Shown here: one piece after another, positions 1 to 54,347 of the stretch
Layout of the letters: each line of letters opens with the position of its first letter
Position numbering within the stretch: the stretch's first letter is position 1
Position numbers and translations under genes: made by a program
Notes under the pieces: model-generated
Told to the model about the DNA's origin: nothing
Seen by the model: the letters and a program-made list of their open reading frames with translations, nothing else
Database searches by the model: none
NCBI GenBank assembly: GCA_028285085.1
Contig: JANQQI010000102.1
Span: 1-54,347 of the forward strand
From: Saprospiraceae bacterium
GTDB taxonomy: Bacteria > Bacteroidota > Bacteroidia > Chitinophagales > Saprospiraceae
Direction: 5' to 3'
DNA: 54,347 nucleotides

Positions 1-2
1 GC

Positions 3-1520
3 GAATTCCGTCAGCCACGTGATGCTTACGGTCACCACCAGTACGATGAGTGGCGTTTGTACAACCAGGGTCAAACGAATGCACTTTATGATACGTCAAT
101 GGCTGCCTTGAACTACGTGATTGGTATTGACAATGTTGCTGAAGGAGATACCATGAGTGGTCAAATTGCTTCTCAACAAAATGGTTTGATTAAGCGTGCT
201 TCAATGAATGAGCACAATTGGTACGGGATCTTGTCAACTTTGAATACTAGCATTACTTCGAATATCACCTTTACTGGTGGATTGGACCTGCGTTGGTACA
301 ACGGTCGTCACTACCGTAAAACAATTGATTTGTTTGGTGCTGATTACTGGTTTGAGCAAGATAATATCAATAATACACCAGACTGGGTTGACCTTAACGG
401 TGACGGTCTGCAAACTAGCGACGAGTTGGGCCGATTGGTACGCCCAACTAATGATGCGGATCGTCTGTGGGGTGCTGTTGATCGCGATCAGCGCATTGAC
501 TACAACAACGATGAGGATATCAACTGGTACGGTGCTTTCGCACAATTAGAATACACAGAAGATAAATTGTCCGCTTTCGTTTCTGGTGCGGTCAACTTGA
601 CGACTATGCGTCGTTATGATTTCTTCCAAAAACGTACTGGTGATGAGTTGACAGATTGGTTCAACTACATGGGAGGTAATGCTAAAGCAGGTGTAAACTA
701 TAACATCAATGAGACCAACAACGTCTTCTTGAATGTGGGTTACATCTCTCGTGCACCTTACTTCGATGCGTTGTTCCCAACTTTCAACAACGATGAGGTA
801 AACGAAGATGTAGAAAATGAAAAAGTATTCGCGGTAGAAGGTGGTTATGGCTTACGTCAGCGTAACTTCCGTGCCAACTTGAATGCTTACTTCATGCAAT
901 GGCAAGACAAAACAGAAGTAGAAGATGCCCGTGGTGATGACGGTGAATTGTTAGTATTGAATCTACTTGGTGTTGATGCTCAGCACTCGGGTATTGAATT
1001 TGATTTCGAATGGCGTGCAACCTCTGCTTTGAATATCCGTGGTTACGCCTCACTTAACAACTGGGAATGGCAAAATAATCCAACGGGTAACTTCGTAGAT
1101 CAAAACCAAAATCCAGTTGGTGACGAAGTCACTTTGTTCCTTGATGGTTTGAAAGTGGGTGATGCTGCTCAAACCACCGCTGGTATTGGCTTGTCCTACA
1201 ACTTTGGTAGCGGTCTTTCTGCTGACATTCAGTTCAACTACTTCGATGATTTATACGCTAGCTACGAGCCTTTGGATCGTACGGATGAATCAGAAGCGGA
1301 TACACAACCACTACAGTTGGATTCTTACAATTTGGTAGATCTTGGGTTTACCTGGAACTTCACCATCGCTGGTATGGATGCTACTGCTCGTGTTAATGTG
1401 AACAACCTCTTCGACGAAGAATACATTGCTGAAGCGACTGATGCTTCTGATATTGCATTCGCTCGCGGATGGTACGGTTTCGGTCGTACTTGGAATGCGG
1501 GTCTAAGATTTAATTTCTAG
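3..1520 (+). CDS. TonB-dependent receptor, C-terminal part (5' end outside window)
   Basis: The reading frame is already open at base 3, so the gene starts upstream of the window; the TTG at 57 is not a credible start. About 505 residues are visible. They alternate aromatic-rich strands and polar loops as in an outer-membrane beta barrel, with a YISRAPYFDALFP segment typical of the barrel of TonB-dependent receptors and a final strand ending in ...LRFNF, the terminal phenylalanine expected for BAM-assembled proteins. An extracellular-type loop near residue 130 (DLNGDGLQTSDELG) resembles a calcium-binding loop. The family imports large substrates such as siderophores, cobalamin or glycans using TonB energy. 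The plug domain is outside the window and the substrate cannot be told. A strong terminator follows. Confidence 0.85.
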   Translation, partial: EFRQPRDAYGHHQYDEWRLYNQGQTNALYDTSMAALNYVIGIDNVAEGDTMSGQIASQQNGLIKRASMNEHNWYGILSTLNTSITSNITFTGGLDLRWYNGRHYRKTIDLFGADYWFEQDNINNTPDWVDLNGDGLQTSDELGRLVRPTNDADRLWGAVDRDQRIDYNNDEDINWYGAFAQLEYTEDKLSAFVSGAVNLTTMRRYDFFQKRTGDELTDWFNYMGGNAKAGVNYNINETNNVFLNVGYISRAPYFDALFPTFNNDEVNEDVENEKVFAVEGGYGLRQRNFRANLNAYFMQWQDKTEVEDARGDDGELLVLNLLGVDAQHSGIEFDFEWRATSALNIRGYASLNNWEWQNNPTGNFVDQNQNPVGDEVTLFLDGLKVGDAAQTTAGIGLSYNFGSGLSADIQFNYFDDLYASYEPLDRTDESEADTQPLQLDSYNLVDLGFTWNFTIAGMDATARVNVNNLFDEEYIAEATDASDIAFARGWYGFGRTWNAGLRFNF

Positions 1521-1541
1521 TAAACTGCAAGTAATAACGAT

Positions 1542-1578
1542 GAGCCATTCCGAGTATGTTCGGGATGGCTCTTTTTTT
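1542..1578 (+). terminator. Rho-independent terminator of the TonB-dependent receptor gene
   Basis: A 12-bp stem (GAGCCATTCCGA against TCGGGATGGCTC, one G-T wobble) is followed directly by seven T at 1572-1578, 21 bases after the receptor stop codon. Confidence 0.9.
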
Positions 1579-1660
1579 AGAAATTATGCTTGTTCGCAAT
1601 TCTACAACGAGAAATATTAGCTACTTTTAGCATGTCTTATAAATCAATCACTTCAAATTC

Positions 1661-4600
1661 ATGAAGACTATGAAAAGGTATCTTTACACTTTTTTACTTT
1701 CCTTATGTTTTATGCTTTCTGCACAAGCGCAGATTGTTATTAATGAGATCAGTTATAACCCTCCAGAATCTGGGACAGATTCATTGGAATACATTGAATT
1801 GTACAACAATAGTGCAATCAATGTCGATATGACAGATTGGTCACTAGTTGGTGTGACTTACACTTTTCCTAATGGCACCATGCTCAATGCCGGTGAATAT
1901 TTGGTTGTGGCGGTTAATGCCGATGCGATGCAATCTGTTTTTAGCGTAACGGCTTTGCAATGGACTTCCGGTGGCTTAGGTAATGGTGGTGAACAACTTC
2001 AATTACTCAATGGCGTCAGCGATGTCGTTGACGAAGTTACCTATGATGATGGTGGTGACTGGACAGATGTCCCTGACGGAGGTGGTCCATCTCTGGAGCT
2101 TTGCGATCCTAATGAAGATAATAGTTTGGGGGCGAATTGGCTGCCTAGTGAAAATGGAACTGGTGTTATCCTCGAAGGTAATGAGGTCAAAGGCACACCC
2201 GGTGCTGCAAATAGTGTTAGCTGTCCTACCGTTACACCTGACTATACTGTGATCGTACAAAACTTTTCTTTTGTGCCTGCGGATATCACGATTAATGTTG
2301 GAGAAACTATCCAGTGGGAGTGCGTGAGCGGTTCGCACAATGTCAATGGTTCTCAAGCCACCTATCCTACCAATCCAGAAGACTTTATCAACGGCACGGC
2401 TGCTCCGGCGCCTTGGACGTTTGCTCATACTTTCAATACCGTTGGTGCTTATGACTATCGCTGTGATCCACACTTTGGTTCGGGCATGGTGGGTACCGTC
2501 ACTGTAGTTGAACCGGTGACTGCGGATCTTGTGATTACAGAGATCATGTACAATACACCTGGAACGGATGATTTTGAGTTTATTGAAATTTATAATAATG
2601 GTGCTGACCCCGTAGATATGACGGGCTACAGCTTTTCTGATGGTGTTGGTTTTACCTTCCCGGATTTCACTCTGGGTGCTGGGGAATACACCGTTGTGAC
2701 TTTGGATTCTCAATTCTTGGCGGACAATTTCGGTTACGTTGGTGCATTTAACTGGACGGATGGCAACCTTGGCAACGGTGGTGAGACGATTCGTCTTGTC
2801 GATGCAAGTAATAACGAGGTCGATGTGGTCATTTATGATGATGTGTCTCCTTGGGCTGTTTACGCGGATGGCGAAGGACCTTCGTTGGTACTTTGCGATG
2901 TTACCGCTGACAATAATGATGGCAGTAATTGGAGCTTCTCTACGACGGCTGCTGGTTTTGGTTATGGCTTCTTAAGTAATACGGTATACGCCTCTCCCGG
3001 AGCGGCAAACGCTACTTGTCCGACGGCTCCGGTCATCGCATTTGATGGCGAAGGCGAGGTAGTCAATGAAGGTGATGGTTCAATTGACGTTGGGATTAAT
3101 TTCGCCAACTTTGGTATGATGGATACTACCGATGTGACAATAGCTGTAATCGGTACCTCTTCTGCCACGGTGGATGTCGATTTTACTTTCGATAATACCA
3201 CGATTGGAATTGGTGGTAATGGCCCCGGAAGTTTGACCAGTGGAGATATTATTATCAATCTAGTGGATGATACCGAAGAAGAAGGCGATGAAACCATTGA
3301 TTTAATTATCGCAGCTGTCACCAATGATGCAATCGTAATTAGTGAGACTTTTACCGTTACAATTCAAGATAATGATGGTTTAGTTTATCCAGCGTATACC
3401 ATTGATGAAGTAACCACCAATGACGCTGTTGGGGCACCGGATTCTCTGGGTGTGCTTTGTGAATTGACTGGTATTGTACACGGTATTGATTTGAATGGAG
3501 GTGGTAGTGTTCAATTCACCATCATCGATAATACTGGAGGTATTAGCCTTTTCAGCTCAAATGATTTCGATTATGTCGTAGATGAAGGAGATGAAGTCAC
3601 CGTGCGTGGTGCAATTTCTCAGTTCAACGGTTTGACTCAAATTAGCCCGGATACAATTATTCTGAATTCAAGTAATAATGATTTGGAAATCCCCGCTGTG
3701 GTCACTGCTTTAGGTGAAGACACAGAATCCGAGTTGATTCGTATTAACAGTTTGACGATCGTTGACCCAGGGCAATGGACAGGAACGGGGTCCGGTTTTA
3801 ACGTTGATGTAACGGATGGTACGAACACCTACACCATGCGTATTGACAACGAAGTAGATTTGTACAGCATGCCTGCGCCAACTGGAACATTTGATGCGAT
3901 TGGCATCGGTGGCCAATTTGATAACTCAGAGCCGTATGACGAGGGATATCAATTCTTGCCTCGTTACATGGAGGATATTATCCCGATCGTCGGTAATGAA
4001 CTGCTTGCTTTTGATGATCAAGCGAGTGTAGATGAAAATGGAAGTGTGAATATCGATATTCTCGTTAACGATAACATTCCCAATATGATCACTAACCTGT
4101 TTGTTGATGTAATGCCTACTAACGGGATGGTGGTTTTGGAAAATGATAATACGGCGACTTACACACCCGACACAGACTTCTGTGGTAATGATAGTTTTGA
4201 ATATGTAGTATGTGATACTGAAACTTGCGACACAGCAATAGTTAATATCGAAGTTATCTGTGAACCTGATTTTCCATTGTATACTATTGGCGAGGTATCT
4301 TCAGTTGATCAAAATGGTGTAGCAGATTCCTTGGGTGTGACCTGTGAAATCCGTGGTATTGTTTACGGGGTGAACTTACGCCTGGCCGGTGATCCTGATG
4401 GACTTCAGTTTACAATCATCGATAAGGATAATCCAAATGATGGTATCGGTTTGTTCAGTGGTGGTGAAAACTTTGGCTATACCGTAAACGAAGGTGATGA
4501 AGTGGCCGTTCAGGGCACGATTGCGCAATTCAATGGTTTGACTCAAATCAATCCGAGCAATGTTACCCTGCTGTCAAGCGATAATGATTTGCATGATCCA

Positions 4601-5155
4601 GAAGTAGTCACTGTAATTGGAGAAAGTGAAGAGTCTAAACTGGTGAAGTTAGAAAATATGACCTTGGTTGATCCCAGTCAATGGACCGGTTCTGGTTCTG
4701 GATTCAATGTAGACATCACCGATGGTGCAAACACTTATACGATGCGTATCGATAATGATGTTGATTTGTACAGTATGCCTGCACCGACTTTTGCACTTTT
4801 CAACGTAACCGGTTTAGGTGGTCAGTTTGATAGCAGTGATCCATTCACAGAAGGCTACCAACTCCTACCTCGCTACATGGAAGACATCGAAGAGGTAGAA
4901 ATCAGTGTCAATGATCTGAGTTTGGCCGCGGAAGTAGATTTCCGTCCAAACCCAACCTCTGATCGGCTGTGGATTAATACCCAGATCCAGATGGATCAAA
5001 TCCGTGTGACCAATATGCTTGGGCAGCCATTAATGGAATTCAGCGGTCCTCAGCAATCCACCGAAATCAGCGTCAGTGAATTGCCAGCAGGTTTATACCT
5101 GTTGACGTTCATTCAGGCGGATCGTGTATGGACTACCGAATTCATCAAACAGTAA
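1661..5155 (+). CDS. Secreted lamin-tail-domain protein with plastocyanin-like domain and T9SS tail
   Basis: 1164 residues. A signal peptide (to about residue 24, ending SAQAQ) is followed by a lamin tail domain (about 24-190), a cupredoxin domain (about 190-285), a second lamin tail domain (288-445), a Calx-beta-like stretch (455-575), two OB-fold-like modules of about 190 residues (579-773 and 873-1077) with a cadherin-like segment (NVDILVND...FEYVVCD type) between them, and a type A T9SS sorting domain (about 1095-1164, beginning near VDFRPNPTSDRLWI). The cupredoxin part keeps the plastocyanin ligand pattern: His in SGSHNVNG and C-x2-H-x4-M in YRCDPHFGSGMVG. The two OB-like modules are very similar. 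The protein should be exported and anchored or released at the cell surface. Lamin tail domains with OB modules often accompany secreted nucleases or phosphatases, but no catalytic domain is seen here. Its own terminator follows. Confidence 0.85.
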   Translation: MKTMKRYLYTFLLSLCFMLSAQAQIVINEISYNPPESGTDSLEYIELYNNSAINVDMTDWSLVGVTYTFPNGTMLNAGEYLVVAVNADAMQSVFSVTALQWTSGGLGNGGEQLQLLNGVSDVVDEVTYDDGGDWTDVPDGGGPSLELCDPNEDNSLGANWLPSENGTGVILEGNEVKGTPGAANSVSCPTVTPDYTVIVQNFSFVPADITINVGETIQWECVSGSHNVNGSQATYPTNPEDFINGTAAPAPWTFAHTFNTVGAYDYRCDPHFGSGMVGTVTVVEPVTADLVITEIMYNTPGTDDFEFIEIYNNGADPVDMTGYSFSDGVGFTFPDFTLGAGEYTVVTLDSQFLADNFGYVGAFNWTDGNLGNGGETIRLVDASNNEVDVVIYDDVSPWAVYADGEGPSLVLCDVTADNNDGSNWSFSTTAAGFGYGFLSNTVYASPGAANATCPTAPVIAFDGEGEVVNEGDGSIDVGINFANFGMMDTTDVTIAVIGTSSATVDVDFTFDNTTIGIGGNGPGSLTSGDIIINLVDDTEEEGDETIDLIIAAVTNDAIVISETFTVTIQDNDGLVYPAYTIDEVTTNDAVGAPDSLGVLCELTGIVHGIDLNGGGSVQFTIIDNTGGISLFSSNDFDYVVDEGDEVTVRGAISQFNGLTQISPDTIILNSSNNDLEIPAVVTALGEDTESELIRINSLTIVDPGQWTGTGSGFNVDVTDGTNTYTMRIDNEVDLYSMPAPTGTFDAIGIGGQFDNSEPYDEGYQFLPRYMEDIIPIVGNELLAFDDQASVDENGSVNIDILVNDNIPNMITNLFVDVMPTNGMVVLENDNTATYTPDTDFCGNDSFEYVVCDTETCDTAIVNIEVICEPDFPLYTIGEVSSVDQNGVADSLGVTCEIRGIVYGVNLRLAGDPDGLQFTIIDKDNPNDGIGLFSGGENFGYTVNEGDEVAVQGTIAQFNGLTQINPSNVTLLSSDNDLHDPEVVTVIGESEESKLVKLENMTLVDPSQWTGSGSGFNVDITDGANTYTMRIDNDVDLYSMPAPTFALFNVTGLGGQFDSSDPFTEGYQLLPRYMEDIEEVEISVNDLSLAAEVDFRPNPTSDRLWINTQIQMDQIRVTNMLGQPLMEFSGPQQSTEISVSELPAGLYLLTFIQADRVWTTEFIKQ

Positions 5156-5184
5156 TTTATCTCTCAATAATTCATATTTTACAG

Positions 5185-5220
5185 GAGCTGCTTCCACGGG
5201 AAGCGGCTCTTTGTTTTTTT
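5185..5220 (+). terminator. Rho-independent terminator of the lamin-tail gene
   Basis: An 11-bp stem (GAGCTGCTTCC against GGAAGCGGCTC, one wobble, loop ACG) leads into TTTGTTTTTTT, 30 bases after the stop codon. Confidence 0.9.
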
Positions 5221-5428
5221 CCTTATAATGAAGGAATTGATCTATATTTAGATTTGTGAAGTGTTTAATTAAACTGAATTTGTAGTTGATTAAGTTTGTA
5301 TTGGAAGATTGATTGAGTTTTTTGCTAATTGATAGCAATTAATCTTCTTGGCTGACATCTTTTATTTGCTAATCATGTTTAAATCATTTCCATAAGTATC
5401 AAAGAATATTCTAAGGTCAAAATGGCTA

Positions 5429-6229
5429 ATGGATTCAACCTATAATTTGAAAACGCAGAAAAAAATTGGGATTGCCCTTTCCGGTGGTGGTGCACGTGGT
5501 ATTGCGCATATCGGCGTCTTACAGGCATTAGAAGAACACGGCATCTTCCCGGAAGTGATTGCCGGGACGAGTGCCGGCGCTATTGCCGGTGCTTTGTACG
5601 CTGCCGGAAGGAGCCCGTTGCAAATTTTGGAATTTGTCAAAAAGACCAGTTTACTCAAAGCTATTCGGCTTGGTCTACCCACCAAAGGCCTGACCAACTT
5701 GGGCGCGCTTGTCAGCCTTCTGGCAGAGCAGATTCCCGAGAATGATTTTGCGGGATTGCAAAAGCCCTTATATCTGGCTGTTTCCAATTTGAGCAAAGGC
5801 TGCCTGGAGTTTGTACACACCGGAAAACTATTTGAAACCGTCGTGGCATCTTGTTCGATTCCTTTAGTCTTCCGCCCGGTCGAACTTGATGGCGCCATGT
5901 ACGTCGATGGTGGTTTGATGTGTAATCTTCCAGCCGAAGCTATTCGCGAAGAGTGTGAATTACTCATCGGGGTCAACGTAATGCCCATTCAAAGTATCCC
6001 CAATAAAGACATGGGAACGGTCATAGGCATTGCTAATCGAACCTTTGAGCTATCGATTCTGACCAATACGACTTATAGTCGCGACCTGTGCGATGTGACA
6101 ATTGAACCGCCTGAATTGCGTGACTATAATATTTTTAATTTCCGTAAGGTGAAAGAGCTTTATGAAGTGGGTTACGCTGCCGCACAGGATAAGATCGCGG
6201 AGATTAAATCGGCAATGCCAGTGCTTTGA
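5429..6229 (+). CDS. Patatin-like phospholipase (RssA/YchK type)
   Basis: 266 residues, a usual length for the small bacterial patatin-like proteins. The oxyanion motif GGGARG lies at 19-24, the nucleophile elbow GTSAG at 46-50 with Ser48, and the second catalytic motif DGG at 160-162, so the Ser-Asp dyad is intact. The family hydrolyses acyl esters of lipids. There is no signal peptide, so a cytoplasmic or inner-face role is expected. The ATG at 5429 is chosen because the nearby ATG at 5422 is in another frame. The gene converges on the phosphoribosyltransferase gene with only six bases between the stop codons, and no terminator fits there. Substrate unknown. Confidence 0.9.
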   Translation: MDSTYNLKTQKKIGIALSGGGARGIAHIGVLQALEEHGIFPEVIAGTSAGAIAGALYAAGRSPLQILEFVKKTSLLKAIRLGLPTKGLTNLGALVSLLAEQIPENDFAGLQKPLYLAVSNLSKGCLEFVHTGKLFETVVASCSIPLVFRPVELDGAMYVDGGLMCNLPAEAIREECELLIGVNVMPIQSIPNKDMGTVIGIANRTFELSILTNTTYSRDLCDVTIEPPELRDYNIFNFRKVKELYEVGYAAAQDKIAEIKSAMPVL

Positions 6230-6235
6230 GCATAG

Positions 6236-6730
6236 TTACTCAATAAACACTGCTTGTTCTTTAACGTCCTTGATTCGAACGTCAATGTTCTCCTGAATCG
6301 TAGTGGCTAGGGACAGCCCCATATAATCGACTTTGATTGGGAAAGCCTTGTGTTTACGATCTACTAATACGGCGATTTCTACTTTTTTAGGCAGAATATT
6401 CATCAGCGGCTTTAGAGCGTAAAAAATAGTACGCCCGGTATTCGCAACATCGTCGACGATGATAATGGATTTGCCCTTAAGTTCTTCGGTGGGCATTTCA
6501 ATAGTGACTTCAGAGGAGAGGGGATCGGCAGGGCTGATTAAGATTCGGGTCAGCTTAATTTGAGTTTCTGACAGACGCGTCAATTGACGATGGAGTAAGC
6601 GAGCAAAAGAAGTACCGTTGTTGTTAATACCGGCCAGAATGATTTCTTTTTCACCGAAATTTTGTTCGAGAATTTCGATGGCCAGTCGTTTGATTTTCTG
6701 CTTGATCTGTCGTTCGTCGAGTAACTTCAA
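6236..6730 (-). CDS. PyrR-like phosphoribosyltransferase
   Basis: 164 residues. The PRPP-binding loop VDDVANTGRT (about residues 91-100) preceded by the hydrophobic strand SIII is diagnostic of type I phosphoribosyltransferases. The downstream stretch LVDRKHKAFPIKVDYMGLSL matches the VDRxHRxLPIxxDYVG region of PyrR, the pyrimidine-operon regulator with uracil phosphoribosyltransferase activity. In this phylum such proteins are seldom proven RNA-binding regulators, so PRPP-dependent base salvage is as likely as regulation. No pyrimidine gene is adjacent. The gene is divergent from the Fe-S protein gene at 6852, with about 120 bases between them. Confidence 0.8.
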   Translation of the reverse strand: MKLLDERQIKQKIKRLAIEILEQNFGEKEIILAGINNNGTSFARLLHRQLTRLSETQIKLTRILISPADPLSSEVTIEMPTEELKGKSIIIVDDVANTGRTIFYALKPLMNILPKKVEIAVLVDRKHKAFPIKVDYMGLSLATTIQENIDVRIKDVKEQAVFIE

Positions 6731-6851
6731 AGTACCGGATTTTGTAAAATATATACCGCAGCGAAAATTTGCTGGCTGAATTTTTCAGAATGATCGATTA
6801 GATTGTATTTTTAACGATCTCAAAAATAGCTAAAAACCCACGGCCACCATT

Positions 6852-8225
6852 ATGATTCAACAGATTTTTTTTGCCTTGGTCACCATCGGGGCAATGGGAT
6901 TCGCCTACAAGCAGTTCATGCGGATTCGGCGGAATATCTTCCTGGGAAAAGATGAAGACATTAGCGGTCAGGAAGGCCAACGTTGGAAAAATGTCCTGCT
7001 GGTTGCCTTCGGCCAAAAGAAAATGTTCAAGCGCTGGATTCCGGCGGTGCTCCATTTCTTTATTTACGCCGCCTTCGTCATTACTCAAATCGAGCTGATT
7101 GAAATCATTATTGATGGCTTTTTGGGTGTACACCGCTTCTTTGCGCCATATCTGGGAAGCCTTTATACTTTCATCATCAGTTTTATTGAGATTCTCTCCG
7201 TGCTGGCTTTCGTGGCCACTTTTGCGTTTCTTGCCCGCCGGAATTTGTTGAAAATTCCACGTTTTCATAAAGCGGAAATGGGGTGGTGGCCTAAACTAGA
7301 TGGTAATCTCATCTTATTCGGAGAGCTATTATTACTGATTGGTATTTTTTCTATGAACGGTGCCGACACCGTATTGCAAGGACGCGATCCGGCGCATTAT
7401 CCGGATACCGGTTTCTTAGCAGTCAGCGGATGGTTGGGACCACTACTATTTGGCGGACTCAATGATGGTTTATTGATGATCATCGAACGATCTGGTTGGT
7501 GGTTGCATATCTTGACGGTATTTGCTTTCTTGAACTACCTGCCACATTCTAAGCATTTACATATTTTATTAGCCTTTCCTAATACCTATTACGCGCGTTT
7601 GAATCCAAAAGGTGAAATGGATAATATGCCCGAGGTCATGAATGAAGTGAAATCTATGATGGGGCTAACCGAAGGAGGAGATGACGCCGCAATGATGGAA
7701 GAGGACCTCCCGGAATTTGGTGCGAACGATATCTTTACCCTGAGTTGGAAAAATATAATGGATGCTTACAGTTGTACCGAATGTGGTCGCTGCACGGCGA
7801 TGTGTCCGGCCAATTTAACCGGAAAAAAGCTATCACCGCGTAAAATCCTGATGGATATTCGGGATCGAACCGAAGAAGTCGGACGAAATTTGGATACCAA
7901 TTCCCGAAAGTTTGTCAAAGAAGACCAACGGGAATCTGCCGCTCGCTTAACTAAAGAAAATTATGATGATGGTAAATCATTGTTCGATTACATCACGCGG
8001 GAAGAGCTGCATGCTTGTACAACTTGTAATGCTTGTGTAGAAGCGTGCCCCGTATTGATCAATCCTTTGGATCCGATTCTACGATTACGTCGCTACGAAA
8101 TTCTGACCGAATCAGCGGGCCCGGGCGATTGGTTGCCCATGTTTACGAGCATTGAGAATAGTGGATCGGTTTGGCAAGTTCCGCAGGAGCGTGAACAATG
8201 GGCGCGCGATGCGATGAATGACTGA
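6852..8225 (+). CDS. Membrane-bound 4Fe-4S dicluster protein, HdrC/DsrK-like
   Basis: 457 residues. About five membrane segments occupy the first 250 residues, with histidines in the second (LHFFIYAAF) and last (WWLHILTVF...HSKHLHI) that could bind haem b, as in the membrane arms of Dsr/Hdr/Nar-type complexes. A soluble part follows with two 4Fe-4S motifs: CTECGRCTAMCP from residue 308 and CTTCNACVEACP from residue 389. The protein probably passes electrons between the quinone pool and a CCG-domain partner, and the obvious partner is the product of 9290-10081. The stop codon lies 34 bases before the DUF1028 start, so the three genes read as one transcription unit. Donor and acceptor are unknown. 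Confidence 0.85.
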   Translation: MIQQIFFALVTIGAMGFAYKQFMRIRRNIFLGKDEDISGQEGQRWKNVLLVAFGQKKMFKRWIPAVLHFFIYAAFVITQIELIEIIIDGFLGVHRFFAPYLGSLYTFIISFIEILSVLAFVATFAFLARRNLLKIPRFHKAEMGWWPKLDGNLILFGELLLLIGIFSMNGADTVLQGRDPAHYPDTGFLAVSGWLGPLLFGGLNDGLLMIIERSGWWLHILTVFAFLNYLPHSKHLHILLAFPNTYYARLNPKGEMDNMPEVMNEVKSMMGLTEGGDDAAMMEEDLPEFGANDIFTLSWKNIMDAYSCTECGRCTAMCPANLTGKKLSPRKILMDIRDRTEEVGRNLDTNSRKFVKEDQRESAARLTKENYDDGKSLFDYITREELHACTTCNACVEACPVLINPLDPILRLRRYEILTESAGPGDWLPMFTSIENSGSVWQVPQEREQWARDAMND

Positions 8226-8259
8226 TCACGATCTGAAGAGTAGTTTAAAATTGGAAATT

Positions 8260-9279
8260 ATGTATAAATCAATCGTTAGTGGGATATTTTCCATCTTTCT
8301 TCTAGTTGGCTTATCGGCGCAAGATACTTTTTCAATTGTCGCTTTGGATGAAGAAACTGGTGAAGTTGGGAGTGCGGGAGCTTCTTGTGTAGTTGGTGCC
8401 GCAGATTTGGGCGGTGTCATCTTGATCAGTGATATTGTACCTGGTCGTGGTGCCATTAATGGTCAGGCCACAGTGTGTATTCCACATGTTAATCTCCAAA
8501 ATGGAATTGATCAAATGGAGGCGGGCCTTTCGCCTCAGGCCATATTGGATTGGTTATATGATAATGATGACTGTATTTTCGGAACTAACGAAAGCCGTCA
8601 ATACGGGATTGTTGATTTTGATGGAGATGGCAATGCCCGTTCTGCTGCTTTCACTGGAACGGAAGCCTTGGATTATGCCGGGCACCGTGTTGGAAGCAAT
8701 TATGCCATTCAAGGTAATATTCTGCTAGGGCCAGAGATTTTAGACTCCATGGAGTTTCGTTTTGTTAATGCTGAAGGTAGCTTGGCGGAGCGCCTAATGG
8801 CTGCGCTACAAGGAGCAAATGTACCGGGAGCAGACTCGCGTTGTCTTGATGACGGCACCAGTTCGACTTCGGCTTTCTTGCAAGTGTATAAACCTGATGA
8901 TATGGTGGGAATGCCTTCTTTGCGCTTGAATGTCATGGAAACAGCTACTGGGGTAGAACCAATTGACTCCTTACAAAATTTATTTGATGAATGGCTGCTG
9001 ACTTCGACCGAGGATTTAGTGTCCTCTGATTTGGAAGTTCGTGTTTTTCCTAATCCTACTCAAGAGCAAATTGTGATTGAAATACCGATTGAACAACCTG
9101 AGGGTTGGATGATCACGACTTACGATCTTAATGGTCGCCAAATCGAGCAAATCAAATTACGTAATTCTCGAACTTTACTCTCTCTGGATGCTGTATCTGC
9201 CGATAGTTTGATGATTTATCAAATCACCAATGCACAAGGGCAACAGATAAAGAGTGGAAAAATATTATTGAAAAAGTAA
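8260..9279 (+). CDS. Secreted DUF1028 (Ntn-hydrolase-like) protein with T9SS tail
   Basis: 339 residues from the ATG at 8260. An in-frame ATG at 8218 overlaps the upstream gene and would bury the signal peptide (MYKSIVSGIFSIFLLVGLSAQ), so 8260 is preferred. The mature protein opens with the DUF1028 hallmark TFSIVALDEETGEVG; Thr23 is a candidate N-terminal nucleophile if processing occurs just before it (inference). The DUF1028 domain runs to about residue 230. A short spacer is followed by a type A T9SS domain from about residue 265 (VRVFPNPTQEQIVIEI). DUF1028 proteins are related to Ntn hydrolases but their reaction is not established. The gene sits between two Fe-S subunit genes, ending ten bases before the second. 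Confidence 0.85.
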   Translation: MYKSIVSGIFSIFLLVGLSAQDTFSIVALDEETGEVGSAGASCVVGAADLGGVILISDIVPGRGAINGQATVCIPHVNLQNGIDQMEAGLSPQAILDWLYDNDDCIFGTNESRQYGIVDFDGDGNARSAAFTGTEALDYAGHRVGSNYAIQGNILLGPEILDSMEFRFVNAEGSLAERLMAALQGANVPGADSRCLDDGTSSTSAFLQVYKPDDMVGMPSLRLNVMETATGVEPIDSLQNLFDEWLLTSTEDLVSSDLEVRVFPNPTQEQIVIEIPIEQPEGWMITTYDLNGRQIEQIKLRNSRTLLSLDAVSADSLMIYQITNAQGQQIKSGKILLKK

Positions 9280-9289
9280 TTCACGTTGA

Positions 9290-10081
9290 ATGGCTGAGCA
9301 ATTAAAAATAAAAACCATGGCGGAGATGGCCGCTGCGGGCCAAGAACCAGAAATCTTGTTTTGGGTGGGCTGCGCGGGGAGCTTTGATGCCAGAGCACAG
9401 AAGGTAACCGTTGCATTTTGCCGGATTCTACAAGCGGCCGGTATCGAATACGCTATCTTGGGCAACGAAGAAAGCTGCACGGGAGATCCTGCTCGTCGGG
9501 CGGGCAACGAATTCGTGTTCCAAATGACCGCCCTCCAGAATATTGAAACGCTGAACATGTATGCGGTCAAGAAAATCGTGACCGCTTGTCCGCATTGTTT
9601 CAATACCCTGAAAAATGAATATCCACCCTTAGGAGGAAACTATGAGGTGATTCACCACACGACGTTCTTGCAAGGCTTGCTGGATAGCGGCCGAATTAAA
9701 GTGCAAGGCGGGGCTTTTGAAGGCAAAAAAATCACCTATCATGATAGTTGCTATCTCGGCCGTGCGAATGGTATCTACGAAGCACCACGAGAGGTATTGA
9801 ATATGCTTGACAACGAACTGATTGAAATGAAACGTTGCCGTACGACTGGTTTGTGCTGCGGCGCAGGTGGTGCGCAGATGTTTAAGGAAGATGAGCCTGG
9901 TGATAAGCGGATCAATATTGAGCGCTCAGAGGAAGCTCTGGAAACCGGCGCTGAAATTATTGCAGTTAACTGCCCGTTTTGTCTGACTATGATGCAAGAT
10001 GGTGTCAAGGCGAAAGATCAACAAGATGATGTCATGGTTTATGATTTGGCAGAACTTATCGTAGATCGAGTCGTTAAGTAA
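9290..10081 (+). CDS. CCG-domain Fe-S protein (heterodisulfide reductase subunit B-like)
   Basis: 263 residues, soluble. Two cysteine-rich CCG-type halves are visible. The first has FWVGCAGSFDAR, ESCTGDPARR and ACPHC; the second has HDSCYLGR, GLCCGAGG and NCPFC. This is the arrangement found in HdrB, GlpC, LldE and related proteins, which bind special Fe-S clusters and handle thiol-disulfide or quinone-linked electron transfer. Both halves appear complete. The natural partner is the membrane Fe-S protein encoded two genes upstream. No thiol substrate or dehydrogenase gene is adjacent, so the reaction remains open. Confidence 0.87.
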   Translation: MAEQLKIKTMAEMAAAGQEPEILFWVGCAGSFDARAQKVTVAFCRILQAAGIEYAILGNEESCTGDPARRAGNEFVFQMTALQNIETLNMYAVKKIVTACPHCFNTLKNEYPPLGGNYEVIHHTTFLQGLLDSGRIKVQGGAFEGKKITYHDSCYLGRANGIYEAPREVLNMLDNELIEMKRCRTTGLCCGAGGAQMFKEDEPGDKRINIERSEEALETGAEIIAVNCPFCLTMMQDGVKAKDQQDDVMVYDLAELIVDRVVK

Positions 10082-10111
10082 GCGTGAATCGCAAATAGTA
10101 TTAATCATATT

Positions 10112-10594
10112 ATGGTAGCAACATACGAACAATTGCCGGACACTTCCAGAGTATGGATTTATCAGAGTAGTCGCCCGTTCAACGAAGAGGAGACGGACCA
10201 GTTACAATCAATACTCACTGATTTTGCTCAACGTTGGGTAAGTCATAATCGACAGTTACGCGCCTTCGGCGGGCTGTTTCATCGTCAATTCCTCGTTTTG
10301 ATGGTTGATGAAAGCCAAGCGGGAGCCAGCGGCTGTTCGATTGATAGCTCGGTGCATTTTATGCAAGGCCTCGAAAGCCAATTTGGTGTGCAACTCTTTG
10401 ATCGGATGACGTTCACTTACCTGGATGGCGATGCCGTTCAAACCGCCGGTCGCGATGAATTTAGCCAGCTTTATCAAGCCGGTAAGATCAATGATCTCAC
10501 CCCAGTTTTCGATAACCTGGTATCCAACAAAGCGGATTTCAATGCTAAGTGGGTCAAACCACTAGGGGAGAGCTGGCACAAACGTATGGTTTAG
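10112..10594 (+). CDS. Conserved Bacteroidota hypothetical protein (often mislabelled ABC transporter ATPase)
   Basis: 160 residues, soluble. It opens with LPDTSRVWIYQSSRPF and contains LVLMVDESQAGASGCSIDSSVHFMQ, a pattern I recognise from a family conserved across Bacteroidota. Database names for that family often say ABC transporter ATPase, but no Walker A, Walker B or signature motif is present, so that name is not supported. The conserved SGCSIDSSV stretch, with a Cys and several Ser, is the most likely functional site. It lies 30 bases after the CCG Fe-S gene and may be co-transcribed. Function unknown. Confidence 0.75.
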   Translation: MVATYEQLPDTSRVWIYQSSRPFNEEETDQLQSILTDFAQRWVSHNRQLRAFGGLFHRQFLVLMVDESQAGASGCSIDSSVHFMQGLESQFGVQLFDRMTFTYLDGDAVQTAGRDEFSQLYQAGKINDLTPVFDNLVSNKADFNAKWVKPLGESWHKRMV

Positions 10595-10717
10595 AGGCGA
10601 TTTAGATCGTCAAAATCTGTTTTTATCCAAATAATCCTTCTTTTTATAGAAAAATCAATTCCTTTCCTTCAAACTGGCCGTATTTAAAGAAAGTCTAACC
10701 AAAATTACAATCGAAAT

Positions 10718-11182
10718 ATGTTCGGAAAAGTAAAAAGATGGCTGGGAATCGAAGGCGTGAAATTAGAATTGGAATTACCAGAAACGATTATGGAACGGGA
10801 TGGTGAAGTCCTCGGTCAAATCCGTTTTCAATCGATGAATACACAAACCGTTACTTACATCCAAATTCGAATGATTGAACGCTACACGCGTGGACGAGGA
10901 GATGAGAAACTAGTGGATGAATATGAATTGGGCTCGATTGAATTCAATGAGCAAATCGAGATCCCTGCTAACGAATCCATCGTAGTGCCATTCAATCTCC
11001 CTTTCGCAACCGTGAAATCAGAGATGGATGAGTTGGAACGAAAGAATCTTTTAGTAGGTGGCTTGGTGAAAACAGCCAAATGGCTCCGCGGGGTGAAATC
11101 TGAATTCCGTATCGAGGCAGAAGCCAAGGTGCGTGGTGTCGCTCTTGATCCCTTTGATAAGCAAATTGTAGAACTGGACTAA
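10718..11182 (+). CDS. Spo0M-like arrestin-fold protein
   Basis: 154 residues without signal peptide or membrane segment. The start (MFGKVKRWLGIEGVKLELELPE), the central IPANESIVVPFNLPF and the late VRGVALDPFDKQIV resemble the beta-sandwich of the Spo0M (sporulation-control) family, which has an arrestin-like fold. Family members occur widely in non-sporulating bacteria, where their role is unknown, so sporulation should not be inferred. The gene converges with 11195-11647, leaving 12 bases between the stops. Confidence 0.7.
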   Translation: MFGKVKRWLGIEGVKLELELPETIMERDGEVLGQIRFQSMNTQTVTYIQIRMIERYTRGRGDEKLVDEYELGSIEFNEQIEIPANESIVVPFNLPFATVKSEMDELERKNLLVGGLVKTAKWLRGVKSEFRIEAEAKVRGVALDPFDKQIVELD

Positions 11183-11194
11183 GTTTAAATCTTA

Positions 11195-11647
11195 CTAAAA
11201 ACTGGTCAAAGTCGACCCGACTGAGAACACAATTCCCAAAATATAGATAACAATAAAGGCTAAGGTCATGATGCCTAGCCATTTAAAATAGTCACGGAGT
11301 AGACGTAAACTTTCCATTACATTATTCCCGGAATATTGACTGCCTGCTTTTTGTGCTCTGAGCGCAAAGCGAAACAATAGAATGACGGGAATAGCAAATA
11401 AGGCTGCCATGACGACATACATGAGCGCAAAGAGATAAAAAAAGCTGTTTTCCACACCAGGAGGAGTATCCAGACTAGGAAGAGTAACCGCTGTAACAAT
11501 CCCCGCGAGAAGCATAAAAGCAACTCCCACTAGCCCCAGAATTGCTAGAAATAACGCCCATCCACCAGTACTTTTTAAATAAGACTGCCCGTTTTCGTCC
11601 AGCTCAACTCCTCTGGGTAAGCTGTCGTCCAGGATCGGATTTTCCAT
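11195..11647 (-). CDS. Three-helix membrane protein, DUF5362-like
   Basis: 150 residues. A charged N-terminal tail of about 25 residues is followed by three hydrophobic segments, at about 30-55 (ALFLAILGLVGVAFMLLAGIV), 70-95 (FLFALMYVVMAALFAIPVILLF) and 120-145 (LGIMTLAFIVIYILGIVF). The overall form and the FALRAQKA turn after the second helix fit the small DUF5362 membrane family. It starts 12 bases after the lipoprotein gene on the same strand, so the two probably share a message. No catalytic residues are evident and the role is unknown. Confidence 0.65.
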   Translation of the reverse strand: MENPILDDSLPRGVELDENGQSYLKSTGGWALFLAILGLVGVAFMLLAGIVTAVTLPSLDTPPGVENSFFYLFALMYVVMAALFAIPVILLFRFALRAQKAGSQYSGNNVMESLRLLRDYFKWLGIMTLAFIVIYILGIVFSVGSTLTSF

Positions 11648-11659
11648 AGCTAAAACTAT

Positions 11660-12181
11660 TTATTGAGTCACCTTTGTGCTGTCACTCTTTTCGAAGCTTT
11701 CGATAATCTCAGCGTTCGATTTATATAGATTTTGGATCATGAATCGGGCGCTCTCCGCAAACTCATTATTGGGATGTTTTTCAAGGAAAGCTTCGTAAAT
11801 GCCTTTTGCCTCTTCCTTTTTGCCCAGATTGTCATCGAGCGTAAATCCCTTGAGAAACATAGCCTGCGCAGCTTTTTCGTGGCTACTGAAGTCATTGATG
11901 ATACGATTGTAAATATTCAATGCCTGATCGAAGTTACCGAGGTTTCGCGACATTTCTCCGGCCTTCAAAAGCATAGGAACTGCTTTTTCGTGATCGCTGA
12001 AAGAAGACGCAAATTTCTCGATACTAGCCACGTACATTTCTGCCGTTTCTCGATCCAGTTTTTTGGTCGTCTCATTGTAGATTTTTCCCTCTAACTCTGC
12101 AATCTGATTCAGACTGGTATCGGGGGAATTACAAGCCATCATAGTGGCTAAGCAACAGATAATTAGTACCTTAATTCTCAT
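11660..12181 (-). CDS. TPR lipoprotein
   Basis: 173 residues. A lipoprotein signal peptide ends in MMAC with the lipidated Cys at position 17. The rest is helical with about three tetratricopeptide-like units (for example KAVPMLLKAGEMSRNLGNFDQALNIYNRII and AKGIYEAFLEKHPNNEFAESARFMI), resembling the C-terminal half of YbgF/CpoB-like proteins. Such proteins act as periplasmic or outer-membrane scaffolds. It is the first gene of a two-gene minus-strand unit with 11195-11647 and is divergent from the metallopeptidase gene at 12254, with 72 AT-rich bases between them. Partner unknown. Confidence 0.75.
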   Translation of the reverse strand: MRIKVLIICCLATMMACNSPDTSLNQIAELEGKIYNETTKKLDRETAEMYVASIEKFASSFSDHEKAVPMLLKAGEMSRNLGNFDQALNIYNRIINDFSSHEKAAQAMFLKGFTLDDNLGKKEEAKGIYEAFLEKHPNNEFAESARFMIQNLYKSNAEIIESFEKSDSTKVTQ

Positions 12182-12253
12182 ATCTTTTAATTTACTTTTC
12201 TAAAAGGTAAAATTAATTGATTTTTTGAAATATAATAAACCATACCCAAGCTA

Positions 12254-13555
12254 ATGAACCGTTTTTTCTACCTTGCTGCCGTTACGCTACTACTTGCGAC
12301 TTGTGCACGCGGGCCTAAAAAAAGCTTTTTGCGTACGGCCGAAATACAGGCTTTACCACAATCTTACGGCGATAATTTTCAATGCCGTATTGCTAGTTCT
12401 TCCATACCGGATGAAGCCCATCTGGACCACACGCAGATCAAGTATCTACGGGTTAATTTCCATATTGTAGGTAAGTCAGACGGTACCGGTAATTTTGATG
12501 AGAAGACCGGACGACTGTTTATTGCCCAGGTGATGCGCGCAGCCAATCAGAAACTAGCGAACAACAAAAAGATGAATCTTCCCGTAGGTAACGATACGCC
12601 GGTGTTGCCGTTGCGCTATCGGTATTTATTGTCACCTCGACCCGAAGTACCTGGCGATGATGGTATTTATTTCCATCGCGATGATGACCTGTATTGGATG
12701 GTATCAAAAGGGAAAGATCAAAATAATTACAATCGTGATGTTTTTGAAAAATACGGTATTAGAAAAGATACTGTGCTTAATGTTTTTGTACTCGCTCATC
12801 CGGTTGATAGTCTCAAATCGCGAACCTACAAAGCCGACCAACGTGGTATTGCTTTCGGTAATTGGGTGAAAGTGAAAAACTGGCATAACGGTATTCGTGA
12901 TACGATTTGGCAGGAGGATGGTACGTTTAAAATGAATTGGACCTACTGGAATGCGGTCAAACTACTCAATCACGAAATTGGGCATTGTCTCGGGCTGCAG
13001 CATACCTGGACCGGTAGAGATGGTTGTCCCGATACGCCTAAGCACACTAATTGTTGGAATAAATCCAAACGCGCACCTTGTGATACCGAATGGTCAAACA
13101 ACGTCATGGATTACAACGCGCACGCTAGCGCTTGGTCTCCATGCCAGATTGGAAAAATCCACGCTAATTTTTCTAATCCCAATTGGAAATGGCGCTCTTT
13201 GTTAGAACCCACCTGGTGTACCCTTAAACCTGAACAGACTATTACCATCCGCGACACCGTAGTCTGGCGTGGTCCGCGGGACTTAGAAGGCCACCTGGTC
13301 ATTGCTCCGGGCGGATATTTACGACTGGGGTGTCGAGTATCTCTACCTGCCGGCGCTAAGATTTCCATTGAGCCCGGTGGCCGTCTGGTCTTGGATGGCG
13401 CTGAATTGGAAAATGCCTGTGGGGAGCAATGGGAAGGTATCGAAGTGGGGCAGCAGGGAGAACAAGAAGGTACCCTTGAATGCTGGCCGGGCAGTATCAT
13501 TCGCGATGCGCGTCAGTCGGTGCAATTGGTGTCTCATTCCCAGGAAGATTCCTAA
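12254..13555 (+). CDS. Secreted zinc metallopeptidase of the M43 type, probably 3'-truncated
   Basis: 433 residues. The N terminus (MNRFFYLAAVTLLLATCARG) is a signal peptide with a possible though imperfect lipobox. The zinc site HEIGHCLGLQH is at 240-250 and a metzincin-type Met turn (VMDYN, Met285) follows, as in cytophagalysin/pappalysin-like M43 enzymes. From about residue 325 a beta-rich stretch (GHLVIAPGGYLRLGCRVSLP) resembles the start of a surface beta-helix region. The protein then stops at QLVSHSQEDS with no T9SS domain. The last 59 bases lie within the opposite-strand CotH gene. Related proteins usually continue well beyond this point (from memory), so loss of the 3' part is suspected; the peptidase domain itself looks whole. 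Confidence 0.75.
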   Translation: MNRFFYLAAVTLLLATCARGPKKSFLRTAEIQALPQSYGDNFQCRIASSSIPDEAHLDHTQIKYLRVNFHIVGKSDGTGNFDEKTGRLFIAQVMRAANQKLANNKKMNLPVGNDTPVLPLRYRYLLSPRPEVPGDDGIYFHRDDDLYWMVSKGKDQNNYNRDVFEKYGIRKDTVLNVFVLAHPVDSLKSRTYKADQRGIAFGNWVKVKNWHNGIRDTIWQEDGTFKMNWTYWNAVKLLNHEIGHCLGLQHTWTGRDGCPDTPKHTNCWNKSKRAPCDTEWSNNVMDYNAHASAWSPCQIGKIHANFSNPNWKWRSLLEPTWCTLKPEQTITIRDTVVWRGPRDLEGHLVIAPGGYLRLGCRVSLPAGAKISIEPGGRLVLDGAELENACGEQWEGIEVGQQGEQEGTLECWPGSIIRDARQSVQLVSHSQEDS

Positions 13556-14813
13556 GGTACCGTTCGACCAAGGCAAAGCGGTGATCAATCCAGTTTTTGA
13601 TAAAGTCGATTTCGGTCGCAAAATCCAGCTGAGCTAAATATGGACTGCTTGCATGCGGCCAGCGTGCTTCGTTGCAATTCGTGTGGGGCAGAAGCCAAGC
13701 CGTATAATTGTCAATAAACTGATGTAAGGCCGCTGGATGTAAACGCTTTTCCCGAAAGAGCGCAAGATAACGGGCTAAAAGCTTTTGGTTATACCCTCCT
13801 GCGTTGAGTCGAGATAAGCGACCGAGTAACGGCACCTTTTGGAAGTCAATCAAACTATCTCGATGTGGCTCACCGTCAGCATCCCGGCCGAAGCTGTGGT
13901 CGTAGTCCCAGGGTGAGATATGAAATCGATCTTTACGACTGGGACGGTACAACAAGAAATTCTTCTTGATGCCATCATAGTTATTGGTAAAGAGCAGTAA
14001 CAGATGCCAATCCATAATAGACAGCATTGATATTTGCTCGTCCAAATCTTGGAAGAGTTGCTCGTCGGGAGCGTGGAAGATGATTTCGGTGAGCTGATAA
14101 ATCGCTTCTGAGGCGTCGCTTTGTTCCCACTTTGGAAAACGTTGATTAAAGTATGAGCGGTCGATCATTTTACGACGAGCCTCTGTATCAAATTTATCAT
14201 ATTTCGGATCCTCTCGAAAATAAGCTCGAAAGTCGGCGTATCGCTGTGCATGCTCTTTCGGCGGAAAATGCAGAGGTGGATCTTTAAATAGCAGGCCACC
14301 ATTTGGGCTTAATCCAAGACTGTGTCGATCCGGTCGTTCGACGAGCAGAAATAGGCCGTAATAATCGGTGCCCAGATATACTTCCACCCAGCGGCTCTGT
14401 ACTATGCGATGCTGCGTTGACCAAGACTGGAACCAATCGTAGGCTAGCTTATTACGGAGATGACTTCGATCAAAATAATTGGCGACTAAAATCCAATGTT
14501 TCCTGGGAGCAAGGCCCGCCAGTGGAACCGCTTCCTGAAATTGAATGGCTAGGGGCTTTTTAGGATAAAACGAAGAGGAATTACCGCGGATTCGTATGTC
14601 TGCGGGCATGTTCTGAAACCAACTTTGCCCAAATTGATCCTTAAAACTGATACGACTTTTTTGATCATTGACGGTCAATACATCCGCGGACAAACCGTGA
14701 ATAACGATTTTGCCGATTCCCGCTTGCTGAGTCGTTTTAGTTTTATGTAGCAACCAGGCTAGGCCAGCCAGTAAGGCTAGGGCCAGCAGCACAATGGGTG
14801 TTTTTCGCATCAT
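13497..14813 (-). CDS. CotH kinase-family protein
   Basis: 438 residues with one N-terminal hydrophobic segment (residues 6-22) acting as signal anchor or signal peptide. CotH hallmarks are present: IRGNSSS with KKPLAIQF early, HWILVANYFDRSHLRNKLAYD, a GLFLLVERPDR strand, and the SPWDYDHSFGRD metal/ATP-site motif around residue 300. CotH proteins are atypical protein kinases best known from spore coats; bacterial secreted homologues often occur with surface proteins. The last residues (PIAPTDAHRE) are read from DNA that also encodes the end of the metallopeptidase, so this C terminus may be an accidental extension. The target is unknown. Confidence 0.82.
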   Translation of the reverse strand: MMRKTPIVLLALALLAGLAWLLHKTKTTQQAGIGKIVIHGLSADVLTVNDQKSRISFKDQFGQSWFQNMPADIRIRGNSSSFYPKKPLAIQFQEAVPLAGLAPRKHWILVANYFDRSHLRNKLAYDWFQSWSTQHRIVQSRWVEVYLGTDYYGLFLLVERPDRHSLGLSPNGGLLFKDPPLHFPPKEHAQRYADFRAYFREDPKYDKFDTEARRKMIDRSYFNQRFPKWEQSDASEAIYQLTEIIFHAPDEQLFQDLDEQISMLSIMDWHLLLLFTNNYDGIKKNFLLYRPSRKDRFHISPWDYDHSFGRDADGEPHRDSLIDFQKVPLLGRLSRLNAGGYNQKLLARYLALFREKRLHPAALHQFIDNYTAWLLPHTNCNEARWPHASSPYLAQLDFATEIDFIKNWIDHRFALVERYLRNLPGNETPIAPTDAHRE

Positions 14814-15225
14814 AAGTTCCCCTGGAGGTGGGAGTAAGCTTAACGAAGTCGTCTAAAGTTATTCCAATGTTCGTTTTGTAGGCACATACAAGACTGAGCA
14901 TTCAAAAACTACAGGCAGCTTCAATACTTCATAACCGAAGTATCTGATTTTAAGGTATTAAAATATTTAATGAAATTCGCGAATCGGGCTTTTCTTTTCC
15001 TGTCTTTGCCTTTTAGTAATCAAGAGATGAAATATTTTTTTCAACTTAGCCAGCGAAGGTCTCACCCGATTCGTTATGTGCCACCTATGTTGTTAGAGAT
15101 GTGGAAAAGTATCTAGATACGGAGCGAACATTTATTTGGGCTTCCTGTTTTATTCCCATTGTTCATAATTAGTGTTTTGATGGCTTACTTTGACAAAGGA
15201 TTTGTCAGAGGGGCTAAAATAGGAA
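14814..15225. other. Intergenic region between divergent CotH and photolyase genes
   Basis: This 412-base AT-rich stretch lies between divergent genes and must hold both promoters. Near the photolyase start it contains a perfect inverted repeat, annotated separately. I saw no convincing gene; a 29-codon ATG frame at 15027 lacks support. No promoter with both Bacteroidota boxes at normal spacing could be picked out. Confidence 0.5.
15191..15207. promoter_or_regulatory. Inverted repeat upstream of the photolyase gene
   Basis: TGACAAA-GGA-TTTGTCA is a perfect 7-bp inverted repeat with a 3-base spacer, ending 18 bases before the photolyase ATG. Its location suits an operator or start-site element. 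A TTACTTTG sequence resembling a -7 box (one mismatch to TAnnTTTG) overlaps its left edge at 15185-15192. No regulator gene is adjacent. Confidence 0.45.
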
Positions 15226-16596
15226 ATGAAAATGAATACATCAGTAGCCATATTTTGGTTTCGTCGAGATTTACGATTGGAAGATAATGCCGGTTTATAT
15301 CATGCGTTACGATCTGGCTTGCCAGTATTGCCGCTCTTTATTTTTGATACAGAAATCTTGGACAAATTAGAAGACGAAGACGATGCGCGTGTTCATTTCT
15401 TACACGACACCATTGAGGAATTGAAAACCAGATTGGAGAAACAGGGAAGTACACTACTCGTGAAATACGGGAATCCCCTTGAGATGTGGCAAGACATTCT
15501 GTCGTCCTATACTATCGAGAAAGTGTTCACCAATCGTGATTATGAGCCCTACGCACAGGAGCGGGATACTCAAGTGAAAACACTACTTGAAAAGAATGGC
15601 ATCTCATTTCACACCTTTAAAGATCACGTGATTTTTGAGAAAGATGAAGTTGTGAAAGGTGATGGAGCGCCTTACGTGGTTTTTACGCCTTACAGTCGAC
15701 GCTGGTACGCTAAGCTAGATGAAAAAATGGTTGTCGTTGAAGATGATAATGGCCAAAAAAATGAAATATCGTATTACTTTCAGCCTTATCCTGTTCAGAA
15801 ATATGTAGATCATTTTGTAAAAACTTCTGCATTGCCAACGATTAGTTTGGCAGCAATGGGATTTCGACCGTCGGACATTTCCTTCCCTGGCAAAACAGTT
15901 CGTCAAGGCATTATTCGACAGTATCAAGAGCAACGTAATTTTCCTGCTATTGAAGGTACTTCTCGCTTGGGATTACATTTTCGTTTTGGTACAATCAGCA
16001 TCCGCGAAAAGGCTCGTAAAGCAATGGCCCTGAGCCGCACTTTTGTCAATGAATTGGTATGGCGGGATTTTTATAGTATGATCCTTTATCATTTCCCTAA
16101 GGTTGTTGGAGCACCTTTTCGGGATAAATACGCCAATATTCCCTGGAGAAATAATGAAGAAGAGTTTAAGCTATGGTGTGAGGGGAAGACCGGCTATCCA
16201 ATTGTCGATGCCGGAATGCGAGAGCTCAATGCGACGGGTTATATGCACAATCGTGTGCGCATGATCGTCGCTAGTTTTTTAACGAAGCACTTGCTGATTG
16301 ATTGGCGCTGGGGGGAAGCTTATTTTGCCCGAAAATTATTAGATTTTGACTTGGCCAGTAATAACGGTGGCTGGCAGTGGGCCGCTGGCTGTGGTACGGA
16401 TGCGGCCCCTTATTTCCGCGTTTTCAACCCTTATTCTCAGCAAGAAAAGTTCGATAAGCAATTCAAGTATATTCGTCAATGGGTGCCAGAATATGGTACC
16501 GATCAGTATCCTGAGCCAATTGTCGATCATAAAATGGCTCGTCAACGCTGTTTGGACACCTACAAAATGGCCTTAGATCGAACGGAAGTAGGGTAG
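15226..16596 (+). CDS. phr: Deoxyribodipyrimidine photolyase (class I photolyase/cryptochrome family)
   Basis: 456 residues, a normal length. The N-terminal alpha/beta antenna domain opens with FWFRRDLRLEDNAGLYHAL. The C-terminal FAD domain has ELVWRDFY, GYPIVDAGMREL, TGYMHNRVRM, HLLIDWRWGE and NNGGWQWAAG followed by TDAAPYFRVFNP, all characteristic of class I enzymes that repair UV-induced pyrimidine dimers using blue light. Nothing essential appears missing. It is a single-gene unit. The inverted repeat at 15191-15207 may control it. Distinguishing CPD from (6-4) specificity or a signalling cryptochrome needs phylogeny; the conserved repair-type motifs favour a CPD photolyase. Confidence 0.93.
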   Translation: MKMNTSVAIFWFRRDLRLEDNAGLYHALRSGLPVLPLFIFDTEILDKLEDEDDARVHFLHDTIEELKTRLEKQGSTLLVKYGNPLEMWQDILSSYTIEKVFTNRDYEPYAQERDTQVKTLLEKNGISFHTFKDHVIFEKDEVVKGDGAPYVVFTPYSRRWYAKLDEKMVVVEDDNGQKNEISYYFQPYPVQKYVDHFVKTSALPTISLAAMGFRPSDISFPGKTVRQGIIRQYQEQRNFPAIEGTSRLGLHFRFGTISIREKARKAMALSRTFVNELVWRDFYSMILYHFPKVVGAPFRDKYANIPWRNNEEEFKLWCEGKTGYPIVDAGMRELNATGYMHNRVRMIVASFLTKHLLIDWRWGEAYFARKLLDFDLASNNGGWQWAAGCGTDAAPYFRVFNPYSQQEKFDKQFKYIRQWVPEYGTDQYPEPIVDHKMARQRCLDTYKMALDRTEVG

Positions 16597-16646
16597 GACT
16601 CCATCTTATCTAAAGATTTATTCTTTATCGATCTATAGCTTACTAA

Positions 16647-16659
16647 GGAGGAATCCTCC
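16647..16659. repeat. Short palindrome upstream of the M1 peptidase
   Basis: GGAGGA-A-TCCTCC is a perfect 13-base palindrome. A second one, CTGCTA-T-TAGCAG, lies at 16803-16815 in the same 290-base gap. Either could be a protein-binding site, and neither is followed by a T run. Confidence 0.3.
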
Positions 16660-16693
16660 CCATTTGTACGGGCTACTTCTGTTGGAAATCTAT

Positions 16694-16701
16694 TATCTTT
16701 G
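16694..16701 (+). promoter_or_regulatory. Candidate -7 promoter box for the M1 peptidase gene
   Basis: TATCTTTG fits the Bacteroidota TAnnTTTG -7 box exactly. The nearest upstream TTTG (16663-16666) is 27 bases away, longer than the usual spacing, so the -33 element is not convincing. The leader would be about 180 bases. Confidence 0.35.
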
Positions 16702-16886
16702 GATTGATTAAGGATCGGAATAACCATTTTTATATCTAATCTTTAACTCACTTTCCCAATGCTCTTCTTCGGGAAAAGACTTTCCTAGCAAATCGGATCA
16801 TTCTGCTATTAGCAGAGTTTCATTATGATGAATTGGACAGTGCGCCAAGACGCAGATGGTCTATTGTTACAAACAAAAATTGAAAG

Positions 16887-19112
16887 ATGAAAAAGTTATT
16901 ACTCAGTTTCCTGGCCTGTGGTCTTTTGTTTTACGTGCAAGCACAGGATGAATCACCGTGGCAAGGAAAATTTGAACAGCTCAGCGGTGAGCTACCCAGC
17001 CCTAATCATTATCGAACCAGTGATGGCTCTCCCGGACCAGAATACTGGCAACAACGCGCCGATTATGACATTAGTGTAAGATTGGATGATCAAGAGCATA
17101 AGGTCACTGGTCAAGAAAAAATTACCTATTACAATCAATCTCCACAGCCTTTGTATTATCTCTGGTTGCAATTAGATCAGAATGTACGGAAGGATAAAAA
17201 CATGGGGAGCCTGACCGGTGCTGGACAACTGCCGGACTCACTGCCGACTAAGTTCATTACTTCGGCCGCTCGGCCGTTTAAAGGCGGCTTTCATATTCAG
17301 AGTTTAAAGAATGCTGAGGGTGAGGAAATGCCCTATGTTGTCAATAATACCATGATGCGGGTGGATCTTCCCGAAGCACTTCAGCCCGGACAGCAGGTCG
17401 AGCTGAATCTGGATTGGTGGTATCCGCTGCAAGATCGGATGATTTACGGTGGGCGTAGCGGTTATGAATATTTTCCGGCAGATGACAATTATTTATACGC
17501 CATTGCACAGTTTTATCCACGTATGGCTGTCTATGACGATATCGAAGGTTGGCAAAATAAGCAGTTCATGGGAACGGGAGAGTTTGCGCTGACCTTCGGT
17601 AATTTTCGCGTGAAAATTGATGTGCCTGATGACTACATCATCGCAGCTACCGGGGAGTTACAAAATGAGAAAGATGTATTGAATAAAAAGCAATTGAAAC
17701 GCTTAAGCAAGGCTCGAAAAACTTACGATGAGCCGGTCATGATTGTCACCCAGAAGGAAGCGGAAGCCAACGAGAAGTCACGCAGTAAGACCCGTAAAAC
17801 TTGGGAATACTACGCTGAAAATGTGCGTGATTTTGCGTTTACCGCTTCTCGAAAGTTTATTTGGGATGCCATGGCTGTGAAGATTGGCGAGAAAACGCCA
17901 TTGGCGATGTCGCTCTATCCAAAAGAAGGTAATCCGTTGTGGGAACGTGAATCAACCAAAGCGGTACGCTACACTTTGGAAACCTATTCCAATTACACGA
18001 TCGATTATCCTTACCCAGTCGCTATTTCGGTGCATACCGCGAATATTGGTATGGAGTACCCCATGATTTGCTTCAACTTTGGACGTCCGAACGCCGATGG
18101 AACCTACAGTGACGGTCAGAAATACAACATGATCAGCGTCATTATCCACGAGGTAGGCCACAACTTTTTCCCGATGATTATCAATTCCGACGAACGCCAG
18201 TGGGCTTGGATGGATGAGGGGATTAATTCTTTCTTACAGTATCTGGTAGAGCAAGAAAACTATGAGGATTATCCTTCTTCGCGGGGCCCGGCGACTACGA
18301 TTACGGGCTATATGGGCGGCAATCAAAAATATATCCGTCCGATGATGACCAGCGCGGAGCAATTGATACAAGTCGGTAACAATGCCTACGGCAAGCCAGC
18401 TGCGGCTTTGAATATCTTACGCGAAGTCGTAATGGGGCGTGAGCTTTTTGATAGTGCTTTCAAAACCTACGCACGCAAGTGGGCTTTTAAGCATCCAAAG
18501 CCTGCAGATTTTTTCCGTACGATGGAGGATGCTTCCGCAGTAGATTTAGACTGGTTTTGGCGTGGATGGTTTTTTACGACGGATTATGTTGACATCGCCA
18601 TTGATGATATAAAATGGATAAAACTGGAAGCTGAAAGCAACGAGGAATTGCTCGCCGAAGGAGCCAAAAAAGAAGCTGAGGCTGAAGCCGCAGAATCTGA
18701 TACCGCTCGTATTCGGGGCCCATTTCCGTTCAAAACGAAGCCTACTCCAGCGCCTTACTACGGAGAGTTCACGAATCGTGTAGATGAAACCGCAGTAGCG
18801 GGAGAGCTAGAGGCTAAGAATTTATATCAAATCAAGTTTGTCAATAAAGGCGGCTTGGTGACGCCCTTGCTTTTACGCTTCACCTTCGATGATGGTACGA
18901 CCGAGGATCGAAAAATTCCCGCTGAGATATGGCGCTACAATGAAAGCAGCATCAGTAAGTTATTTGCCTTTGATAAAGTGGTGGTAGCCGTTGAATTGGA
19001 TCCGGAGCAAATGACTGCAGATGTTAACCCCGGTGATAATACTTTCCCGAATAAGGAGACGGTAAATCGTTTTCAGAAATTCAAAAAGAACAAAGAGCAA
19101 ATTAAGCCTTAA
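16887..19112 (+). CDS. Secreted M1-family metallopeptidase
   Basis: 741 residues with a signal peptide (MKKLLLSFLACGLLFYVQAQ). The zinc-binding HEVGH is at 421-425 and the third ligand lies in MDEG (Glu444), with the 18-residue spacing characteristic of gluzincin M1 enzymes. The exopeptidase region before it reads NIGMEYP, a variant of the GxMEN substrate motif that is common in bacterial secreted M1 proteins. The N-terminal beta saddle spans about 45-230 and an Ala/Glu-rich linker lies around 595-615. No T9SS domain is seen, so periplasmic action on peptides is likely (inference). A 21-codon frame overlaps the start codon as ATGA. No terminator is evident downstream. Confidence 0.88.
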   Translation: MKKLLLSFLACGLLFYVQAQDESPWQGKFEQLSGELPSPNHYRTSDGSPGPEYWQQRADYDISVRLDDQEHKVTGQEKITYYNQSPQPLYYLWLQLDQNVRKDKNMGSLTGAGQLPDSLPTKFITSAARPFKGGFHIQSLKNAEGEEMPYVVNNTMMRVDLPEALQPGQQVELNLDWWYPLQDRMIYGGRSGYEYFPADDNYLYAIAQFYPRMAVYDDIEGWQNKQFMGTGEFALTFGNFRVKIDVPDDYIIAATGELQNEKDVLNKKQLKRLSKARKTYDEPVMIVTQKEAEANEKSRSKTRKTWEYYAENVRDFAFTASRKFIWDAMAVKIGEKTPLAMSLYPKEGNPLWERESTKAVRYTLETYSNYTIDYPYPVAISVHTANIGMEYPMICFNFGRPNADGTYSDGQKYNMISVIIHEVGHNFFPMIINSDERQWAWMDEGINSFLQYLVEQENYEDYPSSRGPATTITGYMGGNQKYIRPMMTSAEQLIQVGNNAYGKPAAALNILREVVMGRELFDSAFKTYARKWAFKHPKPADFFRTMEDASAVDLDWFWRGWFFTTDYVDIAIDDIKWIKLEAESNEELLAEGAKKEAEAEAAESDTARIRGPFPFKTKPTPAPYYGEFTNRVDETAVAGELEAKNLYQIKFVNKGGLVTPLLLRFTFDDGTTEDRKIPAEIWRYNESSISKLFAFDKVVVAVELDPEQMTADVNPGDNTFPNKETVNRFQKFKKNKEQIKP

Positions 19113-19235
19113 TTAAGTATATGTAGTTAATAATTTGAAAGTGAGTATGAAAACAGGTGCGTCCCGGAATAGCACAATGGTTGTTGAGATGCTTTCATGT
19201 TCTGGTTCGCACTTGTTTCCTTTTAAGCTTTAATG

Positions 19236-20360
19236 CTATTTCTTTGCTTTTTTGACTGGTGGATGAGCCTGTAAAAATTCAACCACAGCTTTCGGCTCGT
19301 CCGTGAGGAACAATAAGTCAGCATATTCACGTCCCCAAGCCAATTGTTTTAATACCGGAAACAGCATCGTATCAATTTCGTAGCGTTTCTTGCCCAGAAA
19401 AACCATAGGACTGTAGTAATTAAAGGTGCCATAATGGTTTTGGGTAGCGTCCATGAAAATCTCCTGTGTTGTGCCTGCACTCCCCGGCGCATAGACAATA
19501 CCGTAAAGACTAATGGCTAGGAGAGTGTCCTCGCGAATGCTATTGGAGAAATATTTTGCGATGTGTGAGGCAAAGAGATTGCTGGGCTCGTGGCCATAAA
19601 ACCAAGTTGGTACCGCCAGGCTCTGCTGTCCGTCCGGGTACTGGCTAATAACGGTCATCGCACGCGTGTGGAATTCGGGATGCTTATAATTCGGAGCCGC
19701 TTGCAAATGTCGTAAGGCTTGGTTAAGGTCGGCCTCCGGCCGCCCCGCAAAGTAAGCCCCAAGATTAGCGGCCTCCATGATGCCGGGGCCACCACCGGAT
19801 ACCACAAAGTACCCCGCCTCTCCGAGCAATTTTGCCGTATAAGCAGTCCGCACGTAGCTTTCATCCGTACGCAGCGTACTGTGTCCGCCCATAATGCCCA
19901 CACATTTTCGGCTGGTCATGCCTGTATCATCAATTTCCAATAAGTTCCGCAGCGCTTCATCGATGGCGTGATCGTGGATGCGTTGCCAAAGTGCCTCATT
20001 GATGCTGGGATTAAAACGTTGAGCGTAGAAATGCTCGTAGATTTTTAAGTCCTGACTGTTATCTTCGATGGGATCAAAGCCTGCCATTAGCTCTTGCCAG
20101 CGATATAGCTTCGATCGATATGGATTGTACGGTAAGTGATCGGGGCTATGATAAAAATAGGCACCGCGTCGCCGCAAATTCAATTCATCTTCTAAAGCTA
20201 ATTTGCATCCTAGAAAGGTCGTATTATGTATCTCGAGTATATCCCAATTGATATTAAGACCAGTAAAATCTAATTGTTGAAAAGTGCAATTACGCAACGA
20301 GAGACCATTGTTCAAAAAGCCTTGAAAGGTCTTGATCTCTTTGATATATTGGTTTGGCAT
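19236..20360 (-). CDS. LOG-family (lysine decarboxylase-like) protein with pentapeptide-like N terminus
   Basis: 374 residues, about twice the length of classic LOG cytokinin-activating proteins. The nucleotide-binding Rossmann part has GIMGGHST, VVSGGGPGIMEAAN (about residue 190) and PGSAGTTQE (about 288), matching the PGGxGTxxE site with Gly to Ser at the third position. LOG proteins release the base from nucleoside monophosphates. The first 60 residues look like pentapeptide repeats (LSLRN CTFQQ LDFTG LNINW) instead of the usual start. It lies 39 bases downstream of 20400-20903 on the same strand, so the two may be co-transcribed. Substrate unknown. Confidence 0.75.
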   Translation of the reverse strand: MPNQYIKEIKTFQGFLNNGLSLRNCTFQQLDFTGLNINWDILEIHNTTFLGCKLALEDELNLRRRGAYFYHSPDHLPYNPYRSKLYRWQELMAGFDPIEDNSQDLKIYEHFYAQRFNPSINEALWQRIHDHAIDEALRNLLEIDDTGMTSRKCVGIMGGHSTLRTDESYVRTAYTAKLLGEAGYFVVSGGGPGIMEAANLGAYFAGRPEADLNQALRHLQAAPNYKHPEFHTRAMTVISQYPDGQQSLAVPTWFYGHEPSNLFASHIAKYFSNSIREDTLLAISLYGIVYAPGSAGTTQEIFMDATQNHYGTFNYYSPMVFLGKKRYEIDTMLFPVLKQLAWGREYADLLFLTDEPKAVVEFLQAHPPVKKAKK

Positions 20361-20399
20361 AGACGGGCGTTTAGGCCCGCTAATTTAGCAAAAGATGAT

Positions 20400-20903
20400 C
20401 TAAAAACGATAGCAAGAAGCACGTCCTCTACGACGTTTATGCCGGCGTTTTTTCTTTTTGAATCTAGGATTGGGAAGCTTTTTTCGCTTAGCCAGACGAA
20501 CGGTAGCACGTCCACTACTTTGATTCGTGTTATTGCTGGTTGTCGCTGTATTTTGCAGAGTGGGTGGAGTACTTGACGATGATGCAGCTGGTGGAGTAGG
20601 AGTGGGAGCTTTCACTTCTGCGGGAGCGACTTCAGGTGTATTCTCAACTTCAAGCGATGCAACTTGGGCTACTGCACGATCTTCTTCTGTAGTAATGCGG
20701 ATGACCTGGCCCATTCCGACATCATCCATATCAAATTGATCATTGAGAATCGCCAGATCATCAGCGCCTTCATCTGTTTTAATCACTACGGTAGTTTCCG
20801 CGGATTTATCATCGATGTACTGGCGTTTGACGGTAGTTTGTGTTTGCGAAGCAAGATTAGAGCCTAGCAGGCAGAGTGCTAGAATGCAAGTAGAGGGTTT
20901 CAT
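20400..20903 (-). CDS. Secreted protein with acidic core, Pro/Ser/Thr linker and very basic C terminus
   Basis: 167 residues, family not recognised. A signal peptide (MKPSTCILALCLLGSNLASQ) is followed by an acidic part (about 20-85, with DDKSAETTVVIKTDEGADD), a low-complexity linker rich in Pro, Ser, Thr and Asn (about 90-130), and a tail from about 132 to the end in which Lys and Arg dominate (KRKKLPNPRFKKKKRRHKRR), finishing SCYRF. The basic tail could bind acidic polymers such as LPS, nucleic acid or peptidoglycan (inference). It is the first gene of a possible pair with the LOG-family gene. Conserved homologues would be needed to confirm it, but the clear signal peptide and biased composition support a real gene. 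Confidence 0.65.
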   Translation of the reverse strand: MKPSTCILALCLLGSNLASQTQTTVKRQYIDDKSAETTVVIKTDEGADDLAILNDQFDMDDVGMGQVIRITTEEDRAVAQVASLEVENTPEVAPAEVKAPTPTPPAASSSSTPPTLQNTATTSNNTNQSSGRATVRLAKRKKLPNPRFKKKKRRHKRRRGRASCYRF

Positions 20904-21031
20904 GGGAGTAACGTATTGTGATTATTTATATTTTAAATAACGGGTATGTATTAAAATAAGTTTCAGTTGTATTTGGAAAAATGTAATATTATTTGCATTA
21001 CCCTCTAGGTGCTGTACCGTTTATGATCACA

Positions 21032-21065
21032 TAAAAAAGAAAGCTCCGACAAACTGCCGGAGCTT
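21032..21065 (-). terminator. Terminator of the 21151-24384 gene
   Basis: A perfect 8-bp stem (AAGCTCCG at 21041-21048, CGGAGCTT at 21058-21065) has an A run on the plus strand at 21033-21038, which is the T run for minus-strand transcription. Confidence 0.85.
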
Positions 21066-21150
21066 AACCGAATTGTATATTCTAAAAATGGAAATAACAA
21101 GGGTGTTTTTTATAGATTCATGTATGCTTCCTTAGTTATGTTATTAATCT

Positions 21151-24100
21151 TTAATCTTTAATCTTTGCGATGCGATAAATAAGTTTCTTAAAATCATTAT
21201 ACTCAATGCGTACGAAGTAGAAACCTGCTTCGTATGATCTTAAATCTAAATCCAGATAATCGCTACCCGCCTCGGCGGTCAGTAACTCAATTTGCTGGCC
21301 GTATGCATTAACTAGACGAACTGTAGCGGCAGTTTCGAATGGTCTAACAACGCGTAATCTAATGAAATCGCGGGTCGGATTTGGAAAAGCAATCACATCA
21401 GCTAGTCCTTCCGCTTCTAAAATCACCAGTTCAACGGATGAGAAACTGTATTGCCCGTCGATATCGACTTGTTTTAGGCGATAGAAGTTGCGACCATAAA
21501 CTGGTGTTTCATCCACAAAGTGATAATGATTCGTATTGGTTGTCGTTCCCTGGCCATTGACGCTACCAATTGGCTCGAAACGTTCTCCGTCGATAGAGCG
21601 CTGAACGATAAAATACTGGTTGTGTTCTTCCCAAGCCGTCGCCCAGTCGAGTTGTACGCTGCCATTAGTTTGTAATTTAGCAGTAAAGGTGATGAGCTCA
21701 ACCGGAAGTGAAAAGACAGGCTCTAAACCACCGTCCAATTCAAGATTTTCTTCGATCCCCGATGTAATGCTAAACGGTGCGGTATAGCCCGTTGATGGCT
21801 CAAAATCACTATCCATTGCTTCATCACCAGCATCTTTGATCGTTAAAATGTAATCACCGTTAAAAGAGCTTTCTTCGATCTTAATGGCGTAGTTGCCAGC
21901 GCGGACTTGTTGGAATTCAAATTCACCTTCGCTATCTGTGGCTTGTGTTTCCACAAAAACATCGTCGTAAGTGTTGAACGTATCATCTGGTCCTGCCTTG
22001 ACCAATCGCACCAGGATATTGGGTACTCCCGGCTCATCTGCATCTTGCATACCATCTGCGTTTTCATCTAACCAAATGCGACTGCCCACCTTGACCGGAA
22101 CAACATATCCAGCGTCCACATTATCATTTGTATCGCCTTCGCTGAGATTAATCAGAGGTGATCTTCCATCAATTAGATTAGCGTCACTGTCATTCTCGTC
22201 ATCGCCTTGATCATTATCCGTCAAGAGATAGCCAATTGGAGTGGCAAAACGCACGCGATAGCTACCAGCCGATAAGTCTTCAAAAGCATATTTACCGTCG
22301 GCATCGGTCAGTTGAAAATCAACACCGGGGATGGCCACACCGTTTTCATCTTCTAAAAAGACAAAAACATTGCTAATACCCGGCTCACCACTGTCTTTTT
22401 GACCATTGCCATTGAGATCTTCCCAAATTTGGTCGCCAATGTGCGCACTGCTTTGTGCGAGGCAATTACCTAAATCTGCATTGAAGTCGCCATGTCCGTT
22501 ATAGTCACCACTGAATGCGAACCAGCCAGAAAAACCATAGTCACTATCCTTGACATTGGCGCCATAGCCTAATTGGAATCCATAGGTGTAATCCGATGGG
22601 TTATGCGTGATTTTTAGCGATTCTCCGGCGTGGCAATTCAGTCCTTCAAAAGCACTGTATTTATCGTCTACCTCATAGTAAAACCAGCTTTTGTGGTCTT
22701 CGTCGCTAACAAAACCATTGGCTTTGTACGAGCGACCTAGGGCTGACCATTCATTCCAGTTGCGTTTGTGGGTCAACTTGACGGAGAATTGCCATTGATA
22801 GCAATCATCAGCAAGGTTGGTTGCTATCCCTTCTAATAAAACACTACCGTCCGCTAGTTCGGTGAAAGTACCACCGTTGTCGGATAAACTATATTCTTGG
22901 ACTCCGGAGCCATCAAAGTTCAACCAAACAGTTCTTGGTAAAGCATAATTGTCAGCCGTACCGTGGTCCAGCATTTCACAGGATTGCGCCCCGTCAATAG
23001 CGCAACGTGTGTTGTTATAAGAAATGGCATCTATTTCGAAATCTGGGCTAGTATCACTTGCAGTGGACCCGTTTTCAAGTTTTAGATAGCGTGTTTTAGC
23101 ATTAGTCGTTAGAGTATTGTGAGTAAAGTAGTAATTGATGGATGTTTTTAAACTGGTATTTAATGTGAAGTTGATACCATCTTCTGATTCGTATACATTC
23201 AAGTGGGATGGACCAGAATAGGAGTTACTATAACTGCGCTGCTTCCAACTGACAGTGAAATTCTGACCAGCCTCTAGTTCACCATCTAATTTGATCGTCA
23301 TGAGGTCATCCTGATCGTAAAATGCAGCGATGACTTCATCAATATCGCCCAATATTTCCTCTGGGGTATCAACGCCGGAGTTGCTCGAGTAAGCAGCGGC
23401 GTGTCCTGCAACATCTTGTGTCAATGCATCATCGGCACAATTTGTCGCGTCGCCATTTACAATTTTGGCAATGATGTTGGACTCGCCGGTATAGTTGCTA
23501 CATCCGAGGCGGCGAGCACAGCGCAAGAAATAAGTCGTTGTTGTGATATATCCTGGGTCATAGCTTGGAGCATCAGAATCTGGGATTTGGGTCCAGGCAG
23601 ACCAGGGTAGATCAGGATCTGTAGATGACAGCCAAAGGTACTGGATGATCTCGCTACTGCCGCCACTGGGGCTGGTCAGGCTTTGAATAAGTTCGGGATC
23701 GAAAGCGGTAGCGCTCACTTCGTAATCACTAATTTTGCCGCCATCGGTCAAATTATCACAGATCGCTGGTAAGCTACTACCATTCAAGCGAAAGTTAAAG
23801 TCGCCGTTTTCACCCTGTAAGTTCAGGTTTGAATCAGTGGGCTGGCTATCAATGTACAGATTGAGCCAACCGCTAGCACTGAAAACCTCACTATCAGTAA
23901 CATTGGCGCCAGTTCCAATTTGGAAAGAAGGACCGCTGCGATCAAATGAAATAAGCGCACCTGCTGCGCCATCCAGGCCAGTGAAAGTGCCTTCTGTAGT
24001 GGTATAGTAGTACCAATCATCGGTTGAGGCGGTATAACAGTTATTGTTCTTTGGGCTATTGGCTGGCGTACTGTATGTTCGGCCACCAAAGGTAGCATCT

Positions 24101-24384
24101 ACCTCAAATTTGAGATTAGCATCATTATTATTCACGATTGTACCGTAGAGCCGTGCCGTGCCATCATCGTATTCTATAAAGGCTGAGGAAGTGAATTGGT
24201 AGAAATTGTGCAGGTTATCAAAGCTTAACCAAACACTATATTCTGTACCATCGTCGCACTTAATGGTTTGGCTAAGCTCTCGACTTAGCAAAGCTTCTTG
24301 GGCCTCAACCAAACTAAAACAGCAGACAAACAAAAAGATGGAGCAATACGCAGGCAAGCGCAAGTTTTGGTAAAAACGCTTCAT
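21151..24384 (-). CDS. Large secreted SdrD_B-repeat protein with duplicated N-terminal domain and T9SS tail
   Basis: 1077 residues with a signal peptide (to about 29). Two related domains of about 170-180 residues (about 35-210 and 465-650) share a GxGANVxDSxxxxSGW motif and a C-terminal NGDFN/HGDFNADLG. Between them lie an RCARR module (about 215-311, FLRCARRLGCSNYTGESN) and a jelly-roll-like segment. Two SdrD_B domains follow with calcium-type loops (DLNGNGQKDSGEPG, DENADGMQDADEPG), then the LPVELITFTAK linker domain and a type A T9SS domain (about 1005-1077). It should be a calcium-stabilised surface protein. No enzyme motif is seen. The promoter at 24542-24574 and the terminator at 21032-21065 make it a single-gene unit. 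Confidence 0.85.
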   Translation of the reverse strand: MKRFYQNLRLPAYCSIFLFVCCFSLVEAQEALLSRELSQTIKCDDGTEYSVWLSFDNLHNFYQFTSSAFIEYDDGTARLYGTIVNNNDANLKFEVDATFGGRTYSTPANSPKNNNCYTASTDDWYYYTTTEGTFTGLDGAAGALISFDRSGPSFQIGTGANVTDSEVFSASGWLNLYIDSQPTDSNLNLQGENGDFNFRLNGSSLPAICDNLTDGGKISDYEVSATAFDPELIQSLTSPSGGSSEIIQYLWLSSTDPDLPWSAWTQIPDSDAPSYDPGYITTTTYFLRCARRLGCSNYTGESNIIAKIVNGDATNCADDALTQDVAGHAAAYSSNSGVDTPEEILGDIDEVIAAFYDQDDLMTIKLDGELEAGQNFTVSWKQRSYSNSYSGPSHLNVYESEDGINFTLNTSLKTSINYYFTHNTLTTNAKTRYLKLENGSTASDTSPDFEIDAISYNNTRCAIDGAQSCEMLDHGTADNYALPRTVWLNFDGSGVQEYSLSDNGGTFTELADGSVLLEGIATNLADDCYQWQFSVKLTHKRNWNEWSALGRSYKANGFVSDEDHKSWFYYEVDDKYSAFEGLNCHAGESLKITHNPSDYTYGFQLGYGANVKDSDYGFSGWFAFSGDYNGHGDFNADLGNCLAQSSAHIGDQIWEDLNGNGQKDSGEPGISNVFVFLEDENGVAIPGVDFQLTDADGKYAFEDLSAGSYRVRFATPIGYLLTDNDQGDDENDSDANLIDGRSPLINLSEGDTNDNVDAGYVVPVKVGSRIWLDENADGMQDADEPGVPNILVRLVKAGPDDTFNTYDDVFVETQATDSEGEFEFQQVRAGNYAIKIEESSFNGDYILTIKDAGDEAMDSDFEPSTGYTAPFSITSGIEENLELDGGLEPVFSLPVELITFTAKLQTNGSVQLDWATAWEEHNQYFIVQRSIDGERFEPIGSVNGQGTTTNTNHYHFVDETPVYGRNFYRLKQVDIDGQYSFSSVELVILEAEGLADVIAFPNPTRDFIRLRVVRPFETAATVRLVNAYGQQIELLTAEAGSDYLDLDLRSYEAGFYFVRIEYNDFKKLIYRIAKIKD

Positions 24385-24541
24385 AATAAGGTTTTTATTA
24401 AAAATTGTATCGATTCGTTATGGTCGGAAATATAGGCTTGGGTCCAAAGACTTAGCTTTGAACATCATTTGTTTTGGTAAGGATAGAAGCGTTTAAAGGA
24501 TCGGAGAACAGTAAAAGGAGGTAATGTTTGGTTACTTTGAA

Positions 24542-24574
24542 CAAATGTAATGGCAAAGGAAGGCGAATAGCAAA
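24542..24574 (-). promoter_or_regulatory. Bacteroidota-type promoter for the 21151-24384 gene
   Basis: Read on the minus strand, TTTG (24574-24571) is followed after 21 bases by TACATTTG (24549-24542), matching the -33 and TAnnTTTG -7 boxes of the phylum at an accepted spacing. The leader would be about 150 bases. Confidence 0.6.
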
Positions 24575-24727
24575 TTTTTTATAAATAAAATTTAAATATA
24601 AAAAATCACAATAAAGTTAAGTTTGTTGAGTAAAAAGAATGTATTGATACAGATCTTTAAAAAGATATATTTTTAAAATAATTAGAATATAAATATCTGC
24701 TCTGTCACATTATTTCTTTTTTGACAT

Positions 24728-24764
24728 AAAAAAGGGCCATCTTTTTCGTAAAAGACGGCCCTTT
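24728..24764 (-). terminator. Terminator of the 24784-29526 gene
   Basis: A stem of AAAGGGCC (24731-24738) with GGCCCTTT (24757-24764) is extended inward by TCTTTT/AAAAGA after one mismatch. The plus-strand A run at 24728-24733 gives the T run for minus-strand transcription. Confidence 0.85.
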
Positions 24765-24783
24765 GGTATCAATTTAGAACAAA

Positions 24784-27700
24784 TTATTCTCCTTTAAGAA
24801 TACGCAGCACCTCGGTATCATCTTTACCATCGCGTTTAATTTGCACGTAGTATACCCCAGAAGGGTAGCGTTGCAAACTGATTTCAATGCGATTTTCTGC
24901 CGCTGGCATTTGATATTCATCCATCAACTTTCCAGTGCTATTGTACACTCGGATCAATACATCACGATTCAAGACGTCGATTTGCTCAATAGTCGTGCGA
25001 TCCGTAGCTGGGTTAGGATAGCTGAAAAATTCATGCGTTCCATCAGCCATAATCGCCGTTGCTTCGTTAGAATGGCCGACGAAGTTGGTCGCTACTTCGA
25101 GTTTGCGTACTCGATAAATGTTGCGTCCCATACGTGGGTTTTCGTCTTGGAAAGTGTACTGATTGTACATCTGACCTTGACCGACTACCATACCGATTTC
25201 GTGGAACAGTTCACCATCTGCAGAGCGCTCAACGTAGTAGTTATACAAGTTACTTTCTTCTGTTACGGTCCACTCCAGATTCACGTTGTTACCTTGCATA
25301 TTTGCCGTCAACGTACTGATTAGTGGTAACAAGTCTGCACATTCAGGGGAATCGAGCGGTACCACAACAATCACGACGATATTAGATTCCGCTACGTAAT
25401 CCTCACAACCTTCACGACGTGCGCAGCGAATGAAATAAGTGGTAGTATATAACTGACCTGGCGCGTAAGTTGGTGAATTAGAGTTTGGAATTGGTGTCCA
25501 AGTATTTGGATCAAATGGTCCACCACTGGTTGATGACATCCAAAGATATTCTGCCGTACCGAAACCACCACTTGGTAGAGTGGCACTAGTGAGTGGATCG
25601 GGGAATTCACCCGCACAGATCGTTTGATCCGCTTCGATGGCACCACCGTTATTAAAGTCATCACAAATCAGATAAACACCGGCATCCCAAGATAGATCGT
25701 CCGGTTGACCATTAACCACTGTGAAGTTAGCTGTCATGCCAGTCGTCACGTTAGGATCAGAGTCTAATTCATCATCACTACCTGCGTTTTGTATAGTCAG
25801 CATGTACTCATCACCGCTGATATTGAAAGTGATGTAGTACTGGCCTGGTTCAACACACTCGAATAAGTAGCGACCGTCACCGCCAGTTACACGGCTATCC
25901 ACAATTTGGTTAGTACCGGCATTGTAGAGTAGTACGTTGGCGCCGGCAAAGCCAGCTTCCCAAGGTTGCTGGATACCATCGCGATTGCCATCGTACCAAA
26001 CAAAGTCACCTACGCTCACACAAGGATAGAATCCTGCGTCGACCGTCAGATCACAAGTTGCAGCGGGCAAGTTGAAAGTAGCCGTCATACCGTTGTCAGG
26101 ATCCGCATCACTATCCACAGAATCGTTGGCGCCAACATTTGCATTTGAAGCCTTAAAGCCACTTGGACGCTCAAAAGTAATTTTATATTCACCAGCAGGA
26201 AGGCCATCAAAGATGTAACCACCGTTATTGCTGGTCGTTGTGCTTCGGTTCACTTCGACACCTGCATCACTAATTCCAGTCAAACTGACGTTTACACCAT
26301 TGATGCCGGATTCAGAAGCATCCTGAATACCATTTTCATTTAAATCATTCCAAACGAAGTTACCCACTTTAGCCGGATCAACTAGCGTTACCTCAGCTTC
26401 GCAAGTACATCCATCTGCGTCTGTGATGACGACAGAGTAAGTACCGGCACTCAAGCCAGTAGCTTCAGCTCCAGTTTGGCCGTCACTCCACAGGTAGCTG
26501 TAAGGCATATTTCCGCCAGTTGCGCTGGCTTCAGCGGAACCATCACTGCCTCCAAAGGTGCTAATGTCTACACCTTCATTGTAGCTAGACGTAACGCTCG
26601 CGCTACACATGGTAATACCATTGGTACCAACAGTAGCAGATCCAGTTGCTGTACAACCATTTGCGTCAGTAACGGTCACATCGTAAGTGCCGGGAGCAAG
26701 GCCGGTAAGTATCATATCGGTACCACCGTTGCTCCAGCTATAAGAATAAGGCATAGTACCGCCTGCAGGGGTTGCAGTTGCTGTACCATCATTATTACCC
26801 GGACAAGTTTCATTAGTTGCGGTAACATCCACTGTTAATTCAACAGGTTCAGTTATTTCAGCATCTATCGTTGAAGTACAGCCATTATTGTCCGTTACAG
26901 TTACAGAATAGGTACCTGCTGCAAGACCGGTCAAATCTTCGGTGGTCTCACCGTTGCTCCAGTTGAAGCTAAATGGTGCTTCACCACTGACTGTCAAATC
27001 GATACTTCCGTCAGCTGAGCCATTGCAACTAACATCCGTGGTAGCAATAGCTAAATCAGGACCGCCACTAACGGTAATTGGCGCACCAGCAACATCAAGA
27101 CCCGCACAAATATCACCACCACCTTGAATCAAGAGTGCATTGACGTCGAATCCGGTAGTCACACCGAAGTCGATGATGCTTAGATCAAGCGTATTAGGAT
27201 CGTAAACCAGCGTATGAATGGTGTACAGTCCTGCTGCGTTAACGGTAAATTCGGGGTTTGCATCTGCATCTTCGATAATCAAGCCGGCACCAGAAGTCAA
27301 CACGTAGATCACTTGGTAACCTGTAGGTACCACGGCATCTCCATTTGGCGTAGCGGTTAAAGTAGCTGAACCGTTCTCCAGACAAACTAAGTCAGGACCA
27401 GTCAATGTGCCCGGATCTGCTTCACAACATTCGATACGGGTAATAGTAATGGCATTTGACAGCTCATAGCAACCAGATAAATCAGCGGCGTTAGCGCCTA
27501 CTTCTAATCCAGTAATGCCATCGGCGTAGCTAATACTCCAAATCAGGCAAGTGCCTAGGCCGGCACCGTCGAAATCGAAAGGAGGGCCACCGGGTAAAGC
27601 CAGGATATTCAGAGCGTCATCAGTGATGATCCAACCTTGGTTAGGACCGGCATTGCCACTGATACTGACATCGATTAAATCAGGAATATTGTCACCTACA

Positions 27701-29526
27701 CAAATCGTAGTAGGATCATTGGTGCTAATTTCACCACCTTCAACCTCAGTACGTGTAACGGTGATAGCATTTGATAAATCAAAGCAACCAGCCAGGTCCG
27801 CGGCGTTTGCACCGACCATCAAGCCCATAAGGCCATCTTCGAAACTGATATGCCAGATCAGGCAAACACCAGCACCAGCACCTTCAAGATTGAAAGGAGG
27901 TCCTGCGGGTAAAGCCAGAATGTTTCCAGCATCATCGGTGATAATCCATTGGTTATTTGGACCTGTATTTCCGGTAAGTGTAACGTTGATCGGATCATCC
28001 GCACCATCGCCTACACAGATTTCAGTAGGATCATCGGTAGAAATCTCACCGCCATCGGGTGTAGTGGTTTCTACCGTTGCACTTGCTTCACCCGAACAGC
28101 CATCAACATCGGTGACCGTTACAGAATAAGTGCCCGGAGCGAGATCCGTGATAGTTTGTGTATCACCACCGTTGCTCCATACATAAGTATATGGTGGGGT
28201 TCCGCCAACTACTGAAGCTGTAGCAGTGCCATTATTAGCGTCGCAATCTGCATCAGTAGCAGTCGCACTGACATCAAGATTAGAGTTTTGGCCCACTACG
28301 CCAGATACTTCTATATCGTTCATACAGCCGTTAGCATCTGTTACCGTTACAGAATAAGTACCCGGTGCCAGATTGATAGCCGTCTGAGTTGTTTGACCAT
28401 CACTCCAGAGATAAGTATAAGGAGGAACGCCGGTCATTACACCAGCGTAAGCTGTACCATTGTTTTGGCCACAATCAGCGTCTGTAGTATTAACCATCAC
28501 CCAAATCCCTTCAGGAGAAAGTTCAACTTCTACACTACCCGTGGCAGTACAACCTTCTTCATCGGTGACCGTCACCGAGTAAGTGCCTGCGCTTAAGTTT
28601 GATGCAACAACAAAAGTTTGTCCGTCGCTCCATAAAAAGCTAAGGTTACCCGTTCCACCAGAGACGTTTACACTCGCTGTACCATCAGCGCTACCAGGGC
28701 AGGTTTCGTAAGAGGCGCTAAAGAATAACTGAATATTGCTGCCGCCGCTCACCGTGACGCTATTCTCACCGGTACATCCGTTATCGTCGGTAACGGTAGC
28801 GGTGTAAGTGCCTTCAGCCAAGCCAGTAGCCGTAGCTGTGGTTTGACCATCGCTCCACAAATAAGTGTATGGTGCTTGACCGTTCACCGGAGTAATGGTA
28901 GCGGTACCTAAGCCGTTGTTACAGCCTGCACTGGTACTGGAGACAGTAGTCGCTATACCGAAGGGGCTGCTGGTGACTTCTGCCGAATTTTCAGTCGTAC
29001 ATCCGTTTGCGTCGGTCACGGTTACGCTATAAGTACCTGCGGGCAATCCATTGATGGTAGCGCTACTTGCGCCATTGCTCCATAGGTAAGTATAAGGTGG
29101 TGTTCCAGCAAAAGCTACGACTTCGATCAAGCCGTCACTGCTGCCTGGGCAGCTCTCCGGGGTGATATTAAAAAGGCTGCCCAGTGCTGGTGGCTCGTCG
29201 ATAACTGTAGATGCAATACCGATAGCACCATCGATATCAATTACAGTAACGGAGTACGTACCGGGCGCGAGATTACTAATCGTTTGAGTAGTATCACCTG
29301 TGTTCCAGGTGTAGGTGTAAGGTTCCCAACCGCCAAAAGGGTTGGCAGTAGCCGAGCCATCGTTGGCACCAAAACAAGTGATTGGTGTCGGATCAATGCT
29401 CACCTCAACCTCAAATTCCGAAGCAACGAGCTGCGTTCCTAAGAGCTGAAATAAAATCAGCAGGGGGAGGAATCTGGACCAGCCAGCCGCCAAGTGTTTT
29501 TTTAGTGTAGAGTTCGTTTCCATCAT
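24784..29526 (-). CDS. Giant secreted SprB-repeat protein with SdrD_B domains and T9SS tail
   Basis: 1580 residues. After the signal peptide come six SprB-type repeats (about 45-490; pattern GTPPYTYLWSNG...LxPGTYSVTVTDxNGC), two copies of a roughly 100-residue GGEIST module (about 494-700; EIC/TICVGD, WIITDDA, NILALP, GANAADL, LSNAITVTR), a unique stretch (700-830), three more SprB repeats (about 838-1052), two SdrD_B domains (1056-1290), an RCARR module (about 1292-1387, FIRCARREGCEDYVAESN), a linker domain and a type A T9SS domain (about 1500-1580). SprB is the gliding adhesin of Flavobacterium johnsoniae, but its repeats also occur in non-motility surface proteins. A surface adhesin role is the best reading. 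It stands alone, with a long leader and its own terminator. Confidence 0.87.
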   Translation of the reverse strand: MMETNSTLKKHLAAGWSRFLPLLILFQLLGTQLVASEFEVEVSIDPTPITCFGANDGSATANPFGGWEPYTYTWNTGDTTQTISNLAPGTYSVTVIDIDGAIGIASTVIDEPPALGSLFNITPESCPGSSDGLIEVVAFAGTPPYTYLWSNGASSATINGLPAGTYSVTVTDANGCTTENSAEVTSSPFGIATTVSSTSAGCNNGLGTATITPVNGQAPYTYLWSDGQTTATATGLAEGTYTATVTDDNGCTGENSVTVSGGSNIQLFFSASYETCPGSADGTASVNVSGGTGNLSFLWSDGQTFVVASNLSAGTYSVTVTDEEGCTATGSVEVELSPEGIWVMVNTTDADCGQNNGTAYAGVMTGVPPYTYLWSDGQTTQTAINLAPGTYSVTVTDANGCMNDIEVSGVVGQNSNLDVSATATDADCDANNGTATASVVGGTPPYTYVWSNGGDTQTITDLAPGTYSVTVTDVDGCSGEASATVETTTPDGGEISTDDPTEICVGDGADDPINVTLTGNTGPNNQWIITDDAGNILALPAGPPFNLEGAGAGVCLIWHISFEDGLMGLMVGANAADLAGCFDLSNAITVTRTEVEGGEISTNDPTTICVGDNIPDLIDVSISGNAGPNQGWIITDDALNILALPGGPPFDFDGAGLGTCLIWSISYADGITGLEVGANAADLSGCYELSNAITITRIECCEADPGTLTGPDLVCLENGSATLTATPNGDAVVPTGYQVIYVLTSGAGLIIEDADANPEFTVNAAGLYTIHTLVYDPNTLDLSIIDFGVTTGFDVNALLIQGGGDICAGLDVAGAPITVSGGPDLAIATTDVSCNGSADGSIDLTVSGEAPFSFNWSNGETTEDLTGLAAGTYSVTVTDNNGCTSTIDAEITEPVELTVDVTATNETCPGNNDGTATATPAGGTMPYSYSWSNGGTDMILTGLAPGTYDVTVTDANGCTATGSATVGTNGITMCSASVTSSYNEGVDISTFGGSDGSAEASATGGNMPYSYLWSDGQTGAEATGLSAGTYSVVITDADGCTCEAEVTLVDPAKVGNFVWNDLNENGIQDASESGINGVNVSLTGISDAGVEVNRSTTTSNNGGYIFDGLPAGEYKITFERPSGFKASNANVGANDSVDSDADPDNGMTATFNLPAATCDLTVDAGFYPCVSVGDFVWYDGNRDGIQQPWEAGFAGANVLLYNAGTNQIVDSRVTGGDGRYLFECVEPGQYYITFNISGDEYMLTIQNAGSDDELDSDPNVTTGMTANFTVVNGQPDDLSWDAGVYLICDDFNNGGAIEADQTICAGEFPDPLTSATLPSGGFGTAEYLWMSSTSGGPFDPNTWTPIPNSNSPTYAPGQLYTTTYFIRCARREGCEDYVAESNIVVIVVVPLDSPECADLLPLISTLTANMQGNNVNLEWTVTEESNLYNYYVERSADGELFHEIGMVVGQGQMYNQYTFQDENPRMGRNIYRVRKLEVATNFVGHSNEATAIMADGTHEFFSYPNPATDRTTIEQIDVLNRDVLIRVYNSTGKLMDEYQMPAAENRIEISLQRYPSGVYYVQIKRDGKDDTEVLRILKGE

Positions 29527-29820
29527 AAATGAAAATTTTGGATGAATAATTTGTTCGTTTTTAGAGCTTGTTTAAAATTTATCTTTAGTTAATAGAATTT
29601 TAAACATGTTTTAGATCGTTAGGACCTGTTTAAGTTTTTTAATAAATAGGTTTATTAAAATGAAAATTGATGACTATTAATGTAAGTAAGATGTAATTCG
29701 TAGTGCTTTGACAAGTCTGGTATATCATCTGCCTGTTAATGATTCATCTTCACTTTTCTAGCTTCAAAAGTATAACAGGTTTTGTCAAAGTAAGATAATC
29801 CGCATAGTGAAAAGCACGAC

Positions 29821-29850
29821 TAAGTTAACAAATGCAAGGCATAAGTTAAC
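29821..29850. repeat. Direct repeat TAAGTTAAC, two copies 21 bases apart
   Basis: Two exact 9-base copies start at 29821 and 29842, that is two helical turns apart, each containing the palindrome GTTAAC. The spacing suits binding of a protein dimer to one DNA face. The site lies about 300 bases upstream of the SprB-repeat gene. Confidence 0.35.
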
Positions 29851-30066
29851 GCGCTTCTACGTTTTTGAGGGGTAATAAATTGAGATCGGTTATAACGAAT
29901 GTCCAGAAAACGGATTGGGACGAAAGGTAACTGGTGTCAAAGCGCAATTTACGCTATTGATATATTTGACGTAAAAATACAGAAAAGATTGCCGAGTTTC
30001 AAGGAATTGGAAAGAATAATAAAAATGAGGAAAGAGAAAGCCCTAAATTTAGGACCACGATATAAC

Positions 30067-30106
30067 AAAAAATCGGCTCGACAGTCCCTCCAGAGCAGTC
30101 GAGCCG
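30067..30106 (-). terminator. Terminator of the 30154-31374 gene
   Basis: A perfect 9-bp stem (CGGCTCGAC at 30074-30082, GTCGAGCCG at 30098-30106) with plus-strand A6 at 30067-30072, which is a T run on the minus strand. Confidence 0.9.
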
Positions 30107-30153
30107 GGATACCCAATCAGATTAGGATATCTTTTCTATTGTAGATTCGGTGT

Positions 30154-31374
30154 TTAATCTTCTATTTTTATAAACGGTAGTGACTCCCGAAATTCTCGAG
30201 CTCTGACCTTCAACACGTAGTGTCCCGAAGGATACTGTGATACCGTTCGTTCGAAATGCTTTACACCCGCAGGGAGTATAAATTGATCCAACAACTGATG
30301 ATTTTGATTGAAAACACTTACTACGGCCTCTCGTTCGGAAGCTGATTTTAGTTGAATACGAAGCTGCTCCCGAACTGGATTAGGATAAACCCGAATGGCT
30401 TTTGGGAAATCACGATCTATCTTTACGGCAATGACCTCCGAGTAAGCATACGAGTCGTCATAATCAACTTGTTTGAGACGGTAATAATTAATACCACCCG
30501 GTGGGTTTGGATGGGTAAATTGATAAGCGGTATTGGCATCCGTCGTACCTTGTCCAGCTTGTGAACTAATCACCTCAAAGCGCTCGCCGTCCAGACTATG
30601 CTGTAATAGAAAGTAGGCATTGTTTTCTTCAGAGCTGGTTTCCCAGCTGATTTCTACGCGGTAGTTATCGGGACTCTCCGCTCTAAAATAGGCTAATTCA
30701 ACGGGCAATGGTCCCAAGATAATCACATCCGTTACCGGGATAGTGATGCTGCAGCCAGTCATTTGATCAGTCAAGGTCAGTGTCACGGTGTAATTGTTAC
30801 CATATTGGTAATTGTGAACGACGTCTCTTCCACTGGCAGTGTTGCCGTCACCAAAATCCCAGAGGTAATCTACAAAGGGTAAATAAGCGGCGGTAAATGT
30901 CAAATCTTCTTGGGAATTTCCAAAAAATGGTGCTTCGATGATACTTACAATCGGTGCGGATTGGATATTAATCACAATGACATTGGATTCCGCAGTATAA
31001 TTCGCAAAACCGAATCGACGCGCACAGCGAATAAAAGCTGTAGTTTGGTTGATAGGACCTGGCGTATAACTAGCGCTTGTAGCGCCGGGGATAGCCTGCC
31101 ATTGATTATTGATGCCTGGTATTGACTGCATCCATAGATACTCAATGGCTAGATTGTTATTACCACCCGAGGCATCCGAAATATTGATCAGTTCCGTTGG
31201 GGTGTCACCAAAGCAAATGGTTTGATTGTAACCAACTTCTCCGCCGTTATCTACATTGGATAGTGGGGCAAGAGAGTTGGTGGCGTAAGTGTTGGACGAT
31301 AAGCTTCCAAGTAAAAAAACAGCAAGCATTAGATAGCCCACACGTACACGACGTGAGTGGGGGGGAAGTAACAT
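30154..31374 (-). CDS. Secreted PKD-domain protein with RCARR module and T9SS tail
   Basis: 406 residues. The N terminus has a basic stretch (HSRRVRVGY) before the hydrophobic signal core. An RCARR module follows (about 41-141; EYLWMQS, FIRCARRFGFANYTAESN), then one PKD domain (about 143-220; DYLWDFGDGNTASG), the LPVELAYFRAE linker domain (about 222-320) and a type A T9SS domain (about 325-406; RVYPNPVREQLRIQL). It is in effect a short relative of the two large minus-strand proteins beside it, with one copy of the shared parts. In this RCARR copy the second Cys of the pattern is replaced (RRFGFANY instead of RRxGCxxY). The start codon is preceded at once by a strong hairpin. Confidence 0.85.
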   Translation of the reverse strand: MLLPPHSRRVRVGYLMLAVFLLGSLSSNTYATNSLAPLSNVDNGGEVGYNQTICFGDTPTELINISDASGGNNNLAIEYLWMQSIPGINNQWQAIPGATSASYTPGPINQTTAFIRCARRFGFANYTAESNVIVINIQSAPIVSIIEAPFFGNSQEDLTFTAAYLPFVDYLWDFGDGNTASGRDVVHNYQYGNNYTVTLTLTDQMTGCSITIPVTDVIILGPLPVELAYFRAESPDNYRVEISWETSSEENNAYFLLQHSLDGERFEVISSQAGQGTTDANTAYQFTHPNPPGGINYYRLKQVDYDDSYAYSEVIAVKIDRDFPKAIRVYPNPVREQLRIQLKSASEREAVVSVFNQNHQLLDQFILPAGVKHFERTVSQYPSGHYVLKVRAREFRESLPFIKIED

Positions 31375-31375
31375 G

Positions 31376-31413
31376 TTCAGGAGATTTTTTTTGTAATTTA
31401 TTTATCTCCTGAA
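31376..31413 (-). promoter_or_regulatory. Hairpin in the leader, next to the start codon
   Basis: TTCAGGAGAT (31376-31385) and ATCTCCTGAA (31404-31413) form a perfect 10-bp inverted repeat with an 18-base AT-rich loop. In the minus-strand mRNA the 3' arm ends one base before the AUG at 31374. It could block ribosome loading or serve as a protein-binding site. Confidence 0.5.
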
Positions 31414-31508
31414 GTAGCAAATTGCGTTCCAATTATATTAGAAAGGGTAATAATGTTTACAAAAAATCAGTCGGTCTGGTTTTTGTAATATATACTTTCA
31501 GGGTAATG

Positions 31509-32114
31509 TTATTTTCCACCCTGATCAGCGATTGCAAGTAATTGCTGATGAATAGCTCGGACTTGATGACTGAGAAACTGTTGACCATCGTTGTTGATCA
31601 CAAAATCAGCTAAGGCGACCTTCTCGGTTTCCGGCATTTGCTTAGCGATTCGGGCCTGTACGGCTTCGGCATTGACGCCATCACGTTGCATCACCCGTTC
31701 AATCCGTAAAGATTCCGGTGCGGTGACGACAATGATTTTATCAAGTTGCTGGTGGCTACCACTTTCGTACAATAAAGCGGCTTCTTTTAAAGCATAAGGA
31801 GTAACTTGTTGTTCGAACCAATTGAGGCCATCAGCTTTGACCGCCGGATGAACAATATTATTGAGGGCAGTTAATTTCTGTTGATTGCTGAAGACTTGTC
31901 CGGCTATGTACTGGCGGTCCAGTTGGCCGTCGGCTTGATAAGCTGCACTGCCGAGCAAATCGATGATCTGTGATTTTACGGTCGTTTGTTCTGTCATCAG
32001 CCATTTGGCACGATCATCTGCGTAGTAGACCGGAATATTGAAAGCATATTCGAAAATACGGCAAACGGTTGTTTTACCACTACCAATGCCGCCGGTAATT
32101 CCAATTTTGAGCAT
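31509..32114 (-). CDS. coaE: Dephospho-CoA kinase
   Basis: 201 residues, the usual length. The P-loop GGIGSGKT is at 8-15, followed by the family-specific FNIPVYYADDRAKWLM stretch, NIVHPAVKADGLNWF, and KIIVVTAPESLRIERVMQRDG with the lid region RIAKQMPETEKVALADFVINNDG. It phosphorylates the 3'-hydroxyl of dephospho-CoA, the last step of coenzyme A synthesis, in the cytoplasm. It is a housekeeping gene set between surface-protein genes, with no other CoA gene nearby. No anomaly was seen. Confidence 0.95.
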   Translation of the reverse strand: MLKIGITGGIGSGKTTVCRIFEYAFNIPVYYADDRAKWLMTEQTTVKSQIIDLLGSAAYQADGQLDRQYIAGQVFSNQQKLTALNNIVHPAVKADGLNWFEQQVTPYALKEAALLYESGSHQQLDKIIVVTAPESLRIERVMQRDGVNAEAVQARIAKQMPETEKVALADFVINNDGQQFLSHQVRAIHQQLLAIADQGGK

Positions 32115-32307
32115 AGTTCTAAAATTACATAAAATTCAGTAGCCGACAATATCTTGATATTTTCTTCCCAATCCATTTGATTTTGCTTAATTTGGGAAGA
32201 TAGAATTCCAAATGTCTACTGTGCCGAGATTAGTTTGCCAAAACAATATCGAACATTTATTGTCATAAGCAACTGCTGCTCGCAATTGCATTAAATATCA
32301 AAGCTAG

Positions 32308-33345
32308 ATGCGTTTGATTTATACCAATTTCAAAACGACTGTCGTACTTCTGTTACTTTTAGTCATGGCGGTCGACGCACAAGGGCAAGACATTCACTTC
32401 TCTCAGTTCTACAATAGCCCGCTTAATATTAATCCTGCACTGACAGGAGTGTTCCCCGAAGATGTACGCATCTCCGGACATTATCGTCGACAATGGCAGA
32501 GTGTCCCGGTGCCTTATTTGACTTTTTCTGGCGCCTACGATAGCCGACTCTATCATCCGATTGCCCCCAGTGGGTTCTTTGGTTATGGTGTGCTGTTTAA
32601 CTACGATCGTCAGGGGATTGCTGATTTACAATTGACCCAATTGAGCTTGAGTGGCAGCTACACCCAACCACTTAATGAGTACAATTTATTAACGGCCGGG
32701 GTACAAGTTGGTTTTGCCAATCGAGGTTTCGCTACGGATGACCTGACTTTTGCCAATCAATATAACGGCGACGTGTTTGATCCGGGCTTACCGACTCGGG
32801 AAGACTTTTCGAATACTTCACGTAGTTTCTTTGATCTTGGTGCTGGCCTCAACTGGTTGATGCAGTTAGATGGTGGCTTTCGCTTGAATTCGGGGCTCGG
32901 TGTTTTTCATTTGACCACACCCGAAGTCAACTTTTTCGATCAAACCAAGGCCAATTTACCAATGCGTTTTAGTCTTTACACGATTGGCTCTGCACCACTC
33001 AATGCGCGCATGGACATGCAATTTCGCTTGATGTACCAAAATCAATCTCCGTTTCGGGAGACCCTTTTGGGAACAGCACTGGTATATTACCTAAACCGGG
33101 GGCGCGGACAAGAATTGGCCGTGCAGCTTGGTACAAATTACCGAAGATCACACGACGAAAGTGATGCGATTATTCCTACCTTTGGCGTGCGTTATTTAAT
33201 GTGGCGCGCTGAATTTAGCTACGATATTAATACCTCAAAATTCCAGGAAGCAACCAATGGTAACGGCGGCCCTGAAATCTCCGTTATCTATACGATTACC
33301 AAAGTAAAACCACCTGCGGCCTTTAAAGCTTGCCCGATATTCTAA
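32308..33345 (+). CDS. PorP/SprF family type IX secretion outer-membrane protein
   Basis: 345 residues. After a signal peptide (to about QGQ27) comes the family hallmark HFSQFYNSPLNINPALTG, then SGHYRRQWQSVPVPYLTFSG and alternating barrel strands to a C-terminal ISVIYTITK region. PorP/SprF proteins sit in the outer membrane and are needed, in F. johnsoniae, for export of proteins with type B C-terminal domains such as SprB. It lies five bases upstream of the PorE-like gene and about 4.5 kb upstream of the giant CHU_C proteins, a grouping common in the phylum. I expect it to serve those proteins (inference). Several paralogues normally exist per genome, so no fixed symbol is given. Confidence 0.92.
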   Translation: MRLIYTNFKTTVVLLLLLVMAVDAQGQDIHFSQFYNSPLNINPALTGVFPEDVRISGHYRRQWQSVPVPYLTFSGAYDSRLYHPIAPSGFFGYGVLFNYDRQGIADLQLTQLSLSGSYTQPLNEYNLLTAGVQVGFANRGFATDDLTFANQYNGDVFDPGLPTREDFSNTSRSFFDLGAGLNWLMQLDGGFRLNSGLGVFHLTTPEVNFFDQTKANLPMRFSLYTIGSAPLNARMDMQFRLMYQNQSPFRETLLGTALVYYLNRGRGQELAVQLGTNYRRSHDESDAIIPTFGVRYLMWRAEFSYDINTSKFQEATNGNGGPEISVIYTITKVKPPAAFKACPIF

Positions 33346-33350
33346 CCTAT

Positions 33351-35339
33351 ATGAAATACTATACCCTCTTGCTCGTAATGAGCCTCATGTCCACTGGCGT
33401 TTGTGGCCAAACGGCCCGTGCGTTTGAAAAAGCCGGTGATGCTGCGATGGGAAATAAGAACTATGGTGCGGCCCTGGAGTACTTCCGTAATGCCATGGAA
33501 ATCAAACCGAAAAGGGTGAGCTTGTGGTACAAGTACGCGGAAGTCGCTCGCCAGTTTAGCTCTTATGAAATCGCCGAGAGTTATTATAAACGTGTATTGA
33601 ATAGTGAAAAAGCTGCCGAGTTTCCCTTGACGCCATTTCGCCTCGGGGAGGTCAAACAGAGTCTCGGACATTACGATCAAGCCGGCAGTTACTTTGAGCA
33701 ATATCTGAATAACCAAGGTCGGGAAGGGGCATTTGCCGAACGAGCTAAGCGAAGTATCGAAGATTGCCGTTGGGCTGCCCAATTGGTAGCCAATCCCGAT
33801 GAGGTTAAGATCACTCAATTAAATAAGCGTGTTAATACCGCCTTCTCCGAATTTGCCCCTTTACTTAGAGGGGATACTTTATACTATTCTTCTTTTCGTT
33901 TCGATCATCCCAGTGATCAGTACGATCCGCCACGAAAGATTTCCAAAGTATTATACTCAGTGCGTGGTGCCAAGGGGCGTGCTATTCCGCGGAAATTCAA
34001 CGAAAAGAGTCAATTGACGGCTCATGCGACCTTTAGTACGGATGGACAACGCGTGTATTACACCATTTGTAACTATAAGGGAGAGGCGGAGATCCGTTGT
34101 GATCTTTATTATCGTCAGCGAGAACGCCGGCGTCGATGGAGTAAACCCAAAAAATTGCCAGAACCAGTTAATTTACCCGAGTATACAACGACTCATCCAC
34201 ATTTGATGGTTCATCCTGTGGATAGCTCGGAATGGCTATACTTTGTAAGTGATCGGCCCGGAGGAGAAGGACAATTAGATATTTGGCGGGTTCAACTCAA
34301 GGATAAAGACAAATTCAGTGCACCCGAAAATATGAAAGCGCTGAATACCTCCGGCAATGAGGTGACACCATTTTACTATCCAGCCAATAATCAATTCTAT
34401 TTCAGTTCGGATGGTCGACAGAGTATGGGAGGCTACGACGTGTACCAAGCTGATTATGCACCAGGACAATGGGGAGAGGTGATGCATATGGGCTATCCAC
34501 TCAATACCAGTTATAACGATTTATATTTCGTGATGACGGCGGATACAACAGTAGGGTATTTATCTTCTAATCGCTTGGGCTCATTTTATCTGGATAAGAA
34601 TAATAAAACGTGTTGTAACGATATTTACCGGGTGAAATTACCTCAGCCAGATTCGCCGGTTGATGCTCCAGAGTCAAAAGACAGTTTAGATCTCTTGGTT
34701 GAGATTGAAACACCTTTGGATCCCGAACCTGTCGATCCGCCGCAAATCGAAGTGCCACCGACTAAATTGGAAGATTTTCTGCCTTTGGCGCTGTACTTTG
34801 ATAATGATGAACCAGACAAACGGACACGCCGAACGAGCACGAAAAAGAGTTACGAAGAAACTTACTTCCGTTATTATGAGCGGCGCGAGACTTTCTTGGA
34901 AGAGTATACAGCCGGATTGAATGAAGACGAGCGCGATGCTGCCGAGCAAAAGCTGGAAGCCTTTTTCGCTGATCAGGTGAAAAAAGGCTACGACTATCTG
35001 GATTTGTTTTCTAATATCTTACTGAAGCGCCTTGAGGAAGGCGAGCAAGTGGAAATATTCGTTAAAGGATTTACGAGCCCACGAGCCAAGAGCGATTATA
35101 ATTTGCGCCTCGGCCAGCGTCGAGTGAGTAGCATCCGTAATCATTTTAGCAACTATCGCGGTGGTATTTTCCAGTCTTATCTCACGGAAGGACAATTGAT
35201 TATTACTGAACGTTCCTTCGGGGAAACGACCGCTGCTTCTAATATTAACGATGATTTGAATAATCAACGGCTTTCGATTTATAGCCCGGAAGCTTCGCGC
35301 GAAAGACGGGTGGAAATCGTTGAAATAAAGCGGAATTGA
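33351..35339 (+). CDS. PorE-like TPR / WD40-like / OmpA-domain protein
   Basis: 662 residues from the ATG at 33351; an upstream in-frame TTG at 33330 would overlap the previous gene and is not needed, since MKYYTLLLVMSLMSTGVCGQ is a clean signal peptide. Order: TPR units (about 22-125), WD40-like PD40 beta-propeller (about 150-430; YYSSFRFDHPSDQYD, YFVSDRPGGEGQLDIWRV, YFSSDGRQSMGGYDVYQAD), then LALYFDNDEPDKRTR with a helical segment and an OmpA-like domain (about 560-662). This is the layout of PorE, a peptidoglycan-associated T9SS component. The OmpA part keeps the key Arg (RLGQRR) but has GFTSPR where GHTDxxG is usual, so the Asp is replaced by Ser. It forms an operon with the PorP/SprF gene, five bases apart. 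Confidence 0.88.
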   Translation: MKYYTLLLVMSLMSTGVCGQTARAFEKAGDAAMGNKNYGAALEYFRNAMEIKPKRVSLWYKYAEVARQFSSYEIAESYYKRVLNSEKAAEFPLTPFRLGEVKQSLGHYDQAGSYFEQYLNNQGREGAFAERAKRSIEDCRWAAQLVANPDEVKITQLNKRVNTAFSEFAPLLRGDTLYYSSFRFDHPSDQYDPPRKISKVLYSVRGAKGRAIPRKFNEKSQLTAHATFSTDGQRVYYTICNYKGEAEIRCDLYYRQRERRRRWSKPKKLPEPVNLPEYTTTHPHLMVHPVDSSEWLYFVSDRPGGEGQLDIWRVQLKDKDKFSAPENMKALNTSGNEVTPFYYPANNQFYFSSDGRQSMGGYDVYQADYAPGQWGEVMHMGYPLNTSYNDLYFVMTADTTVGYLSSNRLGSFYLDKNNKTCCNDIYRVKLPQPDSPVDAPESKDSLDLLVEIETPLDPEPVDPPQIEVPPTKLEDFLPLALYFDNDEPDKRTRRTSTKKSYEETYFRYYERRETFLEEYTAGLNEDERDAAEQKLEAFFADQVKKGYDYLDLFSNILLKRLEEGEQVEIFVKGFTSPRAKSDYNLRLGQRRVSSIRNHFSNYRGGIFQSYLTEGQLIITERSFGETTAASNINDDLNNQRLSIYSPEASRERRVEIVEIKRN

Positions 35340-35539
35340 TCTCACTATTTTAAAGACTTACCTTTTTTGTTTCGGAAACTCCAATACCTGTCTCGTGTGC
35401 TTTAACACTGGGATGGGGAAACTTTGCCTATCAAACATTCTGAGATGGTTTAAATTATAAAACAATCGAATTGCAGATGCTCTAAGCAGTTATTCGATAA
35501 CCACTTTTTAAACCTATTTTCTAAACTCAATTTTCGATT

Positions 35540-37510
35540 ATGTCCATCAGAATGTTACCACTGTGGCTGGGATTGCTATGCCAGGCCTTTTTTGTTCAAC
35601 CACTACTAGCACACGATCCTCCAACCTTTAGTTGCAGTACCCGAGATACCGAGGCAGAATGGATCCCCGAAGCAACAACTGCACGTACAGACTTAAACTG
35701 TGACCTCACAAATTTAACCCAACAAGAGATTGATGAATTACCCGAAATCACCATTTGGGTGAATGTGCATTTCATCGGACCGGTAGGGGCGAATTTTGAA
35801 CCGGGTACAGGTGTCGATGGGAATGCCTATGCGCAGAATATGATTAACAAGGCTAATGAATATTTGTCGGATATGAAACCGAGCCCAACGCATACGGCCG
35901 ATTTCTTAGGAGATAGTAAATATCGCTTAAGGCTATTTTCTGATCCTAATAATTCAGCTGATTTGCACGGTGGTATTTGGTATTGGACGAGTGTACCCAC
36001 TTTCTACCCTTACGGTGACAATGTTTTAAATATAATCATGCGCGATATTGGTACTGCGGGTAGTTTTGATTTCGGCGGCTCCGCTTGTGGCCTGAATACC
36101 TGCGATAAAATCTTCTTAAATGACGCCTACGATAATGCGGCTAATGGTGGCTCTTGGAATTGGTGGAACTATGCCCGTATTACGCTGCATGAGACAGGTC
36201 ACGTTTTTGGTTTGTGTCATAGCTTTTATTGTGGAAACCCTTGCGATGGCGATGGCTTGGATGTAGCTGCGGAGTGCTCCATCAATAGTTGTTATAGCAG
36301 TTGTGGGCAATCCCCCGGAACATTTTGCGATAATTGGAATTCCGGGAGTTCGAATATGATGGGGTATAATCCTAAGAACTGGTCGTTGACACCTTGTCAA
36401 TGGGCGGCGGTTTATACACGCTTGGCGACCACCTCGGCAGCGTATGTGCAGCGCTGCGAAATCGTGGATCAATTCCCCGAAATGGCTGGCTTTGAAAATG
36501 ATTTTAATGGATGGAATCATTCGCCTTGCGACGATTTCAGTTGGCAGCGCAACAGCGGCCCAACTCCTTCCTTTGGAACAGGTCCCAGCAATGCCGCCCA
36601 AGGAAGTTATTATGCCTATATCGAAGCGACTAATAATTATAATCAATCCGCGACTCTGACCAGCCCTTGTATCGTTATCGATGAACCCGATTACCAGCTA
36701 AGCTTTCAATATCACATGTATACTTTCGGAGGAAGCGGCTCTATGGGCAATCTTTTAGTTGATATTAGTTATGATGAGTGCCAAACCTGGAATACGATCT
36801 GGGCAAAAATTGGTGGTCAAGGCCCCGATTGGCAAGGCGCAACATTAAGTATTCCGTACACTGAAGGTGAGGCCTTCAATCTTCGATTTCGTGGTACGGT
36901 GAAGAGTTCTCATCTGGGGGACATCGCAATTGACGCGGTACGGATTTCGGCTTGTGAGCCACCGGCTATCCCCGGTACGATTACACAGACTTTTAATGAG
37001 GATTGTAGCTCAACGTTTAGTATCGCACCGGTAACGGGAGCGTCTTCTTATGACTGGTCACTTCAATCCGCACCTAATTATGTGGGGTTGATTGAGAATG
37101 GAACGACTCAGGCGACTGCTTTTTTCACTTCAGCACCTTCTCCTACCGCAATTATTAACCTTTGTGTTCAGGCCTATAATGCTTGTGACGCAGGTGATTT
37201 AAAATGTCAGTGGTTTGAGTTGGGATGTGAAACTATTCGTCGGGATGGATCCTCTTCACCTCTGGAAAATAGGGATCAGACGTTAGACCTTTTTCCCAAT
37301 CCAGCCAGGGATCATGTAACGATTCAATTAAATGCAAGAATTCAAAATGCCCAAGGTCGTATTTTTGATACCAAAGGGCAGGAATGGCGTCGATTTATTT
37401 GGACGGGCCAATCGCTGGAGGTAGATATCAGTGAATTACCTTCGGGGATTTACTTCGTAAAGTTCAATACTGCAGATGGATTACTGACCAAAAAATTAGT
37501 AGTACAATAG
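35540..37510 (+). CDS. Secreted M43-type zinc metallopeptidase with MAM-like domain and T9SS tail
   Basis: 656 residues. Signal peptide to about residue 25 (ending LLAHD); propeptide-like region; peptidase domain with HETGHVFGLCH at 217-227 and Met turn SSNMMGYNP (Met273/274), typical of cytophagalysin/pappalysin-like M43 enzymes. Many Cys around the active site suggest disulfides. A MAM-like jelly roll follows (about 315-475; FENDFNGWNH...DDFSWQRNSG...QLSFQYHMY), then an Ig-like stretch and a type A T9SS domain (about 580-656; LDLFPNPARDHVTIQL). It should act outside the cell on proteins. It lies between the PorP/PorE pair and the giant adhesins and could trim surface proteins, though general protein degradation is equally possible. 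Confidence 0.88.
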   Translation: MSIRMLPLWLGLLCQAFFVQPLLAHDPPTFSCSTRDTEAEWIPEATTARTDLNCDLTNLTQQEIDELPEITIWVNVHFIGPVGANFEPGTGVDGNAYAQNMINKANEYLSDMKPSPTHTADFLGDSKYRLRLFSDPNNSADLHGGIWYWTSVPTFYPYGDNVLNIIMRDIGTAGSFDFGGSACGLNTCDKIFLNDAYDNAANGGSWNWWNYARITLHETGHVFGLCHSFYCGNPCDGDGLDVAAECSINSCYSSCGQSPGTFCDNWNSGSSNMMGYNPKNWSLTPCQWAAVYTRLATTSAAYVQRCEIVDQFPEMAGFENDFNGWNHSPCDDFSWQRNSGPTPSFGTGPSNAAQGSYYAYIEATNNYNQSATLTSPCIVIDEPDYQLSFQYHMYTFGGSGSMGNLLVDISYDECQTWNTIWAKIGGQGPDWQGATLSIPYTEGEAFNLRFRGTVKSSHLGDIAIDAVRISACEPPAIPGTITQTFNEDCSSTFSIAPVTGASSYDWSLQSAPNYVGLIENGTTQATAFFTSAPSPTAIINLCVQAYNACDAGDLKCQWFELGCETIRRDGSSSPLENRDQTLDLFPNPARDHVTIQLNARIQNAQGRIFDTKGQEWRRFIWTGQSLEVDISELPSGIYFVKFNTADGLLTKKLVVQ

Positions 37511-37731
37511 ATTTTGTTCTCTTTTTATTAAAATAACTTCATTTTCCGAAAGTGGCGTATTCAATGGCAGAATGCGCTGCTTTTTTGTTGATCCTGATCT
37601 AATCTTTCCTACAGTTGATTGTTGAGTTTAATGGGTTTTTCATTTTGGAATGAAACTTGATTTATTGCTCACAACAACATTTGACTCCCCCTTCTTAAAC
37701 GCCTTTCCTTTTCCTTTTCAGAATAGCAACA

Positions 37732-37748
37732 GATGCTCAAACAGCATC
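37732..37748 (+). repeat. Small hairpin in the leader of the first giant gene
   Basis: GATGCT-CAAAC-AGCATC is a perfect 6-bp stem with a 5-base loop, 48 bases before the start codon. No T run follows, so it is not a terminator. Its role is unknown. Confidence 0.3.
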
Positions 37749-37796
37749 AAAATGAGGAATTTTTAATTACAGAATCATTAAAATTGATTTGAGGTA

Positions 37797-40700
37797 ATGC
37801 AGCACATACGTTTACTTCTGTTCTTCTCTTTTTTATTTCTGTCTGTTCAAACTGTTCAAGCCCAAGTCGACGCTGATTTTACTTATAGCGCCACGACTGG
37901 TTGTGGATCTTTGCAAGTCTCATTTTGTGATTTTTCACAGAGTGCAACGAGTCAAATTGTATCCTGGGATTGGGATTTGGGCGGGGCACCGTCGAATTTA
38001 GAATGCCCGGGGAGGGTATTCGGTATACCTGGAAGTTATACCATTTGCTTGACGGTGACGGACGCAGATGGTAATTCCGACACTGAATGTAAAACGGACC
38101 TGATCACGGTCTACAATCTTCCGGATCCCGACTTTATCGCGGATAAAACCCAAGATTGTGCACCGGGGACTTTTGCATTTACGGATATGTCCAATTCGAT
38201 AGATGGAAATATTAATGAGTGGACTTGGGGCTTAGGTGGTTCGTGTGGAACCATCGTCACTACCGCACCTAACACACCCGCAGCCATTTGTACCTACGGC
38301 ATTCCTGATGATTATTCTATCAGTTTGACCGTAAAGGATGACAATGGATGTGTGAATACTATTACTAAGGATGACTATCTGACAGTATCCGAAGTACCGG
38401 CCGTTTCTATCGCGGCGAGTAGTAACTTCGGCTGTGAAGCGCCATTCACCGTATCCTTTCTAAACACCAGCACTCAGGCAAGTGTGATGGATTTTGAATG
38501 GAATTTTGGTAATGGTCAAGAATTTTCTGGTGATACACCACCGCCGGTTACTTACAGTTCCAACGGCACGTATTCAATTACGGTGATTGGAACCAATACA
38601 AATACTGGCTGTAGTGATACACTAATTTTAGAGGATTATATTACGATCGGTTACCCGATTGATTTTGACTATACACCTTCTGAAGGTTGCGTCGGGATGA
38701 GTGTTGATTTTACGGATTTATCACCAAATGTGGCTTCCGAAGTCACCTGGGATTTTGGTGATGGCAATACCAGCAATGATCCAAGTCCAACTCATACCTT
38801 TAACACGCCAGGTTGCTACTTTGTGAAGCTGACGCGTACTGTGAGCGGTTGTGAAACCGAGCAATACGCCCAGCAATGCATCTTGGTCAACGCACCTTCC
38901 AACGTTACCGTGAGTAACGATAATAACATTGGCTGTTCATTACCTCATGTTGTTAATTTTACTGGCATCTCTAGCGATGTCACTAGCTGGTTGTGGGATT
39001 TTGGAGATGGTACTTCACAAAGTACCCTCCAGAATCCTACCCATGTTTACAACAGCTACGGCACTTTTGAGGTAAACTTAATAACTACCAACGTAGCAGG
39101 CTGTACCGATACGATGTTCGTCAATTCTATTGACGTGCGTGAGGTCGTCGCTCAGTTGGTCGATGATGATATCTCCGGCTGTGCGCCTTTGGAGATTACC
39201 TTGTGTGAAGACTCGGAAAGCGTGACTTCCATTACCAATTGGTCTTGGCAGGTCTCTACGACGAGTAATACTTTCATTTCTTTTTCAGAATGTCCAACCT
39301 TTACGATTTCGGATACTGGAAAATTTGATGTGATCCTGACGGTTACGAATACGCTGGGATGTTCCAACACCGTAACCTTTGATGATGTGATCAACATCGG
39401 TGATAATCCAACACTTTCTTTTGATGCCACGCCGACGGAATCTTGTGTAGAAACACCAATAGATTTTACGGATATGTCAGAAGAAACAGTAGACTACTGG
39501 TATTGGGACTTTGGTGATGGCAATGATGCGGAGGAACAGAATCCAACCCATTTCTATTTGGATACGGGATATTATGATGTGAATTTAATTGGGTCGCACA
39601 ACGGTTGTGTGTCGTCGATTACCTATCAAAACTATATTCATATCACCGCACCGGTGGCGAAGTATGATATTATTGAGTTTTGTGATAATAATTTCCAACG
39701 CAAGTTCAAAGATAATTCGGTTGGTGCCGATTCTATCTTGTGGGACTTTGGGGTAACGGGAATCACAACGGATACCTCGACGGCTCAAAATCCGGATTTC
39801 ATTTATCCCGATACTGGGTACTATGATGTATCGATGACGGTTTTTAATGCGACCACAGGTTGTCAGCATACGCGTATGGAAACGATCCATGTGACGAATC
39901 CAAAAGCATTATTTACCCCGTCTGTAGTCAATGGTTGTGCTCCGCTGACTGTGACTTTGCAGGATCAATCTGAATTTGCTGAGAATTATACTTGGTCAAC
40001 ACCATCGGGAGTACTCTCTGATCCAAACGTGGCCGAACCGACTTTGTATTTAGAAGATCCGGGAGCCTACACAGGGGTGCAATTGATTATTCAGGATGAA
40101 AATAACTGTCGGGATACGATGGTGCTCAGCGATATGATTTATGCCAATACCATTGAAATGGACCTCGGGGTTGATATCAGTGGTGGCTGTGTACCATTGA
40201 CGACCACGTTTACTGATCTTTCGAATAATTTATACACCAATAATACGTCCTGGGAATGGACCTTCGGTGAAAACCTGGGGACATCCAATGCCCAAAGCCC
40301 AAGTTTTACATTCGATGAAACTGGAGAGTTCGCTGTGGAACTCACTGTGACAGATGATTGGGGCTGTTCTGCTACACAGGTTTTCGATAATGCAGTTAGT
40401 GCTTCACAGCCTATTGCCTTTTTTGAAACGGAAGATTTTGGCTGTACCGGAAATAGCATCAGCTTTATCAATATCTCGGATGGAGAAGACTTGTCTTTTT
40501 TGTGGGATTTTGGTGACGGGACGTCAACCGAAGAAGCACCTGAGCATTCCTTTTCTGCTGAAGGTGTTTACACCGTTTGTTTGACCATTACAGACGTCAA
40601 TAACTGTAGCGATACTTACTGTCTGGATGATTACATCACCATTAATGATCCAGAGGCTGATTTTACAGTAGATAACAACTTTGCATCATGTCCTCCGATG

Positions 40701-43379
40701 ACGGTGAATTTTACCAACATGTCAACGGACGCTGTAGAGTACAAATGGGATTTTGGTGATGGCACTACATCTACACAAGAAGAACCAACCCATGTTTATA
40801 CCATTCCGGGTACCTACGAAGTGATGCTGATTGCTTCAAGTACACCTTTCTGCCATGACACCATTAAATTCGATGATTTTATCGTATTGGATGGCCCGGT
40901 AGGAGAGTACGTCTTTGACGTCGATTCAACTTGTGCGCCAGCAACCATTACCTTTATTGGTAATTCGGTGGCCGATTATGAGTATACCTGGGATATGGGA
41001 GATGGACAATTATTTTCTAGCAACGCCTTTATTGATGCTGATACCATTGTCTACACATATGCTCTGCCGGGTAATTATACACCAACTTTGAGTCTGGAAA
41101 ATCAGACCGGTTGTTTCCGAACTTTGCCCAATCACGGTCCAATTCGCGTCTCTGCTTTGACTGCTGATTTTACAGCCTCGGATACCTTGCTCTGCGATGA
41201 TAATGTACCGATTACGTTTTTCAACCTTTCCAGTACTAATCATCCTTTAACCAAGGTGGATTGGTCTTTCGAAGATGGAAATCCACTGACGAGTGAAGCT
41301 GTTGAGGAGATTGTCACTTTTGATAATGTCGGTACATTTGATGTGACTATGATCGTTAGCAATGGTTTTTGTTCGGATACTTTGACTAAAAACGATTTCA
41401 TCAGTATTGGTCCAAAACCAACTGCTGATTATGTAATGGATACCAATGAAGGCTGTGAGCCGCTTAGTGTAAGCTTTACCGATCAATCAGGAATTGCTGG
41501 AGGTAGTATTACCGATTGGGAGTGGGAATTTGGCGATGGTTTTGGGGCCAACGGACCGAACACCAACCACGATTTTGCTGCTGGTGAAGATATCCCTGTA
41601 AGCTTAATTGTGACTTCTGCGGAAGGCTGCCGAGATACGATGACCCAAACCGTGACCTCGTTTGCCGCCACAGCGGTTGATTTGGGCGATGATCTTGAAA
41701 TCTGTATCGGCGAAACGGTTCCATTAATCGCAACAGTCGATAACAATCTCGCTGGAGCAACCTATGGCTGGGCGCCGGCTACTGGACTGAGCTGTACAAA
41801 CTGCCTTGATCCATTGGCCGATCCAGTGACAACGACTACTTATACGTTTACTTTCGTCAACGCGGATGGTTGTGAAACAATAGAAACAGTAACGGTACAA
41901 GTTTTACCTTACAGTGTACCTACCGTAACAACTAGCCCGGATTTAACCATCTGTGCTAATACTTCGACGACCTTGAGTGCCGATGCTGGTGCTGGTAATT
42001 ATACTTACGAGTGGGATGCTTCACGCCCTGGCTTGGATTGTTATCTAAATTGTGCGAACCCAGTAGCAACGCCAACTCAATTGACGACCTACGTGGTCAC
42101 CGTGACGAGCGAGTTTGGTTGCTCAACCGTAGATTCTATTACTGTGGATGTTCTAGACGAATCTCAAAGCTTCGCGGGTGATGATCGTATCATTTGCGAG
42201 GGGGGTAGCGCGCAGTTGAATCTTTCGATGGGGAATAATCCCGTATGGCTGGTCACTGACGGCTTAAGCTGTACCAATTGTGCTAGCCCGATAGCTTCGC
42301 CCGGACAACCTACAACTTATGTGGTGCAAGTAACCACAAACTTTGGTTGTACCATTTTTGATACGCTCTCGATCGATATCATGTATCCAGAAGATATTAA
42401 TGCTGGATTTGATCAATCCATTTGTCTAGGCGAAGAGGTCAGCTTATTCGGTATCGGTGATGGTACAGTAAGCTGGAGTCCAGCGGAAGATTTTGCTGAT
42501 CCAGGTGTCTGGAATCCAGTCATTACACCAACCGAAACGACGACCTATTTTATGACAGTAACTAATGGCGATTGTAGCCTTACGGATGCCATTACCGTTG
42601 AAGTAACTGAATATACAGATATTGAACTTGAGGATATGACCATCTGTGAAGGAGAAATGGTGGCTTTGGAAGTAGACGGACAAGCAGACATCTTCGAATG
42701 GCTGCCAGGACCTGGCCTGACCAATCTCACTTCGCCATCTCCAATGGTTAATCCTGCGGATACGACGACATACACGGTTATTGCTACCTTGGCGAGTTGT
42801 CAGCCGGATACGGCTACGATCACCGTAAATGTGATCCCGGCGCCAGAGACGGAGTTAGCTTCCTATCAAGATGTCTTCCCCGGTAGTTCAATTCAATTGG
42901 ACCTAGAAGCGGATGATCCATTCTACGCTCATGTTTGGTCACCAGACATTGGATTGAGCTGTATTACTTGTGAAGATCCGGTGGCGACTCCGGATACCGT
43001 ATCCATGTATTACGTGACCACTACGGATTTCAATACGGGATGCTCCGCAGTGGATAGTATCCGAATGAATCTGCTGAATACTTGTCCTTCTGATTTGATT
43101 AGTCTGCCTAATATTTTCACGCCTAACTTCGATGGTCAGAATGATATCTTAGATATCTATATCTCTGAAACTTTATTGAACTATGGTAGTGGAACCTTTA
43201 GAATCTACGATCGCTGGGGTGCCCTGATGTATGAAACGGATGATTTGACGCAAGGCTGGGATGGTACCTATCGAGGTAAAGCAATGCCAGACGGTGTGTA
43301 TTTATACTACATTGAAGCACCTTGTCCGATTACTGGAGGCACCTTCATTGTTCAAGGCGATGTGACGTTGCTGCGTTAA
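37797..43379 (+). CDS. Giant PKD-repeat surface protein 1 with CHU_C (type B T9SS) tail
   Basis: 1860 residues. Signal peptide to about residue 23 (VQTVQAQ). About 15 PKD-type modules follow (24-1295; motif WDFGDGxxS plus a Cys near the start, such as GCAPLxVxF, and one near the end, such as GCxDT), then six Ig-like modules (about 1297-1760) opening with xxICxGExVxL, most of which carry LSCTNCxxPxAxP. The CHU_C gliding-motility-associated domain lies at about 1770-1860 (LPNIFTPNFDGQNDILDIYI, RIYDRWGALMYE, WDGTYRGKAMPDGVYLYYIE). The type B tail marks it for T9SS export with PorP/SprF help. The structure suits a long surface filament or adhesin. It is the first of three tandem paralogues, with a terminator at 43408-43440. 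Confidence 0.9.
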   Translation: MQHIRLLLFFSFLFLSVQTVQAQVDADFTYSATTGCGSLQVSFCDFSQSATSQIVSWDWDLGGAPSNLECPGRVFGIPGSYTICLTVTDADGNSDTECKTDLITVYNLPDPDFIADKTQDCAPGTFAFTDMSNSIDGNINEWTWGLGGSCGTIVTTAPNTPAAICTYGIPDDYSISLTVKDDNGCVNTITKDDYLTVSEVPAVSIAASSNFGCEAPFTVSFLNTSTQASVMDFEWNFGNGQEFSGDTPPPVTYSSNGTYSITVIGTNTNTGCSDTLILEDYITIGYPIDFDYTPSEGCVGMSVDFTDLSPNVASEVTWDFGDGNTSNDPSPTHTFNTPGCYFVKLTRTVSGCETEQYAQQCILVNAPSNVTVSNDNNIGCSLPHVVNFTGISSDVTSWLWDFGDGTSQSTLQNPTHVYNSYGTFEVNLITTNVAGCTDTMFVNSIDVREVVAQLVDDDISGCAPLEITLCEDSESVTSITNWSWQVSTTSNTFISFSECPTFTISDTGKFDVILTVTNTLGCSNTVTFDDVINIGDNPTLSFDATPTESCVETPIDFTDMSEETVDYWYWDFGDGNDAEEQNPTHFYLDTGYYDVNLIGSHNGCVSSITYQNYIHITAPVAKYDIIEFCDNNFQRKFKDNSVGADSILWDFGVTGITTDTSTAQNPDFIYPDTGYYDVSMTVFNATTGCQHTRMETIHVTNPKALFTPSVVNGCAPLTVTLQDQSEFAENYTWSTPSGVLSDPNVAEPTLYLEDPGAYTGVQLIIQDENNCRDTMVLSDMIYANTIEMDLGVDISGGCVPLTTTFTDLSNNLYTNNTSWEWTFGENLGTSNAQSPSFTFDETGEFAVELTVTDDWGCSATQVFDNAVSASQPIAFFETEDFGCTGNSISFINISDGEDLSFLWDFGDGTSTEEAPEHSFSAEGVYTVCLTITDVNNCSDTYCLDDYITINDPEADFTVDNNFASCPPMTVNFTNMSTDAVEYKWDFGDGTTSTQEEPTHVYTIPGTYEVMLIASSTPFCHDTIKFDDFIVLDGPVGEYVFDVDSTCAPATITFIGNSVADYEYTWDMGDGQLFSSNAFIDADTIVYTYALPGNYTPTLSLENQTGCFRTLPNHGPIRVSALTADFTASDTLLCDDNVPITFFNLSSTNHPLTKVDWSFEDGNPLTSEAVEEIVTFDNVGTFDVTMIVSNGFCSDTLTKNDFISIGPKPTADYVMDTNEGCEPLSVSFTDQSGIAGGSITDWEWEFGDGFGANGPNTNHDFAAGEDIPVSLIVTSAEGCRDTMTQTVTSFAATAVDLGDDLEICIGETVPLIATVDNNLAGATYGWAPATGLSCTNCLDPLADPVTTTTYTFTFVNADGCETIETVTVQVLPYSVPTVTTSPDLTICANTSTTLSADAGAGNYTYEWDASRPGLDCYLNCANPVATPTQLTTYVVTVTSEFGCSTVDSITVDVLDESQSFAGDDRIICEGGSAQLNLSMGNNPVWLVTDGLSCTNCASPIASPGQPTTYVVQVTTNFGCTIFDTLSIDIMYPEDINAGFDQSICLGEEVSLFGIGDGTVSWSPAEDFADPGVWNPVITPTETTTYFMTVTNGDCSLTDAITVEVTEYTDIELEDMTICEGEMVALEVDGQADIFEWLPGPGLTNLTSPSPMVNPADTTTYTVIATLASCQPDTATITVNVIPAPETELASYQDVFPGSSIQLDLEADDPFYAHVWSPDIGLSCITCEDPVATPDTVSMYYVTTTDFNTGCSAVDSIRMNLLNTCPSDLISLPNIFTPNFDGQNDILDIYISETLLNYGSGTFRIYDRWGALMYETDDLTQGWDGTYRGKAMPDGVYLYYIEAPCPITGGTFIVQGDVTLLR

Positions 43380-43407
43380 GACTAAATTATACTTTGTTTT
43401 TGGGCAG

Positions 43408-43440
43408 AAGGCCAGTTCGTAATGACGGACTGGCCTTTTG
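43408..43440 (+). terminator. Terminator after giant gene 1
   Basis: The stem AAGGCCAGTTCGT with ACGGACTGGCCTT (13 bp, one wobble, loop AATG) lies 28 bases after the stop and is followed by a short T run (TTTTG). Confidence 0.8.
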
Positions 43441-43523
43441 TTATTAGCCATTTTGCAACAACTTTTGATTTTTCTGTGACATCACTTTATTTGTTAATAG
43501 AAAATGAGTGTTTTTTATAAAGT

Positions 43524-43536
43524 ACTGATAATCAGT
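43524..43536. repeat. Palindrome upstream of giant gene 2
   Basis: ACTGAT-A-ATCAGT is a perfect 13-base palindrome about 125 bases before the start of the second giant gene, a suitable place for an operator. It has not been matched to any known regulator site. Confidence 0.3.
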
Positions 43537-43660
43537 TTTTAGTAAAGAAATTTTTTATACCAAAACGAGATAAATCAACTCAAAGTGTTATTTGACTAAC
43601 GGCATCAATTTTGGCATAGCAGGGGTGAATTATCATGAGTTCATCAACTTAAAGAAGCGT

Positions 43661-46600
43661 ATGAAACGAGCAAGCTTACTAATTGCCTGCCTGACTTTTC
43701 TGTTAATTGCCAACCTGACTCAAGCACAGGTTACCGCTAACTTCACTGCGAATAATACGGAAGGATGTGGATCGTTGCAAGTCTCCTTTACGGACTTGTC
43801 GACCTCTTCTGCTGGTAGTATTGTCAGTTGGAGCTGGGACTTGGCTGGCGTTCAATCGAGTAATCAGAATCCAGGCCGGATTTATGGTACCCCCGGAAGT
43901 TACACTATTTGTCTTACCGTGACGGACAGCGATGGCAACACCGACACAGAATGTAAGTCTAATTTCATTCGGGTACTTCACTTGCCCGATCCTGATTTTG
44001 AGGCGATCCCCGCACAAGGTTGTGCACCTCTGGATGTCGTCTTTCAAGATCAATCCAATTCTATTGATGGAAATATCACACAATGGATTTGGGGGCTTGG
44101 TGGTTCTACCGGAGTCATTATTGACAACGGACAAAATCCACCAATCACATCAACTTATGCTTTAGTTGATGAATATTCTATCACCTTGACGGTAAAGGAT
44201 GACAATGGCTGTTCAAATACAGTGACTAAAAGTGACTACGTTGTCGTTTCACCTGATCCGGTAGTGAATTTTACCGTTTCGGATGATTTCTCCTGTACGG
44301 CACCTTTTGTGGTGACCTTTCAAAATACCGGAGATACAGATGACATGAACTTTTTCTGGGATTTTGATAACGGCTTTACCTTTTCGGGGACGACTCCGCC
44401 TGCCGTTGCTTATACTGATCCCGGAACTTATTGCCCGACACTGATTGGTACAAATGCCATTACAGGTTGTTCGGATACGATGACCTTGTCAAATTGTATC
44501 CAGGTCGGTTATCCAATTGATTTTTCAGTTTCTACCAACGAAGGTTGTAGAGACTTGACGGTTAATTTTACGGATAATTCACCGAACACAGCTTCTGAGG
44601 TGATCTGGGATTTCGGCAACGGAGATTCGTCTACCGTCGCCAATACTAGTTATACTTATACCCAACCGGGATGCTATACGGTGAGCCTGACACGCAATGT
44701 AAATGGCTGTATTACCACGGTCTATCACGATCAGTGCATCGACGTTTTTGATTTACCTGATGTCAACTACGCGAATACCAATCCTATGGGATGTACGGTA
44801 CCGCACACCGTTGAATTCATTGGTTTTTCTAATGACGCCGTAGCTTGGGTGTGGGACTTCGGTAACGGAGATTCATCAACCTTACAAAATCCTATTTACA
44901 CCTACGAAGAACTCGGGTTTTACAACGTGACGTTGACCGTTGTCAATGACTTCGGTTGTACTTCTACGGTTGATTATCAGCAAATTGGTATTCAATCCTT
45001 AAACGCCGATATTCCAAGTGGACAGATCGAAGGTTGTACGCCTTTAGATGTAACGCTGACGGATAATTCTTCTACCATTGTTCCGATTTTAAATTGGGAA
45101 TGGGAAGTGATTTATAATTCATCGACGCCACCATTAGTGCAAACGTCAAATGATGCGGTTCCAACTTTTACCTTAGTTGATACTGGATTCTATGATGTTC
45201 GACTTGTTGTTACCAACCAAATTGGTTGTGTTGATACCACTTATTTTACGCAGCGTATTGCTGTAGGTATGCCACCAACGATTAACATGGATGCCGATCC
45301 TAATGAGAATTGTGTAGAAACGGTCATCTCATTTTTCGATCAGTCAAGTGATTATGCGAACAGTTGGCGCTGGGAGTTTGGCGATGGAGCAGTTACTGAA
45401 GAACAGAACCCTGAGCATGAATATGCCGATACCGGTTATTATGATATCACTTTAACGGCCTGGCATCATGGATGTATCAATTTTGAAACCTTCGAAAATT
45501 TCATACTGATTAATCCACCTAAAGCGGCCTTTTCCGTGAATCGAGATTGTGAAACACCTTATTACATTGAACTAGTTGATATGTCTATCGGTGCGGACTC
45601 TATCTTTTGGGATTTTGGTGTGCCAGACATGGAATCGGATACCACCTCTGAGGCTAACCCCGTCTTTACTTTTCCGGATCGTGGTACTTACACAATTACG
45701 ATGCAAGTGTTCAATTTTGAAGAAGAATGTGAAGATGATGAAACATTTACCTTAACGATAACGGATCCAGTCGCCCAGTATGACTTAGGGCCAATGACTG
45801 GATGTGCACCGCACCCCGTGTTTATAGACAATAATTCCATTGATGCGAACGAATACAGTTGGACTGCGCCTGGTGCGGTTATTTCTGATCCGACAATTAG
45901 AGAACCCGTTTTAACCTACAACAATGACGGCATATACTCAGATATTGAACTGATCATTACCGATATTAATGGTTGTCAAGACACCATGTTGGTACAAGAT
46001 TCTATTTGGGTGAATGATATTGATGTACAATATGCTCTTGATCCTACAGGTGGTTGCCGACCGTTGACGGTGAGTTTTACCGACCAATCGACGACGACTT
46101 TTGGTAATAACATTGCATGGGATTGGTACTTCGACGGTGCTATAGCTAACTCATCGGAACAAAATCCCGTACTTACTTTTCCCGAGAATGGATTGATCGA
46201 TGTCAGGTTAACCGTTGAAAATGACTGGGGATGTATTAAGTCATTAACGGTGCAAGATCAAATCGAAGTCACCTATCCATCGATTAATTTTACAGCCGAT
46301 ACTTACGGGTGTACTGAGCATGAGATAAGCTTCAATAACGCTTCTACCGGAAAAGCTTTGACTTACCTGTGGGATTTCGGTGATAATACAACTTCAACGG
46401 CGGCTAATCCTACGCACTTGTATACCGCCGAAGGCGTTTATTCCGTTTGTTTGACGGCCACGGATTTCTATGGCTGTGATTCTACTTTTTGCCGAGAAGA
46501 TTACATCGTGATTGCTGATCCTGTAGCCGCGTTCACCGCGGATACAACTTATGCAACTTGCCCACCATTGTTAGTTAATTTTACCAATGAGTCATTACAC

Positions 46601-49252
46601 GCGAATACCTTTAACTGGAATTTTGGCGATGGCAGTGGTAATTCTGAATTAGAAAACCCACCACACCTCTATAGTGCTCCCGGCGAGTATGATGTAATGC
46701 TTATTGCTTCCTCGACGGCCTTTTGCCATGATACACTGGTCTTACCGGAATATATTGAAATCGATGGTCCTATCGGTGATCTGGCTTTTGATATTGATAG
46801 TGCTTGTGTGCCGGCGGTAATTACCTTCACCGGTGAATCACTGGATGCCTATAACTATATTTGGGACTTTGGTAACGGGGTGCTAGACAGTACATTGAAT
46901 GTATCTACAGATACAATTATGTATACTTATGAAGAAGTTGGACGCTACGTTCCCAAATTGATCCTCGTTGATAATATGGACTGTGCGATTGCCTACGAAT
47001 CGCCAGATACTATTCAAATAGAGCGACTTGATATTGACTTTCAGGTAACAGATCAATTGTTATGTACCGGAGAGTCCCAAACCTCTTTTATTAACTTGAC
47101 CTTTTCTACGGTACCTATCGAGTATCTCGAGTGGATTACTCCGGGAGCTGATGTGCCTACTACCACCCAATCCGAACCAATGCTGGTGTACGATACGGTT
47201 GGCTTATTCGATGTTAGTTTGATTATTGATAATGGCTTCTGTCGCGATACCTTACAACGCCCAGAACAAATTCGGGTGGGTGAAACGCCGGTAGCAGACT
47301 TTGCGATGTCTGGTGATATTGGTTGTGCACCTTACGTGGTGAATTTCACGGATGCTTCTACCGTTGGTACCGGAGCAATTACCGAATGGGATTGGACCTA
47401 TTCTGATGGAGATGATTCGCAGTTACAAAATCCGACTCACGTTTTTGATGAGCTGGGAGAACATACGATTGAATTAGCGGTAACTACCGATATTGGCTGT
47501 TCAGATACGACTTCACAAAGCTTGGAAGTACTTCCAATGCCAGAAGTGGAGTTTGCAGATAACCATGTGATTTGTATGGGGCAAACGGTCCAACTGGTTG
47601 GAGAAGTATTAACTGATCCTACAGGTTTGGATTTCAACTGGATTCCCGATCCGGCTTTGAACTGTACCAATTGCCTGGAGCCTTGGGCTAGCCCATTGGA
47701 TACGACTACCTTTTATCTAATAGTAAGCAATGCGATTGGTTGTGCGGATACCACGGCCGTAACGGTGAATGTTCGACCATTCCCCGCACCTGTAGTGGAG
47801 TCCACTAGCGATACGACGATTTGTGCTAACGAGGTCGTCCAATTGATGGTTAGCGGAGGTAATGATATTTATGAATACCAATGGGATACCTCTGCGGAGG
47901 GACTCAGCTGCTACGATGATTGTTTCAATCCGGTGGCTTCCCCAACCGAAACAACTATGTACGTGGTTGCCGTAACGAATCAATATGAATGTCAGACGCT
48001 TGATTCGATTACCGTTGAAGTAATTGATCAATTCCAACCATTTGCTGGCCCGGATCGGACGATCTGTGAGGATGCCAGTATCCAACTGGATGCAAGCTTT
48101 GGAAATGATCCTGTTTGGACCGTTAGTGATGGACTAAGTTGTTCTTACTGCCCAACACCGATCGCATCTCCGGAGGAAACGGTTACCTATGTGGTACAAG
48201 TAACGACAGATATTGGATGCGAAGTGATCGATTCGATTACTGTGAATGTGATGACAGATGAAGATGTGAGCGCAGGACCTGATTTGATGGTCTGTGAAGG
48301 AGAGTCCATTCAGTTGGAAGCGAAAGGGGAGGGGACGATCACTTGGACGCCAGCCACTGACTTGGATAATGCTACCATTATTCGCCCAATGGCTAGTCCA
48401 AGTAATACTCAAGTCTACACCTTAACTGTAACTAATGATGAATGTACCATAACCGATGATGTAGAAATCACGGTAGCGACGCGCGCAGAAATTCAGGCGG
48501 ACGCGGTTACGATCTGTAATGGCGAGTCAATCGAACTACGTGCCTACGGCATTGCTGATGAGTATGAGTGGCTTCCAGAAGAAGGAATCACGGATTTGAA
48601 TGTTGCGAATCCAGTGGTGAATCCAACGGAGACTACTACCTACACCGTCATCGGTAAGTTGCGGACCTGTGAAGAAGATACTATTCAAGTGACGGTTACT
48701 GTCATCCAAGGACCGGAGATTTATATTCCGCCGGTATATGATTTTCTCCCTGGCCAAACGGTGCAAATGGAGGTTGATGTACCTGAAGTGACGGGCTACA
48801 CTTACGAATGGTCCCCTGCTGAACCACTCACTTGTATCAGTTGTGCTAATCCAGAAATTACACCGGACTCTACTCAGGCATTTGCCGTTGAGGTAACCGA
48901 CCCTAATACGGGGTGTACCAGCCGGGCAGAAACGATCGTCGCTGAACTGACGGATTGCCCGGAAGATTTGATTAACGTTCCGAACATCTTTACCCCTAAT
49001 AATGATGGGGTAAACGATGCACTGGACTTGCACCTTTCACCGAGTTTATTTGAAACCGGAATTTACTCCTTCCGCATTTTCGATCGCTGGGGAGCTACTG
49101 TGTTTGAAACCTCAGATTACACCGAGACCTGGGATGGAACCCTGAAAGGCAAAAACTTGCCATCGGGTGTATTCATCTACCTGATTGAAGCCCCTTGCCC
49201 AATCACTGGTGGACAATTTATGAAAACCGGGGATATTACCCTGTTAAGATAA
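43661..49252 (+). CDS. Giant PKD-repeat surface protein 2 with CHU_C (type B T9SS) tail
   Basis: 1863 residues from the ATG at 43661. The open frame extends back to a TTG at 43592, but the signal peptide MKRASLLIACLTFLLIANLTQAQ fixes the start at 43661. The order of modules matches protein 1: about 15 PKD-type modules to about residue 1297, six Ig-like modules (xxICxGExVQL; LNCTNC, LSCYDDC, LSCSYC, LTCISC) to about 1765, and a CHU_C domain (1773-1863; NVPNIFTPNNDGVNDALDLH, RIFDRWGATVFE, WDGTLKGKNLPSGVF). By eye about half the residues are shared with protein 1, with the N-terminal module and tail best conserved. The predicted role is the same: a T9SS-exported surface adhesin. It has a separate leader and terminator, so it can be expressed independently of its neighbours. 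Confidence 0.9.
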   Translation: MKRASLLIACLTFLLIANLTQAQVTANFTANNTEGCGSLQVSFTDLSTSSAGSIVSWSWDLAGVQSSNQNPGRIYGTPGSYTICLTVTDSDGNTDTECKSNFIRVLHLPDPDFEAIPAQGCAPLDVVFQDQSNSIDGNITQWIWGLGGSTGVIIDNGQNPPITSTYALVDEYSITLTVKDDNGCSNTVTKSDYVVVSPDPVVNFTVSDDFSCTAPFVVTFQNTGDTDDMNFFWDFDNGFTFSGTTPPAVAYTDPGTYCPTLIGTNAITGCSDTMTLSNCIQVGYPIDFSVSTNEGCRDLTVNFTDNSPNTASEVIWDFGNGDSSTVANTSYTYTQPGCYTVSLTRNVNGCITTVYHDQCIDVFDLPDVNYANTNPMGCTVPHTVEFIGFSNDAVAWVWDFGNGDSSTLQNPIYTYEELGFYNVTLTVVNDFGCTSTVDYQQIGIQSLNADIPSGQIEGCTPLDVTLTDNSSTIVPILNWEWEVIYNSSTPPLVQTSNDAVPTFTLVDTGFYDVRLVVTNQIGCVDTTYFTQRIAVGMPPTINMDADPNENCVETVISFFDQSSDYANSWRWEFGDGAVTEEQNPEHEYADTGYYDITLTAWHHGCINFETFENFILINPPKAAFSVNRDCETPYYIELVDMSIGADSIFWDFGVPDMESDTTSEANPVFTFPDRGTYTITMQVFNFEEECEDDETFTLTITDPVAQYDLGPMTGCAPHPVFIDNNSIDANEYSWTAPGAVISDPTIREPVLTYNNDGIYSDIELIITDINGCQDTMLVQDSIWVNDIDVQYALDPTGGCRPLTVSFTDQSTTTFGNNIAWDWYFDGAIANSSEQNPVLTFPENGLIDVRLTVENDWGCIKSLTVQDQIEVTYPSINFTADTYGCTEHEISFNNASTGKALTYLWDFGDNTTSTAANPTHLYTAEGVYSVCLTATDFYGCDSTFCREDYIVIADPVAAFTADTTYATCPPLLVNFTNESLHANTFNWNFGDGSGNSELENPPHLYSAPGEYDVMLIASSTAFCHDTLVLPEYIEIDGPIGDLAFDIDSACVPAVITFTGESLDAYNYIWDFGNGVLDSTLNVSTDTIMYTYEEVGRYVPKLILVDNMDCAIAYESPDTIQIERLDIDFQVTDQLLCTGESQTSFINLTFSTVPIEYLEWITPGADVPTTTQSEPMLVYDTVGLFDVSLIIDNGFCRDTLQRPEQIRVGETPVADFAMSGDIGCAPYVVNFTDASTVGTGAITEWDWTYSDGDDSQLQNPTHVFDELGEHTIELAVTTDIGCSDTTSQSLEVLPMPEVEFADNHVICMGQTVQLVGEVLTDPTGLDFNWIPDPALNCTNCLEPWASPLDTTTFYLIVSNAIGCADTTAVTVNVRPFPAPVVESTSDTTICANEVVQLMVSGGNDIYEYQWDTSAEGLSCYDDCFNPVASPTETTMYVVAVTNQYECQTLDSITVEVIDQFQPFAGPDRTICEDASIQLDASFGNDPVWTVSDGLSCSYCPTPIASPEETVTYVVQVTTDIGCEVIDSITVNVMTDEDVSAGPDLMVCEGESIQLEAKGEGTITWTPATDLDNATIIRPMASPSNTQVYTLTVTNDECTITDDVEITVATRAEIQADAVTICNGESIELRAYGIADEYEWLPEEGITDLNVANPVVNPTETTTYTVIGKLRTCEEDTIQVTVTVIQGPEIYIPPVYDFLPGQTVQMEVDVPEVTGYTYEWSPAEPLTCISCANPEITPDSTQAFAVEVTDPNTGCTSRAETIVAELTDCPEDLINVPNIFTPNNDGVNDALDLHLSPSLFETGIYSFRIFDRWGATVFETSDYTETWDGTLKGKNLPSGVFIYLIEAPCPITGGQFMKTGDITLLR

Positions 49253-49285
49253 TTCAAGATCTATTTGTATGCTTCTTTAGTTGTA

Positions 49286-49315
49286 AGGCCTCCGGCGAAA
49301 GTCGGGGGCCTCTTT
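49286..49315 (+). terminator. Terminator after giant gene 2
   Basis: AGGCCTCCG pairs with CGGGGGCCT (one wobble) around the loop GCGAAAGT, followed by CTTTG. The T run is short, but the stem is GC-rich and lies 33 bases after the stop. Confidence 0.7.
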
Positions 49316-49490
49316 GTTTATGGGGGAGTAAAGACTGCTTAAATTTTGGATGAAGATGATATTAAAAACTTTCTTTAAGTAACAGATACATTTTTTCCAA
49401 ATACTTTCTTAACTTTGTGAAGCACCTAATTATTTATCAATTTAGGTGTCAATCGTTTTAATTTAGTTTTAATACCCATAGCCATTCTCA

Positions 49491-49525
49491 ATTGCTAGTA
49501 GAACATTTATTCTTCTGTTAGCAAT
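49491..49525 (+). promoter_or_regulatory. Leader hairpin upstream of giant gene 3
   Basis: ATTGCTAGTAGAA and TTCTGTTAGCAAT form a 13-bp RNA stem with two G-U pairs and a 9-base loop. It lies after the candidate -7 box and would be in the transcribed leader, about 135 bases before the start codon. Confidence 0.4.
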
Positions 49526-49658
49526 AGCATTCAACTTTATATCTGCTTGCTTAAATCGCTCTCCGAGACCTTGATCGCTTAAAACGGAGAAGGGAACAGT
49601 CTGTTTACAGACGCACTGGACTTTGTATTTTTAATCAACCCAGATAGGAATCGACAGA

Positions 49659-52600
49659 ATGCCGAAGAACACTGCCTCACGCACTATTTTATGTTTGCTA
49701 TTAGCTTGCTGCTATCTGACCGTATTCGGTCAGGTGAGTGCTAATTTTTCGGCTAATAATACTAGTGGTTGTGGTTCCTTGCAAGTGGCCTTTACCGACT
49801 TATCAACTTCTACAGCGGGAAGTATCGTGAGCTGGAATTGGGACTTGGGCGGCGTTGAATCCGTAGCTCAGAATCCCGGTCGAATTTTTGGTACTCCCGG
49901 GACCTATACTATTTGTCTTACCGTTACGGATAGTGAGGGCAATACGGACACCTTTTGTGCAGAAGACTTGATCACTGTTTTCGAACTTCCCCAACCTGAT
50001 TTTGCGATCGATCCTGCCGAAGGCTGTATTCCTTTGACGGTCACTTTTACCGATCAATCAACTTCAGTTGATGGGGCTATTGAAGAATACATCTGGGGAT
50101 TAGGAGGTTCCGCGGGGGTTATTATTGATGATGGAAGTCAGCCGGTCTTAACCTCTACCTATAACTTGCCCGACGCTTATAGTGTGAGTTTGACTTTGAC
50201 CGATGAAAATGGATGTGTCAATACTACTACCAAAGATAGTGTCATTACGGCCGTCGCTCCACCTATACTTGATATCGCAATTTTAGATTCTTTCAGCTGT
50301 GTGCCACCTTTGGCGGCTAGTTTTATAAATAATAATATAGAACCTGATGTGACCTATTTTTGGGATTTTGGAAATGGGTTGCCGATTTATCAGGGGGCCA
50401 ATCCACCATCTCCTTTTTATAACCAACCTGGTCAATATACAGTAACTGTTGTTGCCGAAAATAACTTGACGTCCTGTACCGATAGCATTACTTTAGAAAA
50501 TGCGCTCCAGATTGGTTATCCTATTAGTTTTAATTTTGATCAAGAAGAAGGGTGCCTACCACTGAGTGTTAACTTTACGGATACTTCACCGGATGCGGCG
50601 AGTATTATCTTCTGGGATTTTGGCGATGGTAATCAATCTTCTTCTGCCAATCCAAATCATGTTTACACTGAGCCGGGCTGCTATACCGTGACGCTCACCC
50701 GAACGGTTAATGGTTGCCAACTGACCGAAACGTCTACCAACTGCATCCAGGTTAATCCACTACCTATTGGTGGTTTTCTGATGGATATTGCAAATGCCTG
50801 TGAGTTTCCACACACCGTAAACTTCAATTCCATCGTACCAAATACCATTGAGGACTGGGCTTGGGATTTTGGTGACGGGAACCAATCTAATGCTGAGGAT
50901 CCAAGTCATACTTACGAAAGCTTTGGTATATTTCCAGTGAGCTTGGAAATTTCGGATAACAATGGTTGCGCTTCTGTTTTTTACGATACCGTTAATATCA
51001 TTGAAACACAGGCTATTATTTCAACAAATCCGGTACTGGGTTGTGCGCCGCTCAGTTTTCAACTCACTGAAAGTTCTATCTCGGTTAGCCCCATTATTGA
51101 TTGGGAATGGCAAATTGCGAATGCCAATGATCCTGCTAATCCAATTGTAACGGTAAATGGGGCCCAGCCAAGTCTAAGTCTTGCGGATACCGGGGTGTAC
51201 AATGTGACTCTAATCATCACCAACTCTCTTGGCTGTCAGGATGTTGCTACTGCAAATAGTTTGATACGTGTCGGGATACCACCCGAAGTCAATTTTGAGG
51301 CAATACCAACAGTGGCTTGCGTAGATGACGAAATTCAATTTAATAGTATCGTAAGTGACTACACAGATAGTTGGATCTGGGATTTTGGGAATGATGCAAC
51401 GTCAGGGGAGGCAAATCCCGCCTATGCTTATACTTCTGCTGATGTTTACTCGGTAAGTTTAACTGTTTTTTATAATGGCTGTCCGGCATCGTTGACCTTG
51501 GCAGATTACATCACGATCAATTATCCACAAGCGGAATTTGCCGTTAATCGGGATTGTGCTTCTCCTTACGTGGTTAATTTTGTGGATGAATCAATTGAAG
51601 CAGATTCTATTATCTGGGATTTTGGACTAGAAGGTGACCAAGACACCTCAACTGCTGCTACTCCAACTTTCGTCTATCCCGATACCGGTTGTTATATGGT
51701 GGTTCTTACCGCTTTTAACGATTCAACGGGCTGTGAGAATACAGCTTCAATAGAAGTTTGTATTACCGACCCTTTAGCCAGTTTTAGTCTAGCACCAACT
51801 AGCGGTTGTGCCCCTTTAGCCGTTGAGGTTACAGATAACTCGATTTTTGCGGTGGAATGGAATTGGCAAGCTCCTGGTGCGCAGATTGCTAATAATGGAA
51901 CACCTAATCCTACGATTACCTTTAATAATCAAGGGCTATACGATGATATTCAACTTGTGATCACCGATATCAATGGTTGTACGGACTCCTACAGTTATGA
52001 TGGTACGATAACCGTTAATGATGTCACCCCACAGTTTACCCCCTTACCCAATGGGGGCTGTTTACCATTAGATGTTCAATTTGAGGATAACTCAACCAGC
52101 TTCATTGGAGAGATCATTGAATGGGATTGGAATATTGGAAATGGCTTATTATTATCGACTATTCAAAACCCAACGTATACTTTTGATACGCTGGGTACTT
52201 TCCCGGTTTCGTTGACGGTGACTAACGATTGGGGGTGTACGGGAACCCTCACCGTTCCGGATGCTGTCAACGTGACCTTACCCACAGCGAATTTTACGAG
52301 TGATTCTTTGGGATGTACACAAAGTTTATTCAACTTTTTTGATAATTCGGAAGGGGAGGGCTTGAACTATTTATGGGATTTTGGCAATGGCGATAGCTCA
52401 ACCGAAGCTAATCCAATGTATCAATACCCTAATGAAGGAACCTATGATGTGTGTTTAGAGATTATGGATATGTTTGGTTGTGAGCAAACTTACTGTGAGC
52501 CCGTATTCATTAACGACCCGTTAGCGCAGTTTAGTTTGGATTCTAGCTTCTCGGAGTGTCCACCTTTGCTGGTCAATTTTACTAATCTTTCAATCAATGC

Positions 52601-54347
52601 CTCAACTTTTCAATGGGATTTTGGGGATAACAGTGGTAGTTCAAACCTTGAAGATCCACCTCACGTTTACACTGTTCCCGGGATTTATGATGTCAGCTTA
52701 ATCGCGACTTCTACGCCGGTCTGTTCGGACACATTACTGATGGAAGATTTGATCACTTTGGAAGGTCCTCTGGGCGATTTTTCTTTTGATATTGATACGG
52801 CTTGTGTTCCGGCTACGATTACCTTCTTCGGAACAGCCGTTGATAATTATGATTTCATCTGGGACTTTGGGGATGGACAGCTGGATACGACTTTGAATAC
52901 GATGACGGATACTATTGTCCATACTTTTGCCAACGCTGGGGATTATATACCAAATTTGATCCTCGTCGATGGGAACGATTGTCAACGGACATTGCAGTCA
53001 CCGGATACTATTCGTTTAGCTGAATTGATCATTGATTTTGTCGCGTCAGATTCCTTGATTTGTGATAATGATAACTTGGTGAGTTTCTTGAATTTGACGA
53101 ACTCTTCCAACAATATTACAAATCTGGAATGGCGATTCGAAGGTGGGAATCCAGAGGTGAGTAATGATTTTGAACCCGCGGTGAATTACCTTGACCCCGG
53201 CATTTTTGATGTCACCTTGATTATCGCAAACGGCTTTTGTGTCGATTCCTTAGTCAAAGAAAATCTAATTAATACGGGGCCAACACCGAACGCGGTTTTT
53301 ACAACTAGTACCAATGAAGGCTGTGAACCGTTACCTGTCCAATTCACGGATGAGTCCACTGTGTTTTTAGGTGATGTTGATTCTTGGAATTGGCAATTTG
53401 GAAATCAAGGCGCTTCCCAACTTGAGAACCCTCAATTTATTTTTACTGAACCCGGCGAGCAATTAATTGAATTGATTGTGGAAACAAATTTTGGTTGCAG
53501 TGATACGGCCTACACTACCATTGTAGTTAACCCACAACCTGAATTTGTACTCTCTATGTCGGATCAAGATATTTGTATTGGAGACTATACCCAGCTGAAT
53601 GCTGTTTTCGAAGGAGACACCACGGGGGTGGATTACAATTGGTGGGCTATGCCAGAATTAAGCTGTCTGAATTGCACCTCACCACTAGCAAATCCAGTGG
53701 ATACTACGGTGTATACCTTCACCGCTATGAACGAATTTGGCTGTGTAAATACCGCTTCGATTACCGTGAATGTTCGACCGTACGAAATCCCTGAAATCAC
53801 TATTTCCCCCGATACCAGTATTTGCTTGGGAGAGGTTGTTCAATTACAAGTAGAAGGAGGCGCAGATGTATACGAATACCAATGGGATACCTCTCGTCCT
53901 GGCTTGAGTTGTTACGATAATTGTTTTAATCCAGTAGCGACACCACTATTCCCAACAACTTACGTGGTAACGGTAACAAACGATTTCGGTTGTGATGCTG
54001 AGGATTCAACGTTCGTTAACATCATAGATCAAGCACTGTCTTTTGCTGGAGAGGATCGGACCATTTGTCGAGGAGACACGGTGCAGCTCAATACCTTTAT
54101 TGGAGCTGATCCAGTATGGCTGAACTCCAACAGTTTAAGTTGTTCTTATTGTAGTGATCCTTTAGCTTTTCCAGAAACGACCACCACCTATCAAATTCAA
54201 GTCACCACTGTGGAGGAAGGCTGTGAGCTTTTCGATTCGGTGCAAGTTATTGTTACTCAAGCTGAGGATATCGACGCGGGTGTGGAGCAGGAAATTTGTC
54301 GTGGCGAAGAAACTGAGCTGGAAGGTTTGGCCTTTGGCGCAGTGAGC
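49659..54347 (+). CDS. Giant PKD-repeat surface protein 3 (3' end outside window)
   Basis: I read this frame from the ATG at 49659 to the last base: 1563 codons without a stop, so the gene continues past the window. The signal peptide is MPKNTASRTILCLLLACCYLTVFGQ. The first module (GCGSLQVAFTDLSTSTAGSI, SWNWDLGG, NPGRIFGTPGTYTICLTVTD) is nearly the same as in proteins 1 and 2. About 15 PKD-type modules reach to about residue 1298, followed by Ig-like modules (DICIGD, TSICLGEVVQL, RTICRGDTVQL, QEICRGEETEL); the window ends inside the fourth. By comparison with its neighbours about 300 residues remain, ending in a CHU_C domain (inference). Same predicted role: T9SS-exported surface adhesin. Confidence 0.9.
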   Translation, partial: MPKNTASRTILCLLLACCYLTVFGQVSANFSANNTSGCGSLQVAFTDLSTSTAGSIVSWNWDLGGVESVAQNPGRIFGTPGTYTICLTVTDSEGNTDTFCAEDLITVFELPQPDFAIDPAEGCIPLTVTFTDQSTSVDGAIEEYIWGLGGSAGVIIDDGSQPVLTSTYNLPDAYSVSLTLTDENGCVNTTTKDSVITAVAPPILDIAILDSFSCVPPLAASFINNNIEPDVTYFWDFGNGLPIYQGANPPSPFYNQPGQYTVTVVAENNLTSCTDSITLENALQIGYPISFNFDQEEGCLPLSVNFTDTSPDAASIIFWDFGDGNQSSSANPNHVYTEPGCYTVTLTRTVNGCQLTETSTNCIQVNPLPIGGFLMDIANACEFPHTVNFNSIVPNTIEDWAWDFGDGNQSNAEDPSHTYESFGIFPVSLEISDNNGCASVFYDTVNIIETQAIISTNPVLGCAPLSFQLTESSISVSPIIDWEWQIANANDPANPIVTVNGAQPSLSLADTGVYNVTLIITNSLGCQDVATANSLIRVGIPPEVNFEAIPTVACVDDEIQFNSIVSDYTDSWIWDFGNDATSGEANPAYAYTSADVYSVSLTVFYNGCPASLTLADYITINYPQAEFAVNRDCASPYVVNFVDESIEADSIIWDFGLEGDQDTSTAATPTFVYPDTGCYMVVLTAFNDSTGCENTASIEVCITDPLASFSLAPTSGCAPLAVEVTDNSIFAVEWNWQAPGAQIANNGTPNPTITFNNQGLYDDIQLVITDINGCTDSYSYDGTITVNDVTPQFTPLPNGGCLPLDVQFEDNSTSFIGEIIEWDWNIGNGLLLSTIQNPTYTFDTLGTFPVSLTVTNDWGCTGTLTVPDAVNVTLPTANFTSDSLGCTQSLFNFFDNSEGEGLNYLWDFGNGDSSTEANPMYQYPNEGTYDVCLEIMDMFGCEQTYCEPVFINDPLAQFSLDSSFSECPPLLVNFTNLSINASTFQWDFGDNSGSSNLEDPPHVYTVPGIYDVSLIATSTPVCSDTLLMEDLITLEGPLGDFSFDIDTACVPATITFFGTAVDNYDFIWDFGDGQLDTTLNTMTDTIVHTFANAGDYIPNLILVDGNDCQRTLQSPDTIRLAELIIDFVASDSLICDNDNLVSFLNLTNSSNNITNLEWRFEGGNPEVSNDFEPAVNYLDPGIFDVTLIIANGFCVDSLVKENLINTGPTPNAVFTTSTNEGCEPLPVQFTDESTVFLGDVDSWNWQFGNQGASQLENPQFIFTEPGEQLIELIVETNFGCSDTAYTTIVVNPQPEFVLSMSDQDICIGDYTQLNAVFEGDTTGVDYNWWAMPELSCLNCTSPLANPVDTTVYTFTAMNEFGCVNTASITVNVRPYEIPEITISPDTSICLGEVVQLQVEGGADVYEYQWDTSRPGLSCYDNCFNPVATPLFPTTYVVTVTNDFGCDAEDSTFVNIIDQALSFAGEDRTICRGDTVQLNTFIGADPVWLNSNSLSCSYCSDPLAFPETTTTYQIQVTTVEEGCELFDSVQVIVTQAEDIDAGVEQEICRGEETELEGLAFGAVS

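Follow-up and report, generated by a model that had tools for sequence, protein, structure and literature searches.

Three giant genes in tandem in a Saprospiraceae genome encode what are best read as long-separated paralogues of a single type B cargo of the type IX secretion system (T9SS). With slightly better than even confidence, we favour a model in which the copies, termed A, B and C, act as three specialised, separately transcribed rods that are held by a PorP/SprF carrier and probably tethered to peptidoglycan through a PorE-like protein. New here are the locking of protein length, an ancient array in fixed order that follows a single carrier gene, and the Cys-Pro tail on all 28 carriers found. 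By titles, no literature on this locus was found, nor was any found that combines a PKD domain, Saprospiraceae and type IX secretion.

Organisation of the gene array

The window, meaning the whole stretch analysed, is a contig of 54347 bases. A conserved site running from CoaE to UPF0029 houses the cluster, in which the PorP/SprF carrier and PorE-like genes precede the giants:

32308..33345, + strand: PorP/SprF-family outer membrane carrier gene, 345 aa (PF11751 and TIGR03519)
33351..35339, + strand: gene for a PorE-like periplasmic protein, 662 aa, with TPR and PD40-type repeats (Pfam, frame taken from 33330) and weak OmpA-like traces near the C-terminus
35540..37510, + strand: gene for a MAM-domain protein with a type A T9SS tail (PF00629 and Por_Secre_tail), between the PorE-like gene and copy A
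37797..43379, + strand: giant copy A, 1860 aa, with signal peptide, 15 PKD modules, 6 Ig-like modules and type B C-terminal domain (CTD)
43405..43440, + strand: terminator-like hairpin 3' of copy A (-29.9 kcal/mol for 43395-43450, z -7.0)
43661..49252, + strand: giant copy B, 1863 aa from ATG
49286..49311, + strand: terminator-like hairpin 3' of copy B (z -3.5; 1/200 shuffles as good)
49659..54347, + strand: giant copy C, first 1563 aa; remainder on contig C24 (L030:18200-19234, minus strand)

The original prediction of three genes of about 5.6 kb holds for A and B. Copy C covers 4.7 kb of the window and is incomplete there because the contig ends inside the gene. Copy B was listed as an open reading frame with a TTG start (43592-49252), and the ATG at 43661 gives a fitting leader. 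By synteny, the position of the MAM-domain protein is empty in genomes G001 and G002.

Copy C overlaps the end of contig C24 by 132 nt with 4 mismatches, after which the open frame runs to a CHU_C domain; joining the window and C24 parts gives 1863 aa. Synteny in a congener supports this putative join. The CHU_C ends proposed for the first two copies are borne out by Pfam and, with the remainder of C found at the end of C24, all three copies therefore end in a type B domain. Against a cut-off of 35, this domain (TIGR04131/CHU_C) scores 55.2 bits in A, 50.0 in B and 69.5 in C on C24. Among 143 own-genome matches there was no further N-terminal part of similar identity that would indicate a fourth copy, and UPF0029, which lies directly after C on C24 and in the congener G001 (other genes lie there in G002), speaks against one at the site. 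A collapsed near-identical copy is possible within the leeway left by the 4 mismatches. A plasmid search with copy A gave no match.

Domain architecture

The copies each start with a hydrophobic N-terminus, read by eye as a signal peptide, followed by glutamine. Gln stands at the aligned mature start in 39/39 complete proteins of 1841-1900 aa; a Q-rule for the mature N-terminus is set out in PMC10653852. Pfam detects PKD_4/PKD repeatedly in all three copies, and hand counting from the conserved first cysteines confirmed the predicted succession of 15 PKD modules and then Ig-like modules, six in A and six in B. The switch between the two had been expected near the same residue in each copy, and our cuts at 1293 (A) and 1295 (B, from ATG) lie near the figures proposed. 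Ig_7 matches are weak, with A (23.8 bits) and the C tail (21.2) below the cut-off of 27.3 and B (29.6) just above it. Structure prediction for the PKD15-CTD part of copy B gives a confident, all-beta fold (mean pLDDT 89). At ~4 nm per domain, A, B and C would plausibly each form a 21-domain rod of 80-100 nm. Pfam recognised no adhesive domain in A-C, and SprB repeats (PF13573) were found neither in A, B and the window part of C (E<=0.001) nor in the C tail.

The best solved match of the PKD15-CTD part, CTD included, is GhpA of Aureispira sp. CCB-QB1, both by sequence profile (E 1.6e-223) and by fold. GhpA has 5898 residues, whereas the rods described here have 1860-1863, and the resemblance is modular. 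As specific kin GhpA was rejected, with another CHU_C protein of the same genome scoring higher (170 vs 117 bits).

Age and divergence of the copies

The modules of the three proteins correspond position by position. For the three pairs, 21/21, 20/21 and 21/21 rows (62/63 row tests) and 21/21 columns each had the equivalent module as the best match, which upholds the predicted whole-gene duplication without shuffling; the opposing pattern of best matches to non-equivalent modules failed to hold. Equivalent PKD modules have mean scores of 193-221, compared with 60-61 for non-equivalent ones, although the two ranges meet at their ends: the lowest score among equivalent modules is 126 and the highest among non-equivalent ones 149.

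The copies were also predicted to be old and not homogenised, and both claims stood. Fourfold sites agree at 0.26-0.30 compared with 0.25-0.26 by chance, meaning that synonymous sites are saturated, and in 15/198 module tests the closest sequence is a same-genome paralogue and not an orthologue, against 12/198 in the control. Recent gene conversion was suggested by PKD1 of B and C, which looked as alike as orthologues. It was rejected on these counts, and the longest exact DNA stretches between copies (17-21 nt) are at most a few bases longer than those between orthologues (16-19 nt). As synonymous sites are saturated, dN/dS between the paralogues is meaningless; comparison of G153 with G052 gave dN/dS of ~0.05 for all three copies, a rough value because dS is near saturation (1.9-2.5) but one that points to constraint on each copy.

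The same trio is present in two congeners and, judged from sequence comparison, is older than the genus. A tree constrained to unite all nine copies from the genus is worse by 175 log units (p-AU 1e-15), which rejects an origin of the trio within the genus, and one that unites the six copies of a second genus is worse by 169 (p-AU 1e-5). Independent origins of the copies, the outcome opposed to the original prediction, were not found. Copy A forms one clade across five genera (support 100/99) in a 26-row tree in which B and C clades across genera are unresolved and B and C orthology is weakly resolved. Copy A remains recognisable as such across genera, B and C at least throughout the genus.

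In long repeat adhesins, repeat number is usually expected to change through gain and loss. In this family, 39/47 complete proteins are 1841-1900 aa long, with the module switch and CTD at nearly the same place, and 49/62 cysteines of copy A are invariant among these 39. Such a length-lock points to selection for an exact length or for modules specific to their positions.

Carrier and PorE-like neighbour

The carrier and PorE-like genes, absent from the original prediction, are the most informative neighbours as regards mechanism. The carrier matches PF11751 (144.7 bits) and TIGR03519 (178.1 bits, cut-off 90.55) and ends in KACPIF, with a lone tail cysteine. Cys-Pro lies within the last 6 residues of 28/28 PorP/SprF proteins in giant loci of 21 genomes, a set chosen with an HMM that was built up from the PorP of the window and may miss divergent carriers; 6/16 PorP-family matches of the own genome have such a tail. 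The tail cysteine was rejected as a marker of PorE linkage, with loci of ~1.5 kb on each side showing it in 2/5 own-genome carriers with a PorE-like neighbour and in 4 without a detected one.

For the PorE-like protein, the best NCBIfam models are T9SS_PorE and CHU_0125, tied at 176.5 bits, where their cut-offs are as high as 600 and 620. Its residues 538-606 have weak OmpA-family matches in the PDB (E 0.02 to 0.6). CoaE, PorP and PorE-like genes lie upstream of the array in 8/9 loci with at least two adjacent giants and a fetched upstream side, a count that leaves out G037 and G116, where neighbouring pieces look like one split gene; the ninth locus, G083, has neither PorP nor PorE-like gene.

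Within genomes, identity among the three copies is 51-61% in the CTD, compared with 41-47% for the rest of the protein, in 9/9 pairs from three species of the genus; CTD identity within the G052 trio is only 45-51%. In the orthologue control, B and C, though not A, likewise show greater similarity in the CTD than elsewhere, so that it may simply be a conserved domain that says little about a shared carrier. Another carrier could serve some copies, since the own genome holds 16 PorP matches.

Transcription signals

A and B are followed by terminator-like hairpins in each of the three species examined, as are 10/13 internal copies; none was found after G052_A, G153_B and G112_A, or after C copies (0/3). 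In total, the window scan found 13 terminator-like structures against 14.3 expected from shuffles, with individual hairpins at gene ends the only ones to stand out. The hairpin of copy A is absent from the simple scan's list, and that of copy B is its first row. Sigma-70-like promoters show no enrichment (34 found, 34.6 expected from shuffles). A Bacteroidota-type promoter pattern has 2 window matches against 2.47 expected and none near the array. The hairpins after most internal copies lend indirect support to the proposal that the copies have different conditions of use.

Discussion

Our favoured model is that Sec exports the rods by their signal peptide, with glutamine as the new N-terminus, and that the SprA translocon would then move them out; SprA and GldK are both present in the genome. 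The PorP/SprF carrier encoded upstream may take all three rods via their related CTDs and remain as their surface anchor. The PorE-like protein may join this carrier to peptidoglycan, by analogy with the proposal for PorE-PorP-PG1035 (a PorE-PorP-type B complex is described in PMC9143113). Given such a tether, the rods are probably static adhesive fibres, not gliding adhesins. If the copies are separate transcription units, as the hairpins suggest, the cell could choose or mix rods.

In PorE-PorP-PG1035 of P. gingivalis and in the PorE/SprF-like/type B operons of F. johnsoniae (Fjoh_3950-3952), too, the genes for a type B cargo, a PorP/SprF carrier and a PorE-like protein go together. Unlike the PorE-PorP-PG1035 type, the array described here has three cargoes of ~1860 residues, a carrier gene upstream, a PorE-like protein only distantly related to PorE and hairpins between the cargo genes. 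For carrier sharing, which we infer here, the parallel is the F. johnsoniae orphan type B cargoes Fjoh_1123, Fjoh_1720 and Fjoh_4934 with the carrier Fjoh_1677: one carrier and three cargoes with related CTDs, which form no tandem array because their locus numbers are far apart. The account of CTDs in PMC12618676 has most type B CTDs of F. johnsoniae 20-30% alike and three that are >44% alike using one carrier.

The Cys-Pro ending of all 28 carriers, PorE-linked ones included, counts against a static tether and would favour motion, as it is through a cysteine tail that SprF is attached to the moving track. The rods could then be track-driven adhesins, with the carrier tail cysteine in a disulfide with GldK and the rods pulled along the surface for gliding or prey handling. 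The strict occurrence of the tail in giant loci compared with the own genome at large agrees with this, as do two cysteines of the own GldK besides the lipid one, a GldJ-like protein just under cut-off (443.5 of 458.2 bits) and P. gingivalis PorG, whose single cysteine is given as a further case in the literature. In SprB/SprF, too, the cargo is giant and of type B, and its PorP/SprF carrier has a cysteine in the C-tail. However, A-C are without SprB repeats, the PorE-like gene is adjacent, and the tail holds a single cysteine (CPIF) rather than the Cys-X-Cys of SprF. PorE-like genes do not share operons with the mobile cargoes of F. johnsoniae, according to PMC12618676. We consider track-driven adhesins unlikely, if the most credible of the competing explanations.

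The three proteins might instead co-assemble into one coat or fibre, or be kept for dosage, with no separate targets. Equal module number and order and near-equal lengths would suit a joint structure, and GhpA fragments, which match the modelled parts best among solved structures, belong with grappling hooks described as heptameric in PMC11205867. More than half of the residues differ between copies, however, and the persistence of their identities and the hairpins between them suit specialised units better, making a joint structure doubtful. Recent or recurrent local amplification, with copies arising separately within genera and order alike only from whole-gene duplication, could account for the 1 to 3 giants at the site, by genome, and for the unresolved B and C clades, but is very improbable given the AU tests and the five-genus A clade, which reject it for A against B and C.

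The specialised, separately transcribed rods that we favour also admit a more speculative version, which we regard as a long shot. One carrier would serve three alternative, separately transcribed and length-locked rods, and would be held both by peptidoglycan, through the PorE-like protein, and covalently by the GldK ring or track, through its Cys-Pro tail. As a natural experiment, the array bears on how several cargoes may be served by a single T9SS carrier, and on which mode of display, static or moving, goes with PorE linkage and with a cysteine in the carrier tail. A doubly held carrier, if true, would constitute an exchangeable-fibre system coupling adhesion to the T9SS motor in Saprospiraceae.

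Results

The window spans one complete contig (C102) of 54347 bases, and its right end carries three giant surface-protein genes in tandem, all on the forward strand:

37797-43379, forward strand, giant copy A, open reading frame
43661-49252, forward strand, giant copy B, ATG start (the ORF list has TTG at 43592)
from 49659, forward strand, giant copy C, open reading frame broken off by the contig end

The product of each starts with a hydrophobic leader, then Gln, and continues through 15 PKD modules into Ig-like modules; A and B end in CHU_C, the type B T9SS sorting domain (CTD). The common architecture of the tandem trio in the original prediction stands, but the third gene is not complete within the window. 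Read in reverse, another contig of the same genome (C24) starts with an overlap of 132 nt with the window end (4 mismatches) and past it runs through the rest of a 344-codon frame bearing CHU_C, giving a joined copy C of 1863 residues. Beyond C, this contig continues with UPF0029, EamA, DUF1599, MauE and NusB, the order that follows A-B-C in the congener G001.

When the proteins were divided into modules at fixed columns of the alignment to assess equivalence, the equivalent module came out as the best match in 21/21 (A-B), 20/21 (A-C) and 21/21 (B-C) rows, and in 21/21 columns for each pair; PKD modules inside one protein are on average 30–31% alike. This alignment upholds whole-gene duplication without repeat shuffling. 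Agreement is looser against three single-copy relatives (59/63 rows, 54/63 columns). Module lengths lie within ten residues of each other across seven proteins, namely A, B and C of this genome and of G001, and the giant of G008.

Paralogue identity is 44–48%, fourfold-site agreement is near chance (0.26–0.30 versus 0.25–0.26 expected) and homogenisation among A, B and C shows no sign beyond the control, supporting the view that the copies are old and have not been homogenised. Two of the three congeners searched (G001 and G002) have three copies each in tandem; the third, G003, yielded none at the same threshold of E<=1e-120, its genome being 75% complete. A 60-row tree clusters each copy by position across genera (SH-aLRT 100 for A, 88 for B and 98 for C). 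In a bootstrapped 26-row tree A alone stays together across genera (100/99); B and C are recovered inside the genus and lack resolution beyond it. Constraint tests on these relatives rejected a within-genus origin of the trio, with the nine copies of its own genus as one group at p-AU 1e-15 and the six copies of a second genus at p-AU 1e-5, and did not reject B and C as clades over two genera (p-AU 0.18 and 0.35). A, B and C each have a dN/dS of ~0.05 between the relatives G153 and G052, where dS is close to saturation. The history of the copies as originally proposed is right.

Among 150 family genomes taken evenly from a larger group, 38 match at E<=1e-150, 16 of them with two or at least three copies, fragments counted; three candidates were scored per genome, which caps each count at three. 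The window and fetched loci hold 70 giant ORFs, 51 complete; leaving out four from order-level genomes (G035, G032, G037), 39 of the 47 complete family-level giants span 1841–1900 aa. The other eight are of 1454, 1460, 1461, 1466, 1669 and 1677 aa, with a G116 gene split as 1491 + 468 aa (L118:5647-11363; two overlapping frames, from a frameshift or assembly error). All 39 share the mature-start Gln and 49 of the 62 cysteines found in A; in them, the PKD/Ig switch falls 1254–1310 residues past the mature start and the CTD 1720–1783 residues past it. The giants of 1454, 1460 and 1461 aa (G083, G123, G091) form one clade with a cut one of G112 in the 60-row tree, and occupy the last place before UPF0029 (L101, L121, L097). 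This genome's 1466-aa protein, a divergent relative of 28% identity (contig C27, L031:6131-10531), falls elsewhere. Outside the family lengths are not fixed, because the giants of order-level G035 measure 3050, 1901 and 2000 aa, on three contigs (L058, L059, L060).

Upstream of A lie CoaE (reverse strand), PorP/SprF (the outer membrane carrier family of type B cargoes), a PorE-like gene (putative periplasmic peptidoglycan tether) and a MAM-domain type A T9SS protein (35540-37510). CoaE, PorP and PorE-like genes are likewise found ahead of the array in G001, G002, G153, G052, G085, G091 and G112, and no gene separates PorE-like from A in G001 and G002. Neither PorP nor PorE-like was detected beside the CoaE-linked giants of G083 (two), G096, G118 and G097 (one each). 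The array site is therefore old, and the carrier pair probably arrived before or with the expansion of the giants. Several other relatives carry PorP 3' of the giant, in place of or besides the upstream one. Further upstream in the window, the opposite (reverse) strand encodes two SdrD_B proteins, both large and each carrying a type A tail (24784-29526 and 21151-24384), the first also with SprB repeats.

Of 13 internal copies, 10 have behind them a hairpin that ends in a T-rich tail and lies below all 12 control windows in energy, these being taken upstream within the gene concerned. The 10 include A and B of each of the three species examined in the genus; none of three C copies has such a hairpin. 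The hairpin sequence varies between species.

AlphaFold models of copy B are all-beta chains (mean pLDDT 93 for PKD1-5, 89 for PKD15-CTD), and the best solved match of both is to fragments of the Aureispira grappling hook protein GhpA. By sequence profile, PKD15-CTD also matches GhpA, and PKD1-5 gives no match at E<=0.001. GhpA is matched better by another CHU_C protein of this genome than by copy B, so the likeness shows a common building block and not a common function.

Discussion

The genome encodes SprA and GldK, with 58 type B CTD matches (54 over cut-off) and 16 PorP/SprF matches; cargoes far outnumber carriers. In F. johnsoniae, type B cargoes are described as using cognate carriers, one carrier being common to three cargoes with CTDs >44% alike, and PorE-linked cargo is regarded as static (PMC12618676; PMC9143113). 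Trio CTDs are 51–61% alike versus 41–47% for the protein remainder in 9/9 within-genome pairs of the three species of the genus; the gap is smaller in G052 (45–51% versus 42–43%). CTD likeness alone is no proof of a shared carrier, because orthologous CTDs of this genome and G001 also exceed the rest for B (68/54) and C (60/48), though not for A (52/57). Given carrier sharing and presumably static PorE-linked cargo in F. johnsoniae, we favour a single carrier for all three rods, which would be tethered to the wall.

The chief alternative is that the giants are moving adhesins driven along a track through the cysteine of the carrier tail. Cys-Pro lies inside the last six residues of all 28 PorP/SprF found in giant loci (21 genomes), including the 15 that precede a PorE-like gene; in the own genome it occurs in 6 of 16 PorP/SprF and in two of the five with a PorE-like neighbour. 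The Cys-X-Cys tail of SprF is described as forming a disulfide to GldK that is required for movement (PMC12635249). A lone cysteine may act in the same way; the Cys-Pro tail is the main evidence against purely static rods. Own-genome tails (L127-L142) are of three kinds, Cys-Pro, other cysteine (e.g. Cys-Tyr) and cysteine-free (e.g. Pro-Arg-aromatic), and the PorP/SprF next to GldK (L131) lacks a cysteine in its tail.

We infer that A, B and C are specialised rods of the T9SS type B class that use one carrier in common. The unusual features are the fixed length, the ordered trio of old copies behind a single carrier gene, and the carrier tail.
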